Positions 1 to 64,000 of a DNA stretch of 64,000 nt are shown piece by piece. The number at the start of each line of letters is the position of its first letter. Position 1 is the first letter of the stretch. The position numbers were made by a program, and so were the translations under genes. Source of the stretch: Bryobacteraceae bacterium (lineage in GTDB: Bacteria; Acidobacteriota; Terriglobia; Bryobacterales; Bryobacteraceae); contig JAHCHE010000013.1 in the NCBI GenBank assembly GCA_026129905.1, positions 1 through 64,000 of the forward strand. Reading direction: 5' to 3'. Below the pieces are notes generated by a model. It did no database searches. It was not told the origin of the DNA and worked only from the letters and a program-made list of their open reading frames with translations.

Positions 1-630
1 AAGCGCGCTGGAAGTAAGTGCTGCCGCACCTGGCTGAGTGGACCTGGCTTTATCTGCGAAGCACCCGACGCAACTTTAACCGTGCGATTCACCTGAACCG
101 CCGCCGCCGCGGATTGCCAGGTCGGCGGCGGGCATGGGCCGACGAGGACGTCCGGAGGAGCGCGACGGCGGCAAACGTCCACTGCGGCGGCGCCGAACTG
201 CCGCCGTTCAACGGGCATCCGCGGCGACGAGGGATTTGCTTGAGGCGGCCGCGTCGCAGGGCCGCGTGCCCTGAAGCGCGCCAGCCAGATCCGGACAACC
301 TGTTCGATTCGCGAAGGAGCGACGATCAGCGCCGGGACCGTGTGTTCGATGCCGAAATGGTTCGTCACCCGATAGACTGCCGAGTAAGCCCGAAGTTTGG
401 CGCCTGGCGATGAGGCGCGCACGCGAAAATCGCGGTCGTCGGTCCCTAATTCCACTCCCTCGACGTTGCCGGTCCCAGCGGGAGACCTGGGCGAGTTGTC
501 CTCTACATTCTGCACATCCACCAGCTCCACCTGGCGGGCCGGCGCGCAAACGGCGGACACGTTGAAGAAGATCCGCACATCCTCCATGCGGCCGTCGGCG
601 GGCCACAGGATCCCAGGCGTGGATTCTCTC
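1..630 (-). pseudogene. Fragment of a secreted/surface protein with an LWPxxxxM-type domain
   Basis: An open minus-strand frame runs from about 707 to the window edge without a usable start. From about 608 it reads LWPADGRMEDVRIFFNVSA and later VELVDVQN and YSAVYRVTNHFG. This follows the pattern of the 'LWPPNHKM' beta-sandwich domain found near the C-terminus of bacterial surface proteins (family recalled from memory). The last ~75 codons towards position 1 (Arg/Pro/Ala rich) are not recognisable and may not be coding. The upstream end joins a glycosyltransferase relic in another frame at about 608-625, so the piece has lost its own N-terminus. I read it as a gene relic rather than a working gene. 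Confidence 0.45.
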
Positions 631-856
631 CGAAAAGCCGGCTGCCCGCTAGGATCAAGTATGCCGACAAAGACGAATGGCGTCCCTCGTGCAAAGGTAG
701 ATGGATGTTACCGGGATGAAATGAGATGCTCTCCGCAATCGCAATCCATTCCCGTTCCTCGTCCCAAATGTAAGTAGAGGTAAGGAGTGGATAAAGTCTG
801 AACAGGATCGCCGTTACGAATAATGCGGCAATGACTTTTCGGCTTGTGGCTGAATG
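610..856 (-). pseudogene. N-terminal relic of a GT39-type membrane glycosyltransferase
   Basis: Minus-strand translation gives VIAALFVTAILFRLYPLL, then YIWDEEREWIAIAESI, then HEGRHSSLSAYLILAG and LFGENP. This is the first membrane helix and first periplasmic loop of a PMT/ArnT-like dolichyl-phosphate-sugar transferase (GT39/GT83 type); the acidic DEE just after helix 1 matches the catalytic Asp position of that family. There is no ATG, GTG or TTG at the N-terminal end, a stop lies at 857-859, and similarity ends at about 610-625 where the neighbouring surface-protein fragment takes over in a different frame. It is therefore about 80 codons of a protein normally near 500-600 residues. Confidence 0.5.
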
Positions 857-967
857 CTAACACAGGGCGGCTCGTTTCCGAATGAATTCTTGCAGCCGGA
901 GCGTCGCTTTGAGCGGATGTGACCGTCCTGAGCTACGACCGCGTCTGAGATCCATTACCGGAGCCTG

Positions 968-2164
968 CTATTGTTGAGCTTTCCCCGCGGCCCGCTTCGC
1001 CAACAGCAAATTCGAAGGGGCGCGCGAGTAGCCGTAGCCGATGGCGAACTTTAGCGGCTTACGTCCCGGACTCGCATAGGCGGCCTTTAAGTCCGCCTGC
1101 TTCAGCCAACGGAAGCTCCCATACGGCCGGCTGTATTCGCCGTACACCTGGACGCGCCAGGCGCCTGGAGCGAAGAAGCGGTACGGAATGCCCGAGTCGT
1201 CCTGCAACACCGCCGCGCTGCGCGCCAGGATCTCGCCCCGGATCGCCGAGAATCCGTCCTGGTGCGTCATGTACGACGTCGCCTTGAGGAGGGTAGTGAC
1301 TCCCTTCAGATTTTCGAGGAACGCCAGGAAAGGCCGGTTCTTTTCCAGCGATTTATCGGAGAGGTTCACGGAAAAGTAGTACAGCCGGCGCGCGGCGCCC
1401 TCGCCGGCGCGGAAATCCACCTGAACGCCCTTGTTCCCGATCTTCCCCGGCGCGCGGTAGCCGGCTTCGCGGCCGATGATATTACCCTTCTCGTCCAGCC
1501 GCACATACCGGTAGCCCAGGATCGTGTGACCGGTCCGCGCCAGCAGGTGCAGGATGGCCGGCAGCAGGCCGTCGGTGACCTGCCCCCGGAACTGCCGGTC
1601 CATCTCGCGCGTGACGAAGAAGCTGCGGCGGAGCTCCGAATGCACCGTGCCGCGCAGGGCCGCCAACTCCTCCGTGAGCCGCTTCTCGTCGAACTGCCGA
1701 GACGTGGGCAGCGTCCCGGCCGGCTCCAGTCCAACCATTAGATAGGTCGGGCTTTGGGGGAAGAACACGGTCATTGTCAGCGCGTCGGGCCCGCTGAAGG
1801 GATAGAACGTCACCCCCGCGCCTGCCGGCATGGGGTCCAGTTCCGTCCGCTGGAACTCCCGCATGAACGCCAGCGCCTTGGTCTCCGTCCTTTTCCACGC
1901 CGCATCCAACGCCCGCCGGTGCTCCTCCCAGGGCGGAAGTCTCTCCAGTTCGGCGAAGGCGCTGCCCGGATTTCCCGGCAGCCCCGCCACGAAACGAGCC
2001 GCATCGTCGGCTTCTCTGCCCTGCGGCGCCGGCTCGGCGAAAGGATCCCGCGCGGCCTCCCGAACCACTTCCTGAGCGGCTTGCTCCGGCGCGGCGCGGC
2101 ACGATAACACAAGAACGGCCGCCGCGCACAGGGCCACGCACGGCGGCGACAAAAACAGACGCAT
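968..2164 (-). CDS. Uncharacterised secreted lipoprotein
   Basis: 398-residue protein with a short hydrophobic signal sequence ending in LVLSC, a good lipobox, so it is probably lipid-anchored in the envelope. The mature part starts with an acidic/Ala-rich linker and continues as a mixed alpha/beta domain with phrases such as VTFYPFSGPDALTMTVFFP and YLMVGLEPAGTLP. I recognise no enzyme motif. The ATG at 2164 is chosen because it directly precedes the signal peptide and has AGGAA about 9 bases upstream; the frame stays open further upstream but that extension is not protein-like. It lies downstream of polA on the same strand with about 190 bases between them. Confidence 0.75.
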   Translation of the reverse strand: MRLFLSPPCVALCAAAVLVLSCRAAPEQAAQEVVREAARDPFAEPAPQGREADDAARFVAGLPGNPGSAFAELERLPPWEEHRRALDAAWKRTETKALAFMREFQRTELDPMPAGAGVTFYPFSGPDALTMTVFFPQSPTYLMVGLEPAGTLPTSRQFDEKRLTEELAALRGTVHSELRRSFFVTREMDRQFRGQVTDGLLPAILHLLARTGHTILGYRYVRLDEKGNIIGREAGYRAPGKIGNKGVQVDFRAGEGAARRLYYFSVNLSDKSLEKNRPFLAFLENLKGVTTLLKATSYMTHQDGFSAIRGEILARSAAVLQDDSGIPYRFFAPGAWRVQVYGEYSRPYGSFRWLKQADLKAAYASPGRKPLKFAIGYGYSRAPSNLLLAKRAAGKAQQ

Positions 2165-2352
2165 AGGACTGATTCCTATTCCGATTCTACCCGCCGCCGC
2201 GGCCGTTTCGGAGAAGCGGGGAAACCCTTCAACGTCCCGGAACTGGATGGAGCGATGCCGTGATTTCGACGCGAAAATCCTCCGCATCGAAGTTCTGCGC
2301 AACGGCGGTCCAGGAGACCGCAGTGAAGACAAGCGAAAGCCGCAACCTGCCT

Positions 2353-4932
2353 TTATTTCGCATCCCGCCAATTCTCGCCCGCGCCGATGTCCGCCACCAG
2401 CGGCACATCCAGCGCCTGAACGCTCTCCATCTCCCGCTTCACCATCGCCGCCAGCCCGTCCAGTTCCTCCGCCGGCGCCTCGAAGACCAACTCGTCGTGC
2501 ACCTGGAGCAGCATCCGCGCCGCCATCCGCCGCGCCCGCAGCTCGCCGTCGATGCGGATCATGGCCAGCTTGATCAGGTCCGCCGCCGTCCCTTGCAGCG
2601 GCGTATTCACCGCGGTGCGTTCGGCGAATCCCCGCGCGTTGGGGTTGCGGCTGTTGATGTCGGGAATCGGACGTTGCCTGCCGAACAGCGTCCGCGTGAA
2701 GCCGCACTCGCGGACGTGCGCGATCGTGGCGTCGATGAACTTCTTTACGCCCACGTACCGCGCGAAGTAATTCCGGATGTACAGCTCGGCTTCCATCCGC
2801 GGGATGCCGAGCTGGTTTGCCAGCCCGAACGGAGTCTGCCCGTACACAATCCCGAAATTGACCGCCTTCGCGTTGCGCCGCTGCTCCGGAGTCACGAAGA
2901 TCGGCGCGACCTCGAAGACCTCGGCCGCCGTGCGCGTGTGGATGTCTTCGCCGTTGCGGAATGCGTCGACCAGGACCGGATCGGCCGACATGTGCGCCAG
3001 CAGCCGGAGTTCGATCTGCGAATAGTCCGCCACCACCAGCGTCCAGCCCTTCCGGGGCACGAACGCGGCGCGGATCTGCCTGCCGAGTTCCGTCCGGATC
3101 GGAATATTCTGCAAATTCGGATTCGAGGACGAGATCCGGCCGGTGGCGGCGCCGCACTGGTTGAACGTAGTGTGAAGACGCCCCGACCGGCGATCGATAA
3201 GCTGCGGCAGCGCGTCGACATACGTGCCTTTGAGCTTGGCGAGCTGCCGGTATTCCAGCACCAAGCGCGCGATTTCGTGCTCCAGCGCCAGCGTCTCCAG
3301 CACATCGGCGGCGGTGGACATGGCCTTGCCCTTGCCGTACCGCACCGGCGCCGGCAGCCGCATCTCCTCGAACAGCACCTGGGCCAACTGCTGGGGCGAA
3401 TTGATGTTGAACGACCGCCCCGCCTGGCCGCAGATGCTCGTGGCCAGCCGGTTCATCTCGGTTTCCATGCCTTGCGAGAGCTGGCGCAACGCTTCCGGCT
3501 CCACCCGGATTCCGGTCTCTTGCATCCGCGCGAGCACCGGCGCGAGCGGCAGGTCGATCCTCTCATACACGCCGCGGAAGCCGCGCTTGTCCACTTCCGG
3601 CCCCAGCAGATCCGTCAGCCGCAGCGCGTAATCGGCCCGCTCCTCCACCGCGCCGCCGGCCTTCCTCCCGAGCCGGCGCTCCACCAGGGCGGACGGCCCG
3701 CAGCCGGCAGGGTCCGCGTCCAGCAGAAACGCGTACAGCGTCGGATCGTCCTCGAACCCCCGGCCTTCCACCCCTTCCCGCGCAAGTTCCAGCAACACGC
3801 CCTTGACGTCCAGGGCCGCCTTCCGCCGGCGCTCGTCTTCGAGCAGCGCCCGGACCTCGGACAGAAACCCGAGGGGAACCGCGCGCGCGCGCCCGGCCTC
3901 GGCGGCCAGCCCTAGAATCGTCTGGGCCAGCTCGCCTTCGCCGCTTGACTGAATGGCCACCGCCACCCGCTCCGCCGCCGCGATCGACTCCAGGTACGCC
4001 CGGACCTCTTCGGCCGAGGCAAGCGTCCCGTAGTCGGCCGCCGCCTCCGGTTCGGCTTCCGGCTCCGGCGTTTCCTTCAATAAACTGAAGAACTCCAGCC
4101 GCCGGCAGAGGTCCCGCAGCGCTCGGAAGTCCGGCTCGCGCGCGGCCAGCGCCTCCAGCCGCCACTCCACCGGCACGCCGGTGTCCAGCGTCGCCAGCCT
4201 CTTGCTCAGCAGAATCTGCTCGCGGTTGTTCTGCAGGCTCTCGCGGTAGGCTCGTCGCGTGACCTCGGCGGCGCGATCGAGGGCCGTCTCGACGTTGCCG
4301 AACTGCTGGAGCAGCGCCACGGCGCCCTTCTCGCCGATGCCCGGAGCGCCCGGGATGTTGTCAATCGCGTCGCCTTTGAGCGCCAGCAGGTCCGGCACCT
4401 GCGCCGGAGCGACGCCCATGAACTCGGTCGCTCGTTCCACGTCGTACCAGAGGTCGTCCTTGGCCGGATTCAACATCGAGATGCGGTCGTTCACCAACTG
4501 CAACATGTCCTTGTCGCTGGAGACGATCGCCACGTCGACGCCCCCCGCGGCGGCCTGCCTGGCAATGGTCCCGATCACGTCGTCGGCCTCGAAGGCCGGG
4601 AACTCCAGAATCGGGATGCGCAAAGCCTCCAGCATCTGACGCACGTAAGGGATCTGTTCCGTGAGGTCCGCCGGAATCTCGGCGCGGTTGGCTTTGTACG
4701 CCGCGAACTCCTGCGACCGGATGGTCGGCTCGGCGCTTTCGAAGACGGCCGCCATGTATTCAGGGGAGTACGTCGCCAGCAGTTTCCGCAGCATCGTCGT
4801 AAAGATATAGACCGCCTCGGTAGAAAGGCCGTCGCGCGTGCGCATCGGGGGAGCGCCGGTGCGCGCGCGAGCGTGATAGGCGCGAAAGATGAAGCCAAAG
4901 CTGTCGATCAGGAACAGACGGGGCGCGGGCAT
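2353..4932 (-). CDS. polA: DNA polymerase I
   Basis: 859-residue family A polymerase for Okazaki fragment processing and repair. The N-terminal ~290 residues are the 5' nuclease (FEADDVIG, SSDKDMLQL, LKGDAIDNIPGAPGIGEKG). The middle ~170 residues occupy the place of the 3'-5' exonuclease but lack its DxE motif (VAVAIQSS where active enzymes have DTET), so proofreading is predicted to be absent, as in Taq polymerase. The C-terminal polymerase domain carries motif A DYSQIELRLL, motif B RRNAKAVNFGIVYG and motif C VHDE. In the 5' nuclease the usual 'FD' metal-binding Asp is Glu (VFESAEPT), a conservative change. Divergently transcribed from lpxC. Confidence 0.97.
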   Translation of the reverse strand: MPAPRLFLIDSFGFIFRAYHARARTGAPPMRTRDGLSTEAVYIFTTMLRKLLATYSPEYMAAVFESAEPTIRSQEFAAYKANRAEIPADLTEQIPYVRQMLEALRIPILEFPAFEADDVIGTIARQAAAGGVDVAIVSSDKDMLQLVNDRISMLNPAKDDLWYDVERATEFMGVAPAQVPDLLALKGDAIDNIPGAPGIGEKGAVALLQQFGNVETALDRAAEVTRRAYRESLQNNREQILLSKRLATLDTGVPVEWRLEALAAREPDFRALRDLCRRLEFFSLLKETPEPEAEPEAAADYGTLASAEEVRAYLESIAAAERVAVAIQSSGEGELAQTILGLAAEAGRARAVPLGFLSEVRALLEDERRRKAALDVKGVLLELAREGVEGRGFEDDPTLYAFLLDADPAGCGPSALVERRLGRKAGGAVEERADYALRLTDLLGPEVDKRGFRGVYERIDLPLAPVLARMQETGIRVEPEALRQLSQGMETEMNRLATSICGQAGRSFNINSPQQLAQVLFEEMRLPAPVRYGKGKAMSTAADVLETLALEHEIARLVLEYRQLAKLKGTYVDALPQLIDRRSGRLHTTFNQCGAATGRISSSNPNLQNIPIRTELGRQIRAAFVPRKGWTLVVADYSQIELRLLAHMSADPVLVDAFRNGEDIHTRTAAEVFEVAPIFVTPEQRRNAKAVNFGIVYGQTPFGLANQLGIPRMEAELYIRNYFARYVGVKKFIDATIAHVRECGFTRTLFGRQRPIPDINSRNPNARGFAERTAVNTPLQGTAADLIKLAMIRIDGELRARRMAARMLLQVHDELVFEAPAEELDGLAAMVKREMESVQALDVPLVADIGAGENWRDAK

Positions 4933-5056
4933 GTCCCCTCATGATAGCCCGCCCGCGCGCGGCGGGACGTCTCTCCAGCCACACCCGCGCGAGGTTGGTG
5001 TTGCATAATTGCCACACTTTGTCTGGCGTATACTAGTAAACTCAAGAGGATAGCTG

Positions 5057-5998
5057 GTGGCGTCCGAATTGCTCCTAAGGAAAACGCCGGAGAACCACTT
5101 GCACTTCGAAACCACTCTTCAGCGCCCTGTTTCCGCGCGCGGCTTCGGCCTCCATCACGGGGTACCCGCCTCGATTCGCATTCTGCCCGCGCCGCCGGCG
5201 ACGGGTATCGTTTTCATCCGTACGGATCTCGATCGTTTCCGGATTCCGGCGAGCTGGGAGCACGTCGCGCGCGTCGCCTATGCCACCAGCCTGATGCGCC
5301 AAGGCGTCCTGATCTCTACCACCGAGCATCTGCTCAGCGTCTTCTACAGCATGGGCATCGACAACGCGCTGGTGGAAATCGACAGCCTCGAAGTCCCCAT
5401 CCTCGACGGCAGCGGTCTGCCTTTTGTCGAACTGATCCGTCAGGCAGGCATCCGGACCTACCGGCGCAAGCGGCGCTACCTGAAGATTCTCCGGGAGGTC
5501 AGCGTCGAGGGCAATGGCAAGCGAATCACCATTGCGCCCGCCGACAGGTTCCTACTGACCTGCGACGTGTTCTTCGATCATCCCCTGGTGGGCAGCCAGT
5601 ATCTCGAACTGGAAGTGAGCCCCGAGACGTACGCGCGGGAAATCGCCCCGGCGCGGACGTTCGGCTTTTCTCAGGAACTCGATCAGATGCGCGCCATGGG
5701 CCTGATTCGCGGCGCGAATCTTGACAACGCCGTCTGCTTTAACGGAACCGGCGTAATGAACCATGGCGGGTTGAGGTTCACCGACGAACCGTGCCGCCAC
5801 AAGGCGCTCGATCTGATCGGCGACCTGGCGCTGCTCGGGCGCCCGCTGCTGGGCCACGTCATCGCCGAGCGCGCCGGCCACGCGATGCACTTCGCGCTGG
5901 TTTCGCGCATCATGTCGGACCCCACGCTGTATCGTTTCGAGACCCGGGACGACGCGCCGCGCCGCCCGGCCTCCGCCCTGCTATATTCAAGCGGGTGA
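5057..5998 (+). CDS. lpxC: UDP-3-O-acyl-N-acetylglucosamine deacetylase LpxC
   Basis: 313-residue zinc deacetylase that commits UDP-3-acyl-GlcNAc to lipid A, so the cell should make LPS. TLQRPVSARGFGLHHG is the start of the LpxC fold; zinc ligands are seen in TTEHLLS (about residue 90), CRHKALDLIGDL (about 248) and the final AGHAMH (about 275). Start is GTG at 5057 with AAGAGGA 7 bases upstream, giving about 18 residues before the canonical fold. TATACT at 5029-5034 could be a -10 element, but no well-spaced -35 is visible. The stop overlaps the GTG start of the next gene, indicating co-translation with a phospholipid synthase. Confidence 0.96.
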   Translation: MASELLLRKTPENHLHFETTLQRPVSARGFGLHHGVPASIRILPAPPATGIVFIRTDLDRFRIPASWEHVARVAYATSLMRQGVLISTTEHLLSVFYSMGIDNALVEIDSLEVPILDGSGLPFVELIRQAGIRTYRRKRRYLKILREVSVEGNGKRITIAPADRFLLTCDVFFDHPLVGSQYLELEVSPETYAREIAPARTFGFSQELDQMRAMGLIRGANLDNAVCFNGTGVMNHGGLRFTDEPCRHKALDLIGDLALLGRPLLGHVIAERAGHAMHFALVSRIMSDPTLYRFETRDDAPRRPASALLYSSG

Positions 5999-6573
5999 GG
6001 CCTGCCGCGCTGCTTCCGAACATCCTTACCGCGTCCCGGCTTCTACTGACGCCGCTGATCGCGCGCGCCATCCTTCAGGGCAACTACGGGACCGCCATCG
6101 CCATCTTCGGCGCGGCCGGCGTGACGGACGCCGTCGACGGGGCCATCGCGCGCAGAATGGGCGTCGCCACCCGGGCCGGCGCGTACCTGGACCCGGTGGT
6201 CGACAAGCTGTTCGTCACCGTCACCTATGTCTGCCTGGGCTGGACCGGGAGCGTCCCCTGGTGGCTGGTGGGGCTGGCGCTGACCCGCGACGCGCTGATC
6301 CTGGCCGTCACCGGAACGTTGCTTCTGTTCACCCGCTACGGGGGCTTCCGGCCTTCCGTGTGGGGAAAGGCCGCGACGGCCACTCATATCGTCACCATGA
6401 CGGTCGTCCTGGCCCGGCAGGCAACCGGGTGGGAGGGGCTCACGCCCGCGACGGAACTCCTCATTGCCGCGGCAGCCGCCATCACGGTCTGGAGCGGCCT
6501 TCACTACGCCTGGACAACCGCGCGCCGCGTGACGCGCCCCCCGGACAGCGAGGACAGCGAGCAGGGCAATTGA
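5995..6573 (+). CDS. pgsA: CDP-alcohol phosphatidyltransferase (PgsA-like)
   Basis: 192-residue integral membrane enzyme joining a CDP-diacylglycerol-derived phosphatidyl group to an alcohol, most likely glycerol-3-phosphate. The family motif D-x2-D-G-x2-A-R-x8-G-x3-D-x3-D is complete in TDAVDGAIARRMGVATRAG followed by AYLDPVVDK. Several hydrophobic helices follow. Start is GTG at 5995, overlapping the lpxC stop (GTGA). The first residues RPAALLPNILTASRLLLTP match the usual N-terminus of PgsA (xNxLTxxR). Substrate is by family analogy only; cardiolipin or phosphatidylinositol synthases share the motif. Confidence 0.85.
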   Translation: MRPAALLPNILTASRLLLTPLIARAILQGNYGTAIAIFGAAGVTDAVDGAIARRMGVATRAGAYLDPVVDKLFVTVTYVCLGWTGSVPWWLVGLALTRDALILAVTGTLLLFTRYGGFRPSVWGKAATATHIVTMTVVLARQATGWEGLTPATELLIAAAAAITVWSGLHYAWTTARRVTRPPDSEDSEQGN

Positions 6574-6615
6574 CGGAGGCGCCCTCGGGGAGTAGGCTTA
6601 AAGTGTGGGACGCGC

Positions 6616-7182
6616 ATGACTCGCTATACGCCCTCACCCAACTATCTGTCGGCGGGCCTGGTTGCGATTGGACTCGCGGCTTTCTCCGGCTGGTATGCGC
6701 GGGAGTGGGCCCCGGCGGCGATTCCGGCGGTCCTGTTCATCGTCAGCGCCCTGCTGTTGCTTGCGCTGGCGACCAGGCCCTCGATTGAGGTTCACGATCA
6801 ATATCTTGCGATCGGAAAACGCGCCATCCCCTGGGCCGCCATCCAGCGCGTCGATCGCACCGGCTGGATTTCCCCGCTCGTGGTCAGCCTGACGCTCAGC
6901 GACGGCAAGCGCGCCTGGTTGATCTTTCCGGGCGATCTGGACTCCGCCAACAGCCTCCTGCGGCGATTGCGGCGCTGCGCCGCCTCCGCCCTCATCGACG
7001 GCGTCCCGCACTGGCAATTCTGGGGCGAAGCCATCCCGCCTTCGGGAGAACGGACTCGAATCGCGGGTCCGCGATACCGCATCCTGCGCGAGGAGGACGA
7101 AGCCGAAGTCGAGCGGCTCTACCAGCGGCTGAAAACTGTCGGCAATCTCGACGCCGCCAACGGAGACGAGAAAGAGTACTGA
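6616..7182 (+). CDS. Two-helix membrane protein with PH-like cytoplasmic domain, unknown
   Basis: 188 residues. Two transmembrane helices (about 12-30 and 35-53) are followed by a domain reading IEVHDQYLAIGKRAIPWAAI, then DRTGWISPLVVSLTLSDGK. That resembles a bacterial PH-like (YdbT/EbsA-type) sandwich, but this is an impression and not a firm assignment. The C-terminus is charged and helical. It sits 42 bases after pgsA and 26 before an ABC exporter, in the same direction, so an envelope-biogenesis operon lpxC-pgsA-this gene-exporter is likely. Confidence 0.7.
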   Translation: MTRYTPSPNYLSAGLVAIGLAAFSGWYAREWAPAAIPAVLFIVSALLLLALATRPSIEVHDQYLAIGKRAIPWAAIQRVDRTGWISPLVVSLTLSDGKRAWLIFPGDLDSANSLLRRLRRCAASALIDGVPHWQFWGEAIPPSGERTRIAGPRYRILREEDEAEVERLYQRLKTVGNLDAANGDEKEY

Positions 7183-7208
7183 GCGCCGGCCCGCCGTCTC
7201 AGCAGCGA

Positions 7209-8951
7209 ATGCGACACGTCCTGCGGATACTGGGACCTTACATACGCCGCTACCGTAAGCACGTGGCGATGGGCGTCGCGGCCCTTCTCCTGCGGAACGT
7301 GGCGGCGTCGGCGGTTCCGTTGATGATCAAGGAAGCGGTGGATTCGCTCTCCCACGGCTTCAGCGCCATGGCCGCGCTGGGCTTCGCCGGCGCCCTGATC
7401 GGCTTGACGGCGCTGAAGGGCGCGTTCCAGTTCGCGATGCGCGTCATCCTGGTCGGCTTTTCACGCGACGTGGAGTTCGACTACCGCAACGACATCTTCG
7501 CCCACCTCGTGCGAATGTCTTCAGATTTCTACGCTCGGTACCGGACCGGGGACATCATGGCCCGGGTCACCAACGACCTGAACTCCGTGCGCGGGATGCT
7601 TGGCCCCGGCATCATGTATACCACCGACACAATCGCCACCACCGTGCTGGGGCTCGGCATCATGCTCTGGGTGGATTGGCGATTGACCCTCATGACGCTG
7701 GCGCCGGCCCCGGTGATCATCGTCATCGTCATGGTATTTGGGCGCTGGATCCACCGCCGCTTCCGTCAGATCCAGGCCCTGTTTTCCGACGTCAGCAGCC
7801 GTGTCCAGGAAAACGTCACCGGCGTGCGCGTGATCCGCGCGTATGTCCAGGAGGAGTCCGAGCAGCGCACGTTCGAGGAACTGAACCGGGATTATATCGA
7901 CCAGAACCTGAAGCTGGCCCGGCTGTCGGGCGCCTTCGGACCGCTGCTGCATGCCTTGACGAGCGTTTCGTTCCTCACCGTTCTCTGGTATGGCGGCTAC
8001 CGGCTGCTCAACGGCGACTTGACACTGGGCGCCTTCCTCATGTTCAACGTCTACCTCGGCATGCTGCTGTTCCCCATGATGGCCGTCGGATGGATCTCCA
8101 ACATGATGCAGCGCGGGAGCGCGTCGCTGTTGCGGATCAACGAGTTGATGGAGTACCAGCCCACCGTCGCCGATCCCCCGCAAGCGGTCGTGCTGAAGGA
8201 GCCGATCCGGGGCGAGATCGAGTTTCGCGACGTACGCGTTCGCGTCACAAGCGCGGAGCCGCTCAAAGGCGTCAGTCTCCGGATACCCGCCGGGGGCACG
8301 GTGGCTTTCGTCGGCCACACCGGCAGCGGAAAGAGCACGCTGGTCCACTTGATCCCGCGACTGCTCGATCCGACCTCCGGCGCCGTCTACCTCGACGGCG
8401 TCGACCTGCGCCGGCTCTCGCTGCCCCAGTTGCGCCGGCAAATCGGATTCGTGCCCCAGGAAACCTTCCTTTTCAGCGCGACTCTGGCCGAGAACATTGC
8501 CTTCGGCGTGAAGGAAGCAAGCGAGGAGGAGATCCGGCGGGCAGCGGATCTGGCTGGGCTCACCGACGATATCGCGGACTTTCCCGACGGACTCCAAACC
8601 GTCGTCGGCGAGAAGGGAATCACGCTTTCCGGCGGACAGAAACAACGGACCGCCATCGCCCGCGCGGTGCTGCGCGACCCGCGCATCCTGGTCCTCGACG
8701 ATGCCCTCTCCAGCGTGGATACAATCACCGAAGAGCGCATTTTGCGGGGCCTGAGCGGGATCATGCGCGACCGCACCACCATCCTCATCTCTCACCGCAT
8801 CTCCACCATCCGCAAAGCCGACCGGATCTTCGTCATCGAGGTCGGCCGCGTGGTGGAGGAAGGCACGCACGCCGAATTACTGGCCTCCGGCGGTTATTAC
8901 GCCGAACTGCACCAGAAGCAGGAAATCGAAGAAGAGCTCCAGGCGATCTGA
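7209..8951 (+). CDS. ABC exporter, fused permease/ATPase (MdlA/MsbA-like)
   Basis: 580-residue half-transporter: six-helix membrane domain (about 1-310) and ATPase domain (about 330-575). Walker A is GHTGSGKST (about 368), Q-loop GFVPQETFLFSATLAENI, signature LSGGQKQR, Walker B ILVLDDALSSVD and switch His in LISHR. The residue after Walker B is Asp rather than the usual catalytic Glu; this is characteristic of the MdlA branch, whose partner normally supplies a complete site. No second half-transporter gene is adjacent, so it may act as a homodimer or with a distant partner. Position after lpxC/pgsA suggests lipid or glycolipid export, but substrate cannot be read from sequence. Confidence 0.92.
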   Translation: MRHVLRILGPYIRRYRKHVAMGVAALLLRNVAASAVPLMIKEAVDSLSHGFSAMAALGFAGALIGLTALKGAFQFAMRVILVGFSRDVEFDYRNDIFAHLVRMSSDFYARYRTGDIMARVTNDLNSVRGMLGPGIMYTTDTIATTVLGLGIMLWVDWRLTLMTLAPAPVIIVIVMVFGRWIHRRFRQIQALFSDVSSRVQENVTGVRVIRAYVQEESEQRTFEELNRDYIDQNLKLARLSGAFGPLLHALTSVSFLTVLWYGGYRLLNGDLTLGAFLMFNVYLGMLLFPMMAVGWISNMMQRGSASLLRINELMEYQPTVADPPQAVVLKEPIRGEIEFRDVRVRVTSAEPLKGVSLRIPAGGTVAFVGHTGSGKSTLVHLIPRLLDPTSGAVYLDGVDLRRLSLPQLRRQIGFVPQETFLFSATLAENIAFGVKEASEEEIRRAADLAGLTDDIADFPDGLQTVVGEKGITLSGGQKQRTAIARAVLRDPRILVLDDALSSVDTITEERILRGLSGIMRDRTTILISHRISTIRKADRIFVIEVGRVVEEGTHAELLASGGYYAELHQKQEIEEELQAI

Positions 8952-8965
8952 GGCCGCGCTAAAAG

Positions 8966-9010
8966 CGCGAATCGGGCCACCCGGCGTCCGCCGGCCAGCC
9001 CGATCGCGTT
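8966..9010. terminator. Bidirectional hairpin between convergent genes
   Basis: A nested inverted repeat lies between the convergent ABC exporter and OmpA-like genes: outer arms ATCGGGC (8971-8977) and GCCCGAT (8998-9004), inner arms CCGGCG/CGCCGG with a two-base loop (8981-8994). No T tract follows on either side, so it is a strong hairpin of terminator-like position rather than a textbook intrinsic terminator. Confidence 0.5.
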
Positions 9011-9027
9011 GCGCCTCTCGCGCTTCG

Positions 9028-9822
9028 TTAGTGGTTCACCATCTGGCTGGTCTGCTGACCGCCCTGATATGCGTTCGACGTGTAGAGCCTTACTTCCACC
9101 CGGCGATTCATCTTGCGGCCTTCCCGCGTGTTGTTCTTCGCCACCGGATTTTCGCTGCCGAAGCCCATTACGTGGATCCGGTGCAGCGGAATATTATGCT
9201 GCGACGTCAGGTAGCGAACGACGTTGCGGGCGCGCTGCTCGCTCAGCGTGACGTTGTAGGTCCTGCCGCCGGTCTGGTCCGTGAAGCCGGTCACCTCAAT
9301 GAGGTAAGGACTGTCCGGAGTGATCTTGGCCGCCGCCTCGTCCAGCTTCTTCTTCGACTCGTCCGTGAGCTGGCTGCTTTCAAAGTTGAACAGCACCGAC
9401 TCCTCGAACGCCACTTGGTATTGGTTCACATTGTCCACGCGCTTGGACAACGTATCTACGCCCGTGAGGGCTTCATCGGCCAGCGATTTCGCGTTGGAAG
9501 CCGCTTCGTTGGCCTGCTGCGCGCGCTGCCCCGCTTCGTCGGCCTTCGCGCTGGCCGCCTGCGCTGCGCTCTGCGCCCGCTGGTCCACCGTGCCGATCCG
9601 CTCATCCATCTTCGAGGCGGTCCGCTCCAGCTCGTCGATGTTCTTCGAGTGCTCCTGAACCTGGCTGTCGATGTTGTCCACTCTGGTCTGGACCGGATCG
9701 ACCCGGTTCCGCACGAACTTCTTGCTTGCGCACCCTGTGGCGCCGAACGCCAGGACTATCGCCAGGACCGCTCCGGTCGCGAAGCCCCGCCGGCCGCGAA
9801 CGCCAACAAATTCACTTGACAT
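9028..9822 (-). CDS. OmpA/Pal-family peptidoglycan-binding lipoprotein
   Basis: 264-residue protein. N-terminal signal ends in FGATGC (lipobox). Residues about 40-130 form a low-complexity Ala/Asp/Gln-rich coiled coil with heptads, a periplasmic spacer like Lpp or YfiB-type anchors. The C-terminal ~120 residues are an OmpA domain: VLFNFESSQLTDESKK, TGFTDQTGG, YNVTLSEQRARNVVRYL and NRRVEVRL, with the conserved Asp and Arg that bind meso-diaminopimelate. It should tether the outer membrane to peptidoglycan. Start at 9822 is set by AGGAGG eight bases upstream; a longer frame to 9849 lacks a ribosome site. Not next to tol genes, so I do not call it Pal itself. Confidence 0.9.
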   Translation of the reverse strand: MSSEFVGVRGRRGFATGAVLAIVLAFGATGCASKKFVRNRVDPVQTRVDNIDSQVQEHSKNIDELERTASKMDERIGTVDQRAQSAAQAASAKADEAGQRAQQANEAASNAKSLADEALTGVDTLSKRVDNVNQYQVAFEESVLFNFESSQLTDESKKKLDEAAAKITPDSPYLIEVTGFTDQTGGRTYNVTLSEQRARNVVRYLTSQHNIPLHRIHVMGFGSENPVAKNNTREGRKMNRRVEVRLYTSNAYQGGQQTSQMVNH

Positions 9823-10190
9823 AACGTTTGACCTCCTAGGGTTTTCCATTGCCCAGGCGACTCAATCCAGCGACGCCCTGAAGCGATCTGTTGGGTTGCC
9901 GCCCGACTGGTTTTCTCCCGAAAAGTGAACATCGCCCGTAGTTCGCCTGTCGCGCCGTCCTGCGGGAACGTTTCACCATCGGAACCATGTCGGCGATAGT
10001 CAGTGCAAGCGTCCATCCAATCATTAAGTCCTTTGCAATTAGTCAGATAGTTGACGATGCCGGAATGTAACTCCGACACGTCATGTGAAAACGGCATGGT
10101 GGGGTGGCCGTGCCGCCCCGAGCCCGGCGAGAGCTTCCGGTTCCCGCCACTTGCACGCGACGGATGATGTTCTGGCTCAGTGGCCAAGGG
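9823..10190. other. Non-coding spacer
   Basis: About 370 bases upstream of the OmpA-like gene and before the HicA hairpins. Open frames here on both strands have shadow-like composition (Arg/Gly/Pro rich) and no ribosome sites. It must hold the promoter of the OmpA-like lipoprotein, but I could not find a convincing -35/-10 pair. Confidence 0.4.
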
Positions 10191-10253
10191 GACCGGTAGG
10201 CCGACCGGTCAGCGAAGGGCATCAGGGGGCTGACGGCCGAGGCCAGTCAGCCC
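10191..10253. terminator. Two adjacent hairpins at the 3' end of hicA
   Basis: First hairpin: GACCGGT (10191-10197) and ACCGGTC (10204-10210), six-base loop. Second: GGGCTGAC (10227-10234) and GTCAGCCC (10246-10253), with GGCC also self-complementary inside. The second overlaps the hicA stop codon at 10247-10249. Likely terminators or a recombination-prone border; no T run. Confidence 0.35.
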
Positions 10254-10471
10254 GATTCAAAGAGGGACTTCGGAAGCCCTGACTGACGAATGATGCTCAG
10301 CAGCGTCCCTCGGCGCACTGGATCATGGAGCGGAACGGGCACGGACACAGTTCCGTCTCGAGTATGCTTCTGCAGCACACGATGGCTGCCCCTCTGCCGT
10401 ACCGCTACAAACCCCTGCTGCTCCAGTATTGCGGATACCTGTTCGCCCGAAAGGACCCGCAGTCTACCCAA
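10247..10471 (-). CDS. hicA: HicA-family mRNA interferase toxin
   Basis: 74 residues, normal length for HicA. It shows the double-stranded-RNA-binding-like fold with the catalytic His in RQRGSHRVLQK and the strand VPVPLHDPVRRGTLLSIIRQ typical of the family; the C-terminus LPKSLFESG is also usual. HicA cleaves mRNA and tmRNA when not held by its antitoxin. It overlaps the upstream hicB by 8 bases, so the operon order is antitoxin then toxin, the less common of the two hic arrangements. Both genes lie beside an integration-like repeat, consistent with acquisition. Confidence 0.88.
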   Translation of the reverse strand: MGRLRVLSGEQVSAILEQQGFVAVRQRGSHRVLQKHTRDGTVSVPVPLHDPVRRGTLLSIIRQSGLPKSLFESG

Positions 10472-10700
10472 CAGGAACCTCGACGTGAGTAATGAAGACG
10501 TCGGAATGCATGCGGCGTGAGATCTCAGCTTCGTCGGCCACCTCGAAGAAGAGCGTCAGAGCCTCAATGAGGTTCGCGCGAGCTTCCTCAACGGTGGAGC
10601 CCTGACTTGCGATGTCCAGCTCGGGGCACAAGGCAACGAAAGCGTCGTCTTCCCGTTCGATGATCGCGGTCATCCGCTGTACCCGGCGCATTTGTTCCAT
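10464..10700 (-). CDS. hicB: HicB-family antitoxin
   Basis: 78 residues. MTAIIEREDDAFVALCPELD and ASQGSTVEEARANLIEALTL are the degenerate RNase H-like fold of HicB that blocks HicA. There is no obvious C-terminal ribbon-helix-helix or HTH DNA-binding domain, so this is the short HicB type and autoregulation may be weak or indirect. The start is uncertain: ATG at 10700 has GATAGG very close, while the internal ATG before TAIIERED gives the more usual N-terminus. The gene begins 10 bases from the left 52-bp direct repeat. Confidence 0.85.
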   Translation of the reverse strand: MEQMRRVQRMTAIIEREDDAFVALCPELDIASQGSTVEEARANLIEALTLFFEVADEAEISRRMHSDVFITHVEVPVG

Positions 10701-10710
10701 CCTATCTGAA

Positions 10711-10762
10711 CCTATCTCGCCCCCACCAGCTCCGGCTCGGCCGGCTCCCGCTGCTGGAGCAG
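10711..10762. repeat. 52-bp direct repeat, left copy (possible att-like site)
   Basis: Identical at 51 of 52 positions with 11736-11787, same orientation. On the minus strand it encodes the last 16 residues and stop of the LysR protein (LLQQREPAEPELVGAR), but here without the rest of the gene. The copies bracket about 970 bases holding the phosphatase/ParB-like pair. Duplication of a gene's 3' end around foreign DNA is what site-specific integration into that 3' end produces; no integrase gene is present. Confidence 0.8.
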
Positions 10763-10767
10763 CTTAG

Positions 10768-10836
10768 AAGATCGAAGCCGCCATTGAATCCGTCCGCGAA
10801 GCAAACGAACGGAAGAAACGCTTAGTCAACAAATAG
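10768..10836 (+). pseudogene. C-terminal remnant of an unidentified gene
   Basis: Immediately right of the left repeat the plus strand reads KIEAAIESVREANERKKRLV, then NK and a stop: a typical charged helical protein C-terminus, only 22 codons, with an in-frame stop just before it. It looks like the tail of a gene cut by the repeat junction. Too short to assign. Confidence 0.3.
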
Positions 10837-10908
10837 CGAATCGAGCGCGGCCATGCCGAGTGAATTTCGTCGGCGTCTCGGTTGGCAACATTCCTTTGCC
10901 TCTAAGCC

Positions 10909-11211
10909 TTAGTCACTCTTCTTCGGGCTGCGTTTTGCATTGTGAGGTGACGTGGCGCCACGCGCTTCTTCGCGCAACTCTGAAATAGTCCTTGGCACAA
11001 CCTCTCTTGGCAAGTTGTCTACGTCGATGCCACGAGTTCGCAGAACATGGATTCGATGGTGGCCGTCGAGCATTGTCCCATCGGATCTTGCCTTCAGACT
11101 GTTCGGCTGTCCGGGGATCAGCGTTTTCGTTAATTCGTCGGTGCTCATCTTGTGAAATACGTCGAGCTTACTTTGAACCAGGCTGGAGTGCAATGGCTTC
11201 AGGGGCTTCAT
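10909..11211 (-). CDS. Small ParB/Srx-like nucleotide-binding domain protein
   Basis: 100 residues. The core GTMLDGHHRIHVLRTRGIDV and DNLPREVV match the ParB-N/sulfiredoxin superfamily, where GxxxDGxHR binds the phosphates of a nucleotide (CTP in ParB, ATP in sulfiredoxin); the preceding STDELTKTLIPGQPNSL is the conserved strand-helix lead-in. There is no HTH or partner-binding domain, so it is not a chromosome-segregation ParB. It overlaps the upstream phosphatase by 4 bases (ATGA), pointing to a functional pair. Base composition is visibly lower in GC than the neighbours, supporting transfer. The biochemical role is unknown. Confidence 0.7.
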   Translation of the reverse strand: MKPLKPLHSSLVQSKLDVFHKMSTDELTKTLIPGQPNSLKARSDGTMLDGHHRIHVLRTRGIDVDNLPREVVPRTISELREEARGATSPHNAKRSPKKSD

Positions 11212-11702
11212 CTAACGGTGGCCGCAACTTCGTAGATACAACTCTCCTGCTCGGGCGTTTCGGGAATGTGAATGCCTCGCATTTCGGAAACTCGTTCGAT
11301 GGCGGATTCCGGCTCCACCCCATCCCGAACCAGCAGGGATGCCGCAATCAGACCCGTTCTCCCGATCCCCTGTCGGCAATGCACTAAAACATTTTTCCCT
11401 TGCCGTAAATCTTGATGGATACGTTCCAACAAGTTAAACAATGTCGATCTGTTGGATGGAATCCCTCTGTCGGGGATTGGGTAGGAGACGAAAGCCACGT
11501 CATGCTTCCGGGCTTCCGATGCTTCCTCTACTAAATCGAGTTCCCGCTCTTCCTCTTGCGTCAATAGAGACACGATGGTATCAATGCCAGAGCGCCGCCA
11601 TGACATTACTTCATCTTCAAGCCAATCGCCGCCCCGGGGGCGTGAGGCCAGAAACAGTTTTCCGGGCCACGGGCCCGATACTCGATACATTTTGGGAACC
11701 AT
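11208..11702 (-). CDS. Dual-specificity/tyrosine phosphatase-like protein
   Basis: 164 residues. The active-site P-loop VHCRQGIGRTG (HCx5R) is intact near residue 107, and the general-acid loop is probably PIPDRGIP at about 73-80. MYRVSGPWPGKLFLASRPRGGDWLEDE at the start is a conserved N-terminal signature of a small bacterial cyclin-dependent-kinase-inhibitor-3-like phosphatase group that I recall as often paired with small accessory proteins. Expected to dephosphorylate a protein or nucleotide phosphomonoester in the cytoplasm. Translationally coupled to the ParB-like gene. GC content is lower than in flanking genes. Confidence 0.85.
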   Translation of the reverse strand: MVPKMYRVSGPWPGKLFLASRPRGGDWLEDEVMSWRRSGIDTIVSLLTQEEERELDLVEEASEARKHDVAFVSYPIPDRGIPSNRSTLFNLLERIHQDLRQGKNVLVHCRQGIGRTGLIAASLLVRDGVEPESAIERVSEMRGIHIPETPEQESCIYEVAATVR

Positions 11703-11735
11703 ACCTCTCCTAACTATTTAGCCCGTTCCCCTTAG

Positions 11736-11787
11736 CCTATCTCGCCCCCACCAGCTCCGGCTCGGCCGGCTCGCGCTGCTGGAGCAG
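11736..11787. repeat. 52-bp direct repeat, right copy, 3' end of the LysR gene
   Basis: Covers the stop codon and last 16 codons of the LysR gene and matches 10711-10762 with a single mismatch (G versus C within the CGGCTC[C/G]CGCTG stretch). This copy is attached to the intact gene and is likely the restored target end. Confidence 0.8.
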
Positions 11788-12645
11788 GTTCAGGAAGGCC
11801 TCGATGGCGCGGTTGAACTGCTTCCGGCGCAGGTGGATGATCCCCACCGGGCGGTACACCGGCTCCTCCAGCGGAATCGCCGCCAGGCGGCCCTGCGCGA
11901 CGTCGTCCCGCAGCAGGCGCTCCGGCACGATGCTGATCCCCTGCCCCAGCGAGACCGCTTCCTTGATCGCCAGGATGTTGTCGAAGTGCAGCGCCAGGTT
12001 CACCTCCACCGAGCGCTCCCGGAAACGGCGGCGAAGATCGCGGCTGATCGGCAGATCGTCGTCGAAACCGATGAAGTCCACGCCGTCGAGGTCGGCGAAG
12101 GCAATCACGGCCCGGAGCGAGAGCGGGTGTCCAGGCGGGGCGGCCACAACCATCAGCTCTTCACGCCATGGGATCGCCGCAATCTCCCGGCTCGCCTCCG
12201 GATAGCTGATCAGCCCCAGGTCCGCCCGGTCCGCCAGAATCTCCTCGTAGATGCGTTCCGGACGCAGGTATTGGACCAACAGTTCGGCCTCCGGGTACTG
12301 CCGACGGAACTCTTCCTCCACCCGCGCCATCTCCGACAGCCCGACCGAATAAATAGACGCTACCCTGACGGCGCCCTCCACCCGGTTCTTCAGCCGGTTC
12401 AGCGCCGCCTCGAATTCCTCCCGCCGCCGCAGGACGTCTTTGCAATAATCCTGGTAAAGCCGTCCCGCCTCGGTGAGCTGCAACGGACGCGTGCTCCGGT
12501 CCAAGAGGGCGACGCCGAGCGTCCGTTCGATCTCCTGAATGTGCTGGCTGGCGGCCGACTGGCTGATCCCGTTACGTTCGGCGCCCCGCGTGACGCTCCT
12601 CCCTCTCGCTATGTCCCTGAAAAGACGAACGTGGTCGACGTTCAC
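11737..12645 (-). CDS. LysR-family regulator, probable GltC-like regulator of gltBD
   Basis: 302 residues. N-terminal winged HTH (about 1-60) with SVTRGAERNGISQSAASQHI as the recognition unit, a linker helix, and a periplasmic-binding-protein-like effector domain from about 90 (VRVASIYSVG, LLRDDVAQGRLAAIPL). GTG start at 12645. It is divergently transcribed from gltB with 121 bases between; Bacillus GltC has exactly this layout and activates gltAB. The effector is unknown here. Its last 16 codons are duplicated at 10711-10762. Confidence 0.9.
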   Translation of the reverse strand: MNVDHVRLFRDIARGRSVTRGAERNGISQSAASQHIQEIERTLGVALLDRSTRPLQLTEAGRLYQDYCKDVLRRREEFEAALNRLKNRVEGAVRVASIYSVGLSEMARVEEEFRRQYPEAELLVQYLRPERIYEEILADRADLGLISYPEASREIAAIPWREELMVVAAPPGHPLSLRAVIAFADLDGVDFIGFDDDLPISRDLRRRFRERSVEVNLALHFDNILAIKEAVSLGQGISIVPERLLRDDVAQGRLAAIPLEEPVYRPVGIIHLRRKQFNRAIEAFLNLLQQREPAEPELVGAR

Positions 12646-12654
12646 ACGTTCAGT

Positions 12655-12675
12655 ATAAGAATCAGGTAAACTTAT
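12655..12675. promoter_or_regulatory. LysR-type operator (ATAAG-N11-CTTAT)
   Basis: A perfect dyad ATAAG (12655-12659) and CTTAT (12671-12675) with 11 bases between fits the T-N11-A LysR recognition form. Its centre is about 70 bases upstream of the predicted gltB transcription start and just 20 bases from the lysR start codon, the classical place for a site that activates the target and represses the regulator. Confidence 0.5.
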
Positions 12676-12698
12676 GTCAAGCTATTCACAGATTTCCA

Positions 12699-12727
12699 TT
12701 GACTAATTATTCAGCGATCCGTATACT
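12699..12727 (+). promoter_or_regulatory. Sigma-70 promoter of gltBD
   Basis: TTGACT (-35, 12699-12704) and TATACT (-10, 12722-12727) separated by 17 bases. Both hexamers are five of six to consensus and spacing is optimal. Start of transcription would be near 12734, about 33 bases before the gltB ATG. Confidence 0.7.
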
Positions 12728-12766
12728 GTTCTTCATAGCTACTGGTGTCTTCCCGCGCCGGCAGCG

Positions 12767-15700
12767 ATGAAAGCGATGCTAAAACCGACAGCGAACGGCT
12801 TGCCTGAGCCCCAGGGCCTCTACGATCCTCGCCTGGAACGCGACGCCTGCGGAATCGGCTTCGTAGTCAACGTCAAGGGTCTGCCTTCGCACGAGATCAT
12901 CCGCAAAGGGATTCAGGTACTCATCAACCTCACCCATCGCGGCGCCTGCGGCTGCGACCCCGAGACCGGCGACGGCGCCGGCGTCCTCATCCAGATCCCG
13001 CACGCCTACTTCGAACAGGAGTGCTCGAAGCTGGGCTTCACCCTTCCGCCGGCGGGCGTCTACGGCGTCGGCATGCTCTTTCTCCCCACGCGCAAAGACT
13101 CGCGGCTGGTGTGCGAAGGCCACATCGACCGCATCGTCCGTGAAGAGGGCCTGCGCGTGCTCGGATGGCGCGAACCGCCCGTGAACCCGGACGGGCTTGG
13201 CTGGCTGGCGCGCTCGTCGCAGCCGTTCATCGAACAGATCTTCATCCGCGGCCCGCAGGGCATGGCCCAGGATGAACTCGAGCGTAAGCTCTACGTCGTC
13301 ATGAAGAGGGCGGAGAACGAGATCAAGGAAGCCGACATCAAGGACAAGGAAGAGTTCTACATCCCCTCGATGTCCACCAAGACCATCGTCTATAAAGGTC
13401 TCCTGCTGGCGCCCCAAATCGCCGTGTTCTACGAGGACCTCGCCAACCCCGAGGTGGTGAGCGCCCTCGCGCTGGTCCACCAGCGTTTCTCCACCAACAC
13501 GTTCCCCACCTGGCCACTCGCCCACCCCTACCGCTACGTCTGCCACAACGGCGAGATCAACACCCTGCGCGGCAACGTCAACTGGATGAACGCCCGCCAC
13601 GCCGTGCTGAAGTCGGACTTGTTCGGCGACGACCTGAAAAAGCTCTTCCCTGTCATCACGCCCGGCCTCAGCGATTCGGCCGGCCTCGACAACGCGGTCC
13701 AGTTTCTGCACCTGGCCGGCCGCAGCCTGCCGCACGCCATGGCAATGCTCATTCCGGAAGCCTGGGACCACGACACCACGATGCGGGACGACAAGAAGGC
13801 TTTCTACGAATACCACGCCTCGCTGATGGAGCCTTGGGACGGCCCGGCCGCCATCGCCTTCACCGACGGCGAGGTGATCGGCGCCACGCTCGACCGCAAC
13901 GGACTCCGGCCCGCCCGCTACCTGGTGACGCACGACGACCTGCTGATCATGGCCTCGGAAACCGGCGTCCTGCCGGTGAAGCCTGAGGACGTGAAATTCA
14001 AGGGCCGTTTGCAGCCCGGCAAGATGCTGCTGGCGGACCTGCGCGAAGGCCGTATCGTTCCGGACGAGGAAATCAAACAGCGTCTGGCGAGCCGCAAGCC
14101 CTACGGCCAGTGGCTGCGGGAAAACCAGATCCGTCTGGACCAGTTGCCCGCTCCATCGCGCTGGCATCCGACCGACTTCGAGGAAATCCTCACCCGCCAG
14201 CGCGCCTTCGGCTACACAGACGAGGAACTCAGCCGGATGCTCGCCCCCATGGCGATGGGCGGAGAAGACCCGGTCGGCTCGATGGGCACCGACGTACCGC
14301 TGGCCTGTCTGTCGGACAAGCCGCAGCCGCTGTTCAACTACTTCCGGCAGTTGTTCGCCCAGGTGACCAACCCGGCCATCGACTCCATCCGTGAAGAGAT
14401 GGTGATGAGCCTGACCAGCTACATCGGCACCGAGCGCAACATCGTCGACGAGACGCCCCAGCATTGCCACACGCTGAAGCTGCCGCAGCCCATCCTCACC
14501 AACTACGACCTCGAGAAGCTGCGCCGCGTCTCCTGGGGCGACTTCCTCGCCACCACGCTGATGATGGTCTTCCGCGCCGACGGCGGCGAGGAGGAACTGA
14601 AGCGCGCCGTCGATACCCTGTGCCGCCGCGCCTCGTGGGCGATCAAGTCCGGCTACACGCTGCTGATCCTGTCGGACCGCGCCGTCGACGAAACCTACGC
14701 TCCGATACCCAGCCTGCTCGCGCTGTCGGCCGTTCACAATCACCTCATCCGCGAAGGCACCCGTACGCAGGTGGCGCTCATCGTCGAATCCGGCGAGCCG
14801 CGCGAGGTCCAGCATTTCTGCCTCCTGATCGGCTACGGCGCCAGCGCCGTCAATCCCTATCTCGCCATCGGGACGCTCGAGGACATGGCGCAGCGCGGGC
14901 AACTCGAAGGCCTCACCTTCGACCAGGCGTTGAAGAACTATAAGAAGGCCGTCAACAAGGGGCTCCTCAAGGTCTTCTCCAAGATGGGCATCTCCACCCT
15001 TCAGAGCTACCGCGGCGCGCAGATCTTCGAGGCCATCGGCCTCAACAAGGAACTGGTGGACGCCTACTTCACCGGCACGACCTCGAGGATTGAAGGCGTC
15101 GGACTCGACGTGCTGGCCCGCGAGGCAAAAATGAAGCACGACTACGCCTTCCGCGATATCGGCGACTCCGACACCGAACTCGCCGTCGGCGGCAATCTCG
15201 CCTATCGCGTCCGGGGCGAATACCATTTGCTGAATCCCACCACCATCAGCAAGCTCCAGCATTCGGTTCGGCGCGATAGCTACGAGACCTTCAGGGAATT
15301 CTCGCGGGCCATCGACGACCAGAGCCGGCAGCTATGCACGCTGCGCGGCCTGATGGAGTTCAAGCCCGCCGGCAAGCCCATCCCGCTGGAAGAGGTGGAG
15401 CCCGCCGCCGAGATCGTCCGGCGCTTCGCCACCGGCGCGATGTCGTTCGGTTCCATCAGCAAGGAGGCGCACGAGACCCTCGCCATCGCCATGAACCGCA
15501 TCGGGGGCCGATCCAACACCGGCGAAGGCGGCGAGGACGAGGCGCGGTTTCAACGCGACGCCAACAACGACTGGCGCCGCAGCGCCGTCAAGCAGGTGGC
15601 CTCCGGCCGGTTCGGCGTCACCGTCAACTACCTGGTGAACGCCGACGACTTGCAGATCAAGATCGCCCAGGGCGCCAAGCCCGGCGAGGGCGGCCAACTT

Positions 15701-17365
15701 CCCGGCCACAAGGTGGACGAAGTGATCGCCAGGGTCCGCCACTCCATTCCCGGCGTCGGACTCATCTCGCCGCCGCCGCACCACGACATCTACTCGATCG
15801 AGGACCTGGCGCAGCTTATCTACGACCTGAAGAACGCCAACCCGCAGGCGCGCATCTCGGTGAAACTGGTGGCCGAGGTCGGCGTCGGCATCGTCGCCGC
15901 CGGAGTCGCCAAGGCGCATGCCGACGTCGTGCTCATCAGCGGGGACAGCGGCGGCACCGGCGCCTCGCCCATCACCTCCATCCGCCATGCGGGCATCCCG
16001 TGGGAACTCGGCCTGGCCGAAACGCAGCAGGTGCTGGTGATGAACGACCTGCGCAGCCGCATCATCGTGCAGACCGACGGCAAGCTCTGCACCGGGCGCG
16101 ACGTCGCCATCGCCGCGCTGCTGGGCGCCGAGGAGTTCGGCTTCTCCACCGCCCCGCTGATCTCCATGGGCTGCATCATGATGCGCAAGTGCCACTTGAA
16201 CACGTGCCCCGTCGGCATCGCCACCCAGGACCCGCGCCTCCGCGCGAAGTTCTCCGGCATGCCCGAGCACGTCATTCAGTACTTCTTCTTCGTCGCCGAG
16301 GAGGTCCGCGAGTACATGGCCCGGCTCGGCTTCCGGTCGATGAACGAGATGATCGGCCGCGTCGACCTGCTCGATGTCCGCGACCTCGAGCAGCATTGGA
16401 AAGCCCGCGGCCTCGACCTCTCCGCGATCCTTCACAACCCCGACGTGCCGCAGAAAGTGGGGCGCCGCCGCCTCATCGCCCAGGATCACGGTCTGGACAA
16501 AGCGCTCGATCACAAGCTGATCGACCTGACGCGAGACGCCGTCGAGAACCGGACGCCGGTGGATCTCAAGCTGCCCATCCGCAACGTGCACCGCACGGTG
16601 GGCACGATGCTGAGCGGGGAGATTGCGCGCCGCTACGGTTCCGAGGGACTGCCCGAGGACACCATCCGCTTCAAGTTCACCGGCTCGGCGGGGCAGAGCT
16701 TCGGGGCGTTCCTCGCCAAAGGCGTCACGCTGACTCTGGAAGGCGATGCCAACGATTACATCGGCAAGGGCCTGTCAGGCGGCAAGATCATCGTCTATCC
16801 GCCGCAGGGGTCCAACTTCGTGCCCGAAGAGAACATCATCGTCGGCAACGTCGCGCTCTACGGCGCAACCAGCGGCGAGGCGTACTTCAACGGCATGGCG
16901 GGCGAGCGTTTCGCCGTCCGCAACTCCGGCGCAACCGCCGTCGTCGAGAGCGTCGGCGATCACGGCTGCGAATACATGACCAAGGGCCTGGTGGTCGTCC
17001 TCGGCCGCGCGGGCCGCAATTTCGCCGCGGGCATGTCCGGCGGCGTCGCTTTCGTCCTCGACGAATCGGGCGAGTTCCAGTCGGTGAGCTGCAACCGCGC
17101 CGGCGTCGACCTGGAACCGGTCACCGACCCCAGGGACGTCCGGGCGCTCCGCCTGCTGATCGAAAAGCACCTCAAGTACACCGACAGCCCCCGCGCGCAG
17201 TGGGTGCTCGAAAATTGGGACCGCATGCTGCCGAAATTCGCCAAGGTTTTCCCGCACGAATACAAGCGCGTGCTCGGCGTTCCGCGAGCCGGAGAGGAAA
17301 TACCGGCGAAAGTGATCGGTCCCGTCTCCGTTCCCTTCGAAGTGTTGCAGGTGGTTCATGGGTAA
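12767..17365 (+). CDS. gltB: Glutamate synthase (NADPH) large subunit
   Basis: 1532 residues, normal for the alpha subunit. It transfers the amide of glutamine to 2-oxoglutarate. The class II glutaminase domain has its nucleophile at Cys28 ([10 protein letters not shown]), exposed after N-terminal processing of a 27-residue leader; the FMN-binding synthase barrel includes EGGEDEARF and [11 protein letters not shown]; the 3Fe-4S ligands are [12 protein letters not shown] (about 1136-1147); the C-terminal GXGXG beta-helix starts near 1270. The next gene, gltD, starts inside the last 8 bases. A strong promoter and LysR box lie upstream. The ATG at 12767 lacks a clear ribosome site; another ATG follows three codons later. 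Confidence 0.97.
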
Positions 17366-18794
17366 AGTCACGGGATTTCTCGAATACGGACGGGAAACCG
17401 CCGAGCGCCGGCCCATCGCCGAGCGCGTCAACGATTTCTCCGAAGTCTACCGCGGGCTGCCGCGCGAAAAGGTCCGGCAGCAGGGCGCCCGCTGCATGGA
17501 TTGCGGCGTCCCCTTCTGCCACACCGGCTGTCCGCTGAACAACATCATCCCGGACTGGAACGACTTGGTCTTCCGCGACCGCTGGCGCGACGCGGCGCGC
17601 GTCCTGCATTCCACCAACAATTTCCCCGAATTTACCGGCCGCATCTGCCCGGCGCCGTGCGAGGCCGCCTGCGTTCTGGGAATCAACGAACCTCCCGTTT
17701 CCATCAAGCTGATCGAGCAGACGGTGGTGGACCACGCGTTCGAGCAAGGCTGGATACGGCCCGAGCCTCCGCGCGTCCGCACCGGACGCCGCGTCGCCAT
17801 CGTGGGCTCCGGTCCCGCCGGCCTCGCCGCCGCCCAGCAACTTGCGCGCGCCGGCCATTCGGTCACCGTCTTCGAGAAAGCCGACCGCGTCGGCGGTCTT
17901 CTCCGCTACGGCATCCCCGATTTCAAAATGGAGAAGTCGCTCATCGACCGCCGCGTCGAGCAGATGCGCGCCGAGGGCGTCGTCTTCGAAACCAACGCCT
18001 TCGTCGGCCGCAACCTTCCGGTCGAGGACCTGCACAAGGAGTACCACGCCATCCTTTTGGCCGGCGGCGCCGAGGCCCCTCGCGACCTCAACGTGCCCGG
18101 CAGGGAACTGAAGGGCATCCATTTCGCCATGGACTTCCTGCCGCAGCAGAACAAGCGCGTGGCGGGCGATTCCGGCATCGTCGCCGATCCCACGCGCTGG
18201 ACCGAGCCGATTCTGGCCACGGGCAAGCGCGTCGTCATCATCGGCGGCGGCGACACCGGGGCGGATTGCCTGGGCACATCCCACCGCCAGAAGCCGCTTT
18301 CCGTCACGCAGTTCGAGATCATGCCCCGCCCTCCGGAGCAGCGCTCGCCGCTGACCCCCTGGCCGCTCTGGCCGCTGCAACTGCGCTCGGAAAGCTCGCA
18401 CGAAGAGGGCGGTCTCCGCGAGTGGTCCATTGCCACCACCCGCTTCAGCGGCGACGGCAACGGCAACGTGGCGAAACTGCACGCCGTCCACGTCGGCCCC
18501 CCGCCGATGTTCGAGCCGCTCCCCGGATCGGAAATCGAGTTCCCGGCCGACCTCGTCCTGCTGGCGATGGGCTTCACCGGCCCCGTCCGCGGCGGCCTCA
18601 TCGAGCAACTCGGCGTCGAACTCGACCCGCGCGGCAACGTGAAGACGGCCGACTACATGAGTTCGGTCCAGGGCGTCTTTGCCGCCGGCGACGCCCGCCG
18701 CGGCCAGTCCCTTGTCGTGCATGCCATTGCCGAAGGCCGCCAGGCGGCCCGCGCCATCGACCACTGGCTCATGGGCGCAACGGCGCTGCAATAG
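17358..18794 (+). CDS. gltD: Glutamate synthase (NADPH) small subunit
   Basis: 478 residues. It passes electrons from NADPH via FAD to the large subunit. The N-terminal region carries Cys clusters for two 4Fe-4S centres ([14 protein letters not shown] near residue 45 and CPAPCEAAC near 95). FAD-binding GxGxxG is [22 protein letters not shown]-binding is [15 protein letters not shown]; the C-terminal [11 protein letters not shown] is the second FAD contact. Overlaps gltB by 8 bases, giving 1:1 translational coupling. Confidence 0.97.
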
Positions 18795-18863
18795 CGCCAA
18801 TCACCGCTCGCCTCGACGCCTCCGGGGACCCGAGACCAGACAGAACCGAAAGGAGTGGTTGAA

Positions 18864-19265
18864 GTGGGCGTAACCGCATTGGATCCCGTAAAGTACGGAA
18901 GGCTCTGCGCAAAGGTCGTACCCAGAGTCATCCGGACCGACAAGGAGTTCGACCACATGGTCGCGAAGCTCGAGGAACTCGACTTCAAAAAGGATCCCTC
19001 CGCGGAAGAGCGGGAACTGGCCGAGCTTCTGGCGAAGCTGATTGAAGATTACGACCGCGAACACTACCCCGTCCCGCAACCGCCGCCGCACGAGATGTTG
19101 AGGTACCTCATGGAGCAGCGAGGCCTCAGGCAGACGGATCTGGTCCCTGTCATCGGACCGCGCTCCCAGGTATCCGATATCGTCAACGGCAAGCGCGGCA
19201 TCAGCAAAGTCCAGGCCAAGAAGCTCGCCGTGTTCTTCCGCACGTCGGCGGAATTGTTCCTCTGA
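18864..19265 (+). CDS. HigA-like XRE antitoxin without an adjacent toxin
   Basis: About 133 residues. The C-terminal half is an HTH domain of HigA type: PPPHEMLRYLMEQRGLRQTD, then SQVSDIVNGKRGISKVQAKK and a C-terminus SAELFL as in COG5499 antitoxins. The N-terminal half is charged and helical (AEERELAELLAKLIEDYD). GTG at 18864 is preferred because AGGAG lies eight bases before it; GTG at 18855 overlaps that ribosome site. Normally a HigB RNase gene precedes it, but only about 60 bases separate it from gltD, so it is an orphan or a stand-alone regulator. Convergent with the next gene, 6 bases apart. Confidence 0.75.
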   Translation: MGVTALDPVKYGRLCAKVVPRVIRTDKEFDHMVAKLEELDFKKDPSAEERELAELLAKLIEDYDREHYPVPQPPPHEMLRYLMEQRGLRQTDLVPVIGPRSQVSDIVNGKRGISKVQAKKLAVFFRTSAELFL

Positions 19266-19271
19266 CGCCGG

Positions 19272-21533
19272 TTACCGCCCGTACGAGAGCGCTGGGGTGA
19301 CGATGTCCTCCGCTGCTTTCGGGTCGCCTTCGGCCGGACCGTGCCAGACGCTGCCGCCGTAGGTGGCGATGTAGACCATGCCGGGGCGGCGCGGGTCGGG
19401 TATTACCCGGTGGCCCCACTTGAAGTTGTACCCCGGAATCCGCTTCCAGGTTTCGCCGCGGTCGGTCGAACGCCAGGCCGACGATTCGAACCCGCAGGCG
19501 TAGAGGACGCTCGGGTTTTTCGGGTCGATGGTGACGTCGTAGACGTGCTGGTCCTTGGCCAGCACGTTTCGCCACGTGGCGCCGGCGTCGGTGGTGAGGA
19601 AGATGCCGCCGTTCACCGCCCCCTCTTCGGTTCGGCGGCCCCACGCCGCCAGGTACATCCTCCGGGGATCTTTCGGATCGATGGCCAGTCCGTTCGGTCC
19701 GTTCACCCCGTCCGGAAGGTTCACCTTCGTCCACCGTTCGGCGCCGTCGGTGGAGCGGTAGAGAGCTCCGTCCTGGTCGTTGCCGATGCTTCCGTCTTCG
19801 CTGCGACGCGCCACCACCGCGTAGAGCGTTCCTCGAACATCGAGCGCCAACCGCCATGCGAACGGCTCCGCGCCGGGGATTCCGTTGTTCTTGAGCGCCC
19901 AGTTCCTGCCGCCATCCACCGACTTGAACACGCCGCGGCCGAAGCCCGCCACGTAGAGCACGCGGTTGTCCACCGGGCTTTCCGGGTCGAGCAGGATGTG
20001 GGTGGGCGCGGTGTCCGGCATTCCGTCGTTGGACTCCCGCCATCTCCGGCCGCCGTCGTCGCTGATCGCGGCGCCGCCGACGTAGCGGGACGGCGATTGC
20101 TGCCGCCACATCTTCGGCCGGGGCAGATCGTGGACGTAGCTCGTCACGCCCCAGACGCGGCCCTTCACCTTCGGGTCGAATTCGATCCAGTAGGTGGTGT
20201 TCACCCAGCGGTCCGGAACGCCCATGGTGGCGGAGAACCAGCTTTTCCCCCCGTTCTCGCTCCGGAACAGCCCGATGTCGGTGTAGGTGATGAGCATCCT
20301 CTCCGTGTCGAACGGATCGAAGTGGACGCCGTAGCAGGTGGTGACGTCGAGGCCGGTGGTGCTCCAGCCGCCGTCGGGTTGCCGCGCGGAGTAGACGCCT
20401 TTCCAGGTCTTGCCGCCGTCCAGGGTGCGAATCGTGCGCCCCGAGTCGGTTCCGTAGCAGATGTTCGGATCGTCCGGCCCCACGCCGAGCGAATACGGGT
20501 TGCCTCCCCAGTAAGGGCCGAAGCGCTCGTTCAGCCACGCATCCTGGAGGTTTGCGCCGGCTCTGCGTCCGGCGTCCTTCCAGACCAGCTCCCATGTACG
20601 TCCGCGGTCGCTCGTCTTGGCGACGCCAAGGTAGCGCTCGCCGCCCATCTCCAACCGGTCGTAGGACGCATACGCGACGTCGGGGTGCTTCATACTGGTC
20701 GCGATGGCCTGAAGCCGGCTGGACGATCCCGGCAGCCGGCTCACCCGCCAGCTTTGGCCCGCGTCTTCGGAGACATACGCGTCGCGGGCGGAAATCGCGT
20801 AGATGACAGGCCGGCCGTTCTCTCCGAAGCCAAGGGACGCGTCGAGGAACTCCTTGACTCCGTCGGGAACGGCGCCACGCCGCCAGGCGCCTCTCTGGCG
20901 GACCGCGACGCCGCCGCTGGCCAGGACGAACACCGTCCGGCCGTTGCGTGGCGACCTCGCATCGATGTAGATCCGCTGAACCGCGGGCGGCAGCTCTCCG
21001 CCTGCCTTCCACGAGGCGCCGCGATCACTCGACACGTGAAGGCGCGTTGTCCCGTCCTGCCGGATGGCCGCGTAGAGCGAGGCCGAATCGGCCGGGTCCA
21101 CCGCGACGGCGTCCATGGCGCCGTGCGGCGGACGAGTCAGGATGCGGGGGCTGGCGTGGTCGTCCGGCATGATCAGCCCGGTGACCGCGCCTGGAGATGG
21201 GTAGACAAGGCCCCACGTCTTGCCGGCGTCCGCGCTCCGGTACAGCGCGTTGCTGAGAACGTAGATGCCGTTCCGGTCCACCGGATCGAAGATGAAGGAG
21301 CGGGGAGGCAAACGGAGATTGAACATCCGCCAGGATTCGCCGGCGTCGTAGGTGATGTAGGCGCCGGTCATATCGCAACCGGCGAGAACGATGCGCGGAT
21401 CGTGCGGCGAGACGGTGGGGTGGTACTGCGAGCCTCCCCCGCCCGGACCGATCACGCGCCATTGGCCAGGACGCTCCGGCTGCGCAGCCATCAGCAACGC
21501 CGAGGCGGCCGCGAAGGCTATCAGGGATCTCAT
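19272..21533 (-). CDS. Secreted BNR/sortilin-type beta-propeller protein
   Basis: 753 residues with a signal peptide (MRSLIAFAAASALLMAAQ). It contains at least nine Asp-box-like repeats of the S/T-x-D-x-G-x-T/S-W type (TYDAGESWRMF, SADAGKTWGL, TSDRGRTWEL, TLDGGKTWKG, TTDAGATWRN, STDRGETWKR), the turn motif of VPS10/sialidase/xyloglucanase propellers. No catalytic acid could be placed with confidence, so it could be an exo-acting glycosidase of GH74 type or a binding protein. Sequence style is common in Solibacter-like genomes with large secretomes. It follows 12 bases after hpt and may share its transcript. Confidence 0.85.
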   Translation of the reverse strand: MRSLIAFAAASALLMAAQPERPGQWRVIGPGGGGSQYHPTVSPHDPRIVLAGCDMTGAYITYDAGESWRMFNLRLPPRSFIFDPVDRNGIYVLSNALYRSADAGKTWGLVYPSPGAVTGLIMPDDHASPRILTRPPHGAMDAVAVDPADSASLYAAIRQDGTTRLHVSSDRGASWKAGGELPPAVQRIYIDARSPRNGRTVFVLASGGVAVRQRGAWRRGAVPDGVKEFLDASLGFGENGRPVIYAISARDAYVSEDAGQSWRVSRLPGSSSRLQAIATSMKHPDVAYASYDRLEMGGERYLGVAKTSDRGRTWELVWKDAGRRAGANLQDAWLNERFGPYWGGNPYSLGVGPDDPNICYGTDSGRTIRTLDGGKTWKGVYSARQPDGGWSTTGLDVTTCYGVHFDPFDTERMLITYTDIGLFRSENGGKSWFSATMGVPDRWVNTTYWIEFDPKVKGRVWGVTSYVHDLPRPKMWRQQSPSRYVGGAAISDDGGRRWRESNDGMPDTAPTHILLDPESPVDNRVLYVAGFGRGVFKSVDGGRNWALKNNGIPGAEPFAWRLALDVRGTLYAVVARRSEDGSIGNDQDGALYRSTDGAERWTKVNLPDGVNGPNGLAIDPKDPRRMYLAAWGRRTEEGAVNGGIFLTTDAGATWRNVLAKDQHVYDVTIDPKNPSVLYACGFESSAWRSTDRGETWKRIPGYNFKWGHRVIPDPRRPGMVYIATYGGSVWHGPAEGDPKAAEDIVTPALSYGR

Positions 21534-21545
21534 GAGTATCGTCTC

Positions 21546-22079
21546 CTACGGTTTCATAACGGCGATAACGGGCAGGTTCCGGTAGAGCTGTTTGTGGTCG
21601 AGGCCGAAGCCGACCACGAAACGATCGGGAATCTCGAAGCACCGGAAATCCACCGGCACCTGCACCAGGCGGCGGGAAGTGCGGTCGAGCAGCGTACAGA
21701 TGGAGAGGGAATTGGGTCCCCGGCCGGCCAGCGTCTGGAGCAGGTAGCGGGCGGTGAGGCCGGTGTCGACGATGTCCTCCACCAGCAGCACGTCCTCGCC
21801 ATCGATCGATTCGTCGAGGTCTTTGGCGATGCGGACGGCGCCCGACGCTCCCCGGGAGGAGAAGCTGGAAATGGCCAGGAAGTCGATCTTGACCGGAATC
21901 TCGATTTCGCGGGCCAGTGCGGCAAGGAAGAAGATGGAGCCTTTCAGCACCGCAATCAGCTTCAGGTTGCGTCCGCGGTATTTTTCGGTGACTTCGGCGG
22001 CGACCTCGGCGATGCGGCGGCGGATCTGCTCCTCGGTGAAGAGGACCTTCTCGACGCCGGGCGGCAGCGGCGGGTTCAT
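21546..22079 (-). CDS. hpt: Hypoxanthine phosphoribosyltransferase
   Basis: 177 residues, normal length. It salvages hypoxanthine/guanine to IMP/GMP with PRPP. The PRPP loop is VLLVEDIVDTGLT, the first loop LKGSIFFLAAL, and the flexible SSFSS lies between. The C-terminal RFVVGFGLDHKQLYRNLPVI is the purine-binding hood. Its ATG overlaps the TGA of the upstream kinase-like gene (ATGA), so both are translated together. Confidence 0.96.
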   Translation of the reverse strand: MNPPLPPGVEKVLFTEEQIRRRIAEVAAEVTEKYRGRNLKLIAVLKGSIFFLAALAREIEIPVKIDFLAISSFSSRGASGAVRIAKDLDESIDGEDVLLVEDIVDTGLTARYLLQTLAGRGPNSLSICTLLDRTSRRLVQVPVDFRCFEIPDRFVVGFGLDHKQLYRNLPVIAVMKP

Positions 22080-23029
22080 GCCTGAACCGCCCGCTCAGCC
22101 AGGCCGTACTTGAAGATCAGGTTCTGGAAGTCCTTCTGGTAGAACACCTGGATGTTGATGTCGGGGTAGATCTGGCGCAACAGCTTGATCTTCCGGTTTT
22201 TGCGGGTGACCAGGGCCTGCTTCATCGTGGTGAGCTCGACGTACAGGTCAAACTCCGGCAGGTAGAAGTCCGGCGTGAAGGCTTCCATCACGTTGCCACG
22301 ATTATCCCACTGGAGGGGGAAGCTGCGGGGCTCGTACTCCCAGGCAATTCGGTAAAAATCCAGGAGATTGGCGAAAATCTCCTCGCTCGGATGGACGAAA
22401 TTCCGGTTTTTTAAGCTGACGTTCCGCGGCGGCGAGAGACGGTGCCTGGCCAGTTGCAGGCGGACGCGAAACTGGATGGCCGCTTCGGCGTCGGCGGGAA
22501 GGAGTCCCTGCTCCTTGATTCCCCGGGCCCGGGCGGCTTCCTGAATCAGCGCCGCCATGAGATCGGGTTCGAGCGTCCCGGCGTTGAGCGTGAGATCGAA
22601 CAGGTGGGGTGAGACAGTGGAGCGCCCGAACTTGCGACGGCGGTCTTCCTTCTGGTCTTTTTCGAGCTTTTCGAGCAGTTCCAGCGCCTGCGGCCGTTCC
22701 AGGCGGTGATCGAGCATCAGCGACCCGGCGCGATGGCCGGCCGGCGCCAGCAGCCAGACGCGGAGCGCGCCGCCGAATCCCCGCAACAGGAACTCGGCGC
22801 CAGGAATGCACGCCGCGAGGTGGTCCTCGACGGCCAGCCGCGCCAGGATCATCTCCAACAGATGGGGATACGCTTTGTCGGGAAGTGAATTTGCCGGTCC
22901 GAACTCGTCTTCCACCATGCGCCGCAACGCGAACTCGGTGAAAAGCTTCAGCCCGAGCCGCTGCGCCGTCAACCGGGCGGTTTCTTCAACGCGGCAGCCT
23001 GGCTCGCCGGACACCGTAACGACGGCCAT
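22076..23029 (-). CDS. Cytidylate-kinase-like domain fused to a nuclease-like domain
   Basis: 317 residues in two parts. Residues about 1-200 look like a divergent cytidylate-kinase-like domain: the N-terminal VVTVSGEPGCRVEETARL is a weakened P-loop (GEPGCRVE in place of GPxGxGKS/T, no Lys) followed by AQRLGLKLF, the usual CMK helix. Residues about 215-310 look like a PD-(D/E)xK/VSR-type fold: SEEIFANLLDFYRIAWEYEP, FTPDFYLPEFDLYVELT, then Lys-rich KNRKIKLLRQIYPDINIQVF; the spacing E-x(n)-PDF-x9-ELT fits the nuclease core. Kinase activity is doubtful, nuclease activity plausible. Translationally coupled to hpt. Confidence 0.7.
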   Translation of the reverse strand: MAVVTVSGEPGCRVEETARLTAQRLGLKLFTEFALRRMVEDEFGPANSLPDKAYPHLLEMILARLAVEDHLAACIPGAEFLLRGFGGALRVWLLAPAGHRAGSLMLDHRLERPQALELLEKLEKDQKEDRRRKFGRSTVSPHLFDLTLNAGTLEPDLMAALIQEAARARGIKEQGLLPADAEAAIQFRVRLQLARHRLSPPRNVSLKNRNFVHPSEEIFANLLDFYRIAWEYEPRSFPLQWDNRGNVMEAFTPDFYLPEFDLYVELTTMKQALVTRKNRKIKLLRQIYPDINIQVFYQKDFQNLIFKYGLAERAVQA

Positions 23030-23082
23030 CGTGGGTCATGATACCGCAGTGGCAAGCGTTCGCTGACCGCGCTCGGGACCTC

Positions 23083-24396
23083 TCAGTCGGTGGCGCCCAG
23101 CCGTTCCGGGACGTCGGGAACCTTAGAGATCAGCTCGTTCGGCCGGCCTTGGACCTTGCGCAATTCGAAGGCGTCGTAGAGCGCGCCGGTCGCGGTTCTT
23201 GCTTCGTAGGAGAGAACGTCGCCGTCCACGCGAACGACCTGGAAGAGCTGAGTCCGCTCGGCGGCCCGCGCCATCCAGGTTTCGCGCTGGACGCGATACT
23301 GCTTGGGACCGGAGACCGAAACTACGTAAACGGCGCCGCCTTCGGGATCGGCGGCGTTGACGCCGGAGAGCAGGTTGCTGCGCGCGTAGGTGTGGTCGTG
23401 ACCTTGAAGGACCAGGTCGACGGAATGACGGTCGAAGACGGGCTTCCAGGTTTCGCGGAGAACGCGATTATCGCGACCTCGGGCCGACGAGAAGATCGGA
23501 TGGTGGAAGGCGAGGATGGTCCAGCGGTTGGGGTTGGCGGCAAGTACGGCTTCGAGCCAGGCGGCCTGTTCCTCGACCAACTCGTTGGAATTCAGGATCA
23601 CGAACCGGACGCCCTGGATGTCGATCCAGTAACAGGACTCCTCCAGGCCCTGGGGGCCGTTCTCGGGCAGGGCGAACTGCGGCCTCCAGTGCGCCGTCAG
23701 GGCGCGGCGGCCTTCCTGCCAGGTTCCATATTCGTGGTTGCCTGCGACGGGGAGGGAGGTGACCCAGCGGTTGATCCAGCCGGCTGCCTGGTGCCACTCG
23801 CCCAACTCTGCATCGCGGTTGCCGCGGTTTACCAGGTCGCCGGCGTGAAGAATGAAGCTGGCTTTCGGCGCTTCGGAGAATCCCATCCGGATGACGCGGG
23901 ACCAGTGTTCGTAGATGTCGTTTTGGGCATCGCCCACATAGAGGAACGTGAGCGGCGCCGGTTGATCGGCGGCTGTCCGGAACTGGTTCCACTCGCTCCA
24001 GTTGGCCCGGTCGCCGACACGGTAGACGTAGAGCGTGTCCGGCTTGAGGCCCTCGAAGCGGGCCGTGTGGTAAATCCCTTCGTTGATGTCGGAGAGGAAC
24101 GGCTCGGAGACGACCGGGACTTCGTCGGCCCGCTTGACGAAATCGGGCCCATCCTCCGCCGGCGCGATTTGGGCGACGGGCCGTTTGACCGAGGCGCCGG
24201 TCCGCCATGTCACCGCCTGCGACGTTGCGGGGTCGCCAGCCCAGGTGAGGATGATCCGGTCCGGCAGAGCGCTGGGGCGGTGCAACGTCTCGCCGGGAAT
24301 CTTGGCGGCATCGGACCATGAGATGGAGAGGTGGGCGGCGAAGCCGAGCGCGACGAAACCGGCGGCCAGGGGTAACCGGGATGACCCGAGTCTCAT
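23083..24396 (-). CDS. Secreted purple acid phosphatase-like metallophosphoesterase
   Basis: 437 residues. N-terminal hydrophobic signal, a fibronectin-like N domain (about 40-150, ILTWAGDPATSQAVTWRT), then a calcineurin-type catalytic domain with the metal motifs in order: YVGDAQN, HAGDLVNRGN, GNHEYG, LAFHHP and GHDHTYAR. This matches purple acid phosphatases, which hydrolyse phosphomonoesters outside the cytoplasm. In the first motif the usual GDxG is GDAQ, but the metal-binding Asp is kept. Probably used for phosphate scavenging in soil. Followed by about 50 bases to the kinase-like gene start in the same direction. Confidence 0.9.
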   Translation of the reverse strand: MRLGSSRLPLAAGFVALGFAAHLSISWSDAAKIPGETLHRPSALPDRIILTWAGDPATSQAVTWRTGASVKRPVAQIAPAEDGPDFVKRADEVPVVSEPFLSDINEGIYHTARFEGLKPDTLYVYRVGDRANWSEWNQFRTAADQPAPLTFLYVGDAQNDIYEHWSRVIRMGFSEAPKASFILHAGDLVNRGNRDAELGEWHQAAGWINRWVTSLPVAGNHEYGTWQEGRRALTAHWRPQFALPENGPQGLEESCYWIDIQGVRFVILNSNELVEEQAAWLEAVLAANPNRWTILAFHHPIFSSARGRDNRVLRETWKPVFDRHSVDLVLQGHDHTYARSNLLSGVNAADPEGGAVYVVSVSGPKQYRVQRETWMARAAERTQLFQVVRVDGDVLSYEARTATGALYDAFELRKVQGRPNELISKVPDVPERLGATD

Positions 24397-24467
24397 TTCT
24401 TATTTTAGACCTTTTAATCCAGTTTAACGGACTTGGGCATGGTTGCGCGGGAAGGCGCGCGACCGGA

Positions 24468-26144
24468 TCACAGGCGCGACGACGGGATCTGTATGTCCGC
24501 GCGGGACCAAGCCTTCTCGAAACGGCGGCGGGCCTGCTCCGCTTCGCTTGTTTTGCCCTGCGCTTCGAGGCTCTGGATGAGACCGAGCAGCGACCAGCCG
24601 TTGTCGCGGTGGCGCGTGAGATCTTCGCGGTAGACCTTCTCGGCCTCGGCCGGGCGGCCTGCCTCGAGCAGGACCGCGCCGAGGTTCTGGCGGGGAGGGT
24701 TGGGCCAGTCCGGCGGCTCGCTGTACAGCAGCGAATCTTCCTCTTCGACCGCCTTGCGGAGGTGGGCGGCGGCCTCTTTGTAGTCCTTCTTTCGCGCCGC
24801 GATCTCGCCCGCCAGGACGTGCGAGCCGATGCGGGCCAGGTTGGCGAGCGCGTTGAGGTCGAAGATCTTGAGTTCCTCGAGCGAGGGCTCCTTGCCGAGG
24901 GTGTTCAGCGCCGCCAGCTCGGTTTCGGCTTCGGGCAGTTGCCGTTTCGCCGAAAATGCCATGCCGCGCGCGAAATGCCACATGGCGCGAGGAAAGAGCA
25001 GGTCTTTTCCCGGTTCGCGTTCGTTGAGGATCTCGTCCCAGGCGCCGAAGCGGACCGCCATGAGGTGCGGGATCGCGCGCAGCAGGTGGCCGAAGGCGAA
25101 ACCCGGCTCCTGGAGCGTAGCGTGATCGTGGCGAGTGGCGACTTTTTGCGCGGCTTCCATGGCTTCCTTGCGCCGGCCCTCCATCGCCAGCGCGGCGGAA
25201 AGGAAGTGGATGTTGTGCGGGTAGTAGGCCGCCGGGTAGATGCCCTGCGCCCGGCACTGGGTGATGTAGTCTTCATCGGCCTGGATGGCGCGGATGTTCG
25301 CATCGGAGGCGTCGGCGTAGCGGCCCACCCGCATGTAGATGTGCGCAGGCATGTGGACCAGGTGACCGGCGGCGGGGACAAGACCGCCGAGACGGTCCGC
25401 GGCGGCCACCGCGCGATCGGGATCGGGCGAGGCTTCCACGGCGTGGATATAAATATGGTTGGCGCCGGGATGGCGGGGGTGACGTTTGAGGACGTCCTCG
25501 AGGGTCGCGACGGCTTCCGCGACGCCGGGCCTGGGACGGCCGGCTTTGTCCCAATAATCCCACGGCATGGTGTTCAGCACGGCGTCCGCGTAGAGGGTGG
25601 AGATGTCGGGGTCTTCCGGGTGACGCGCGTGCAGCGCCTTCATCGCTTGGGCGTAGGCTGCGTTGCGCTCCTTGCGGTCCTTGCCTTCGTGGGGAGAATA
25701 GCGGGCGGCGAGGGCGTCGATCATCTCCTGTTCGACGGCGCTCGCTTTACTTTTGCGCGCGCTGGCTTGCTGGATGGCGGCGAAAGCTTTCTGCTCGCGT
25801 TCGGCGGCGGCCTCGGGATCGTTGATGTTAGGTCCGAGGGCAAGGGCCTGTCCCCAGTAGGCCATGGCGCAGTCCGGGTCGAGCCGCGCCGCTTCGCGAA
25901 ACGACCGCTCGGCTTCGTCGTGGTTGAAGCCGTAGACCAGCGTCAAGCCCTGATTGAAAAACCGCTGCGCCTCCGGCGACGACGTTGTAACCTGCCGGCG
26001 CAGATCGCCGAGATTATCGAGCAGCGGAGCAAGGCGGCCGTCGCGGGTTGTGGATTGGAGCTCCTGCGGCGCGTGATGCGAGCCGCAAGATAGAGCGAGT
26101 AGAGCGATCGCGGGGGCGACCGCGCTCACGCGGCGTACATTCAT
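24468..26144 (-). CDS. TPR-repeat lipoprotein
   Basis: 558 residues. Signal peptide ends in LLALSC, a lipobox, so it is lipid-anchored. Tetratricopeptide helices are spread through the protein, e.g. AQRFFNQGLTLVYGFNHDEA (about 50), FREAARLDPDCAMAYWGQAL and, at the end, EAGRPAEAEKVYREDLTRH. The middle (HIYIHAVE, VHMPAHIYMRVGRYADA) has conserved His residues seen in a family of secreted TPR proteins of unknown role. Start at 26144 is set by GAGGGG eight bases upstream and the signal peptide; the longer frame to 26240 is not protein-like. Likely a scaffold in the periplasm. Confidence 0.85.
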   Translation of the reverse strand: MNVRRVSAVAPAIALLALSCGSHHAPQELQSTTRDGRLAPLLDNLGDLRRQVTTSSPEAQRFFNQGLTLVYGFNHDEAERSFREAARLDPDCAMAYWGQALALGPNINDPEAAAEREQKAFAAIQQASARKSKASAVEQEMIDALAARYSPHEGKDRKERNAAYAQAMKALHARHPEDPDISTLYADAVLNTMPWDYWDKAGRPRPGVAEAVATLEDVLKRHPRHPGANHIYIHAVEASPDPDRAVAAADRLGGLVPAAGHLVHMPAHIYMRVGRYADASDANIRAIQADEDYITQCRAQGIYPAAYYPHNIHFLSAALAMEGRRKEAMEAAQKVATRHDHATLQEPGFAFGHLLRAIPHLMAVRFGAWDEILNEREPGKDLLFPRAMWHFARGMAFSAKRQLPEAETELAALNTLGKEPSLEELKIFDLNALANLARIGSHVLAGEIAARKKDYKEAAAHLRKAVEEEDSLLYSEPPDWPNPPRQNLGAVLLEAGRPAEAEKVYREDLTRHRDNGWSLLGLIQSLEAQGKTSEAEQARRRFEKAWSRADIQIPSSRL

Positions 26145-26387
26145 GGGATTCCCCTCTGCTTGTTTGTACCACGCGGGCGTCGCAGGCGGAGGAGAGGCCG
26201 ACGCGCAGCGGCTATGGCCTAAGAGGGGGCGTGAGCGCACAAGTCGTCAAGCGCAGCTTCGTTACCTCCACTACTGCTCCAATTGCTACCGGGTGGAGCG
26301 AACCAGTTCCCGGGTGGGATTCTCCCCCCACTGAGGACCAGCGCCTTTTCACGGCGCACGCGAAAATGAGGTTAGCCCCAATACTGT
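26145..26387. other. Spacer with no recognised gene
   Basis: Between the TPR lipoprotein start and the decayed transposase stop. It must contain the lipoprotein promoter and the missing or unrecognised right end of the insertion sequence. I could not find an inverted repeat matching the other side near 27540. Confidence 0.35.
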
Positions 26388-27545
26388 TCACTTAACGATC
26401 CTGATTCGGCTGGAGATGTCGATACGGCGGGTGCGCTGGCGCTTCCGGGGCCGCAGGTTGTAGTTGCTCATTTTGCGCTTCACTCCGCGGAGGTTGACGC
26501 GGTCCCTGCTGGAGACGACGCGCTCGTCAAGGATCCCCTGCAGGATCGCTTCATGTAGGGCTTTTCTCTGCCGAGGGGGGAATACCAGCATAGCGGGCCA
26601 TCCGTCGCTGGACCACGCGTACGGAATGCAGGAAGGAGAGCCGGTCGGGATCAGGGCGGTCTCTATCTCCCAGCGCTCGTGGTAGAGCGCCGCCAGTTCT
26701 GTGGCCGGGGCCTGCGTGGGGTCCAGGATGGTGGTGATCAGCCGGTAGATGGGCGCGGCGTCTTTGACGTCCTTCAGGCGATAGTCGATCACGCGGACCG
26801 TGATCCCGCTCCGCTGGTTCCGGCGATCCGAGGTCGAGGCGTAAATGCGGCTGAGATAAGAACCGTCCGGCAGGCGCCGGTCGACGTCGAGACGTGCATT
26901 CTGGCGCGTGCGCCACAGCAAATCCGCGCCGGTTTGCGACGCCGTGCGCCAGAGTTTGTAGCCGGGAAAGAAGCGGTCCGCCAGACACAGCATTCCTTTG
27001 CGCAGTGCGGGAACGACATCCCGAGCCAGGGCAATCTCGTCGGTGCGGTATTGACCCATCCGCGCGGCCCATAAGACATGAGTTCCATTTTCCAGCAGCG
27101 CCACGAAGCGAATCTTCGGGAACGCACTGGCGCCACGGCTGACGCCTGGGCGTCCGAAGGCTCTTACGTTTTCCAAGGTGTCGGCGGTGTCCAGCGTGCT
27201 GCCGTCCAGGCTGATCAGTCGCCACTCCCGGTACCACGCCCCTTTGGTCCGCTTCTCCGCGATGGGAGCCACGATGGCCGCATAGAGCTTCTGTAGCGGT
27301 TCGGACCCCAGACGACTGCGGGCCTGCGAGATGCCTGACTTGCCTGCCACCTTCACGACGGCGGAGGGATCCAGCAGCCACTGCACACCTTCCAGCAGAC
27401 AGCGCAGCACCTCGCGATAGGAAGAGCGCATGTATAGCGCCAACGCGATGACGTAATAAACGACCACGCGAGCGGGCAGATCGCGCTCGCGGACACTGGC
27501 GCGTCCAGTTTCCTCCAGCACGGCGTCTATCGACGTTGTCGCCCG
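26388..27545. mobile_element. Remnant of an IS4-family insertion sequence
   Basis: Extent is taken from the transposase remains; terminal inverted repeats and target duplication were not found. The left border as drawn is the transposase stop and the right border abuts the phosphopantetheinyl transferase fragment, whose N-terminal half is missing, so a deletion accompanied or followed insertion. Confidence 0.6.
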
Positions 27546-27560
27546 CCGCGCTTGGCTGCG
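26388..27560 (-). pseudogene. IS4-family transposase, internally deleted and frameshifted
   Basis: The frame shows a DDE transposase of the IS4 group: LISLDGSTLDTADT (first Asp), MLCLADRFFPGYKLWRT (second Asp) and YHERWEIETAL (the Y-x2-R-x3-E box). Directly after ETAL the frame carries nonsense, while another frame reads DPDRLSFLHSVRVVQRRM, the region that normally lies about 50-60 residues further on; the Lys of the YREK box and its surroundings are gone. After a G6 run near 26574-26579 the first frame resumes with ILDERVVSSRDRVNLRGVKRKMSNY, the normal C-terminus. The 5' end is also cut: the true frame continues to about 27540 (SIDAVLEETGR) without the usual N-terminus. Inactive remnant. Confidence 0.85.
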
Positions 27561-27940
27561 ATCTGGAACGGATCGAGCCGCGAAGCCCGGCTTTCCTCGC
27601 CGATTTCCTCAACGCGGAGGAACAGGCGCTGGTCGATGGCGCGCCTGAGCAGGACCGGCCTCGCCTCGTGACGCTGCTTTGGAGCGCGAAGGAAAGCGCG
27701 CTCAAGGCGTTGCGCGCCGGCCTCCGGCTTGACACCCGCCGCGTGACCGTCGCCTTGGCGGAGGCTCTCGCGGACTGGTCTCCGCTGCACGTTCGCTGCT
27801 CCGGCCAGCGGATCTTTCAAGGCTGGTGGCGCTGCGCCGGCGGCTTCGTGCTTACCCTCGTTGCGGATCCGCCGCCGGCCCCGCCCATCACCGTGCCCTG
27901 CCGCATGCCGCGCCCCGCCATTCCTTCGCGCTCAGGTTGA
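27536..27940 (+). pseudogene. 4'-phosphopantetheinyl transferase, N-terminal half missing
   Basis: About 134 codons. LGCDLERIEPRS holds the Asp and Glu that bind Mg, and LLWSAKESALKAL is the W-x-x-KE-x-x-K motif of Sfp-type enzymes that load coenzyme A's phosphopantetheine onto carrier proteins. The spacing of the two motifs is normal. A full Sfp protein has about 100 further residues before GCDLE; here that place is taken by the transposase remnant, and the only possible start (TTG, 27536) comes at the junction without a ribosome site. The enzyme is therefore unlikely to work, and another copy must serve the cell. Confidence 0.8.
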
Positions 27941-27999
27941 CGCCTGCTCCCGCCCTGCCCAGGAAGCGTCCCCTGTCGCGGCGATCAGTTCAGTGGATC

Positions 28000-29064
28000 T
28001 CAGTCACGGGTACAGAGTTGGGTGGGCGCCACACGGCGCCCTGTGGCGACCGCGTCTCGAACCGCGAGGGTCGCTGCAAGGCTTCGGAAACCCTCGATCG
28101 CGGGAACGGCTGGCTCAGCGCGATTCCCGACGACGTCGAGGAAGTGATCAAGTTGCCGGACAAGTGGATCGGCGGGCTGGAACTGGACCCTGCCCATACA
28201 GAAGGGACGAGCCCAGGACCGATCTCCGTCTTGTCGCCACCATCGCAAGGACGGCAACGAAAGCGATCCGTGCGTACCCGCCAGAACCATGCTGTCCTGC
28301 GAATTGTCGCGGGCATACAAAGCGTTTTCGCCCGCAGTCTGCTCCCAACTGAATGGGGCGACTGCGGAATCCGAGACGGTGAGCGCGCCCAGCGCTCCGC
28401 TTTCAAACTCGAGAATCACTGCGGCCGTATCTTCGACCGCATGTCCACGTATACGGTTCGAGGCAATTGCCTGAACACCTGAAATCTCCCCGACAAGCGC
28501 TCTCAGACTGTCGATCTCGTGAGCCAGGTTGATCAGGATGGGTCCCCCGCCAGGGCTCTTCCGCCAGGCAATGTCGAAGTATCGGTCCGGTTTGCAGAAC
28601 AGGCTGGCGCCGTTCACCGAAACAATTCGGCCCAGATGGCCGGCGGCAATGTATTCGCGAGCAGCGTGAAAGATGGCGCTATGCCGGCGGTGGTACCCGA
28701 CGAGTACAGGTGTTCCGAGGCGCTCGACGGTTCTCACCAGCCTGGTAGCTTCGGCGAGTTCGCCAGCCAGCGGCTTTTCGACCAACACCGGCACTCCGGC
28801 CTCAAGCAGCGGGATTGCTGTCGCGACGTGGTCCCTGGTAGGCGTCGCAATAATCGCGCCTCCGGGAAGATGCGCGTGCAGCATCCAAGCTACGCTCTCG
28901 TAATGAGGCACGGACCTCGCCATCGCCCAAGCCGATGCAGCCGGGGACGGGTCCACAATCGCAGAGACTCGCGAACGCGGGTTCTCCGCCAGCCGGGCCG
29001 CATGTTCCCGCCCGATCACGCCGGCTCCAACCACCGCTACATCGAGTTTTGAAGTCGATGACAT
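28000..29064 (-). CDS. Gfo/Idh/MocA-family NAD(P)-dependent oxidoreductase
   Basis: 354 residues. Rossmann fold at the N-terminus (VAVVGAGVIGREHAARLAEN), the family's EKP motif in PVLVEKPLAGE (about residue 95), then the alpha/beta substrate domain with GGGPILINLAHEIDSLR carrying the catalytic-region His. Such enzymes oxidise or reduce sugars, inositols or their derivatives. The tight minus-strand series 28000-33787 with a sugar-isomerase-like protein and a second Gfo/Idh enzyme suggests sugar-acid or polyol catabolism. Substrate not readable. Converges with the truncated phosphopantetheinyl transferase. Confidence 0.9.
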   Translation of the reverse strand: MSSTSKLDVAVVGAGVIGREHAARLAENPRSRVSAIVDPSPAASAWAMARSVPHYESVAWMLHAHLPGGAIIATPTRDHVATAIPLLEAGVPVLVEKPLAGELAEATRLVRTVERLGTPVLVGYHRRHSAIFHAAREYIAAGHLGRIVSVNGASLFCKPDRYFDIAWRKSPGGGPILINLAHEIDSLRALVGEISGVQAIASNRIRGHAVEDTAAVILEFESGALGALTVSDSAVAPFSWEQTAGENALYARDNSQDSMVLAGTHGSLSLPSLRWWRQDGDRSWARPFCMGRVQFQPADPLVRQLDHFLDVVGNRAEPAVPAIEGFRSLAATLAVRDAVATGRRVAPTQLCTRD

Positions 29065-29154
29065 GGGCCAACACCATCACTTGGGTCGCCAGGGTTGCAC
29101 TACTGAAGAAGCGCTTTGTGCAATCCGCCGCGCTCCGCTCGGCCCGAACCGGGC

Positions 29155-30105
29155 CTACGCCATCGCTTCGGCGGCGGCGGGCGCGGGGATGCCGAGGTCT
29201 TTCGCTCTCAGGGGCGACATCACCAGGTCCGAGCCGTAGCGGCGGAGCATCCCCAAGGCGATCTCGGCGCGGCGCACGCGCTCGCGTGAAAGCGCCACTA
29301 CCGTGTTCTCCAGGTGGCTTCCGCTCGGGTAGACGTCGGGCGAGTTGCGCAGGCCGAACTTCAGGTACACCGGGGAGGCTACGCGGACGATCTCGGGCAT
29401 CTCGTAGTAGCGGATGAAGCCGCCGATGTTGTCCGGGGCCTCGATGTAGAAATCGAGGATAGCCGAGAGCGCGGCGCGGATGGCCGCAATCTGCGGGATG
29501 GAGAGGTCCGAGGGAACGTTGATGGTGTCGGCGCCCAGGTCCTCGAGAATCCGGGCGCTGGCCGGGTTGCACGGCGCCATCATCACCGAGGTCTTGATGA
29601 TCAGCTCCGTAGGCAGGTCGCCGGCGGCCCGCATCTTCGAGATGACGCTCAGAACGCCGATGTCGGAGACGAGCACGCTCCGAACGCCGAGGTCGACCGC
29701 GCGCCGGACGTCGAGCAGGGCGAACCGCAACTGGTCGGCGCCACGGAGGCTCAATCCAAGTGTGCGGCCGGCCAGCGCGTAGGCCTGAGCGCCGACGTCG
29801 AACGTGGCGCGGGGGCCAAGGAACAGGTTCACTTCAATGGAATGCTCGCGGCCGAGGGAGCACATCTCGGAGATCTCCTCGTCGGTCATCAGCATGATGC
29901 CGCTGCCCTGGCTGATGCGATGCACCGGGACGTTGCGGTCCTTGGCGTCCTGAAGCACGGCGCGCAGCGACGCCGGCCCCTCGGTACTGGGAATCTCGAG
30001 GCGATACTGGCCGCCATCGGGAAATCGCCGCGGCGACGACGGGGATGGCGACGGATCGGCGGGGGAAAGCCCCAACTGTTCCAAGGATTCTTCGATGGTT
30101 CGCAT
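29155..30105 (-). CDS. U32-peptidase-like TIM-barrel protein
   Basis: 316 residues. After a Pro/Ser-rich leader (about 1-30) the protein reads YRLEIPSTEGPASLRAVL, RISQGSGIMLMTDEEISEM and LIIKTSVMMAPCNPASARIL, a pattern I associate with U32-like barrel proteins annotated 'peptidase'. The true reaction is unknown; related U32 proteins act in tRNA or ubiquinone hydroxylation, but the Cys cluster of those is not visible here. AAAGGAG lies eight bases before the ATG at 30105. Next to homoserine kinase upstream and a Gfo/Idh enzyme downstream. Confidence 0.65.
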   Translation of the reverse strand: MRTIEESLEQLGLSPADPSPSPSSPRRFPDGGQYRLEIPSTEGPASLRAVLQDAKDRNVPVHRISQGSGIMLMTDEEISEMCSLGREHSIEVNLFLGPRATFDVGAQAYALAGRTLGLSLRGADQLRFALLDVRRAVDLGVRSVLVSDIGVLSVISKMRAAGDLPTELIIKTSVMMAPCNPASARILEDLGADTINVPSDLSIPQIAAIRAALSAILDFYIEAPDNIGGFIRYYEMPEIVRVASPVYLKFGLRNSPDVYPSGSHLENTVVALSRERVRRAEIALGMLRRYGSDLVMSPLRAKDLGIPAPAAAEAMA

Positions 30106-30153
30106 GACGACTCTCCTTTACTTGCCGGACGTGACGGCCGGCCTGCTTCACCA

Positions 30154-31086
30154 CTAGCCGGGCGGCCCTATGCGGGCCAACTCGTAGCCGTGTTCGGCCG
30201 TGTTGGCCCAGAGCACCTCGGCGGAGTGGCCGTTGAGCGCAAAGATCTGCCGAACGATATCGCAGACCACTTCGTGGCCGCGCTCGTAAAACACCAGCAC
30301 CGACGGACCCGCTCCGCTCAACGCGCATCCGAGCAGGCCGGGGGCTGTCAGTTTCAGGATATCCTCCAGTCCCGGCACCAGTCCGACGCGATACGGCTGA
30401 TGAATGCGATCCTCGAGCGCGGTGGGAAACGCGCTGACGCTTCCGGTGGCGAGCGCCGCGATCAGCAGGGCGGCGCGCTGCACGTTGAAGATCGCCTCAG
30501 GCCGGGAATACGAATCGGGCAGCACGGCGCGCGCCTTCTCGGTCGGCAGAATGAAATCGGGCGCCACGATAGCGACGCCGAACCTCCGGGGGAACTCCAG
30601 CCGCACGGACCGCGCGACGCCGCCGGAATCGATCGCGCTGGCGACGACGGAGCCCAGCACGCATGCGGCTACGTTGTCCGGGTGACCTTCGATACGGGCT
30701 GCTTCGTCGAGGATGCGCAGGGGCTTCCACCCCAGGCCCAGCAGTTCGTTCGCGATCACGACGCCGGCGGTGAGGGCCGCGGCGCTGGAGCCGAGCCCTT
30801 TGCCGATGGGAATATCGTTGTCGATCTCCAGGTGGATGGGCGGCAGGGGGGAACGCACGTCGCGGGCGACGGCGAGCGCGGTCTGCCAGATCAAATTGTC
30901 CGGCCCTTCGGAAATCAAGTGGGCGTCACGGCCGCCGGCGCAGATGCGCAGCCGCTCGCTTTGCCGGAACCGGCACTCCAGGTAGATGCCGAGCGCCAAC
31001 CCGACGGCGTCGAACCCGGGGCCCAGGTTGGCGCTCGACGCGGGAACGCGTACCTTCCAGGCCTGACGGTCGGAAGGCTTATTCAT
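30154..31086 (-). CDS. thrB: Homoserine kinase
   Basis: 310 residues, GHMP kinase. KVRVPASSANLGPGFDAVGL is the N-terminal family signature, PIGKGLGSSAAALTAGV is the ATP-binding glycine loop and GCALSGAGPSVLVF the C-terminal motif 3. It phosphorylates homoserine on the way to threonine. No thrA, thrC or asd gene is near; instead it overlaps by 8 bases an upstream Gfo/Idh dehydrogenase, an unusual setting. Identity rests on whole-length pattern typical of ThrB rather than mevalonate or galactose kinase (no galactose signature). Confidence 0.9.
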   Translation of the reverse strand: MNKPSDRQAWKVRVPASSANLGPGFDAVGLALGIYLECRFRQSERLRICAGGRDAHLISEGPDNLIWQTALAVARDVRSPLPPIHLEIDNDIPIGKGLGSSAAALTAGVVIANELLGLGWKPLRILDEAARIEGHPDNVAACVLGSVVASAIDSGGVARSVRLEFPRRFGVAIVAPDFILPTEKARAVLPDSYSRPEAIFNVQRAALLIAALATGSVSAFPTALEDRIHQPYRVGLVPGLEDILKLTAPGLLGCALSGAGPSVLVFYERGHEVVCDIVRQIFALNGHSAEVLWANTAEHGYELARIGPPG

Positions 31087-32095
31087 TCAGGACGACCTTC
31101 TGTCCTTCACGGCAGGAACGGTAGACCGCCAGCACCAGCTCGAGGGCGCGGTATCCGTCTTCGCCGGACACGCCTGGCGAGCGTCCGGTGCGGATCGCCT
31201 CGCCGAAGTCGCGGAACTGACGCTCGAAGGGCGTGAGGGGAATCGCCATGGGATCGGCGGAGCCCGAAAGGACGTCCTTGGTGAGCGGCGGGGCTTCGCC
31301 CTCGTCGTCGTGGACGTCCCAGGCGGTCAGCTTGTCGCCGGAAAGGATCGCGGTTCCCTTGGTTCCGTGGATCTCCACTCGTTCGGTGTAGCCGGGCCAG
31401 AAGGCGGTGGAGGATTGGATGACGCCCTGGGCGCCGTTGTTGTAACGCAGCAGCGCGCCGACGACGTCTTCCGACTCGATCTTGTGGAGCCCGCCCAATT
31501 GCCAGAGGCCGAACACCTCCTTCACCGGGCCGATCAGCCAGAGCAGGATATCCACCTGGTGGATGGCCTGGTTGATGAGGGCGCCGCCGCCCTCGGTGGC
31601 CCAGCTTCCTTTGATGGGCCGCGAGTAATACTCCGCGGTGCGGTGCCACTTCACGTACGCGTCGGCTTCCAGGATCTTGCCGAGGCGGCCGCTGGCGATC
31701 GCCTGGGAGACGAAGAGGCTGGCGTCGTCGAAGCGGTGCTGGCTGACCACGCCGAGCTGAATCCCGGCCGAGCGGGCCGTGTCGATCATTTTTCGCGCCG
31801 TCTCGATATTGGTGGCGATGGGTTTCTGAACCTGAATGTGCTTTCTGGCTTCGGCGCAGATCTCGAGCGGCTGAAGCCGGAAGTCCGGAAACGTGCAGAC
31901 ATCGACGAAGTCGACGTCCGGGTGGCGGCAGACCTCCTGGTACGTGGGGACGTATTCGCAAGCCCACATTTCGGCGAAGCGGCGTCCGGCCTGTTCGTTG
32001 ATGTCCGTACAGACCGCCACGCGGAAACCGATATTACGGTATGCCTCGGCGTGCTTGTTCGAGATCGCGCCCGTTCCAATGATTCCAACTCGCAA
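31079..32095 (-). CDS. Gfo/Idh/MocA-family oxidoreductase
   Basis: 338 residues. NAD-binding VGIIGTGAISNKHAEAYRN begins at residue 2. The EKP motif is QKP here (IQVQKPIATN), keeping the Lys and Pro but not the Glu. The substrate domain has GGGALINQAIHQVDILLWL with the conserved His, typical of glucose-fructose oxidoreductase-like enzymes. TTG start at 32095 is supported by AGGAGG six bases upstream. It is 78 bases downstream of the isomerase-like gene and overlaps thrB. Confidence 0.9.
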   Translation of the reverse strand: MRVGIIGTGAISNKHAEAYRNIGFRVAVCTDINEQAGRRFAEMWACEYVPTYQEVCRHPDVDFVDVCTFPDFRLQPLEICAEARKHIQVQKPIATNIETARKMIDTARSAGIQLGVVSQHRFDDASLFVSQAIASGRLGKILEADAYVKWHRTAEYYSRPIKGSWATEGGGALINQAIHQVDILLWLIGPVKEVFGLWQLGGLHKIESEDVVGALLRYNNGAQGVIQSSTAFWPGYTERVEIHGTKGTAILSGDKLTAWDVHDDEGEAPPLTKDVLSGSADPMAIPLTPFERQFRDFGEAIRTGRSPGVSGEDGYRALELVLAVYRSCREGQKVVLNE

Positions 32096-32173
32096 GTAGT
32101 GCCTCCTGTTCGTGGGTTTATGAAAGCCCAGCGCCGGACGCGCGGCTCAGAGCCGCGACGTCCGGCGGGGAAG

Positions 32174-33787
32174 TTACAGCGCCAACCCGTGCTCCGTGCC
32201 GCAGACGCTGACTTCGATGCCGAGATTCCGAAATGCGGCGGCCTTGGCGGCCAGCGCCAGGTTGGCGCCTTCGGCGTCCGGTCCGTAGGCGACCTGAATA
32301 TGGTTCGCCTTGTGCCGCGCCATCATCTGATCGCGGGAGACGCCGTACGTTACCGCGTGCATGATGGGCCACTGCGGGGTGGTGATCCGCCAGCGGCGCT
32401 CGGTCTCTTCGAGCGGCAGCTCAACAACCTTGGCCCGGCCGAGGTCGGCCTTGAGCTGCCCGCCGTCCACGAAAATCCGGCTCCAGACGATCTCGCCGGG
32501 CTTGCTAATTCCTTTCAGGGTTCCGCCGCCGGACGGGAAATACATCGGCGGTTGGCGCTCGCTGACGGCGCCCTGGTATTCGCCGATGAAGTGCTTCGGC
32601 GGGACCGCGCCTGAGATCTCGAACACCCAGACGAATTCCTCGCTGCCGTTGTCGTGGTAGGTCTCGCCGTAGCGGACGTCGTGGAGGGTGTTTTCCGGGT
32701 CGAAGCCGAGCTTTCGCCAGACGCGGTTGGTGACGAGGCCGTCCAGCCCGGCGCATTCATCCACTTCGTTGAAGTGCGGCAAGGCGTCGCCTTCGTAGAG
32801 CAAGCGTCCGTCGGCGGACTTGACGGGAGGCCGGTCGACATTGTTCAGCAGACCTTCCACGAGATCGGACGCCGGCGCGAGATCCTTGAGCCCTTGCTGG
32901 TACTGGATGCCGACGGCGGCGCAGCCGAAGTCGTCGGCGATCCGGAGCGCCGAAATGTACATCTTGCACTGATCGAGAATCTGCCGGTCCGTAAGGTCCT
33001 TCGCCGGGTCGGGTCCGGTGACGAACTTCATCCCCTTGGCGTCCAGCCAGGAGCGGGCCTGTTGCGCCTCGTCGTCGGGTACCGTCAGCATCGCCGCGTA
33101 GAGAGCGGATTGGCTGAGCCGTTCCTTGAAGACGCCGGTGGCGTGCAGCAACTCGTCGGGAATGATGGCGTTGTACATGCCCATGCAGCCTTCGTCGAAA
33201 ATGCCCATGATCGCCTTGTCGCGCAATAGCTGCGCGGCGACCTCCTCGCCGATTCGTTCGGCGCGATCGGGGAGTTTTGCGCCGTTGAGCTTATTCACGT
33301 GACTGACGTCGTGCACGACCGGCTCGCCCTCCAGCCAGCGGCGCAAGCCGGAGGTGAAGAAGTCGTCGGTGAAATCCGCGCTCCACAGAGTGCTGTAGTT
33401 GACTCCGGCCTTGGTCAACGAGCCGTTGAGGTTGAGCATGCCCACCAGTCCGGGCCACTGGCCGCTCCAGTTGGCGACGGTGAGGATCGGGCCTTTGTGC
33501 GAATAGAGTCCGTGAAGAAGATGATGCGTGTACTGCCAGACGGCTTCGACGACGACCAGGGGAGCTTCGCGCGGAATGCCGCGAAAAACTTCCATGCCCT
33601 TCTTCTGACTATCGATGAAGCCGTGCTTTTTGGCGGGGTCGTAACAGTGACCGCGCTTGACCTCGCGGCCCTGATTGCGAATGGCGACAGTGACCGCCTC
33701 TTCGGCTTTTTCCTGCGCGGCCCAGCAGACCTGGTTGGCCGACAGGCGCAAATCTCCGTTAGCTATGAGGATGACAGGTTCAGGCAT
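32174..33787 (-). CDS. L-fucose/arabinose-isomerase-fold protein
   Basis: 537 residues. The beginning PVILIANGDLRLSANQVCW and the middle GCAAVGIQYQQGLKDLAP, then NEVDECAGLDGLVTNRVW, fit the fucose isomerase-like fold (two Rossmann-type domains and a C-terminal metal site); metal ligands are probably in DEGCMG (about 210), NEVDEC (about 350) and a late His, but I cannot fix them. A larger leaderless protein than the paralogue at 39056. AGGGA precedes the ATG at 33787. It opens the minus-strand series with the Gfo/Idh enzymes, so a ketose/aldose isomerisation step is likely. Confidence 0.7.
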   Translation of the reverse strand: MPEPVILIANGDLRLSANQVCWAAQEKAEEAVTVAIRNQGREVKRGHCYDPAKKHGFIDSQKKGMEVFRGIPREAPLVVVEAVWQYTHHLLHGLYSHKGPILTVANWSGQWPGLVGMLNLNGSLTKAGVNYSTLWSADFTDDFFTSGLRRWLEGEPVVHDVSHVNKLNGAKLPDRAERIGEEVAAQLLRDKAIMGIFDEGCMGMYNAIIPDELLHATGVFKERLSQSALYAAMLTVPDDEAQQARSWLDAKGMKFVTGPDPAKDLTDRQILDQCKMYISALRIADDFGCAAVGIQYQQGLKDLAPASDLVEGLLNNVDRPPVKSADGRLLYEGDALPHFNEVDECAGLDGLVTNRVWRKLGFDPENTLHDVRYGETYHDNGSEEFVWVFEISGAVPPKHFIGEYQGAVSERQPPMYFPSGGGTLKGISKPGEIVWSRIFVDGGQLKADLGRAKVVELPLEETERRWRITTPQWPIMHAVTYGVSRDQMMARHKANHIQVAYGPDAEGANLALAAKAAAFRNLGIEVSVCGTEHGLAL

Positions 33788-33837
33788 GTTCCCTATTAGA
33801 TCACGGCGTCCGGCGCGGTTCGACGCCAAGGGTTGTC

Positions 33838-34704
33838 TCAGTGCGACGAGCGCTCCGGTGCGGGAACGGAGTCGGTTGACACAACCCGGGAGTCGCTCTG
33901 GAACTTGCGGTAATCGCGAAAGTCCACCGTGACTTCGGCAGCCATCTTCCGCACCAGCATCACGCGCGCCGCGCCCCCGAAGCGGACCTGTCTGGGAAGC
34001 CACACTTCGCCGTTGACGTAGGCGTTCTCAAACGACATCCGGGCGCCGGGCGCGAGCCGGGCCACAAACCAGCCCATGGAGACGGTGTCCACGGACTCCG
34101 CCTCAACCTTAACCAACTGGAACTGGGACTTATCGATCCAGAGACGGCCACGAAACTTCGGGAGGTTCTTGCCGAACTTCGTCCGAGCCTTGAATGCGGG
34201 GCGCGGGATGGCGTCGAGAACCCAGGCGGCGCGGGCATTGAGGTTCTCTTCTCCGACGAGCGTGAAGTCGTAAGCCTCGGGGATCTCCTTGAGGAATTCA
34301 CGCTCTTCGGCGCGTTCCTTCTCCCACTCGGCGATCTTCCTGCGGCGCTCATCTTCGTCCTTTCCCAGGCGTTCGCGCAGCTCTTTGTCGAATTCCTTTT
34401 CGGCTTTTTCCTTCTCTTTGCCTTCGAGCGGCTGGTCGTCGCGGGCGATTTTGCGCCGGAACGGCTGGCGCTCGACGATAAGCACCTCGTAGGTATCGGA
34501 CTCTACCTTCTTGACCGCTCCTTTTTTGTCGAGCCGGCGTATTTCCTGCCGTTGGATGAACGTGTAGTCGCGAGCGCGATTCTCGTTGATCTCGTCGCGA
34601 GCCACCGCGCGGCGCACGATCTCGCGCGCGTCCGTAGGAGGCGCGTCCTGACCGCAAAGGACGGCAACACACAGTAACGCCGCCGCGGCGCGGAAGGGGG
34701 TCAT
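33838..34704 (-). CDS. Secreted LolA-like protein of unknown function
   Basis: 288 residues. Signal peptide MTPFRAAAALLCVAVLCG. A very charged helical segment (about 85-140, KEKEKAEKEFDKELRERLG) interrupts a beta-rich fold whose later part reads RGRLWIDKSQFQLVKVEAES and WLPRQVRFGGAARVMLVRK, reminiscent of the open beta-barrel of LolA/LolB-type outer-membrane lipoprotein carriers. I recognise it as a protein type frequent in acidobacterial secretomes but know no function. Separated by 50 bases from the isomerase-like gene. Confidence 0.65.
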   Translation of the reverse strand: MTPFRAAAALLCVAVLCGQDAPPTDAREIVRRAVARDEINENRARDYTFIQRQEIRRLDKKGAVKKVESDTYEVLIVERQPFRRKIARDDQPLEGKEKEKAEKEFDKELRERLGKDEDERRRKIAEWEKERAEEREFLKEIPEAYDFTLVGEENLNARAAWVLDAIPRPAFKARTKFGKNLPKFRGRLWIDKSQFQLVKVEAESVDTVSMGWFVARLAPGARMSFENAYVNGEVWLPRQVRFGGAARVMLVRKMAAEVTVDFRDYRKFQSDSRVVSTDSVPAPERSSH

Positions 34705-34746
34705 TACTTACATGTTAAATGGCGCGGCGCGCAGCCGAGCGCCCGA

Positions 34747-35778
34747 TTACCGCCGTCGCGTGGGGCGGATGGGTTGGCCAGGTTTCTGGCGCAAGCTCCA
34801 GAGCAACTCGATGTCGACGCCGCCGAGCGATTGGGCATCGACGTAGGTGAAGCGCCCGGAGCCGGGTTGGCCTTTGTCGCCCCAACCGCCGGACTGGACC
34901 TCCGGGAATCCGAGCGAAGCCCACCGGGCGACCTCCTCATCCATGCTCTCGACGTTGATGCCGAGGTGATGGAATCCTTCGCCGTGTTTGGCCATGTGAT
35001 CGCGGTAGGTATCGGGACCCTGCAAGGACTGAATCCACTCGTAGGGAACCTGGCCGTGCCGCTGCCATCCGAGCCTCATCTCGAACTGTCCCGGCTCGCC
35101 CTTGTAACGCAGGTCGCTAAGCTTGCCCTGCGTGTAGGTCATCTCGGGGAACCCTAGCTTCGCCCAGAACTTGGAGACCGGCTCCAGTTCCTTCACGGCG
35201 AAGGCGTATTGAGAAACCCTCAGGCTGGAGGGATTGTCGGGGGCAATCGCCAGCGGGCCTTCGTCGGTGCTGGGAAAGTGGATCAGGCCGAGGATGTACT
35301 TGCCTTCCGGCGCGGTGTTCAGAAACGCGTAGTGAATGTTGCCGGCATCGGTCTCAAGGAAGCCGCTTTGAAGAACGCCCACGCCCAGGTCTTTCAACCG
35401 CGCGAGTTCCTGCTCGTAGGCCTCTTTTGACGGCGCGCGGTGCACGAGGCTGAACACGCCGCTCTTGTGGGTCTTTAGAAAATCCTCGAACGCGTTGGCG
35501 CCGCCGGTGGGCTGAATCCAGTGGACCGCCACGTCGGCGAATCGCCCCGAGGCGAACCGCATCGTGCCCTCGGCCGGCTTGGCGCGATACACGGAATAGG
35601 TCAGCTCGACCTCGCCGGAATCGCGAAGGTTGGTGAAGCCGAGTTTCTTGAGGCCCTCCAGCGTCGCATCCATGTCCTCGACCACCCAAATGAGGCGGTC
35701 AACGGTCTTGTAAAAATCGGGAAGCTGCGCGAGGGCGACCCCGGCGCACAGCAGGAAAGCGGCGGCAAGTTTTCGCAT
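34747..35778 (-). CDS. Secreted tandem VOC (glyoxalase-fold) protein
   Basis: 343 residues with signal peptide MRKLAAAFLLCAGVALAQ. Two or more vicinal-oxygen-chelate modules: one starts at about 25 (TVDRLIWVVEDMDATLEGLK), another near 170 (SQYAFAVKELEPVSKFWAKL) and the ending EGFHHLGINVESMDEEVARW has the His and late Glu (GGVDIELLW) typical of metal-binding VOC folds. Function unknown; VOC folds act as dioxygenases, lyases or binding proteins. Its ATG overlaps the stop of the LacI gene (TGATG), so regulator and VOC protein share a transcript. Confidence 0.85.
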   Translation of the reverse strand: MRKLAAAFLLCAGVALAQLPDFYKTVDRLIWVVEDMDATLEGLKKLGFTNLRDSGEVELTYSVYRAKPAEGTMRFASGRFADVAVHWIQPTGGANAFEDFLKTHKSGVFSLVHRAPSKEAYEQELARLKDLGVGVLQSGFLETDAGNIHYAFLNTAPEGKYILGLIHFPSTDEGPLAIAPDNPSSLRVSQYAFAVKELEPVSKFWAKLGFPEMTYTQGKLSDLRYKGEPGQFEMRLGWQRHGQVPYEWIQSLQGPDTYRDHMAKHGEGFHHLGINVESMDEEVARWASLGFPEVQSGGWGDKGQPGSGRFTYVDAQSLGGVDIELLWSLRQKPGQPIRPTRRR

Positions 35779-36794
35779 CAGGCAACTCCTTTGGCGTGTC
35801 CGCCGTGGTTCGCCGGCCCGGTGGACTCGCGAACCACAAGCTCGGGAACTATCAGGATCTCTTGTTCGGCCGAGCCGCGGGGCTCCTTGCCGGTGAATGC
35901 CTCGAAGACGATCTGTCCGATGCGCCGGCGAGGGATGTTGGCGGTGGTCAGCGAGGGTACCACGAATTCGGCCAAATCGATGTTGTCGTAGCCGGTGACC
36001 GAGACGTCTTCGGGGACCCGCAGTCCCTGGTCGCGAAGTTCGCGGATCACGCCGATGGCCATGAAATCGTTTACACAAAGGATGGCGGTAGGGGCGAAGT
36101 TCGATTCGAGCAGCTCGTGCGCGGCTTGGCGGCCGCCACTGGGGCTGTCGGAACTCGTCACCGTGGTGGCTTCGACGCCCGCGAAGTCGCCGATGGTTCG
36201 CAGGAAGGTCGCTTCCCGTTCGCGAAGCGGTCCTAGCGCGGCGTGGTGTCCGACGAAGGCCATGCGGCGGTGCCCCAGCGAGTATAGGTACTCGACGCCG
36301 CGCTGCACGCCTTTTTCGTAACGCACGCGGATGTTGGTGATATTGTGGGCGGGCCGGCCGACATCGTAGAAGACGATCGGCAGCGCCTGGGCGGCGAGTT
36401 CTTCGATGAGGTAAGGCTCCATCTCGGACACCACGACCGCAAGGCCCGCGAGGCGCCTCCCGATCATGGAGCGAACCGCAGCCACGAGGCGCTCCGGGTC
36501 GTAGTCCGTGTTCTCGACCACGACTTCATAGCCGTTCTGCGCGGCAAGGTCTTCGAGGCTGCGAAAGATGTCGAGAAAGAAGGGATTTCCAATATTGGAG
36601 ACGATCATCCCCAGGGTACGGTTCTTGCCGCCGGCGAGAGTCCGGGCGTAGACGTTGGGGTGGTAGCGCAGTTCGCTCGCCGCCTGGAGCACGCGCTTGC
36701 GCGTCGCCTCGCTCACCACATCGATATTGTTGAGAACGCGGGAGGCGGTCGCGGTGGAAACGCGCGCGCGCTTAGCAACCTCTTCGAGAGTCAT
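35778..36794 (-). CDS. LacI-family transcriptional regulator
   Basis: 338 residues. N-terminal HTH TLEEVAKRARVSTATASRVL plus hinge helix RYHPNVYARTL, then the ribose-binding-protein-like sensor domain (TLGMIVSNIGNPFFLDIF, ILCVNDFMAIGVIREL, VSVTGYDNIDLAEF). Start at 36794 (ATG before TLEEVAKR) is chosen over the longer frame since LacI proteins begin there. Divergent from the GH42 gene 149 bases away, so it probably represses that operon until a galactoside-derived sugar is present. I found no clear LacI palindrome; CCCGC-N6-GCGGG at about 36897-36912 is the only dyad. Confidence 0.95.
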   Translation of the reverse strand: MTLEEVAKRARVSTATASRVLNNIDVVSEATRKRVLQAASELRYHPNVYARTLAGGKNRTLGMIVSNIGNPFFLDIFRSLEDLAAQNGYEVVVENTDYDPERLVAAVRSMIGRRLAGLAVVVSEMEPYLIEELAAQALPIVFYDVGRPAHNITNIRVRYEKGVQRGVEYLYSLGHRRMAFVGHHAALGPLREREATFLRTIGDFAGVEATTVTSSDSPSGGRQAAHELLESNFAPTAILCVNDFMAIGVIRELRDQGLRVPEDVSVTGYDNIDLAEFVVPSLTTANIPRRRIGQIVFEAFTGKEPRGSAEQEILIVPELVVRESTGPANHGGHAKGVA

Positions 36795-36942
36795 ACGTTT
36801 CGGTGCCCGCAGCGCGCATTCGGCGGCTCGGGCTGCCGGCAAGGGGCCGACCTTCGATTGTACTGTGAAGCAGCGGGCGTGCGTTGGCCTCAAAGTCCCG
36901 CAATTCCGCGGGTTAAGGACTCGTTCTATATTTATAGGGGCG

Positions 36943-39051
36943 ATGAGACCCTTGACTCTTCTCGTTTTGCTGCCGCTGGCGGCGGTGGCGCAACCGCCGA
37001 AGTTCGACGGGATTCTCTACGGCGCGTCGTACTACCACGAGTACATGCCGTCCGAGCGGCTGGAGAAGGACGTGGAGCTGATGCAGGCCGCGAAGCTCAG
37101 CGTCATGCGTCTCGGCGAATCGACCTGGAGCAGTTGGGAGCCGCGGGAAGGCGAGTTCCAGTTCGACTGGATGCAGCGCATACTCGACCGGCTGCACAAG
37201 GCGGGCATCAAGGCGATCCTCGGCACGCCCACGTACTCGATCCCGCCGTGGCTGTATCAGAAGCACCCGGAAATCGTGGTGAACCGCGCCGGCGCCGCGC
37301 AGCCGCTGGGCGAGGACCGTTATGAGCCGGCGTATCCCTGGCGCGTGCCGCCCGGCGGCTACGGCATCCGGCAGAACACCGACCTCACGCATCCGGTTTA
37401 CCGCTGGTATTCCGAGCGCATTATTCGCGCGGTGGTCTCCCGTTTCAAGGACCATCCGGCGGTGATCGGTTTTCAGGTGGATAATGAGACACATCCGAAC
37501 ATCTCAGCTTCGCGCAATATGCACGTCGATTTCGTCAATTATCTGAAAAGGAAATTCGGCGACGTCGCGACGCTGAACAGGATCTGGGGGTTCGTCTACT
37601 GGGGGCAACTGGTGAGCGGCTGGGACGACTTTCCGCCGCGGGAAGGCATCCTGAATCCGGGCTACAAACTCGAATGGGAGCGCTTTCAGCAGAACACGGT
37701 CACGGACTTCCTCGGCTGGCAGGCGAAGATCGTGCGCGAGTACAAGCGGCCGGACCAGTTCGTCACCCACAACTGGCCAGGCGGGGTGCGGACGCAAGTC
37801 AATCAGTACGAAGTCGCGCAGTTGTTGGACATTGTGGCCGTCAACCCCTATCACCCGGTGCAGGACCGCCTCGACGGCGAGTTCATCAGCTTCTGCGGCG
37901 ACTTGACGCGGTCGCAAAAGCAATCGAACTACCTGGTGACGGAGACGAACGCTCAGGCCATCGGCTGGGACTCGCGGACGCAGTTTCCGCCATACGACGG
38001 ACAACTCCGGCTGAACGCCTACAGCCATCTCGCCTCCGGCGCCAACATGGTGGCATACTGGCACTGGCACTCGCTGCATTACGGCCAGGAAACGTACTGG
38101 AAGGGCCTGCTATCCCACGACCTGGAGCCCAACCGCGTTTACAACGAAGCGGCTCGCATCGGTGCGGAGTTCCAGCGCATCGGCGGGCGCCTGGTGAATT
38201 TCCGGCAAAAGAACGAAATTGCGATTCTGTTGAGCCTGGATTCCTACCACGGCATTCAGTTCATGCCGTTCGACGATCGAGTGAATTATATGACGGTGCT
38301 CAACCAGATGTATCGGGCGTTGTACAACCTGAATGCGGGCGTGGATTTCATCTTCACGGAAAAGCCGGATTTCACAGGGTATCGCGTGGTGCTGGTTCCT
38401 CCGCTTTACATCGCCTCCGACGACCTGCTGCATAAGCTCGCCGCATACGTGGAAGGCGGCGGGCGGGTGGTGATGGCATTCAAGAGCGGCTTCGCCAACG
38501 AGTACTCGACGGTGCGTTGGGACAAGGCGCCGGGTCCGCTGCGCAAGGCCGCGGGCTTCTATTACCAGGAGTTCTCGACGCTCGCCGAGCCGCTCCCGCT
38601 GAAGGGCGACCCATTCTCCGCGGGCGCGGACAATCGCGTTTCGGTGTGGGCGGAGATGATCGTGCCGGAAACCGCCGAGATGCTGGCCTTTTACGATCAT
38701 CCGTTCTTCGGACGCTATCCGGCCATCACGCGCAACAAGTACGGCCGCGGGACGCTGACGTATGAAGGCGCTTACTTATCCGACGGGCTACAACGCAAGG
38801 TCGTGGCGCAGGCGATCGAGAACGCGGGGCTCGCCGGACCGGAACAGCGGCTGCCGTCGAAGGTACGGCTGAAGAGAGGCATAAGCAATAGGGGCAAGAC
38901 GATGCGGTACTTCTTGAACTACTCTGGAGAGACGCAGGAGTTCGAGAATCCGTATGGCGCCGGGCAGGAAGTCATCACCGGCCGCGCCGTGGCGGAGAAG
39001 CAAACGCTTGCACTGCCGCCGTGGGATCTGGCGATTGTCGAGGAGAAATAA
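36943..39051 (+). CDS. Secreted GH42-family beta-galactosidase
   Basis: 702 residues with signal peptide (MRPLTLLVLLPLAAVAQ). The TIM barrel starts GILYGASYYHEYMPSERLEK as in GH42; the acid/base Glu is in GFQVDNETH (about residue 187) and the nucleophile Glu in YLVTETNAQAIGW (about 335). The A-type barrel is followed by the class-I-amidotransferase-like trimerisation domain (PLYIASDDLLHKLAAYVEGG) and a small C-terminal beta domain. It releases galactose from beta-galactosides such as galactan oligomers, here exported. TATATT at 36927-36932 is a possible -10. Followed 4 bases later by an isomerase-like gene. Confidence 0.92.
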   Translation: MRPLTLLVLLPLAAVAQPPKFDGILYGASYYHEYMPSERLEKDVELMQAAKLSVMRLGESTWSSWEPREGEFQFDWMQRILDRLHKAGIKAILGTPTYSIPPWLYQKHPEIVVNRAGAAQPLGEDRYEPAYPWRVPPGGYGIRQNTDLTHPVYRWYSERIIRAVVSRFKDHPAVIGFQVDNETHPNISASRNMHVDFVNYLKRKFGDVATLNRIWGFVYWGQLVSGWDDFPPREGILNPGYKLEWERFQQNTVTDFLGWQAKIVREYKRPDQFVTHNWPGGVRTQVNQYEVAQLLDIVAVNPYHPVQDRLDGEFISFCGDLTRSQKQSNYLVTETNAQAIGWDSRTQFPPYDGQLRLNAYSHLASGANMVAYWHWHSLHYGQETYWKGLLSHDLEPNRVYNEAARIGAEFQRIGGRLVNFRQKNEIAILLSLDSYHGIQFMPFDDRVNYMTVLNQMYRALYNLNAGVDFIFTEKPDFTGYRVVLVPPLYIASDDLLHKLAAYVEGGGRVVMAFKSGFANEYSTVRWDKAPGPLRKAAGFYYQEFSTLAEPLPLKGDPFSAGADNRVSVWAEMIVPETAEMLAFYDHPFFGRYPAITRNKYGRGTLTYEGAYLSDGLQRKVVAQAIENAGLAGPEQRLPSKVRLKRGISNRGKTMRYFLNYSGETQEFENPYGAGQEVITGRAVAEKQTLALPPWDLAIVEEK

Positions 39052-39055
39052 ATAG

Positions 39056-40465
39056 ATGGATCAACAAATGACGTTCGGAGTAATCATAGGAAACCGAGGC
39101 TTCTTTCCGGATCATCTGGCCAAGTCAGGCCGCGAGGAGATGATCCGCGCGCTGGAAGCGGCCGGTTACGGCGTCGTGGCGCCGAGCCCGGAAGAGACCA
39201 AGTACGGCGCGGTGGAGACGCGCGAGGAAGCGAAACGGTGCGCCGCTTTGTTCGACGACCACCGCAAGACGATCGACGGCATCATCGTGTCGCTGCCGAA
39301 CTTCGGCGACGAGCGCGCGGTGGCGGAGACCATCCGCATGTCCAGGCTAAATGTTCCGGTGCTGATTCAAGCGACGCCAGACAGCGCCAGCCGAATGACA
39401 ATTCGTGACCGCCGGGACAGCTTCTGCGGCAAGATGTCGGTCTGCAACAACCTGACGCAGTACGGCATTCCTTATTCGCTGACGCGCCTGCATACGGTGG
39501 CGCCCGACAGCGAGGAGTTCCGGGAGGACCTGGCTTGGTTTGCCGGCGTCTGCCGCGTGGTCAACGGCCTGCGCAAGACGCGCATCGGCGCCATCGGCGC
39601 GCGCCCGGCGGCCTTCAACACGGTCCGCTACAGTGAGAAACTGCTCGAGGCGAGCGGGATTGATGTCGAAACGGTGGACCTGTCGGAGATACTCGGACGC
39701 ATCGGCCGGATGAAAGACGACGACCCGGCCGCGCAGGAGAAACTGCGGGCGATCCGCAGCTACGTCTCGACGCAGGGAATTCCCGAACCGAGCATGATCA
39801 AGATGGCGAAGCTCGCCGCAGTGGTTCATGGCTGGATGCAGGAGACGGGCGTGACCGTCAGCGCCGTCCAGTGCTGGACCGCGATCGAGGAATATTACGG
39901 CGTCGTTCCATGCACGGTGATGAGCATGATGAGCGACACGCTGATGCCGAGCGCCTGCGAAGTGGACGTGTGCGGCACGGTGGCCATGCACGCGCTGGCG
40001 CTGGCCTCCCAGACGCCGAGCGCGCTACTCGACTGGAACAACAACTACGGCGAGAACCCCGACAAGGCCGTCTGCTTCCATTGCAGCAACCTGCCTAAAC
40101 ACTTCTTCCAGAACGTGCGGATGGATTTTCAGGAGATCATCGCCGGCACGGTTGGCAAGGAAGGGACCTTCGGAACGATGGTGGGAAGGGTGAAATCGGG
40201 TCCAATGTCGTTCGCCCGCATTTCCACCAACGACCGACGGGGGACGATTTCGACCTATGTGGGCGAAGGGCGGTTTACGGACGATCCTCTGGAAACCTTC
40301 GGCGGCGCGGGCGTCGTTGAGATTCCGCGCATGCAGGAGTTGCTCCGCTACATCTGTGAGAACGGCTTCGAGCACCACGTCGCGGCGAACCTGTCGTCGG
40401 TGGCCGGCATCCTGGAGGAAAGCTTCCGCAAGTATATGCGGTGGGAGGTCCACCGACACAACTAG
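39056..40465 (+). CDS. L-fucose/L-arabinose isomerase-family protein
   Basis: 469 residues. FGVIIGNRGFFPDHLAKSGR begins an N-terminal Rossmann-like domain; TRIGAIGARPAAFNTVRYS starts the second; AVQCWTAIEEYYGVVPCTVM and ACEVDVCGTVAMHAL carry the Glu/Asp that bind the catalytic metal, and HCSNLPKHF the conserved His. This is the FucI/AraA-fold family. It starts 4 bases after the beta-galactosidase stop, so it should act on the released sugar or a derived ketose. Substrate (galactose, arabinose, fucose or a sulfosugar) cannot be decided from sequence. Confidence 0.85.
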   Translation: MDQQMTFGVIIGNRGFFPDHLAKSGREEMIRALEAAGYGVVAPSPEETKYGAVETREEAKRCAALFDDHRKTIDGIIVSLPNFGDERAVAETIRMSRLNVPVLIQATPDSASRMTIRDRRDSFCGKMSVCNNLTQYGIPYSLTRLHTVAPDSEEFREDLAWFAGVCRVVNGLRKTRIGAIGARPAAFNTVRYSEKLLEASGIDVETVDLSEILGRIGRMKDDDPAAQEKLRAIRSYVSTQGIPEPSMIKMAKLAAVVHGWMQETGVTVSAVQCWTAIEEYYGVVPCTVMSMMSDTLMPSACEVDVCGTVAMHALALASQTPSALLDWNNNYGENPDKAVCFHCSNLPKHFFQNVRMDFQEIIAGTVGKEGTFGTMVGRVKSGPMSFARISTNDRRGTISTYVGEGRFTDDPLETFGGAGVVEIPRMQELLRYICENGFEHHVAANLSSVAGILEESFRKYMRWEVHRHN

Positions 40466-40493
40466 CCCGGTTGCCGGCCGCGTCCCGGGGGGT

Positions 40494-40769
40494 TCAGCGG
40501 CGCTTCGCCGCCAACCGCGCTCTGACGGCGAGGTAGTGTTGGTCGAGCGCTTGCCGCAGCAAGGCCTTGATCAGCGCCTCGCGCGGCATACCCAGTTCGT
40601 CCGCAACCGCGTCCACTTCTTCCAACAGGGATTCGGTCAGGGACAACTCGACCCGGCGTACCTGTTCCGGGTTGGTTTTGCGGAAGAAACGCGGGAAAGT
40701 GCCGGACCGGACCGGCGGGTTCGCCGCCGATCCTTCCGTTGTCTTTGCCTTCTTGCCAGTAGCTTTCAT
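40494..40769 (-). CDS. Ribbon-helix-helix (CopG-like) protein
   Basis: 91 residues. Basic, disordered N-terminus (KKAKTTEGSAANPP) followed by RRVELSLTESLLEEVDAVAD and ELGMPREALIKALLRQALDQ, a strand-helix-helix DNA-binding unit of the CopG/Arc type. Possibly an antitoxin-like or plasmid-type regulator, but no toxin partner is adjacent. AGGAGG lies seven bases upstream of the ATG, an excellent ribosome site, which supports real expression. Confidence 0.75.
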   Translation of the reverse strand: MKATGKKAKTTEGSAANPPVRSGTFPRFFRKTNPEQVRRVELSLTESLLEEVDAVADELGMPREALIKALLRQALDQHYLAVRARLAAKRR

Positions 40770-40829
40770 GAAGCGCCTCCTGCAAAATGCGGCATCGAGT
40801 TTGGTTGCGACACGGGCGACGGGCTTGCG

Positions 40830-41564
40830 CTATTCGTAATCCTCATTGGGGGATTTCAGAAAGGCGGCGAGCGGGGCCTCGTCGGCCTCCACAAGGGCTA
40901 TGTGACGGATTTCGAGAGCCGGGTTGCGCAGCGACCCGGCCCTGGCCATGGCGGCGCCGCGGCGATAGAACGCGATGACATCCTCAACCGAGTCAAAGTG
41001 CCCGTTGTGCATATAAGGTTCGCCGTGCCCGAGGTCGCGCAATCCGGGCGTCTTGAACCGCGCGATGGCTTTTGCGAGCAGCAGGTCCGGGGCGCAGGCG
41101 GCCGCTCCAAAACCGGCGCCGCTAAGCCCGCCCAGCGCCTCGATCTGCTGCTCGACACAGAGAATGTGATAGATCCTCGTCTGCGGATCGGGGAAGTCGG
41201 GGGCAAAATCGTTATACGCGCGCATGCCGCCTCCCGGAGTATCGACATGCTCGTCTACCAGGTGGCACGAGCGGCAGTTGATGGTCCTGCCGGCGAACGG
41301 CCCCGGCAGGGGTTCGCCCGTGGTCTCGGTGGTCGCCACTACCGGATCCCCGGCTGGGACCGGCTCACTCACGCGTCCTCCGGCGTCCAGGTAAGCCTTG
41401 AACGCCTGCGCGAAGCGCGTCTCGAGAAACAGGCGTTCTCCGATCACCGTCTCCGGGGGGTCGTCGGCGTCATGGGGAAATGCAATCGCGCTGCAAAACA
41501 ATAACAGCGCGGGGGCGAGCCGGACTCTGAATCCGGCCGCGGAATACTTGTCGATCATGAACAT
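40830..41564 (-). CDS. Cytochrome c peroxidase/MauG-like protein, shortened
   Basis: 244 residues with signal peptide and CAGGAG before the ATG. GERLFLETRFAQAF and the haem site NCRSCH (about residue 97), followed by VDTPGGGMRAYNDFA, match the N-terminal di-haem peroxidase pattern; the C-terminal FKTPGLRDLGHGEPYMHNGHFDSVEDV is the family's second half. The part between (ILCVEQQIEALGG to AACAPD) is short and has no second CxxCH. Normal members are 330-450 residues with two haems. Either an internal deletion or an atypical mono-haem form. Located with RHH regulator and GH51 gene, no obvious partner. Confidence 0.75.
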   Translation of the reverse strand: MFMIDKYSAAGFRVRLAPALLLFCSAIAFPHDADDPPETVIGERLFLETRFAQAFKAYLDAGGRVSEPVPAGDPVVATTETTGEPLPGPFAGRTINCRSCHLVDEHVDTPGGGMRAYNDFAPDFPDPQTRIYHILCVEQQIEALGGLSGAGFGAAACAPDLLLAKAIARFKTPGLRDLGHGEPYMHNGHFDSVEDVIAFYRRGAAMARAGSLRNPALEIRHIALVEADEAPLAAFLKSPNEDYE

Positions 41565-41704
41565 TGTGCGTCTCCTGAGCCTGCACTACTTGACAATGAG
41601 TTTCAAGTACTGTCCAGAGTAGCAGAATTCCCGCCGGGAGTGAAGGGCCATTCATGCGGGCCGTACAAGGCGGCGCGGCGTGAAAACGAGGGGCGCCTTT
41701 CGCC

Positions 41705-43783
41705 CTACTCGGCGCGGCGAAACGCCAGTTCCACCAGCGAGTGCGGAGGGAAGGCGTAGCTCAACGCGCCGCCGCGCTGCTCGGCGGAGGCGCGGATGAT
41801 CCGTACTCGTTCCGGGGCGTCGGCCTCGTTGCGCGTCATGTAGTTGTCCCCCGTGACGGTCCGGACGGAAACCGGCCCGGCCGCAGCGAAGCCGCGCAAC
41901 TCGATGGCGGCCGTGAGCGCATCCTTCGGGCTGCGGTTGATTACGATCAATGTCAGTTCGTCGCCTCGGTCGTTCAGCAGCGCGACCGGATCGAGGACAG
42001 GCGTAGGGAGGTCTTTGGTTTCCGGAAGATAGTTCCCGGGAGAGCGGTACTCCGGCGCTTGAAGCTCGATTCTCGCGGGGTAGGCGCCGGACTGGGTTCC
42101 GTACAGCAGTGACGCGTAGTGAACGGGCGTGGCGAAGACAATCTCCCGCTGCTTGCGCAGGCCGCCACCGTGGTTCACCAGGGCGCTGTGCGTGATCATC
42201 TCGACCAAGTCGCCTTCGCGGATGGACATGTGGATGAGGCCCGCCAGGAACAGGGCTTCCGCCAGGCTGGAGTTGTTAGGCAGCGATTGCTTGCGGGTGA
42301 AGATCTGGGCTTCCGTCACCGCGAAGCTCGGCTTCACGCCCTCGTCCCGCATCAGGGCGGCGAGGCTGAACATCCTCTCGCGGAGAGCGAGCGGATAGGC
42401 CATCAGTTCCTCGAACACGCGGACCGGCGGCGCTCCCGGGTCGATGCTTCCCCCCGGCAGTTCGTGCATCGTCAGGGTGCGGACGATGGAAGGATGCGCT
42501 TTCAGCAGCGGCGTGGACCACTTCGGGTTCTGGCCGATGGCAAAAAAGTGGATGCCGGGATCGATGCGGCTCATCGCGGCATAGAAGGCCGCATAGCGTT
42601 CGGCGTATTCCTCGGCCGTGCAGTGCCCGATCTGCCAATCGCCATAGAGTTCGTTGCCGATTTCCCACAATTTCACGTTGTAGGGTTCGGGATGGCCGTT
42701 GGCGGCGCGCATCGCGCCGAATTTCGTGCCCGCGGCGCCGTTGCAGTACTCGACCCAGTTCGCCGCCTCGCGCGCCGAGCCGTTGCCGGCATTCACGCAG
42801 ATCATCGGCTCGCAACCAACCAGGCGGCATAGAGCCAGGTATTCGTCCGTCCCGACGTGATTCGGCTCGAAGTCGCCCCAGGCCGGGTTGCGCCGCGTGG
42901 GCCGTGTTTCGACGGGCCCGACGCCGTCCTCCCAGTGGTAGCCGGAGACGAAGTTGCCGCCGGGAAACCGCAACAGCGGCAGACGCGACTCGCGCAGGAG
43001 GCGAACGACGTCGGGATCGAAGCCCTCGACGTTGTCGCGCGGGAACATCGTTGCCTGGTCGAGCCAGACGTCGCCGGGCGAAGTCAGCTCGATCCGCAGG
43101 AGCAACGGGAGGCCGCGGGACTTGTCCCCGCCGAGCGCCAGCGTCACGGGATAGCGTCGCCAGTCCGCGCTCTGAACCGCAACGGAAGCGGCCGCCAGTT
43201 CGCGGTCCGGCGCCTGCACGCTGACGCGCAACGCGGCGTTGCCCCTGGCCTGAAACGCGAGGTCGTAGGTCCGCTCGCGGTGAAGCGGCAGGAAGACCGG
43301 CTGTTCGACGCCGGCGCCGCCCGAAACGTCAGCCGCAGTGATCCGCTGGCAGCGTTCGGAGTTGAAGGCGTTCGGATCCAGGGCGTAGGTCGCCTTCCCA
43401 TCCCCCCACGGCGCCCACCACGGAGCGACGTCAAGCCGAGGCGTCTTTTCGATCCGCAAGTGCGGGAACCGTTCGCGGAAACCGTTTTGCGTTGTCCAGC
43501 TAAAGACGCGGCCGCTCCCCTCGCCCATCAGCTCCCAGGACTCGAAGCTGGGATTCCGCAGGTTCTGCGCCCATAGTCCTTGGTAGACGTTCCACCAAAG
43601 GTGCTCGGTGAACTTGCCGAACAACCGGCGGGTGACGGGGCGTTCCGCGCGGGCGCCGGCGTCGATGAGAATCCGGCTCTGCTTCCCCGAGCCGGGCTGA
43701 AAGTCAAACAGCCCGGACTCGGCCTCAACCGAAGGAGCGATCAGCAGCAGCGCCACGAAAAAACAAGTTGCGCGTAATGACAT
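41705..43783 (-). CDS. Secreted alpha-L-arabinofuranosidase, GH51 family
   Basis: 692 residues. Signal peptide MSLRATCFFVALLLIAPSVEA; GGAG precedes the ATG at 43783. An N-terminal carbohydrate-binding-like sandwich (about 100-230) precedes the TIM barrel with FPGGNFVSGYHWEDGVGP, the acid/base Glu in LWEIGNELYGDWQIG (about 375) and the nucleophile region PSFAVTEAQIFTRKQ (about 490), then the C-terminal beta domain (TLIVINRSPKDALTAAIEL). It removes arabinose side chains from arabinan or arabinoxylan and complements the nearby beta-galactosidase for plant polysaccharide use. Confidence 0.93.
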   Translation of the reverse strand: MSLRATCFFVALLLIAPSVEAESGLFDFQPGSGKQSRILIDAGARAERPVTRRLFGKFTEHLWWNVYQGLWAQNLRNPSFESWELMGEGSGRVFSWTTQNGFRERFPHLRIEKTPRLDVAPWWAPWGDGKATYALDPNAFNSERCQRITAADVSGGAGVEQPVFLPLHRERTYDLAFQARGNAALRVSVQAPDRELAAASVAVQSADWRRYPVTLALGGDKSRGLPLLLRIELTSPGDVWLDQATMFPRDNVEGFDPDVVRLLRESRLPLLRFPGGNFVSGYHWEDGVGPVETRPTRRNPAWGDFEPNHVGTDEYLALCRLVGCEPMICVNAGNGSAREAANWVEYCNGAAGTKFGAMRAANGHPEPYNVKLWEIGNELYGDWQIGHCTAEEYAERYAAFYAAMSRIDPGIHFFAIGQNPKWSTPLLKAHPSIVRTLTMHELPGGSIDPGAPPVRVFEELMAYPLALRERMFSLAALMRDEGVKPSFAVTEAQIFTRKQSLPNNSSLAEALFLAGLIHMSIREGDLVEMITHSALVNHGGGLRKQREIVFATPVHYASLLYGTQSGAYPARIELQAPEYRSPGNYLPETKDLPTPVLDPVALLNDRGDELTLIVINRSPKDALTAAIELRGFAAAGPVSVRTVTGDNYMTRNEADAPERVRIIRASAEQRGGALSYAFPPHSLVELAFRRAE

Positions 43784-43884
43784 TACTTCTCCGCTGACGA
43801 GCGGCTCACGCCGCTTTCGCTCCGTCAATGATATCGGACTGGCGCCGCGTGGGGTTACAATTGGGGCAAGAGAGGGGAAACCAC

Positions 43885-44367
43885 ATGAAGCGCGGGATGA
43901 CGCTGAGCGTGGTAGCCGCCATTCTGGCTATCGCTGGGTTGTCGTACGCCGGATGGCGCATCGTGCATGCCAAGAGCCTGGAGACCTGTTCGGTCTGCCG
44001 CCGGTCGGCGCACGCGCCCACCCGCGCCATCGGCGTGGACGGCGGCCGCCAGACCGTTTTCTGCTGCCCGTCCTGCGCGCGGTCCGAAGTGCGGCAGAGC
44101 GGCGGCGGCATTGGCCTGAAGGAGCTGACCGATTACCCGACGCAGCGCCCCCTGGAACCCTCCGCCTCGTACCTGGTCGCGGGCAGCGACCTGACCCCGT
44201 GCCTTCACCACCATGCGCATCTCGACGAGCACAAGCAACCGCTGGTGAAGCATTTCGACCGGTGCACACCGAGCGTCATTGCGTTTGCCAACCGGAACGC
44301 CGCGATTGCATTCGCCCGCGAACACGGCGGCCGCGTCCTCACGTTCGCGCAGTGGTGGAGTCAATAA
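43885..44367 (+). CDS. NosL-like membrane-anchored metal-binding protein
   Basis: 160 residues with one N-terminal membrane anchor (MTLSVVAAILAIAGLSYAG). Pattern resembles NosL, a copper chaperone: CSVC near the start, then VFCCPSCA, LTDYPTQRPLEPSASYLVAG, and the ending AFANRNAAIAFAREHGGRVL. NosL's copper-binding Met is not obvious; instead there are two Cys pairs and a CLHHHAH cluster, all outside the membrane. AGAGGGGAAA precedes the ATG at 43885. It precedes the M14 peptidase gene by 7 bases. Copper delivery is a family-based guess. Confidence 0.65.
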   Translation: MKRGMTLSVVAAILAIAGLSYAGWRIVHAKSLETCSVCRRSAHAPTRAIGVDGGRQTVFCCPSCARSEVRQSGGGIGLKELTDYPTQRPLEPSASYLVAGSDLTPCLHHHAHLDEHKQPLVKHFDRCTPSVIAFANRNAAIAFAREHGGRVLTFAQWWSQ

Positions 44368-44374
44368 TGGGAGG

Positions 44375-45577
44375 GTGACGCCCAGCCTTCTTTTGTTGTT
44401 CGCGTTCGCGATTCACTCGGACTTCGAGGCCGCCAGCATCGGCGAGGTCAAACGGATCGGCCCCAACCATTATCAGTGCGCTCTCGAGGGCGAAACCGAC
44501 CAGGATGGCCGAAACCGCCAGGCAACCTGGTATTACTTCCGGCTGGACGCTCCCCCTGGAGAGGCGGCGATCATTGACCTGGTAAACATCGCCGGCGAGT
44601 ACAACTACCAACCGAACTCCGGCGGCGTCAACGCGGAAACGCCGCCCGTGATCAGCTACGACCGGAAGACGTGGCGGCATCTTACGACCGTCGAGTTCGA
44701 TCCCTCCCCGCCCCGCTTGCGGCTGCGGCTGACGCCGGAGCGCACTCCTGTCTGGATCGCGCACGTTCCGCCGTACACGACGGCCGACCTCGCCGCGCTG
44801 CTCGCCGACCTGGGGGGAACGCCGTACATGAAGCGCGAAGCCATTGCGAAAACGCCCGAGGGCCGCGACATGCTGCTGCTGACCGTCACCGACCCCAGCG
44901 TACCGGATCCGGCAAAGAAGGTGACCTGGCTCATGTTCCGGCAGCACAGTTGGGAGAGCGGCACGTCGTGGGTGGGAGAAGGGGCGTTGCGCTTCCTGCT
45001 GTCGGCGGAGGACGAAGCGGCGCGCATCCGCAAGGCGGCCGTGTTCAAGATCTTTCCGATGGCCGATCCCGACGGAGTGGCGCGCGGCGGCGTGCGTTTC
45101 AACGCCAAGGGCTACGACCTGAACCGTAACTGGGACGCGGTGGATCCTGCGCTGATGCCCGAGATTGCGTCGCAGCGCAAGGCGGTGCTCGACTGGGTGG
45201 ACGGCGGCAAGCGCATCGACCTGTTTCTGTCGCTGCACAACACGGAGACCTCGGAATACCTTGACGGCCCGCCGGCCGAGCCAGGCGGCGCTTACGACCG
45301 GCTCCTCAACCGGTTCTTCGGGATTCTCAAGGACGAAACCAGCTTCAACCCGACGCGGCCGCCGCGGCTGTCGGAGGCGACCACAACCGCCGGCAAGCGC
45401 GGGCGGATGTCGGTGTACCAGGGGCTGTATCACGACCGGCGGATTCCGGCGTTCCTGATGGAGCAGATGATCGCCTCGAATTCGAAGCTGGGCGGCTTCC
45501 CGACGGTGGAGCACCGCGTGAGCTTCGGCGCGGAGCTGGTGAAGGCGGCGTTCAAGGCCGTGGACGGCGAATTCTGA
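44375..45577 (+). CDS. M14-family zinc carboxypeptidase-like protein
   Basis: About 400 residues, secreted (short hydrophobic start LLLLFAFAI). N-terminal beta-sandwich, then a peptidase domain with RQHSWESGTSW (zinc His and Glu as HxxE, about residue 190), NRNWDAVDP (substrate carboxylate binding) and LSLHNTETSEY (third zinc His). This is the 'M14-like' layout of cytosolic carboxypeptidases and succinylglutamate desuccinylase relatives. The GTG at 44375 abuts GGGAGG, leaving the start uncertain; a TTG 18 bases on is possible. Preceded closely by the NosL-like gene. Confidence 0.85.
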   Translation: MTPSLLLLFAFAIHSDFEAASIGEVKRIGPNHYQCALEGETDQDGRNRQATWYYFRLDAPPGEAAIIDLVNIAGEYNYQPNSGGVNAETPPVISYDRKTWRHLTTVEFDPSPPRLRLRLTPERTPVWIAHVPPYTTADLAALLADLGGTPYMKREAIAKTPEGRDMLLLTVTDPSVPDPAKKVTWLMFRQHSWESGTSWVGEGALRFLLSAEDEAARIRKAAVFKIFPMADPDGVARGGVRFNAKGYDLNRNWDAVDPALMPEIASQRKAVLDWVDGGKRIDLFLSLHNTETSEYLDGPPAEPGGAYDRLLNRFFGILKDETSFNPTRPPRLSEATTTAGKRGRMSVYQGLYHDRRIPAFLMEQMIASNSKLGGFPTVEHRVSFGAELVKAAFKAVDGEF

Positions 45578-45579
45578 TA

Positions 45580-45674
45580 GCCGCCGATGAACACCGATCA
45601 GAAACGTCAAGGCATGGTTCGATCGGGGTGGACAGAAGAATTCAGATCGGTGTCTATCGGTGTTCAGCGGTGGC
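45580..45674. repeat. Imperfect inverted repeat with GATGAACACCGAT-type arms
   Basis: Left arm GCCGCCGATGAACACCGAT (45580-45598) and right arm ATCGGTGTTCAGCGGTGGC (45656-45674) match at 17 of 19 positions when one is reversed and complemented. A second, partial right copy (TTCAGATCGGTGT, 45641-45653) pairs with the same left arm. The spacer separates the convergent M14 and M3-like peptidase genes. The arm sequence resembles a very widespread intergenic repeat (CCGATGAACACGGAT type) recalled from many bacterial genomes. Confidence 0.65.
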
Positions 45675-45686
45675 TGAATCCGCGTC

Positions 45687-47774
45687 TCAAGGTTCGGCAA
45701 TTTGCCGGAGCGCCCGCTCCGTGGCCTCCAGCAGCGCTTCCGGACCCACCGGCGCGCCGGTGGCGCCTTTCATCCACACGTCCGGCGCGAGCCGCCCCTG
45801 ACGGCTGACGCGCTCGATCTCCGGGCCCACTTTACCCACCTTGCGGATGTGCTCCTCCAGTTGATGGGCGATGAGGTGGCCGATCGGATAGTCCGGCAGG
45901 TACAGGTACCGTTCGATCATGTGCGAGTAGATGCCGAGCAGGGTAACGTCCCGCTGCTTGAAGACTGGAGCGTAGTAACGGTTCCAGGTGTCCTTGGCGA
46001 TGCCGACAACGGCTTCGCGGAGTTGAGCGGGCGTCGCGTCCGGATGGTCGTACATCCAGTGCCAGACGGCCATGTCCACCAGCGCAACGCCGGCGATTTC
46101 GTACGTGCCCCAATAGACGTTCAGGGTACGCAGCGCCTCGTCGCGCGCGTCCGGCTTGCGCAGGCCGAGCAGTTCCAGGTCGCGCGCCTGAAACACGAAG
46201 GCGATGGCCTCGGTGAAGGCGGTGTTGGGCACGCCGTTGAGCAGCCAGTGGTCGATGGTCTTGAGGGAGAACGTCTGCTCGACGTTGTGGCCCATCTCGT
46301 GGACGGCGATGTTGTAGCCCTTGTAGTCCATGCCGGTGGGCGCGACGCGCGTCCGCAGATGAGCCGGGGCGGAGCGCAGTTGGGCGCCCCAGGCATGGCC
46401 GGAACCCCGCGCGGGATCGACGATGATGTTGCGGGCCAGAAACCGCGCCTTCTCCTGGTCGAAGCCGAGCGCCTCAAACATGCGCGGCATGTCCTTTTCG
46501 TACGCTTCGGGCGTGGGGTAGCGCTCGCGCGTGATCTCGTCGAGCTGCGCTTCCGTATACTCGCCGCGCGGCCTGAAACCGGCATACCAGATGTCGAACG
46601 GCTCCAGTTCCCGGCCGAGCCGCTGCCGGATCAGCGCCGCCACTTTCGGCGCGAGCGGCGAGGTGAGCACGCGCTCGAACATTCCGCGCACGCGCTCCTC
46701 GGGCAGCTCCCGGCCTTCGTCAAAGACGCGTGCGATGTGCGTCGGGGCGGTCGGGGAGTACGGGTCGATACGCTTGAGCGCGCGGTAGGTCCCAAGCAGC
46801 ATGGCGTAGCGGGTGTCCGGCTCGCGCGCGCCGTCGGGCTTGACGCTGCTGCGAGGCGAGTCCTCATAGTCGCGAACGTCGGAGACCCGCACCGCATTGG
46901 CATACGGGTTCCAGTCGACCGCGGGATTGTCGATCACGGCCTCGGGGATGGTCTGGCGCACGATGTGGTCCATCACGCGCACGATCGTCTTCTGGCGCGG
47001 CAACCCGTCGCTCTCGCCGTAATCGGCCTTGATCTGGTCGCGAAGGTTCCAATGCGACAGCAGGCGCATCTTTGCGGGGAAGAGCCGCCGCCCGCTGTCG
47101 TCGAGGAGGTGGTGCATCCAGATGTTGTATTCGGAGATGTACTGCTCAGCCTTCGAGCCAGCCTCCGACACGGCCTGGTAGACGGGGGCCGGCACGCGCT
47201 TGGAGAACTGCTCGGCCAGGCGCGCTTCCGCCCATTGGCGGCGGCTCCAGTTGGGACCGTCGGTCAGCCGCTGCTCGAGCGTGGTCAGCGGAAAATTCAG
47301 CAGGACGACAAAGGCAAGCTTGTTCTGAAAGAAATCGTCGATGGCGTGGGCGGAAGGATCGTAAGCGGCGAAGATCTCATCGTACGGCTGGATGGGGCCG
47401 AGATCGAGATCCATCTGCTTGCGGAAGGCCAGCATGATCTCGAGCATGTGCCCGTCGTACTGTTCCAGCAGTTCTTCGTAGCGGGCGAAGAGCGTGTCCA
47501 GCGCTTTCTGATCGCCCACGAAGTTGCGCCGCACGAACTCCTCGTACACGGCCACGTCGCCGTCCTCGTCTGTCCAGAAACCGGACGTCTGCTTCAACCC
47601 CTGCGCGATGCGTGCGCGCTGCGATTCGCCGTGCCGGGCCGCCAATTCCCCGGCGAGCTTTTCCACCGATGCCTCGAGCCACATGGGTCGAGCCGCCTCC
47701 TGCGCGGCGAGCGGCGCCGCCAGCAACGCCCCCGCCATCGCCAATCCCGCGCCAATCGCATCTCGTACGCGCAT
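45687..47774 (-). CDS. Secreted gluzincin metallopeptidase, M3-like
   Basis: 695 residues. Signal peptide (GAGLAMAGALLAAPLAAQ). All-helical body with one clear zinc site YNIAVHEMGHNVEQTFSL (HExxH-like HEMGH, about residue 500) and the downstream Glu probably in NTAFTEAIAFVFQARDLELL, the M3/oligoendopeptidase arrangement. The reading VLLNFPLTTLEQRL near 145 is found in secreted M3-like peptidases of gut and soil bacteria, as far as I recall. It starts 4 bases from the stop of the upstream paralogue, so the three genes 51514-45687 form one transcript. Substrate unknown. Confidence 0.8.
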   Translation of the reverse strand: MRVRDAIGAGLAMAGALLAAPLAAQEAARPMWLEASVEKLAGELAARHGESQRARIAQGLKQTSGFWTDEDGDVAVYEEFVRRNFVGDQKALDTLFARYEELLEQYDGHMLEIMLAFRKQMDLDLGPIQPYDEIFAAYDPSAHAIDDFFQNKLAFVVLLNFPLTTLEQRLTDGPNWSRRQWAEARLAEQFSKRVPAPVYQAVSEAGSKAEQYISEYNIWMHHLLDDSGRRLFPAKMRLLSHWNLRDQIKADYGESDGLPRQKTIVRVMDHIVRQTIPEAVIDNPAVDWNPYANAVRVSDVRDYEDSPRSSVKPDGAREPDTRYAMLLGTYRALKRIDPYSPTAPTHIARVFDEGRELPEERVRGMFERVLTSPLAPKVAALIRQRLGRELEPFDIWYAGFRPRGEYTEAQLDEITRERYPTPEAYEKDMPRMFEALGFDQEKARFLARNIIVDPARGSGHAWGAQLRSAPAHLRTRVAPTGMDYKGYNIAVHEMGHNVEQTFSLKTIDHWLLNGVPNTAFTEAIAFVFQARDLELLGLRKPDARDEALRTLNVYWGTYEIAGVALVDMAVWHWMYDHPDATPAQLREAVVGIAKDTWNRYYAPVFKQRDVTLLGIYSHMIERYLYLPDYPIGHLIAHQLEEHIRKVGKVGPEIERVSRQGRLAPDVWMKGATGAPVGPEALLEATERALRQIAEP

Positions 47775-47777
47775 AAC

Positions 47778-49637
47778 TCAATTCTGTCGCATCCAGCCGC
47801 GGTCCCACGGTTGCGCCAGCGTGGGCTGGTTGGCGTAGCGCTTCATCCGGAATTCGAGGCGCGCGCCGGCGCCGGGCTCCAGGCGCACCGTTGCGTAGGG
47901 CCGGTCAAGCGCGACTTCGTTCCCGTTCACCGACGCCGACAGAAACTGGTGTTCGCCGTACCCGCCGGCCTGCACCACCACGCTGATCGGCCGCACCGGG
48001 TCCGTGTTTACCAGCGTCACGCCGACCGAGTCCGCCGTCAGCTTGTCGACCAGGGCGCCGAGGCTTTCCGGAGGCCCGCTGCGCCGCCGGTCGGGATCGA
48101 AGTAGCGCAAGCGGCTGTTCAGCATCCACAGCTTGCCGCCGGAGAAATAGCCACCGAGCATGAGTTGGGTCAGCGTGTCGGTCTGCGCCGGGTTCATGCC
48201 GAGCAGGTAGTCGGCAAGCCGGGTGCCGGGCGAGGTCGGATCGGTGCGCATCTCCTCGACGTTGGCGCGGATCCGCTCGAAATCCTGCTGCAAGGCCTTC
48301 GCCGGGTAGTCCGGCTCCTGGCCCTCGAGGAAGCCGATCCAACCGCGCTTCGGGATACGATCGAGGTCGGCGCGGTTCATCGACCAGAGGTAGATCTCGG
48401 TCAGCCGGTCCGTGCGGAGGTTGGGAGTGAAGTGGTACCACTCCTCGCGCCCGGTGTACTTGTAGCCCCGCGGGTCGCCGAACATCTGCGGCAACAGGGT
48501 CTTGCCGCCTTCTTCTTTTTTCTGCGCGTATATATTGTCCATCTGGCGGCGGAGGACGTCGATATAGCCTTGGTCGCCGGTCAGCAGCAGCGCGTTGGCA
48601 AACCCCGGAAAGGCGCCGGCGTCCCAGGTGTTGCGCGAGGCGATCTGCTCGAGTTCGCCGTCGTAGATGGTGAAGTTCCACCCGTACGTGCCTTTGTACC
48701 AGCGGCCTCCGTATTCGCCGCCGGGCGCGCCGTCGAGGCCGACATTGGTCGGGATATTGCCGCCGGTGGCCGCTGTCCGTTCCTTCCAGGCATTGACGTA
48801 TTCGATGACCCAGTTCTTGTATTTCGGATCTCCGGTCAACATATAGGCGTTGGTGGCCAGAATTGTAGTTCCCATATTGAGCGGATGGTCGCCGACGCTG
48901 TCCAGGTATTCCGCGCAATGCGCCAGCATTTTCGGGTAATAGGTCATCAGGTCGAGCATCTTGCCGCGGCCGGCGGGATTGTGCAGCAGGTGAAATCGGC
49001 CGGGCACGGGATCGCCGACCCAATCGTAGGTGGTGGCTTTCCGCATCATGGGACCCTTGCTGCCCGTCCAAAGGCTTTTGATCAGCTTGCGTTGCGGATC
49101 GTAGTTCGGCGCCTCGGGATCCTCGTTCATGTACAAGCCGGCGAACCGGGTCATGCGCGCGATGAGCTTTTCGTCCTTCGGATCGGAGAGCCCCTGGAGA
49201 AAGAAAGCGCGGAGCCCCTCGCCGGTGTGGAACCAATCGGATTGCGTGATGAACTCGTTGAAGTAGGCGCCGTCTTTGGCCAGCTCTGTCTTCACCGTCC
49301 GAAGTTCGGCATACTGAGCAAGGTGGCCGTCATACGCCTTTCGCCACATGTCGAGCAGCGAGTCCTTGCCGCCGAGAGCGTGCAGCAGCGTCCAGTTGAA
49401 AAACGTCTCGACCGCGTCGTCGGGCCCGTCGAGCGTGCCCCAGCGCGGCGTGTGCAGCAGGTAGCCGCGCGAGTCCACGTACTTGTCGTAGAAGCGTTCG
49501 CAAGCGGCGGAATTGGCTCGCAAAAGCTCCTGCTCCAACAACGCCCAGGCAGGCGGCTTCATCGGCGTCTCGATTCGCAGATCGGCCGAGCAAGCGGCCA
49601 GCGCGGAGGCTAACAAGATACCAAAGGCTTTCGGCAT
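47778..49637 (-). CDS. Secreted protein of unknown function, tandem paralogue A
   Basis: 619 residues, highly similar along its whole length to the next gene upstream (I estimate roughly three quarters identical). Signal sequence MPKAFGILLASALAACS ends in a possible lipobox (LAAC). The body is helical and rich in aromatic motifs: MKPPAWALLEQELLRAN, FNWTLLHALGG, GRWYKGTYGWNFTIYDGEL, IPKRGWIGFLEGQ. The helix pattern suggests an (alpha/alpha)6 toroid as in polysaccharide lyases and glycosidases, but I cannot name catalytic residues. A C-terminal beta domain starts near 520. AAGGAAGG precedes the ATG at 49637. Confidence 0.8.
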   Translation of the reverse strand: MPKAFGILLASALAACSADLRIETPMKPPAWALLEQELLRANSAACERFYDKYVDSRGYLLHTPRWGTLDGPDDAVETFFNWTLLHALGGKDSLLDMWRKAYDGHLAQYAELRTVKTELAKDGAYFNEFITQSDWFHTGEGLRAFFLQGLSDPKDEKLIARMTRFAGLYMNEDPEAPNYDPQRKLIKSLWTGSKGPMMRKATTYDWVGDPVPGRFHLLHNPAGRGKMLDLMTYYPKMLAHCAEYLDSVGDHPLNMGTTILATNAYMLTGDPKYKNWVIEYVNAWKERTAATGGNIPTNVGLDGAPGGEYGGRWYKGTYGWNFTIYDGELEQIASRNTWDAGAFPGFANALLLTGDQGYIDVLRRQMDNIYAQKKEEGGKTLLPQMFGDPRGYKYTGREEWYHFTPNLRTDRLTEIYLWSMNRADLDRIPKRGWIGFLEGQEPDYPAKALQQDFERIRANVEEMRTDPTSPGTRLADYLLGMNPAQTDTLTQLMLGGYFSGGKLWMLNSRLRYFDPDRRRSGPPESLGALVDKLTADSVGVTLVNTDPVRPISVVVQAGGYGEHQFLSASVNGNEVALDRPYATVRLEPGAGARLEFRMKRYANQPTLAQPWDRGWMRQN

Positions 49638-49651
49638 GATTCCTTCCTTTA

Positions 49652-51514
49652 TTAACGCGCCCACGGAAACGCCAGCGTCGGCTGGTTGGCGTAGCGCTTC
49701 ATCTTAAATTCCACGCGCGCGCCGCAGCCGGGCTCCAGCCGCACCGCCACGTACGCTTGGTTAACAGGCTGTTCCTTGCCGTTAACCGACGCGGACAGCA
49801 ACTGGTGCTCCGCATAGGCGCCTCCCTGGACGATGACGTTGATCGGGTTCACCGCGTCCGTGTTCACCAGCGTGACCGCCGCCGAGTCGTCGGCGAGTTT
49901 CTCCACCAGCGCGCCCATGCTCTCCGGCGGTCCGGCGCGGCGCCGGTCCGGATCGAAGTAGCGGAAGCGGCTGTGCAGCATCCAGACCCGTCCGTTGGCG
50001 AAATAGCCCCCCAGCATGAGGTTGGTGAGCGCGTCCGTCTCGGCCGGGCTGAAGCCCAGCAGGTAGTCGGCCAGCCGCGTGCCGGGCGAGGTGGGGTCGG
50101 TGCGCATCTGCTCGACGTTGCGGCGGAGGCGTTCGAAATCGGCTTCGAGCGCCGTTATCGGGTATTCGGGCGCCTCGCCCTCCAGGAAGCCGATCCAGCC
50201 TCGTTTGGGAATCCGATCGAGGTCCTTGCGGTTCATCGACCAGAGATAGATTTCCGTCAGCCGGTCGATGAAGAGGTTCGGCGTGTAGTGGTACCACTCT
50301 TCGCGCCCCGAGTATTTGTAACCGCGAGGATCGCCGAACATCTGCGGCAATAGAGTCTTGCCGCCTTCCTCCTTCTTATGCGCGTAAATGTTGTCCAGTT
50401 GCCGGCGAAGGACGTCGACGTACGACTGGTCGCCGGTGACCAGCAGCGCGTTCGAGAATCCGGGCCAGGAACCGGCGGTGAAGTAGTTGCGATGCGCGAT
50501 CTGTTCGAGTTCGCCGTCGAAGATGGTGAAATTCCAGCCGTAGGTTCCTTTGTACCAACGGCCGCCGTATTCCCCGCCCGGCTTGCCGTCCAGGCCGATG
50601 TTGCTCGGAATGTTGCCGCCGGTGGCCGCGGTGCGCTCCTTCCAAGCGTTGACGTACTCCACCAGCCAGTCCTTGTACTTGCGTTCCCCGGTGAGCATGT
50701 AGGCGTTGGCGTGCAGCAGGGTGGCCGCCAGATTAAGACTGTTGTCGCCCACGCTGTCCAGGTATTCCGTGCAGTGGGCCAGCATCTTGGGATAGTAGGT
50801 CATCAAGTCGAGCATTTTGCCGCGGCCCGCGGGATTGTGCAGCAGGTGGAATCGTCCTGGAACGGGATCGCCCACCCAATCGTAGACGGTGGCCTTCCGC
50901 ATCATCGGACCTGTGCTGCCGTTCCAGATGCTCTTGATGATTTTATGAACCGGGTCGTAGTTGGGAGCTTCCGGGTCCTCGTTCATGTAAAGGCCGGCGA
51001 AGCGCTTCATCCGAGTGACGAGCTTTTCGTCTTCGGGATCGGAGAGCCCCTGGAGAAAGAATGCGCGCAGTCCCTCGGCGGTGTGGAACCAGTCGGACTG
51101 GGTGATGAACTCGTTGAAATAGGCCCCGTTCCTGGCCAGCTCCGTCTTCACCGTCCGGATTTCGGAGTACTGCAGCAGGTGGCCGTCGTAAGCCTTGCGC
51201 CACATGTCGAGCAGGGAATCGTTGCCGCCGAGAGCGTGCAGCAGCGTCCAGTTGAAAAAGGTTTCGACGGCGTCGTCGGGTCCGTCGAGCGTACCCCAGC
51301 GCGGCGTATGCAGCAGGTAGCCGCGCGCATCGACGTACTTGTCGTAGAAGCGTTCGCAGGCAGCCGAATTCGCCCGCAGAAGCTCCTGCTCCATTAGCGC
51401 CCAGACGGGCGGTTTCATCGGCGTGTTCACCAGCACCGTGACGTCGTTCGCCATCAGCGCCGGAGCGACCGCCAGCGCCGCCCAGAGCAACGACGCATGT
51501 CTGGATCCGAGCAT
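49652..51514 (-). CDS. Secreted protein of unknown function, tandem paralogue B
   Basis: 620 residues. Paralogue of the following gene, 14 bases apart. Signal peptide MLGSRHASLLWAALAVAPALMA without a lipobox Cys, so this copy should be soluble whereas the other may be a lipoprotein. Conserved blocks are the same (DWFHTAEGLRAFFLQGLSDP, GRFHLLHNPAGRGKMLDLM, WYHYTPNL). The C-terminal beta domain (VTLVNTDAVNPINVIVQGG) looks like the tail sandwich of helical-barrel glycosidases. Start at 51514 is supported by the signal peptide and GGGAGG 13 bases upstream. Promoter not identified. Confidence 0.8.
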   Translation of the reverse strand: MLGSRHASLLWAALAVAPALMANDVTVLVNTPMKPPVWALMEQELLRANSAACERFYDKYVDARGYLLHTPRWGTLDGPDDAVETFFNWTLLHALGGNDSLLDMWRKAYDGHLLQYSEIRTVKTELARNGAYFNEFITQSDWFHTAEGLRAFFLQGLSDPEDEKLVTRMKRFAGLYMNEDPEAPNYDPVHKIIKSIWNGSTGPMMRKATVYDWVGDPVPGRFHLLHNPAGRGKMLDLMTYYPKMLAHCTEYLDSVGDNSLNLAATLLHANAYMLTGERKYKDWLVEYVNAWKERTAATGGNIPSNIGLDGKPGGEYGGRWYKGTYGWNFTIFDGELEQIAHRNYFTAGSWPGFSNALLVTGDQSYVDVLRRQLDNIYAHKKEEGGKTLLPQMFGDPRGYKYSGREEWYHYTPNLFIDRLTEIYLWSMNRKDLDRIPKRGWIGFLEGEAPEYPITALEADFERLRRNVEQMRTDPTSPGTRLADYLLGFSPAETDALTNLMLGGYFANGRVWMLHSRFRYFDPDRRRAGPPESMGALVEKLADDSAAVTLVNTDAVNPINVIVQGGAYAEHQLLSASVNGKEQPVNQAYVAVRLEPGCGARVEFKMKRYANQPTLAFPWAR

Positions 51515-51938
51515 TTCCTGTGATCCTCCCAAACGCGTTTGCGTAACTCGCAGCCTATACTGACATCGCGGGAGGCGGGATGTCAAAGGCGCGCGGGGTT
51601 GAGCCTGAAGCGGGACACGGCACGGCGAACATCGCCTCCGGCGATTGTCTCCATCTTCGGCCAGAACCTTGCACTGACCGAGCAGGTGGCGGATCAATGC
51701 CAACGGCCTCCGTTACGGAGGCGGCTGACATCTTTACATTCATCGGTTTGGCGGCCTCCGAAGTATCGATTTTGAACCGCGGCATGTCGATTTCCCATTG
51801 CTTTCCGTTTATTGAACGAACTTGCCTTTTTAGTTAATATTAAACCCAAAAACTTATCTTGCATTTCACATCGCAGATCCTATTGAACGTTTTTCAATTG
51901 GAGTTGTTCATGCCGACATTCTCATCTCCCCCCGCAGA
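51515..51938. other. Intergenic region with AT-rich segment
   Basis: About 420 bases between divergent genes. It holds a decayed NAASY-family fragment (51629-51717) and an unusually AT-rich stretch at 51815-51905 (for example TAGTTAATATTAAACCC), probably the promoter of the surface-protein cluster starting at 51939. Short open frames on both strands are not convincing genes. Confidence 0.45.
51629..51717 (+). pseudogene. Decayed fragment of a NAASY-type (TIGR03437-like) protein
   Basis: Plus-strand translation gives PPAIVSIFGQNLALTEQVAD, then after a frame change MPTASVT at 51697-51717. This is the SIFGxNLA ... PLPTxLGGTSVTV block of the two intact genes at 55964 and 57602, with small deletions inside it. 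Nothing recognisable precedes or follows it. It is a relic of a third family member. Confidence 0.6.
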
Positions 51939-52607
51939 TTGCTGATTGGCTTGGCCTTCGCCTGGATGGCCTTCCCGCCCGCCCCCGCCTGGGGCCAGTG
52001 GAGCGGCACAAATCCACTCTGGACCAACAGTACCGTCGGGATCGGAACCTCTAGCCCGTCCACCATGCTCCACGTCGTCGGCAATCTGGCGGCTTGGCAA
52101 GCAAGCAACGGTTTCGTGCAGTTGAGGGCCGATAACGCCGTCGTCTGGCGGAGCGGCAACGGCAACGCCTCCCTGCGCTTCGGCAGCGCCACCAACCTGA
52201 CCGCCGGCAGTTGGTCCGAAAAGATGCGCATCACCGACTCCGGCAACGTCGGCATCGGAACGGGCAACCCGCAGTACAAGCTGGCCGTCAACGGAAACAT
52301 CGGCGCCAAGGAAGTTATTGTCACCAACAGCCTGGCGGATTACGTCTTCCGCCCCGGCTACCGCCTCCGGCCGTTGAGCGAAGTCAGCGCCTATATCCAG
52401 GCGCACCGGCATCTGCCGGACATTCCCTCCCAGGCCGAAGCTGAGCAACAGGGCATCGGCGTCGGCGACATGCAAGCCCGGCTGCTGGCCAAGGTCGAAG
52501 AACTCACGCTCCACCTGATCCGGCAGGACCGGGAGAACCGGGAACTTCGCCGCCGGGTGGCGCAACTGGAGACCCGCGTAGCCGCCGCCCCGCCGGCAGG
52601 CCGGTAA
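51939..52607 (+). CDS. Tail-fibre-like secreted protein with C-terminal coiled coil
   Basis: About 222 residues. Hydrophobic start then repeated VGIGTSSPSTMLHV and VGIGTGNPQYKLAVNG, the turn motif of phage-tail-fibre-like and S74-type proteins. YVFRPGYRLRPLSEVSAYIQ and HRHLPDIPSQAEAEQQGIG are the conserved knob region, followed by a coiled coil EELTLHLIRQDRENRELRRR that should trimerise it. There is no S74 chaperone Ser/Lys dyad that I can identify. Start is uncertain: TTG at 51939 or ATG at 51966. Ends 10 bases before the next gene, so the two are co-expressed. Confidence 0.7.
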   Translation: MLIGLAFAWMAFPPAPAWGQWSGTNPLWTNSTVGIGTSSPSTMLHVVGNLAAWQASNGFVQLRADNAVVWRSGNGNASLRFGSATNLTAGSWSEKMRITDSGNVGIGTGNPQYKLAVNGNIGAKEVIVTNSLADYVFRPGYRLRPLSEVSAYIQAHRHLPDIPSQAEAEQQGIGVGDMQARLLAKVEELTLHLIRQDRENRELRRRVAQLETRVAAAPPAGR

Positions 52608-52617
52608 GGGAGCCGCC

Positions 52618-55143
52618 ATGCCAACGCCGTCGCCCTTGCGTGGCGCCGCCGCCGTGGTCCGGTTCGGACTCTGCCTCGTCGCCGTAAACCTGCTGGCGCC
52701 GCTCGCGGCCGCCCAGTGCTCCAATCCCTTCGTTGTACCCAACCAGAACTTCACTACCGGCACGCACAACTTTCCCGACAACAACGCCGTGAAGGCAAAC
52801 AGCGTCAGCATCAGCGGCAGCGCCAGCGTCACCTTTGTCGCCGGCAATTGCATCCAATTGAGCCCGGGCTTTCGCGCCACCGCCGGCACGGCGGCCACCA
52901 CCTTTCGCGCCTGGCTCCAGAACCCGCCCACGGCGGACTCCGCCTCGCCCTCCAGCGGCAGCGGCCTCACCCAGACGTTCACCTGGAAGGCCTCCAGTTC
53001 GCCGAGCTACACTAACCTGGCGGAGATGCAAGCTCTCTTCCATACCTCCGTCTCGTTCGCGAACGCCTGCTACATCCGCTACAACCGGACCGCGAACCGG
53101 CTGTACCTGAGGAACAACACGGACACAAGCTGGCTGGGCAACTTCGCGCCGGGGACCTCCGGCACGGCCAGCAACTCGCAGTGCAGCATTAGCGGCACGG
53201 GGGCGTCGGCGAGCGGCGTCGGCAACCAGCTTACGCTGACCGTTCCCGTTACGTTTCAGGCTTCGTTCTCCGGGACGAAGAACGACTATCTGTTCGCCCA
53301 GGACAACGCGGGGCTGACCTCCGGATGGCAGCCGAAGGGAACGTGGACGGTAGGGGCTGGGTCGAACCCGAAGACGACCATCACAACCAATCCAGCGAAC
53401 CTACAATTCAAGGTCGACGGCATTACGTACAATTCCCAGACCGACTTCTTCTGGACGCCCGGTAGTTCCCACACAATCCAGGTTCCCACATTCCAGGGAA
53501 CGGTCACTGCCCGCCGTATCTTCGATTACTGGTCGCCCAACCTAGGCAGGGCCGCGCGGTACAGGATCGCGGCGCCATCGTCTGCTACAACCTACACCGC
53601 AAACTTCAGCCCGCCCGTGGATACGACCCCGAAGATGCAGGGGCCAACTTGGCTCGAGGTCAACCTCAGCTACATGCCCTTTGATCACTACTACGACGAC
53701 GCCAGCCACATGGCAAGCCAGTACGGATTCCCTACCAGTTGCCCGGCCGGCTCCACGATTCGCGGTTGCTTCAAGACGGTCTTGGCCGACCTTCGACGCC
53801 AGGGAGTTTCCGGCGTCAGAATCTTCTTCGGCTTGTGCGGCGAAAGCGGATCCACGCCGCTTTCGGGATGTGCACTTCTGAACCCCACTCAGGGAGGAAC
53901 CTGGCGGAATGTTTCCGGCCCGCATGAACCGTGGAAAACGAACGTGGCAAATTTCTTTCGCGATGTCAGCGACGCCGATATCCAGAACATCATCCTCTCT
54001 CCAGCTCATCCGAGTTACCCTGTTTTCGCCGTGCCAAAATCGCAGACGACTACGCCCATGGGAAGCGACCTCGATGATCACTGCGACGACACACAGAACA
54101 CCGTTTATTTCAACCCAATGTCCCCGTTTGGGCGAAAGGCAGTCACCGTAAACGGTGAGATAGAGTACCGCCCGGTAGGCCAGGACCAGCCCTTCAACAG
54201 AGGCTACAACTGCGCGCCGATAAACCCCCATTTTGTGGGCTGGCAGCACCACTACGATGTTCTGGACTTTATGCTCTCGGCGGCCGCGCAGACGGAGGTT
54301 ACGCCCTCTGGGAAGCGATTCACCGTCTCCGAGCTGGATTTCGAGCAGGAACTGAACGTCATGAACTTTCCTGTGCTCGCGCGCTTTATCAATGACAATG
54401 CCCAGACAGACTCCGGCATATCTGCCGGCGGTCTCCAGGAGGATGTCGGTGACGCGCTCGGAGATCTTATGGCAAGTTATAACTTCGACCCTTTGCGAGT
54501 CACTTGGTCGGCGCCGTGGACAGGCGTCCAACAGGACGCGAGCTATCATGTCGAGGAGTTTGACTGTCCTAATGTCTGGGAAGACATGGCCCGGAACATG
54601 GGGATTGACCAGATTGCGTCCGCCATCAATGGCACTGCCATCGGCAAACCGAGCCCACCGTTCACTCCGTACCTGTCGCCCGGCCCGTCTACCGGCTACC
54701 TTCACTGCAAGGGCTCCTTCGTAGACATGCACGACATGCCGGGCTATGGTCCTCAGCGGACCATTCTTGACTTCCACGTTCGGCCGGAGCTCCATGGAGC
54801 GGGAGCCCCTCCTGGGGGGATGGTTCAGGGTGAGGCAAAAGCGGATTTCAATGCGATTCGCCATCACCTCTATCACGCGTGGGTGCGTCAGGATGCGATC
54901 GTGGTTTTGGGCGAAACCTGGAGCAATCCCAACTCAACCATACCGTGCGAGACAGGCCCTGCGGATGCCGCGAAAAACACGGTCGCGGGCTATAACGCGA
55001 GCCAACTCAAGGACGCCGGGCGCACCGTCATTTTCAGACCTTGGATGCAGTTACAACTGCCGTCCGGGATCTGTTTTACTTATCCGGACGACCAAAAGGT
55101 TAACTTTAACTGGCTGGGTCCGTACGGACCGGCAAATTTCTGA
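52618..55143 (+). CDS. Large secreted multidomain protein, possible hydrolase-fold C-terminus
   Basis: 841 residues. Signal peptide ends AAAQ. Residues about 40-95 (FTTGTHNFPDNNAVKANSVS, LSPGFRATAGT) are the small beta 'GPGF' stalk domain; about 100-250 is a second beta domain with Ser/Thr-rich strands; about 255-310 reads ITTNPANLQFKVDGITYNSQ like a PEGA-type sandwich. From about 340 the protein looks like a TIM barrel: QGPTWLEVNLSYMPFDHYYD, GVSGVRIFFGLCGE, and ELDFEQELNVMNF with acidic pairs usable as catalytic residues, ending in WLGPYGPANF. I cannot assign a GH family. GGGAG precedes the ATG. Confidence 0.7.
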   Translation: MPTPSPLRGAAAVVRFGLCLVAVNLLAPLAAAQCSNPFVVPNQNFTTGTHNFPDNNAVKANSVSISGSASVTFVAGNCIQLSPGFRATAGTAATTFRAWLQNPPTADSASPSSGSGLTQTFTWKASSSPSYTNLAEMQALFHTSVSFANACYIRYNRTANRLYLRNNTDTSWLGNFAPGTSGTASNSQCSISGTGASASGVGNQLTLTVPVTFQASFSGTKNDYLFAQDNAGLTSGWQPKGTWTVGAGSNPKTTITTNPANLQFKVDGITYNSQTDFFWTPGSSHTIQVPTFQGTVTARRIFDYWSPNLGRAARYRIAAPSSATTYTANFSPPVDTTPKMQGPTWLEVNLSYMPFDHYYDDASHMASQYGFPTSCPAGSTIRGCFKTVLADLRRQGVSGVRIFFGLCGESGSTPLSGCALLNPTQGGTWRNVSGPHEPWKTNVANFFRDVSDADIQNIILSPAHPSYPVFAVPKSQTTTPMGSDLDDHCDDTQNTVYFNPMSPFGRKAVTVNGEIEYRPVGQDQPFNRGYNCAPINPHFVGWQHHYDVLDFMLSAAAQTEVTPSGKRFTVSELDFEQELNVMNFPVLARFINDNAQTDSGISAGGLQEDVGDALGDLMASYNFDPLRVTWSAPWTGVQQDASYHVEEFDCPNVWEDMARNMGIDQIASAINGTAIGKPSPPFTPYLSPGPSTGYLHCKGSFVDMHDMPGYGPQRTILDFHVRPELHGAGAPPGGMVQGEAKADFNAIRHHLYHAWVRQDAIVVLGETWSNPNSTIPCETGPADAAKNTVAGYNASQLKDAGRTVIFRPWMQLQLPSGICFTYPDDQKVNFNWLGPYGPANF

Positions 55144-55228
55144 ACATGCTTCCAACAGCGGCAAACCAGGCGCCCACTAGAGGTTTCACAGACCCGTCGC
55201 GCCCTGGGCCGCGATTCGAGAGAATGCC

Positions 55229-55954
55229 ATGAAAGCCACACCAACGATCCTCGCTGGGCTCCTTTCGGCTGCCTTCGTTGCTGGGCAAACAACTGCCAGA
55301 ATCGAAGGCATGGTTACATCCGAGGATGGAAAGCCGTTGCCGGGGGCGGTAGTGCTGTACCGGAGTATTCCCCGCCTGGAGATCATGGGCGGGAGGGCGC
55401 AGCCTGCCGCCGGGGAGCCGGTTGTCGACGGTTTGACCGCCTCGGATGCGGCGGGAGGGTTCACGGTCCCCGACCTTCCAGCCGGCCATTACATTGTCTG
55501 CGCCGAAGTCCCTTTGGCGGCCTATCTCAATCCCTGCAAATGGTCCGCGACACCATCGCTGACCCTGTCCTCCGACGCTGTCGGCAGGCCTGCAATCGTG
55601 CTCAAGAAAGGCGTGTTCCTGCGGGTGCACGTAAACGACCCGGTCGGGCTTCTCCCCATGCTCGATCTCGGTACAATGAGCAGACGCAACTTGATCGTCG
55701 GAGTGCGGTTCGGAAAGGGGGCGTTTCTTGGCGCCCGGGAGACAAACACGGATAAGACCGGCTTCGACTATGAGATGGTCATCCCCGCCGGTGAACCGCT
55801 GAGCCTGTGGGTGTTCAGCCGCCACGTAACTTTGACGGACTCGAAGGGTTCTGCGGTGGACAATTCCGGAGCGATGATTCCGTTCCAGGCTGTCGCCGGC
55901 CAGGATCAGTCTTTCACGCTCAATGTTACCGGACACGTACCGGGCGTGCAGTAA
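55229..55954 (+). CDS. Secreted carboxypeptidase-regulatory-like (CNA-B-type) domain protein
   Basis: 241 residues with signal peptide MKATPTILAGLLSAAFVAG. ARIEGMVTSEDGKPLPGAVV, then DAAGGFTVPDLPAGHYIV, is a classic carboxypeptidase-regulatory beta-sandwich as found in TonB-dependent receptor plugs and adhesins. The second half (about 130-241) is beta-rich and unassigned. It has no membrane anchor. It lies between the 841-residue protein and the first NAASY protein on the same strand, probably one surface-protein operon. Confidence 0.75.
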   Translation: MKATPTILAGLLSAAFVAGQTTARIEGMVTSEDGKPLPGAVVLYRSIPRLEIMGGRAQPAAGEPVVDGLTASDAAGGFTVPDLPAGHYIVCAEVPLAAYLNPCKWSATPSLTLSSDAVGRPAIVLKKGVFLRVHVNDPVGLLPMLDLGTMSRRNLIVGVRFGKGAFLGARETNTDKTGFDYEMVIPAGEPLSLWVFSRHVTLTDSKGSAVDNSGAMIPFQAVAGQDQSFTLNVTGHVPGVQ

Positions 55955-55963
55955 GAGGTCGTT

Positions 55964-57553
55964 GTGCGTCTCATAGCTTTACTTCTATTGGTCGTTACAG
56001 CCGCATACGGTCAGAAGCCCGTGATTTTCTCGGGCGGAGTCGTCAACGCCGCCAGCTACGGTCCCGGCGCGCGTGGCATGTACGGCATCAGCGGCTCCGT
56101 GGCATCCATCTTCGGGCATAATCTCGCACAACTGACCGAGTCCGCGAATTCCGTTCCCCTCCCCACAAGGCTTGCCGGAACTTCCGTAACGGTGAAGGGA
56201 ATGCCGGCGCCGCTATACTACGTCTCACCGGACCAAATCAATATCCAGATTCCATCGTTTGCCGCTCCTGGCAGCGAACCGGTAATTGTGGTTGCGACTC
56301 CCACCGGAATCAGCGACCCCGTCAGAATTGAGGATTTCGTCCCAAATTTCGGCATTTTCACGCTGGATGGAAGCGGCTGTGGACGGGGCGTCGTCTTGAA
56401 TGTTGGAAGCGACGGCGCCCTGTCGCTGAACTCGCCGGATAATTCCGCTTCACCAGGAGAGTCCCTTGCCATCTTTGGGACCGGTATGGGCTCGGCGCGC
56501 GATGCCCCCGACGGCCTACCCGCCCCTTTCAATCCACCGGCAGTGCCGTACGATACGCAGGTCGAGGTAGCCTTCAAAGCCTACTATGCTCCTCCTCCCT
56601 TTACCGCGCCGGGAGATGTCCCCTGGGTGGGAAATCGGGCCACGTTTGTAGGACGAGCTCCAGGACTGATTGGAGTGGATCAGGTAAACGTTCAGATTCC
56701 CGAGAACGCGCCGGAAGGGTGCGCGGTCCCGATCACTGCGAAAGGGAGCCAACCAGTCTCCATCAGCATCCGCCAAGGCGGCGGGGTCTGCATCGATCCT
56801 TCCGCGGAAAGCTATGGTCAGCTCTCTTGGGAACGCACCGTAGCGATCGGAACCGATGCCGATGGCCAAACGGAAACGTTCACCGCCATCCTTACGGCAG
56901 CCCCCGGCATGGAAGCGCCCCCGCCGGGCGGCTCGAGTGCCTCGTCGCGTTATGTCAACTCGCCGCGGTATGCCGGCTTCTGTCCCACGCCGGGACACAG
57001 ATCCCTGGATGCCGGCGCCTTGACCCTGCAAGGTCCGGGGTTCGGACCGGTGGTGGCGGGGGCTGCGGTGGTGAACGGCCATCGAGTAGTTCGCGCCACG
57101 CTTCCGCCGGGCACGATCCAGCCAGGCTTGTTCCAGGTGCGAGCCATCGGAAGCAGCGACATCGGCGCATTCGAATCGAGCCTCGAAATCGGGTCGGGCA
57201 TCGGCGTCACGACGTCCCTTCCGGCGGGCACCCAGATAAACCCCAGGGCGCCGTTTACGGTGAACTGGACCGGCGGCGCTCCGAATGCACGGGTGACAAT
57301 GAACGTTGTTACTCACCGGGGAGCGTGGGACTACTCCTCGTATGTCCAGACCCGGGCCTCAGCCGGAACAATTACGATGTACACAGACGGCTTCGGCTGG
57401 CTCCCGGTGGCGGCCCGTGGCCCCGTGGAGATTGTGCTGGACGTAACGCCCGATCCATCGCTGGAAACCGCCATCACAGCGCCCGGACTCTCGCTGGGCG
57501 GCCGACATACGTGGAAATATACATACCGCTTCGGCGGCCTGTGGATCCCGTAG
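55964..57553 (+). CDS. Secreted NAASY/TIGR03437-family protein 1
   Basis: 529 residues. Signal peptide ending in YGQ, then KPVIFSGGVVNAASYGPGAR, SVASIFGHNLAQLTES and PLPTRLAGTSVTVKGMPAPL, which is the Solibacter-type domain (about 25-260); it ends with LIGVDQVNVQIPENAPEG. A second part (about 280-529) is a beta domain with SSRYVNSPRYAGFCP and a Thr/Ser-rich C-terminus. Function unknown; the domain is usually at the C-terminus of large secreted proteins, but here it is the main body. GTG start at 55964, AGAGG upstream. About 9 bases from the previous gene. Confidence 0.85.
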   Translation: MRLIALLLLVVTAAYGQKPVIFSGGVVNAASYGPGARGMYGISGSVASIFGHNLAQLTESANSVPLPTRLAGTSVTVKGMPAPLYYVSPDQINIQIPSFAAPGSEPVIVVATPTGISDPVRIEDFVPNFGIFTLDGSGCGRGVVLNVGSDGALSLNSPDNSASPGESLAIFGTGMGSARDAPDGLPAPFNPPAVPYDTQVEVAFKAYYAPPPFTAPGDVPWVGNRATFVGRAPGLIGVDQVNVQIPENAPEGCAVPITAKGSQPVSISIRQGGGVCIDPSAESYGQLSWERTVAIGTDADGQTETFTAILTAAPGMEAPPPGGSSASSRYVNSPRYAGFCPTPGHRSLDAGALTLQGPGFGPVVAGAAVVNGHRVVRATLPPGTIQPGLFQVRAIGSSDIGAFESSLEIGSGIGVTTSLPAGTQINPRAPFTVNWTGGAPNARVTMNVVTHRGAWDYSSYVQTRASAGTITMYTDGFGWLPVAARGPVEIVLDVTPDPSLETAITAPGLSLGGRHTWKYTYRFGGLWIP

Positions 57554-57601
57554 GGCAGCGACGTGCGGAACTCATTTCAGCCTTCGACGAGGCAACAAAC
57601 G

Positions 57602-59245
57602 ATGCCGAAGCTGTACAGAGCCTTTCCTGCTCTTCTCCTCGCGACTTGTCCTGGTCTCTTTGCCCAGAAGCCGGTAATTTACCCGAACGGCGTGGTGAAC
57701 GCGGCCTCCTATTCACGCAGCGTGAAAGGCGAGGCGCTGGTGGTCGGCGGAGCCATCTTCTCGATTTTCGGCGAAAACCTGGCCGCGTCAGAGCAGGAAG
57801 CGCCTGGCACGCCGCTGCCTATCGTACTCGGCGGGACTTCCGTCACGGTAGCCGGAATCGACGCCCCGCTGTTCTATGTCTCGCCCGGGCAAATCAACTT
57901 CCAGGCGCCCAATGCCATCAGCCGGCGGGTGGGGGAACGGGTTCCGGTAGTGGTCGCCACGGCCGCCGGCGCCAGCGATCCAGTACTTGCCTTTGTCCAA
58001 CAGGACGCGGCCGGCATCTTTTCGCAGGGAGAAGGCGGGTGCGGGCAAGGAGTAGTCCAGAATGTGGCCGCCGATGGGAGCGTGAGTCTGAATACGCCTC
58101 TTAACAGCGCTTCGCCGGGAAGCTACGTGGTCATTTATGGCACCGGAATGGGGCCGCTATACTCGCCGCCAGAGGACGGCCACCCGGCGGGAACGGACCC
58201 GTTTACGGGAGTGCTGTTCCCGGCGATCGACCTGGGGATTGAGGGCTTTAGGTTCCACCTCAACGGACCAGTGTCGTGGTCCGGGCTGACTCCCGGACTG
58301 GTGGGCGTGCACCAGGTAAACGTGCGGCTTGACGACGACGCATTCGAGGGCTGCGCCGTTCCTGTGCGGCTGACTAGCCGAGTTATCGGTTCGGGCCCGC
58401 CAGCAACGATCAGCATCCGCAAAGGCGGCGGACCGTGCCAGGATGCGCCGAAGGTGAGCTTCGCAAATGTCGGCTGGCGCAAAATGATCACCACCTCGGA
58501 CGACTCGCCGTCCGGCGTCGCGGAAGAACGGTTCACCGCCTCTTTTTCCTCGGCGCCCGAGAACCTGGCGGTTCCATTCCCCGATCCGGCCGATCCGCCG
58601 TCGCGAGGGTGCCCTTGCGGTGGGCTGCCCGTTCGGTATGCATCTCGCTGCAAACTGGCAGGCCTGACAGCGCTGGACGCAGGGGCGCTCAGGCTGGAAG
58701 GCGTGCCGGGAGGCCCTCTGACGGTGCTGCCCTCGCCGTCGATCGGTGAAGCTTCGTACGGGATGCCGCTGCCGCCGGGCAGCCTGGAGGGCGGGACGCT
58801 GCGGGTCACCGCGGCGGGCGGCGCCGGCGTGGGCGGCTTCGACACAGACGTGACTGTACCGGCGCCGATTGAGGTCACCACGCCGCTGACGCCGGGAACG
58901 GTGATCGACATCCGCCGGCCCTTCTCCGTGGATTGGAGCGGAGGCAGCCCGGATGCCGTCGTGCAAATGCAGCTTATCGCGTACCACGATCCGGAGGGCA
59001 TTTTAGGCGCGGCCTGCACCTGCCAGGTACTGGCCTCCGAAGGCACGGTGGAGCTCGGTATGGGCCAGAACCTGGAGGGCGAGGTGCTGCTCCGGATCTT
59101 CAACAGGAGCGAAAACGCGGAAGTGGTGCTGACCGTCAGCCCGCGCATGAGCAAGCTGACGCGGGTCAGCGCCCCAGGCCTGACCCGCGAAGGCCGGCAC
59201 GAATGGAGCTACGAGTACCGCTTCAAAGGACTGAAGATCCGATAG
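57602..59245 (+). CDS. Secreted NAASY/TIGR03437-family protein 2
   Basis: 547 residues, paralogue of the previous gene. Signal peptide MPKLYRAFPALLLATCPGLFAQ, then GVVNAASYSRSVKGEALVVG, AIFSIFGENLAASEQE, PLPIVLGGTSVTVAGIDAPL, FYVSPGQINFQAP and LVGVHQVNVRLDD. The C-terminal half repeats the companion beta domain seen in protein 1 (FRGLKI-like ending EWSYEYRFKGLKIR; compare YRFGGLWIP). ATG at 57602 preferred since GAGG lies nine bases before it and the signal peptide begins there; the frame opens 39 bases earlier. Spacing from the previous gene is 48 bases. Confidence 0.85.
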   Translation: MPKLYRAFPALLLATCPGLFAQKPVIYPNGVVNAASYSRSVKGEALVVGGAIFSIFGENLAASEQEAPGTPLPIVLGGTSVTVAGIDAPLFYVSPGQINFQAPNAISRRVGERVPVVVATAAGASDPVLAFVQQDAAGIFSQGEGGCGQGVVQNVAADGSVSLNTPLNSASPGSYVVIYGTGMGPLYSPPEDGHPAGTDPFTGVLFPAIDLGIEGFRFHLNGPVSWSGLTPGLVGVHQVNVRLDDDAFEGCAVPVRLTSRVIGSGPPATISIRKGGGPCQDAPKVSFANVGWRKMITTSDDSPSGVAEERFTASFSSAPENLAVPFPDPADPPSRGCPCGGLPVRYASRCKLAGLTALDAGALRLEGVPGGPLTVLPSPSIGEASYGMPLPPGSLEGGTLRVTAAGGAGVGGFDTDVTVPAPIEVTTPLTPGTVIDIRRPFSVDWSGGSPDAVVQMQLIAYHDPEGILGAACTCQVLASEGTVELGMGQNLEGEVLLRIFNRSENAEVVLTVSPRMSKLTRVSAPGLTREGRHEWSYEYRFKGLKIR

Positions 59246-59560
59246 AGGCCAGAGAGGTTGTTATGCCGACTGGCTGGGGCGCATCTGTTGATCGGCGCCC
59301 GGACTGCCGCTCTCACCTTCCGCCCCGCCGTCTTGGATTCACAAGATGAGGCCGGCAGGACGCTACGGGTGGTCATTCCGTTCGACCGGATTCGCAATAC
59401 AGGTGCCGGGACCGGTTTCAACACCTACGCCACCGGCGCTGGAGCATGGAACATCGTGTGGGTGCGCTGAGGCGGTTGTTCCGGAGCCGGAACCCTACGC
59501 ACAACCACGAACGAGAAGCAACGTCTCAGCGTCGCCGGGCCAGAATCCCACCTGACGCAA
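59246..59560. other. Intergenic region, one possible small open frame
   Basis: Convergent-gene spacer. A frame from TTG 59258 to 59470 ends with AGRTLRVVIPFDRIRNTGAG and AWNIVWVR; it has some coding-like character but no homologue I can recall and no good start. I list it only as a possible C-terminal remnant. No terminator hairpin was seen. Confidence 0.25.
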
Positions 59561-61414
59561 CTACGTTCGAAACGCGGCCGTGGCGTGCGCCAGAATGCGG
59601 TCTTCCGGGAGCGCTTTCGAGTAAACCGCAACTTCTTCCAGCCGTCCGGAAAACGGGTATAACAGGCGCGCCGGACCCGGGAACGGCGCGAACAGCGCGC
59701 GGCGTTCGCCGGTGATGCCGGCGAAGAGATCGAGGTTCGTCGCGAGCGCCGCCTTGTACGGCGTCACGGTCAGCTCGTAGCGAACGTGGCCAAAGTGGCG
59801 GCCCGCTGTGTACACGTAAAGAAACGCTTTGGCGGGGGTATAGGTAACCGCGAGATAGGTGGGCTCCGTCCGCACACTCGGACCCGTGTTCTTCGGGGAA
59901 TCGACGTACGGCTTCTTTTCCGCCAGCCGAACGAAGGCCGTCCCGGTACCGACCCAGAGCTGCCACTGGTAAGGGGAGTTCGGGTCGCTCGGATTGTCGG
60001 GGCCCGCGTAAAGCGCATAGCCGAACTTCTTGGTCGCGGCCGGCGTCGCCGTGCCCGGTATCGAGGATTCGATCACGCAGAAGTACTTGCCGCGCGCATT
60101 GAGGCCCCATTCCGGAAGCGCCAGCGCCTCCAGCGTGAACTCCGGCGGATTGAGAGGACCGGAGGAGACGATCTTCACGAAGCCGCCCTGCACCCGGACA
60201 GACTTGGCCGGAAACGATGCCGCCACCGGCGGGAACAGGTCCAGCAGGGTAGGCTGGCCGAGGTCGAGCTTGATCGGACCGGCGGCGGGAGACCGGTGAG
60301 CGGCAGTGCCTTCCGGAAGCGGCGCGGCGGCCTTGTCGTAGGTCCCATCGCGCGATCCGGTGGCGTCGTCCGCGGTCGTCCCGGTTTCTTCCACCAGACG
60401 CCAGTAGCCCTCCGGACTCTCCTTCTTGACCTCGTCCGGATACTTCAGGTCCTCGGTGAGCGCGGCGACGACGTGAGAAGCGATGCGTTCTTCCCCGAGC
60501 GCCTTGTCGTAGATGGCGACCTCCCCGATGCGTCCCGAGAACGGATAGAGCATCTGGTTCGGCCCGGGGAGCGGAGGAAAAAGCGCCCGGTTCACATCCG
60601 TGATGCCGATCAGCAGGTCTCCGCTCACCGCCGGCTTGTACGGGAAGGCGTTGAGTTCCACCTTGGCCTGGTCGATATCCTTCTCCGGGAAGAACAGGAA
60701 GAGAAAGGCCTTCGTCCCGTCGAAGGTCGCGCCGATGTAGGTGGGGCGGCGGAAGACTTCCGTGGCGGGATTCGGCGCGTGCCCCATCCGCTTGAATTCG
60801 GTCCCCGTGCCCGCCCACAGTTGCCAGTGGTATTTGGAATTGGGATCGTTTGGATCGTCGGGGCCGGCGTAGATGGCAAAGCCGAGCTTCTTCGCGCCGC
60901 CGGGCTCGGAGGCGAGCGGCCCGGAGGACTCCAGCACGCAATAATACCGGCCGCGGTCGTTCAGCCCCCACTCGGGAAAGACCAGCGCTTCGAGGGTGAA
61001 GGACGCCGGGTTCAGGTTGGCGTCGAACGGCACGCGCACGAATCCACCCTGGACGCGAACCGATGTCGAGGCGGCGTCGGTTTGTACCAGCAGCGGCTGC
61101 TGAGCCAACCCGAGCTCGAGCTTGACCGGATTCGCGGCGGGGGAACGGTGCGGCGCGGGGATATCGGGCAACGACGACGAAACCTTACCATAAGTCCCGT
61201 CCGGCGATCCTCCAACCTCGTTCTTCGCGACCGTTCCGGACGCTTCGCGGAGCCGCCAGTGGCCCTTTGGCGAATCGCCGGCGACCTGGCCCGGGTATCC
61301 CGGCCCGAACGTGACATCGTCGAGCGCCAGGATCGTACCGCAGCCGGCAAAGCGAAACAGCAAGAGAACGGCGAGGACGGCAAGGGGCGTCAGCAGAAGA
61401 TACCATTCGCTCAT
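59561..61414 (-). CDS. Membrane/lipid-anchored protein with two LamG-like domains
   Basis: 617 residues. N-terminus MSEWYLLLTPLAVLAVLLLF, then RFAGCG: one hydrophobic helix followed by F-A-G-C, a possible lipobox. Two concanavalin-A-like (LamG) units follow, about 50-330 and 335-617. Each has ExSGT/GSxDGTY near its start (PKGHWRLREASGTVAKNE; PEGYWRLVEETGTTADDA), a VRVQGGFV strand, ...FTLEALVFPEWGLN/..., and ends with YPFSGRIGEVAIYDKAL / YPFSGRLEEVAVYSKAL. LamG domains bind glycans or proteins. AAGGAG sits seven bases before the ATG. Last gene of the lsp-lgt-like cluster. Confidence 0.85.
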   Translation of the reverse strand: MSEWYLLLTPLAVLAVLLLFRFAGCGTILALDDVTFGPGYPGQVAGDSPKGHWRLREASGTVAKNEVGGSPDGTYGKVSSSLPDIPAPHRSPAANPVKLELGLAQQPLLVQTDAASTSVRVQGGFVRVPFDANLNPASFTLEALVFPEWGLNDRGRYYCVLESSGPLASEPGGAKKLGFAIYAGPDDPNDPNSKYHWQLWAGTGTEFKRMGHAPNPATEVFRRPTYIGATFDGTKAFLFLFFPEKDIDQAKVELNAFPYKPAVSGDLLIGITDVNRALFPPLPGPNQMLYPFSGRIGEVAIYDKALGEERIASHVVAALTEDLKYPDEVKKESPEGYWRLVEETGTTADDATGSRDGTYDKAAAPLPEGTAAHRSPAAGPIKLDLGQPTLLDLFPPVAASFPAKSVRVQGGFVKIVSSGPLNPPEFTLEALALPEWGLNARGKYFCVIESSIPGTATPAATKKFGYALYAGPDNPSDPNSPYQWQLWVGTGTAFVRLAEKKPYVDSPKNTGPSVRTEPTYLAVTYTPAKAFLYVYTAGRHFGHVRYELTVTPYKAALATNLDLFAGITGERRALFAPFPGPARLLYPFSGRLEEVAVYSKALPEDRILAHATAAFRT

Positions 61415-61477
61415 ACACGGACTCCTTGTAGGCGATGCCGGCGCGCATGCGGCAGCGCCGGCGCTGAACGGGAGCGG

Positions 61478-62011
61478 TTAACCGATGGGCCGTTCCTCGA
61501 CGCGCGGCGGTTCCCGGAGCGGTTCGGGCGCGCGGCAGCGCTCGTAGCGGCAAACGGGCTCGGGCGGCTTCGGCGGGCAGCACTTCTCGATCTGCTCACG
61601 CAGCGCCTCCTCGCGCTCGCGCGCCAGCGCCGCTTCGGCGTGAGTGGCCGCATAGAGCGCCGCCAGCGTCTCCGTGGCCTTCTTGATTGCGGTCTGCAAC
61701 TCCGTTTGCAGATACGACTGGTTCACCAGGTGACAGGTGTTTCGCGAGATCTGCTCCAGCATGCAGATCATCGTGTCGTTCTGCTGCGAGTTGTGAAACA
61801 GCGCCTGGTTCGTGTAGACGCCCAGCGTGATCAGGGTTTTGAATCCTTGCTGGAGCGTGCCGTTGACGGAGTCCACCGAAGCGCGGACGGCGTCGGTAGC
61901 GGCCTTCAGAGCGTCCAGCTTGCCCTTGACATCGTCCAGGCGGCCGTTGACCCCGTCCAGCCGGGCATTCGCTCCCTTGAGTTCATTGTGGAAATCAGTT
62001 GCGGACGGCAT
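61478..62011 (-). CDS. Coiled-coil protein with Cys/Pro-rich tail
   Basis: 177 residues, no signal peptide. Residues about 1-55 form a heptad coiled coil (GANARLDGVNGRLDDVKGKL). A second helical region (NDTMICMLEQISRNTCHLVN, about 80-100, and AAIKKATETLAALYAATH) precedes a charged helix and a proline/cysteine-rich C-terminus, IEKCCPPKPPEPVCRYERC and PEPLREPPRVEERP. I have seen similar 'EQI-xx-TC ... CCPP' proteins beside LamG genes but know no function. AAAGGAG precedes the ATG; 24 bases from the LamG gene upstream and about 60 from the one downstream. Probably cytoplasmic side partner. Confidence 0.75.
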   Translation of the reverse strand: MPSATDFHNELKGANARLDGVNGRLDDVKGKLDALKAATDAVRASVDSVNGTLQQGFKTLITLGVYTNQALFHNSQQNDTMICMLEQISRNTCHLVNQSYLQTELQTAIKKATETLAALYAATHAEAALAREREEALREQIEKCCPPKPPEPVCRYERCRAPEPLREPPRVEERPIG

Positions 62012-62034
62012 GTCCGGTTGCTCCTTTCGTTCGT

Positions 62035-63069
62035 TCAGATTCCTTCGATCGCCGTGTTGGCGTGCGATGCGAGTCGGGTTTCGTTGAGGGCATAAGCATA
62101 GATGGCCACTTCCTGAATTCTTCCGGCAAAGGGATAGAGCTTCTGATTCGGTCCCGGAAAAGGTGTGAACAGCGATCGCCGGACGTCGGTGATCCCGATG
62201 AACAGATCGACGCCGGAAGCGGCCTTGTACGGCGCGAGATTGAGTTCGTATTTGAAATGATCGAGCTTGCGATCCTTGGTGTACATGTACAGGAACGCCT
62301 TGGTCCCGTCATAGGTCACGGCGAGGTAAGCGGGGACGGGGAGCACTTCCGGTCCGCGGTTCCGCTCGGCGGGCGGCGGCAGCGGCGTCTCATCCTTATA
62401 GGGTGTAACTTCGGTCAGCGGCTTAAACGTGGTCCCGAGGCCGTTTCCCACCCAGAGCTGCCAGTGATACGGCGTGTTGGGGTTGTTCATGTCGGCGGGA
62501 CCGGCGTACAGAGCGTAGCCGAACCGTTTCCGCGTGTTCGGCTGAGCGGGATCGGGGCTCGACGATTCGATGAGGCAGTAGTATTTCCCGAGCACATTCA
62601 GGTTCCACTCGGGGAAGACGAGCGCCTCGAGCGTGAACTGGGGCGGGTTGAGCTGGCCGGCGTACGGCACGCGCGCGAATGCTCCTTGTACGCGTACCGA
62701 GGTCGCCGCCGTGTCCGAGGCCAGCAGGGTCGGCGGCCCGCCGACTCCCAGTTGGAGCACGATCGGGTTGGCGGCGGGCGAGCGGCGCTGGGCGTCGGCG
62801 GGCAGCGGGTTCGGCTCCTTGCCATACACGCCGTCGGGCGAGCCTGCCACCTGGTTCTTAGCGGCGGTTCCCGTGGTTTCGTTCAGCCGCCAGTATCCGG
62901 CAGGATTGTCGTTCTTGACTTCCTGCGGGTAGGGAATGCCGAACGTGGGTTCGGGGGGCGGCGGTTCCCCGGGTTCCGTCGTGCCGAACGAACCGCAACC
63001 CGAGAACCGGAACAGCAGTAGAACCGCGAGCGCGGCCAGAGGGGTCAGCAGCAGGTAGTATTCGTTCAA
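62035..63069 (-). CDS. Membrane/lipid-anchored protein with one LamG-like domain
   Basis: About 344 residues. NEYYLLLTPLAALAVLLLFR then FSGCG parallels the double-LamG protein. A Pro/Glu linker (EPGEPPPPEPTF) leads to a LamG domain with AGYWRLNETTGTAAKNQV, SVRVQGAFARVPY, FTLEALVFPEWNLN and YPFAGRIQEVAIYAYAL. Start: TTG at 63069 lies six bases after GGGAGG and aligns exactly with the ATG of the paralogue (MSEWYLLL versus [TTG]NEYYLLL); the ATG at 63075 touches the ribosome site. The TTG overlaps the TGA of the Lgt-like gene, so the pair is coupled. Confidence 0.85.
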   Translation of the reverse strand: MNEYYLLLTPLAALAVLLLFRFSGCGSFGTTEPGEPPPPEPTFGIPYPQEVKNDNPAGYWRLNETTGTAAKNQVAGSPDGVYGKEPNPLPADAQRRSPAANPIVLQLGVGGPPTLLASDTAATSVRVQGAFARVPYAGQLNPPQFTLEALVFPEWNLNVLGKYYCLIESSSPDPAQPNTRKRFGYALYAGPADMNNPNTPYHWQLWVGNGLGTTFKPLTEVTPYKDETPLPPPAERNRGPEVLPVPAYLAVTYDGTKAFLYMYTKDRKLDHFKYELNLAPYKAASGVDLFIGITDVRRSLFTPFPGPNQKLYPFAGRIQEVAIYAYALNETRLASHANTAIEGI

Positions 63070-63704
63070 GGCCATCCTCCCAACCAGACGAACAGCAGAG
63101 CCGCGGCCGACAGCGTCGCGCAACCGGCCGATACGGCCCGGTTAAGGCTTACGGTCCCGATTCGGGCGATCGTTTCCCGCCGCGATTCGAGAATGAACCG
63201 CCCAGCCCCGTAAGCGGCCAGCGCAGCGAGAAAGAGCGCGCCGTCGAAAGGCAGGCGGTCCGAGACGGCCAGCGCTCCGCACAGAATCGACGCGGCCAGC
63301 CCCGCCTCCAGAAGCTGAAGGGGAAATCGCGACCGGCCCGCGCAACAGCCGTTCAGCAGGCAGCCGATCTTCGTGAAGATCATCCCTACCAGGAGGCAGA
63401 CGGCGGCGGCATCCCAGAAGGCGCCCAGCGGTAAATGGAAGGCTTTCGCCAGTGGCAGCGAGGTCAGCAGCGCCCCGGCGAGACCGCCAAAGAGCGCCGC
63501 GCCTGCGTCGGACTTGCGCAGTATCCGGCCCGGCTGCCGGCGGTAAACGGACCAGTGGAGGCCGACGAACAGCAGCCTGGCCCCCAGCATGGCGGGCAAT
63601 GCCAGCAGCAGCATCGCCGCGTTGACTCGCGCAGGATCCAGGCCCCGCGAGCCCGCCCAAACTGTTCCACTGAGAATACCGGCCACGATGCCCAGGTACA
63701 GCAT
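63066..63704 (-). CDS. Divergent Lgt-like prolipoprotein diacylglyceryl transferase
   Basis: 212 residues with about six membrane helices. ALFGGLAGALLTSLPLAKAF and GMIFTKIGCLLNGCCAGR, then PLQLLEAG, follow the core of Lgt (canonical HGGL and GRIGNFINGELYGR). Here the core Arg is Lys, Asn is Cys, and the HGG His is absent, so it belongs to the 'GCLxxGCCxG' subgroup of Lgt-like proteins; whether it transfers diacylglycerol is uncertain. It is about 50 residues shorter than E. coli Lgt and starts without a Shine-Dalgarno at the ATG 63704 (an earlier non-standard start is possible). Coupled to the LamG gene. Confidence 0.8.
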   Translation of the reverse strand: MLYLGIVAGILSGTVWAGSRGLDPARVNAAMLLLALPAMLGARLLFVGLHWSVYRRQPGRILRKSDAGAALFGGLAGALLTSLPLAKAFHLPLGAFWDAAAVCLLVGMIFTKIGCLLNGCCAGRSRFPLQLLEAGLAASILCGALAVSDRLPFDGALFLAALAAYGAGRFILESRRETIARIGTVSLNRAVSAGCATLSAAALLFVWLGGWP

Positions 63705-63787
63705 CGCAACGTACGGCCGGAACCTGGCGCCCGTAAACCCTCCCCCTCCGTTCCGTTCGTCGAGCGGTGATCAATCATACCAGCGCT

Positions 63788-64000
63788 TCAGCGAAGAAAC
63801 AAGAGCGAAAGCGGGACGCCGCACGTAATGGCGACATCGGCGAGGTTGAACACCGGCCACCAGCCGAGATTGACAAAGTCGGTGATGGCGCCCCGCCGGA
63901 GACGGTCGAAAAGATTGCTGGCTGCGCCGCCGATGGCCGCACCGAGGCCGATCTGCGCGGGCAGCCGCTGGAAGAACCCCGAGGAGGCGGCTAGCACGAT
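63788..64000 (-). CDS. lspA: Lipoprotein signal peptidase (signal peptidase II), C-terminal part
   Basis: About 71 residues to the window edge; the frame is open beyond it. [19 protein letters not shown] carries the first catalytic Asp (NLxDR) and [16 protein letters not shown] the second (FNxADxxI), the signature of the aspartic peptidase that cuts lipoprotein signal peptides before the lipid-modified Cys. Full proteins are about 160 residues. It lies 83 bases upstream of the Lgt-like gene on the same strand. Confidence 0.93.

Follow-up and report, generated by a model that had tools for sequence, protein, structure and literature searches.

The 64,000-nucleotide stretch of Bryobacteraceae DNA analyzed here, referred to below as the window, carries two closely similar genes for putative exported proteins, followed on the same strand by a gene for a metallopeptidase-like protein. 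The locus raises the question of what the twin proteins do and whether the three genes act together. The features are as follows.

A1: 49652-51514, minus strand, family A enzyme of 620 aa with a Sec-type signal peptide
A1 parts, from the AF2 model: predicted (alpha/alpha)6 barrel, residues ~36-510; C-terminal beta domain, residues ~517-606
A2: 47778-49637, minus strand, family A paralog of 619 aa with a signal peptide and an LAAC lipobox-like site
M: 45687-47774, minus strand, metallopeptidase-like protein of 695 aa with HEMGH...TEAIA

The arrangement described in an earlier note, two similar genes for ~620-residue proteins 14 bases apart and then an HEMGH protein, was confirmed. Of the gaps that it gave, the 14 bases between A1 and A2 held, and the 4 bases between A2 and M were counted as 3. 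A1 and A2 are identical at 484 of 592 positions (82%), well above chance, and gene A is duplicated in the window. Both copies look constrained, because dN is 0.115 against a dS of 0.78 over 589 codons, and a GGAGG precedes the ATG of A1. Other tandem copies of A were seen at two places, locus L006 and, as a pair of distant paralogs, G023:C80.

The HEMGH motif of M and its downstream TEAIA are both kept in M relatives. In profile-profile comparison (hhalign), M matched the M2 peptidase profile at 40% (E value of 2.9e-4), with the HExxH and the downstream Glu aligned, and the M3 profile at 0.4%; the comparison of M2 with M3 gave 10%, below that of M with M2. However, M had no Pfam match to M2 (PF01401) or M3 at E values up to 1. 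Of the two profiles to which M was aligned, M2 (ACE-type) appears to be the nearer. An AF2 model of M from the single sequence had a pLDDT of 41.5.

The common strand and the gaps of 14 and 3 bases are consistent with a three-gene secreted system, in which an anchored and a released enzyme would cooperate with the peptidase. Genome co-occurrence points the same way: of the 150 genomes sampled from the window's family, 9 carry M, and A is present in 7 of those 9, the window's own included, versus 47 of the 141 without M (P = 0.011, kinship ignored). However, none of the 77 relative A loci retrieved, which include short contigs, contained M, and A and M lie on separate contigs, some of which are short, in each of the six remaining genomes that have both. 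The A-A-M order was not conserved across relatives in these draft genomes. On these grounds, the three-gene unit was rejected; we consider such a cooperating system very improbable, and M is probably an accidental neighbor, not part of a conserved system. The lipobox-like Cys bears on the same proposal. A2 does have a lipobox-like Cys, as had been noticed, in LAAC (residues 13 to 16), but its relatives do not share the Cys: a relaxed lipobox pattern occurred in 1 of 37 relatives with a placeable N terminus (38 rows were taken from the 77 loci, and one row lacked a start), and both copies of the L006 tandem lack it. The split into one anchored and one released enzyme, which rested on that single Cys, was likewise rejected.

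A1 and A2 are members of a widespread protein family that is without a name in the databases searched. Comparison of family A by sequence with Pfam, NCBIfam, and PDB matched no family, and its full-length relatives (27 to 42% identity), found in haloarchaea, actinomycetes, and alphaproteobacteria, are called hypothetical or left unannotated in the records consulted. Of the 150 genomes sampled in the window's family, 54 carry A, the window's own among them. The twins had been suggested earlier to represent a new family, and when assignment to a well-characterized family was looked for in profile searches, none reached the cut-off. Sub-threshold Pfam matches included Alginate_lyase, C5-epim_C, and GH88, each in 1 of 26 members with E values of 0.07 to 0.1, which is chance level. 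Among the conserved acids of the barrel, D80, D81, D141, and D257 are invariant in 26 rows. Literature searches, including the available portions of PMC3102087, PMC13260240, and PMC9726719, found no characterized member of family A.

The AF2 model of family A (pLDDT of 87.9, pTM of 0.90) predicts a sugar-enzyme (alpha/alpha)6 barrel with a C-terminal beta domain and matches solved sugar enzymes. The structural matches listed were mostly sugar-active (alpha/alpha)6 proteins (AGE-type epimerases, GH88, GH76, GH47, and GH127/146). Among them, the five highest Z scores (15.3 to 15.6) belonged to AGE-type epimerases or isomerases, and the top identity belonged to a GH88 unsaturated glucuronyl hydrolase (15%, Z of 15.2, 308 residues, 5.0 Å). 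Differences in Z of less than 1 are ties, and the AGE-type score of 15.6 is tied with the GH88 and GH76 rows. GH154, PL2, and PL22 had no row among the matches listed, which excludes nothing. Structure prediction and fold search thus bear out the barrel proposed earlier, with sugar-enzyme folds nearest. The broader suggestion of a new glycan- or lipid-active (alpha/alpha)6 family survives in part, in that the family is unassigned, of predicted fold, and probably glycan active, but nothing in the analyses of family A pointed to lipid or peptidoglycan.

Membership in the known families with this fold was examined for each in turn. GH88 and GH105 enzymes, which have two catalytic Asp residues at the barrel mouth, share with family A the barrel (Z of 15.2) and a uronic-acid context, but family A is more than 200 residues longer, with its C-terminal beta domain. 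PF07470 was matched by 1 of 26 members (E value of 0.1), P0002 scored 12 bits versus a cut-off of 26.6, and hhalign against GH88 gave 1.8%, whereas GH88 against GH127 gave 81.7%; GH88/GH105 membership was therefore rejected. The GH127/GH146 beta-L-arabinofuranosidases, which have a conserved Cys/Glu metal site, are of similar length and gave a Foldseek E value of 4e-4 for 3wre. However, three Cys are invariant in the GH127 alignment made here, and in 26 rows of family A no column that is invariant or 90% conserved is a Cys. P0001 and P0002 did not match PF07944 at E values up to 1, only 2 of 26 members did so (best E value of 0.0054), and hhalign gave 1.7%; this membership was also rejected. 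GH76 alpha-1,6-mannanases (Z up to 14.9) and GH47 alpha-mannosidases likewise have helical barrels, but family A has no assignment above cut-off to either, and its genomic context is uronic acid, not mannan. GH47 (PF01532) was rejected as below its curated cut-off, with P0002 at 13.5 bits versus 22.9 and weak matches in 3 of 26 members (best E value of 0.037). DUF2264, which we take to be GH154, was rejected with no Pfam match at E values up to 1 and an hhalign value of 0.3% against only 4 sequences.

AGE-type epimerases and isomerases, whose substrates are free sugars or reducing ends, gave the highest structural Z (15.6, 313 residues, 4.6 Å). Family A might accordingly be an isomerase or epimerase of uronate or another sugar, similar to the AGE superfamily and acting without glycosidic cleavage. 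All 10 haloarchaeal rows in the alignment and the actinomycete copies inspected lack the signal peptide, as would suit such an enzyme, but the copies inspected from Bacteroidota and alphaproteobacteria, and most of those from Acidobacteriota, have leader peptides, and in Mangrovibacterium A comes after SusC and SusD. The AGE-type rows listed show 5 to 11% identity and align to residue 541 at most, whereas A has a C-terminal beta domain. With the leading Z scores tied as well, we regard this reading as improbable.

Gene neighborhoods outside the Acidobacteriota point to uronic acids. All 12 haloarchaeal plasmid stretches contained, within 12 kb, at least one of pectate lyase, GH28, DHDPS-family, MR/MLE, UxaC, or mannonate dehydratase genes, and 8 of the 12 contained pectate lyase or GH28; the control set, 12 plasmid halves of 25 kb drawn from six of the same plasmids, gave 0 of 12. 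PMC3102087 describes a pectin cluster in H. turkmenica, with a separate PL2 protein; gene counting tentatively places family A a few genes from it. In Asticcacaulis, an MFS gene overlaps the start of A and kdgD adjoins on the opposite strand; in Sphingobium, MFS is directly upstream, with LysR and DHDPS nearby; and in Nonomuraea, MR_MLE, DHDPS, PfkB, and sugar ABC parts are near A. Two Streptomyces have sugar ABC genes upstream of A, in one case directly and with amidohydrolase-2 downstream. The Mangrovibacterium run is FecR-SusC-SusD-A-GH88-GntP-galactarate/altronate dehydratase-DHDPS-MOFRL kinase-type-reductase. MFS, MR/MLE, and DHDPS are broad families, and the Halocatena stretch had nothing but a generic MR/MLE gene.

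On the basis of these pectin and acid-sugar genes around haloarchaeal and several bacterial relatives, A1 and A2 are, by analogy, probably exported enzymes that free acid sugars from plant-type polysaccharides. We favor, with modest confidence, the view that family A is a new (alpha/alpha)6 family of enzymes that cleave oligosaccharides of uronic acids. The enzyme would cleave short uronic-acid-containing oligosaccharides from one end, with oligogalacturonides as the putative substrate in haloarchaea and perhaps other uronides elsewhere, and the freed hexuronate monomer would enter a uronate-to-aldarate or 2-keto-3-deoxy pathway. Candidate catalytic residues are the invariant barrel acids D80, D81, D141, E147, and D257. 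The enzyme would be cytosolic where an oligosaccharide importer may feed it (haloarchaea and actinomycetes) and would act beyond the inner membrane in organisms in which uptake of the monomer by MFS or GntP follows (Asticcacaulis, Sphingobium, Mangrovibacterium, and some Acidobacteriota). According to PMC9726719, haloarchaea with pectinase genes failed to grow on pectin in tests, which weakens the prediction of substrate from context.

The same neighborhoods could fit an enzyme that acts on lyase-made 4,5-unsaturated uronyl ends, as GH88/GH105 do, or an exo-lyase that makes such ends. Pectate lyases near A in 8 of 12 haloarchaeal stretches, GH88 among the nearest folds, and a GH88-profile match in 53 of 54 A-bearing genomes versus 78 of 96 without A all agree with this, as do the weak Alginate_lyase, C5-epim_C, and GH88 Pfam matches, though at chance level. 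However, Mangrovibacterium already has a GH88 adjoining A, the GH88 profile comparison gave the low value noted above, and the presence of aldarate-type genes suggests that the product is a saturated hexuronate. We consider action on unsaturated ends possible but rather unlikely. Returning to the cleavage of uronic-acid oligosaccharides, we propose only tentatively that family A founds a new carbohydrate-active family, ranging from soil Acidobacteriota to haloarchaea, that would perform the last oligosaccharide-cleaving step by a mechanism unlike that of GH88, GH28, GH4, or known lyases, its location switching between cytosol and exterior with the paired importer. The activity, once named, would supply a step in the degradation of pectin or uronides in soils and hypersaline environments, and a protein carried by over a third of the genomes sampled from the window's family would gain a testable annotation; genes for it occur in haloarchaeal, actinomycete, alphaproteobacterial, and acidobacterial genomes, often beside uronate catabolism.

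Within the Acidobacteriota, the uronate context stands out clearly in one subclade only. Compared with 40 control stretches, 42 acidobacterial-type A loci were enriched in nearby MFS (11/42 versus 0/40, P = 0.0003), amidohydrolase-2 (7/42 versus 0/40, P = 0.007), and HpcH aldolase genes (5/42 versus 0/40, P = 0.03). This enrichment is weaker than the P values look, because the tested loci supplied these queries in whole or in part, P values for the 16 families tried were left uncorrected, and the matches come mostly from one subclade, beyond which the neighbors of A are mixed. MR_MLE (7/42 versus 4/40, not significant), TonB receptor (11/42 versus 12/40), and Gfo/Idh (3/42 versus 3/40) had counts like those of the controls, and their enrichment was rejected. 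The pooled core set likewise showed no significant difference, at 10/42 versus 5/40 (P = 0.15), and pectate lyase, searched with archaeal queries only, gave 0/42 versus 0/40. No uronate-type neighbor was seen among the genes tested in the window's own flank or among 10 frames tested at the two other copies in the same genome, C67 and C26, whose neighbors are unrelated. GH28 co-occurrence was dropped as support, since its association with A came out negative among the 150 genomes of the window's family (26 of 54 A genomes versus 65 of 96 without A, P = 0.024). DHDPS, GH88, and GH28 were each present at no more than 2 of the 42 loci, Mangrovibacterium among these, and sulfatase genes lay near A at 6 of 42 loci versus 1 of 40 controls (P = 0.06).

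The window carries two twin genes, A1 and A2, of an unnamed protein family, here called family A, and next to them a metallopeptidase-like gene, M:

49652-51514, minus strand: A1, 620 amino acids
47778-49637, minus strand: A2, 619 amino acids
45687-47774, minus strand: M, 695 amino acids

The gaps are 14 bases between A1 and A2 and 3 bases between A2 and M; the earlier note had described the locus correctly, apart from one gap that was off by one base. A1 and A2 are 82% identical across 592 residues and form a sister pair (88/96) in a 15-row tree, with another tandem, L006, joining next. The low dN relative to dS of the pair (0.115 and 0.78, 589 codons) suggests that both copies are constrained. 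A further tandem, at L132 6243-10197 (G023:C80), consists of two very dissimilar paralogues on one strand, 37% and 64% identical to A1. Also in the window, an 841-amino-acid protein (52618-55143) has an NCBIfam 3-coathanger stack (GCX_COOH) domain and no Pfam family above the cut-off.

Family A is a genuine protein family without a name. Above the cut-off, A and M had no match in Pfam or NCBIfam, and PDB sequence searches gave no relative with A1 alone (best E, 2.5), no match with a 33-row profile, and no relative with a 26-row cross-phylum profile (best E, 1.1). Pfam scans of the members, 33 and then 26, returned weak matches only, mainly GH47 (6/33 and 3/26; best E, 0.037) and GH127 (4/33 and 2/26; best E, 0.0054). 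The window's genome has four copies of A. With that genome included, A was found in 54 of the 150 genomes sampled from the window's family and in 4 of the 199 taken from across the phylum. A GTDB contig scan, limited to the 80 best of 97 confirmed stretches, gave 77 loci, titled largely as Bryobacterales or other Acidobacteriota, with a few Verrucomicrobia, Akkermansia, Acidimicrobiia, and Myxococcales labels; Mangrovibacterium lignilyticum (40% identity) is among the 77. L013, L021, L036, L047, and L075, with Acidimicrobiia, Myxococcales, or Akkermansia titles, hold copies 45 to 69% identical to A1, and some of these labels may be wrong. In a plasmid collection, tblastn matched 17 records at 27 to 42% identity, all with query coverage of at least 80%: 12 haloarchaea, two Streptomyces, Nonomuraea, Asticcacaulis, and Sphingobium. 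The matched region is annotated as a hypothetical protein in 12 records and has no annotated gene in 5. The Natrinema SYSU A 869 match is split in two pieces with no annotated gene, and that copy may be broken.

An AlphaFold2 model from the 33-row alignment (pLDDT 87.9, pTM 0.90) has a helical barrel with a beta domain C-terminal to it. Foldseek against the PDB gave 13 matches at E ≤ 0.001 (best, 1.1e-4); no TM-score exceeded 0.52 among the 50 rows listed. On structural re-alignment, the 50 rows listed had Z scores of 12.7 to 15.6, and the neighbors among the matches listed were AGE-type epimerases, GH88, GH76, AprG, and a few others. These largely tied scores support the predicted fold class, a sugar-active (alpha/alpha)6 type, with no single closest family emerging. 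Profile-profile comparison gave 1.8% for GH88, 1.7% for GH127, and 0.3% for DUF2264, whereas GH88 and GH127, from the same two alignments, scored 81.7% across 87 columns; on profile comparison, the distance of A to these families thus exceeds that between them. Nine acids (D80, D81, E84, D141, E147, D187, D257, D521, and E569) are invariant in 26 rows spanning Acidobacteriota, Verrucomicrobia-labelled contigs, Bacteroidota, Alphaproteobacteria, one actinomycete, and haloarchaea.

Outside the Acidobacteriota, the uronic-acid context of A is strong. Tallied by eye from annotation tables, 8 of the 12 haloarchaeal stretches (L101, L102, L103, L106, L108, L109, L111, and L113) have a pectate lyase, truncated by the stretch edge in L108, or GH28. 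All 12 have at least one gene for a pectate lyase, GH28, DHDPS-family protein, MR/MLE, UxaC, or mannonate dehydratase, the sole one in Halocatena (L107) being a generic MR/MLE. The same count was 0 of 12 in control halves, obtained by cutting in two one 50-kb stretch from each of six of these plasmids; two control stretches have an unlabelled protein with a right-handed beta-helix, a fold common to pectinases. In Asticcacaulis, an MFS gene overlaps the A start by one base and kdgD adjoins on the opposite strand, and in Sphingobium A lies directly downstream of an MFS gene, close to LysR and DHDPS genes. The Nonomuraea neighborhood has MR_MLE, DHDPS, PfkB, and sugar ABC genes. Both Streptomyces copies are downstream of sugar ABC genes, one directly and the other with an unassigned frame between, and one has an amidohydrolase-2 gene downstream. 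Mangrovibacterium has FecR, SusC, and SusD upstream and GH88, a GntP permease, galactarate/altronate dehydratase, DHDPS, a MOFRL kinase-type gene, and a reductase downstream. Together, these neighborhoods look like uronate and aldarate catabolism. From the predicted fold and gene context, we propose uronide cleavage as the putative reaction of A.

Within the Acidobacteriota, this context is weaker. As controls for 42 A loci (each 14 kb or longer, and including Mangrovibacterium and other-labelled contigs), we used 40 stretches, each 20 kb, taken from nine genomes that carry A. MFS (11/42 versus 0/40), amidohydrolase-2 (7/42 versus 0/40), and HpcH/HpaI aldolase (5/42 versus 0/40) genes were more frequent near A, largely in one locus set (L042, L046, L048, L066, L070, and kin); the enrichment P values flatter the result because the queries for these three families were drawn entirely or in part from the loci under test and a total of 16 families were screened. 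There was no enrichment of MR_MLE (7/42 versus 4/40) or TonB receptors (11/42 versus 12/40), pectate lyase was absent from both sets with archaeal queries only, and the pooled core set was not enriched either (10/42 versus 5/40; P = 0.15). Across the 150 genomes, those with A had GH28 less often (26/54) than those lacking A (65/96; P = 0.024) and GH88-profile matches more often (53/54 versus 78/96; P = 0.002). In the window, a plant-glycan gene run (32174-43828) encodes fucose-isomerase-like proteins, a GH42 beta-galactosidase, and an arabinofuranosidase-like protein. These genes flank A2 at 4 to 14 kb, and the surroundings fit plant-type glycans, not uronate specifically.

Cellular location appears to vary. 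All 10 haloarchaeal copies aligned, out of 12, start about a dozen residues ahead of the conserved block and have no signal peptide, and none was seen in three actinomycete copies with manually picked start codons. The Asticcacaulis and Sphingobium copies have twin-arginine-like leaders, and that of Mangrovibacterium a Sec-like leader. Among the other relatives, most of 37 script-placed N termini look like Sec-type signal peptides, three (L050, L054, and L079) being too short to call; a relaxed lipobox pattern occurs in 1 of the 37. From few independent cases, we infer that an oligosaccharide importer would accompany the cytosolic copies and a monomer importer the exported ones; ABC genes are frequent in the archaeal control stretches too.

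The earlier note took the paralogues and the peptidase for one secreted system; no conserved three-gene system was found, the arrangement being confined to the window's genome among those sampled. M was detected in nine of the 150 genomes from the window's family, the window's own included, and seven of the nine also have A; the two are adjacent solely in the window's genome and lie on different contigs, some short, in the other six. M is best described as a neighbor of A1 and A2 and as an outlying M2-like protein: it matched the M2 profile at 40% (E, 2.9e-4), with HEMGH aligned on HELGH and TEAIA on HEAIG, and the M3 profile at 0.4%, compared with 10% between M2 and M3. M itself falls outside Pfam and looks like a metallopeptidase distantly of the M2 (ACE-like) type. 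Another M2 peptidase-like frame, containing a single in-frame TGA, lies elsewhere in the window's genome (G000:C28:75378-77087).
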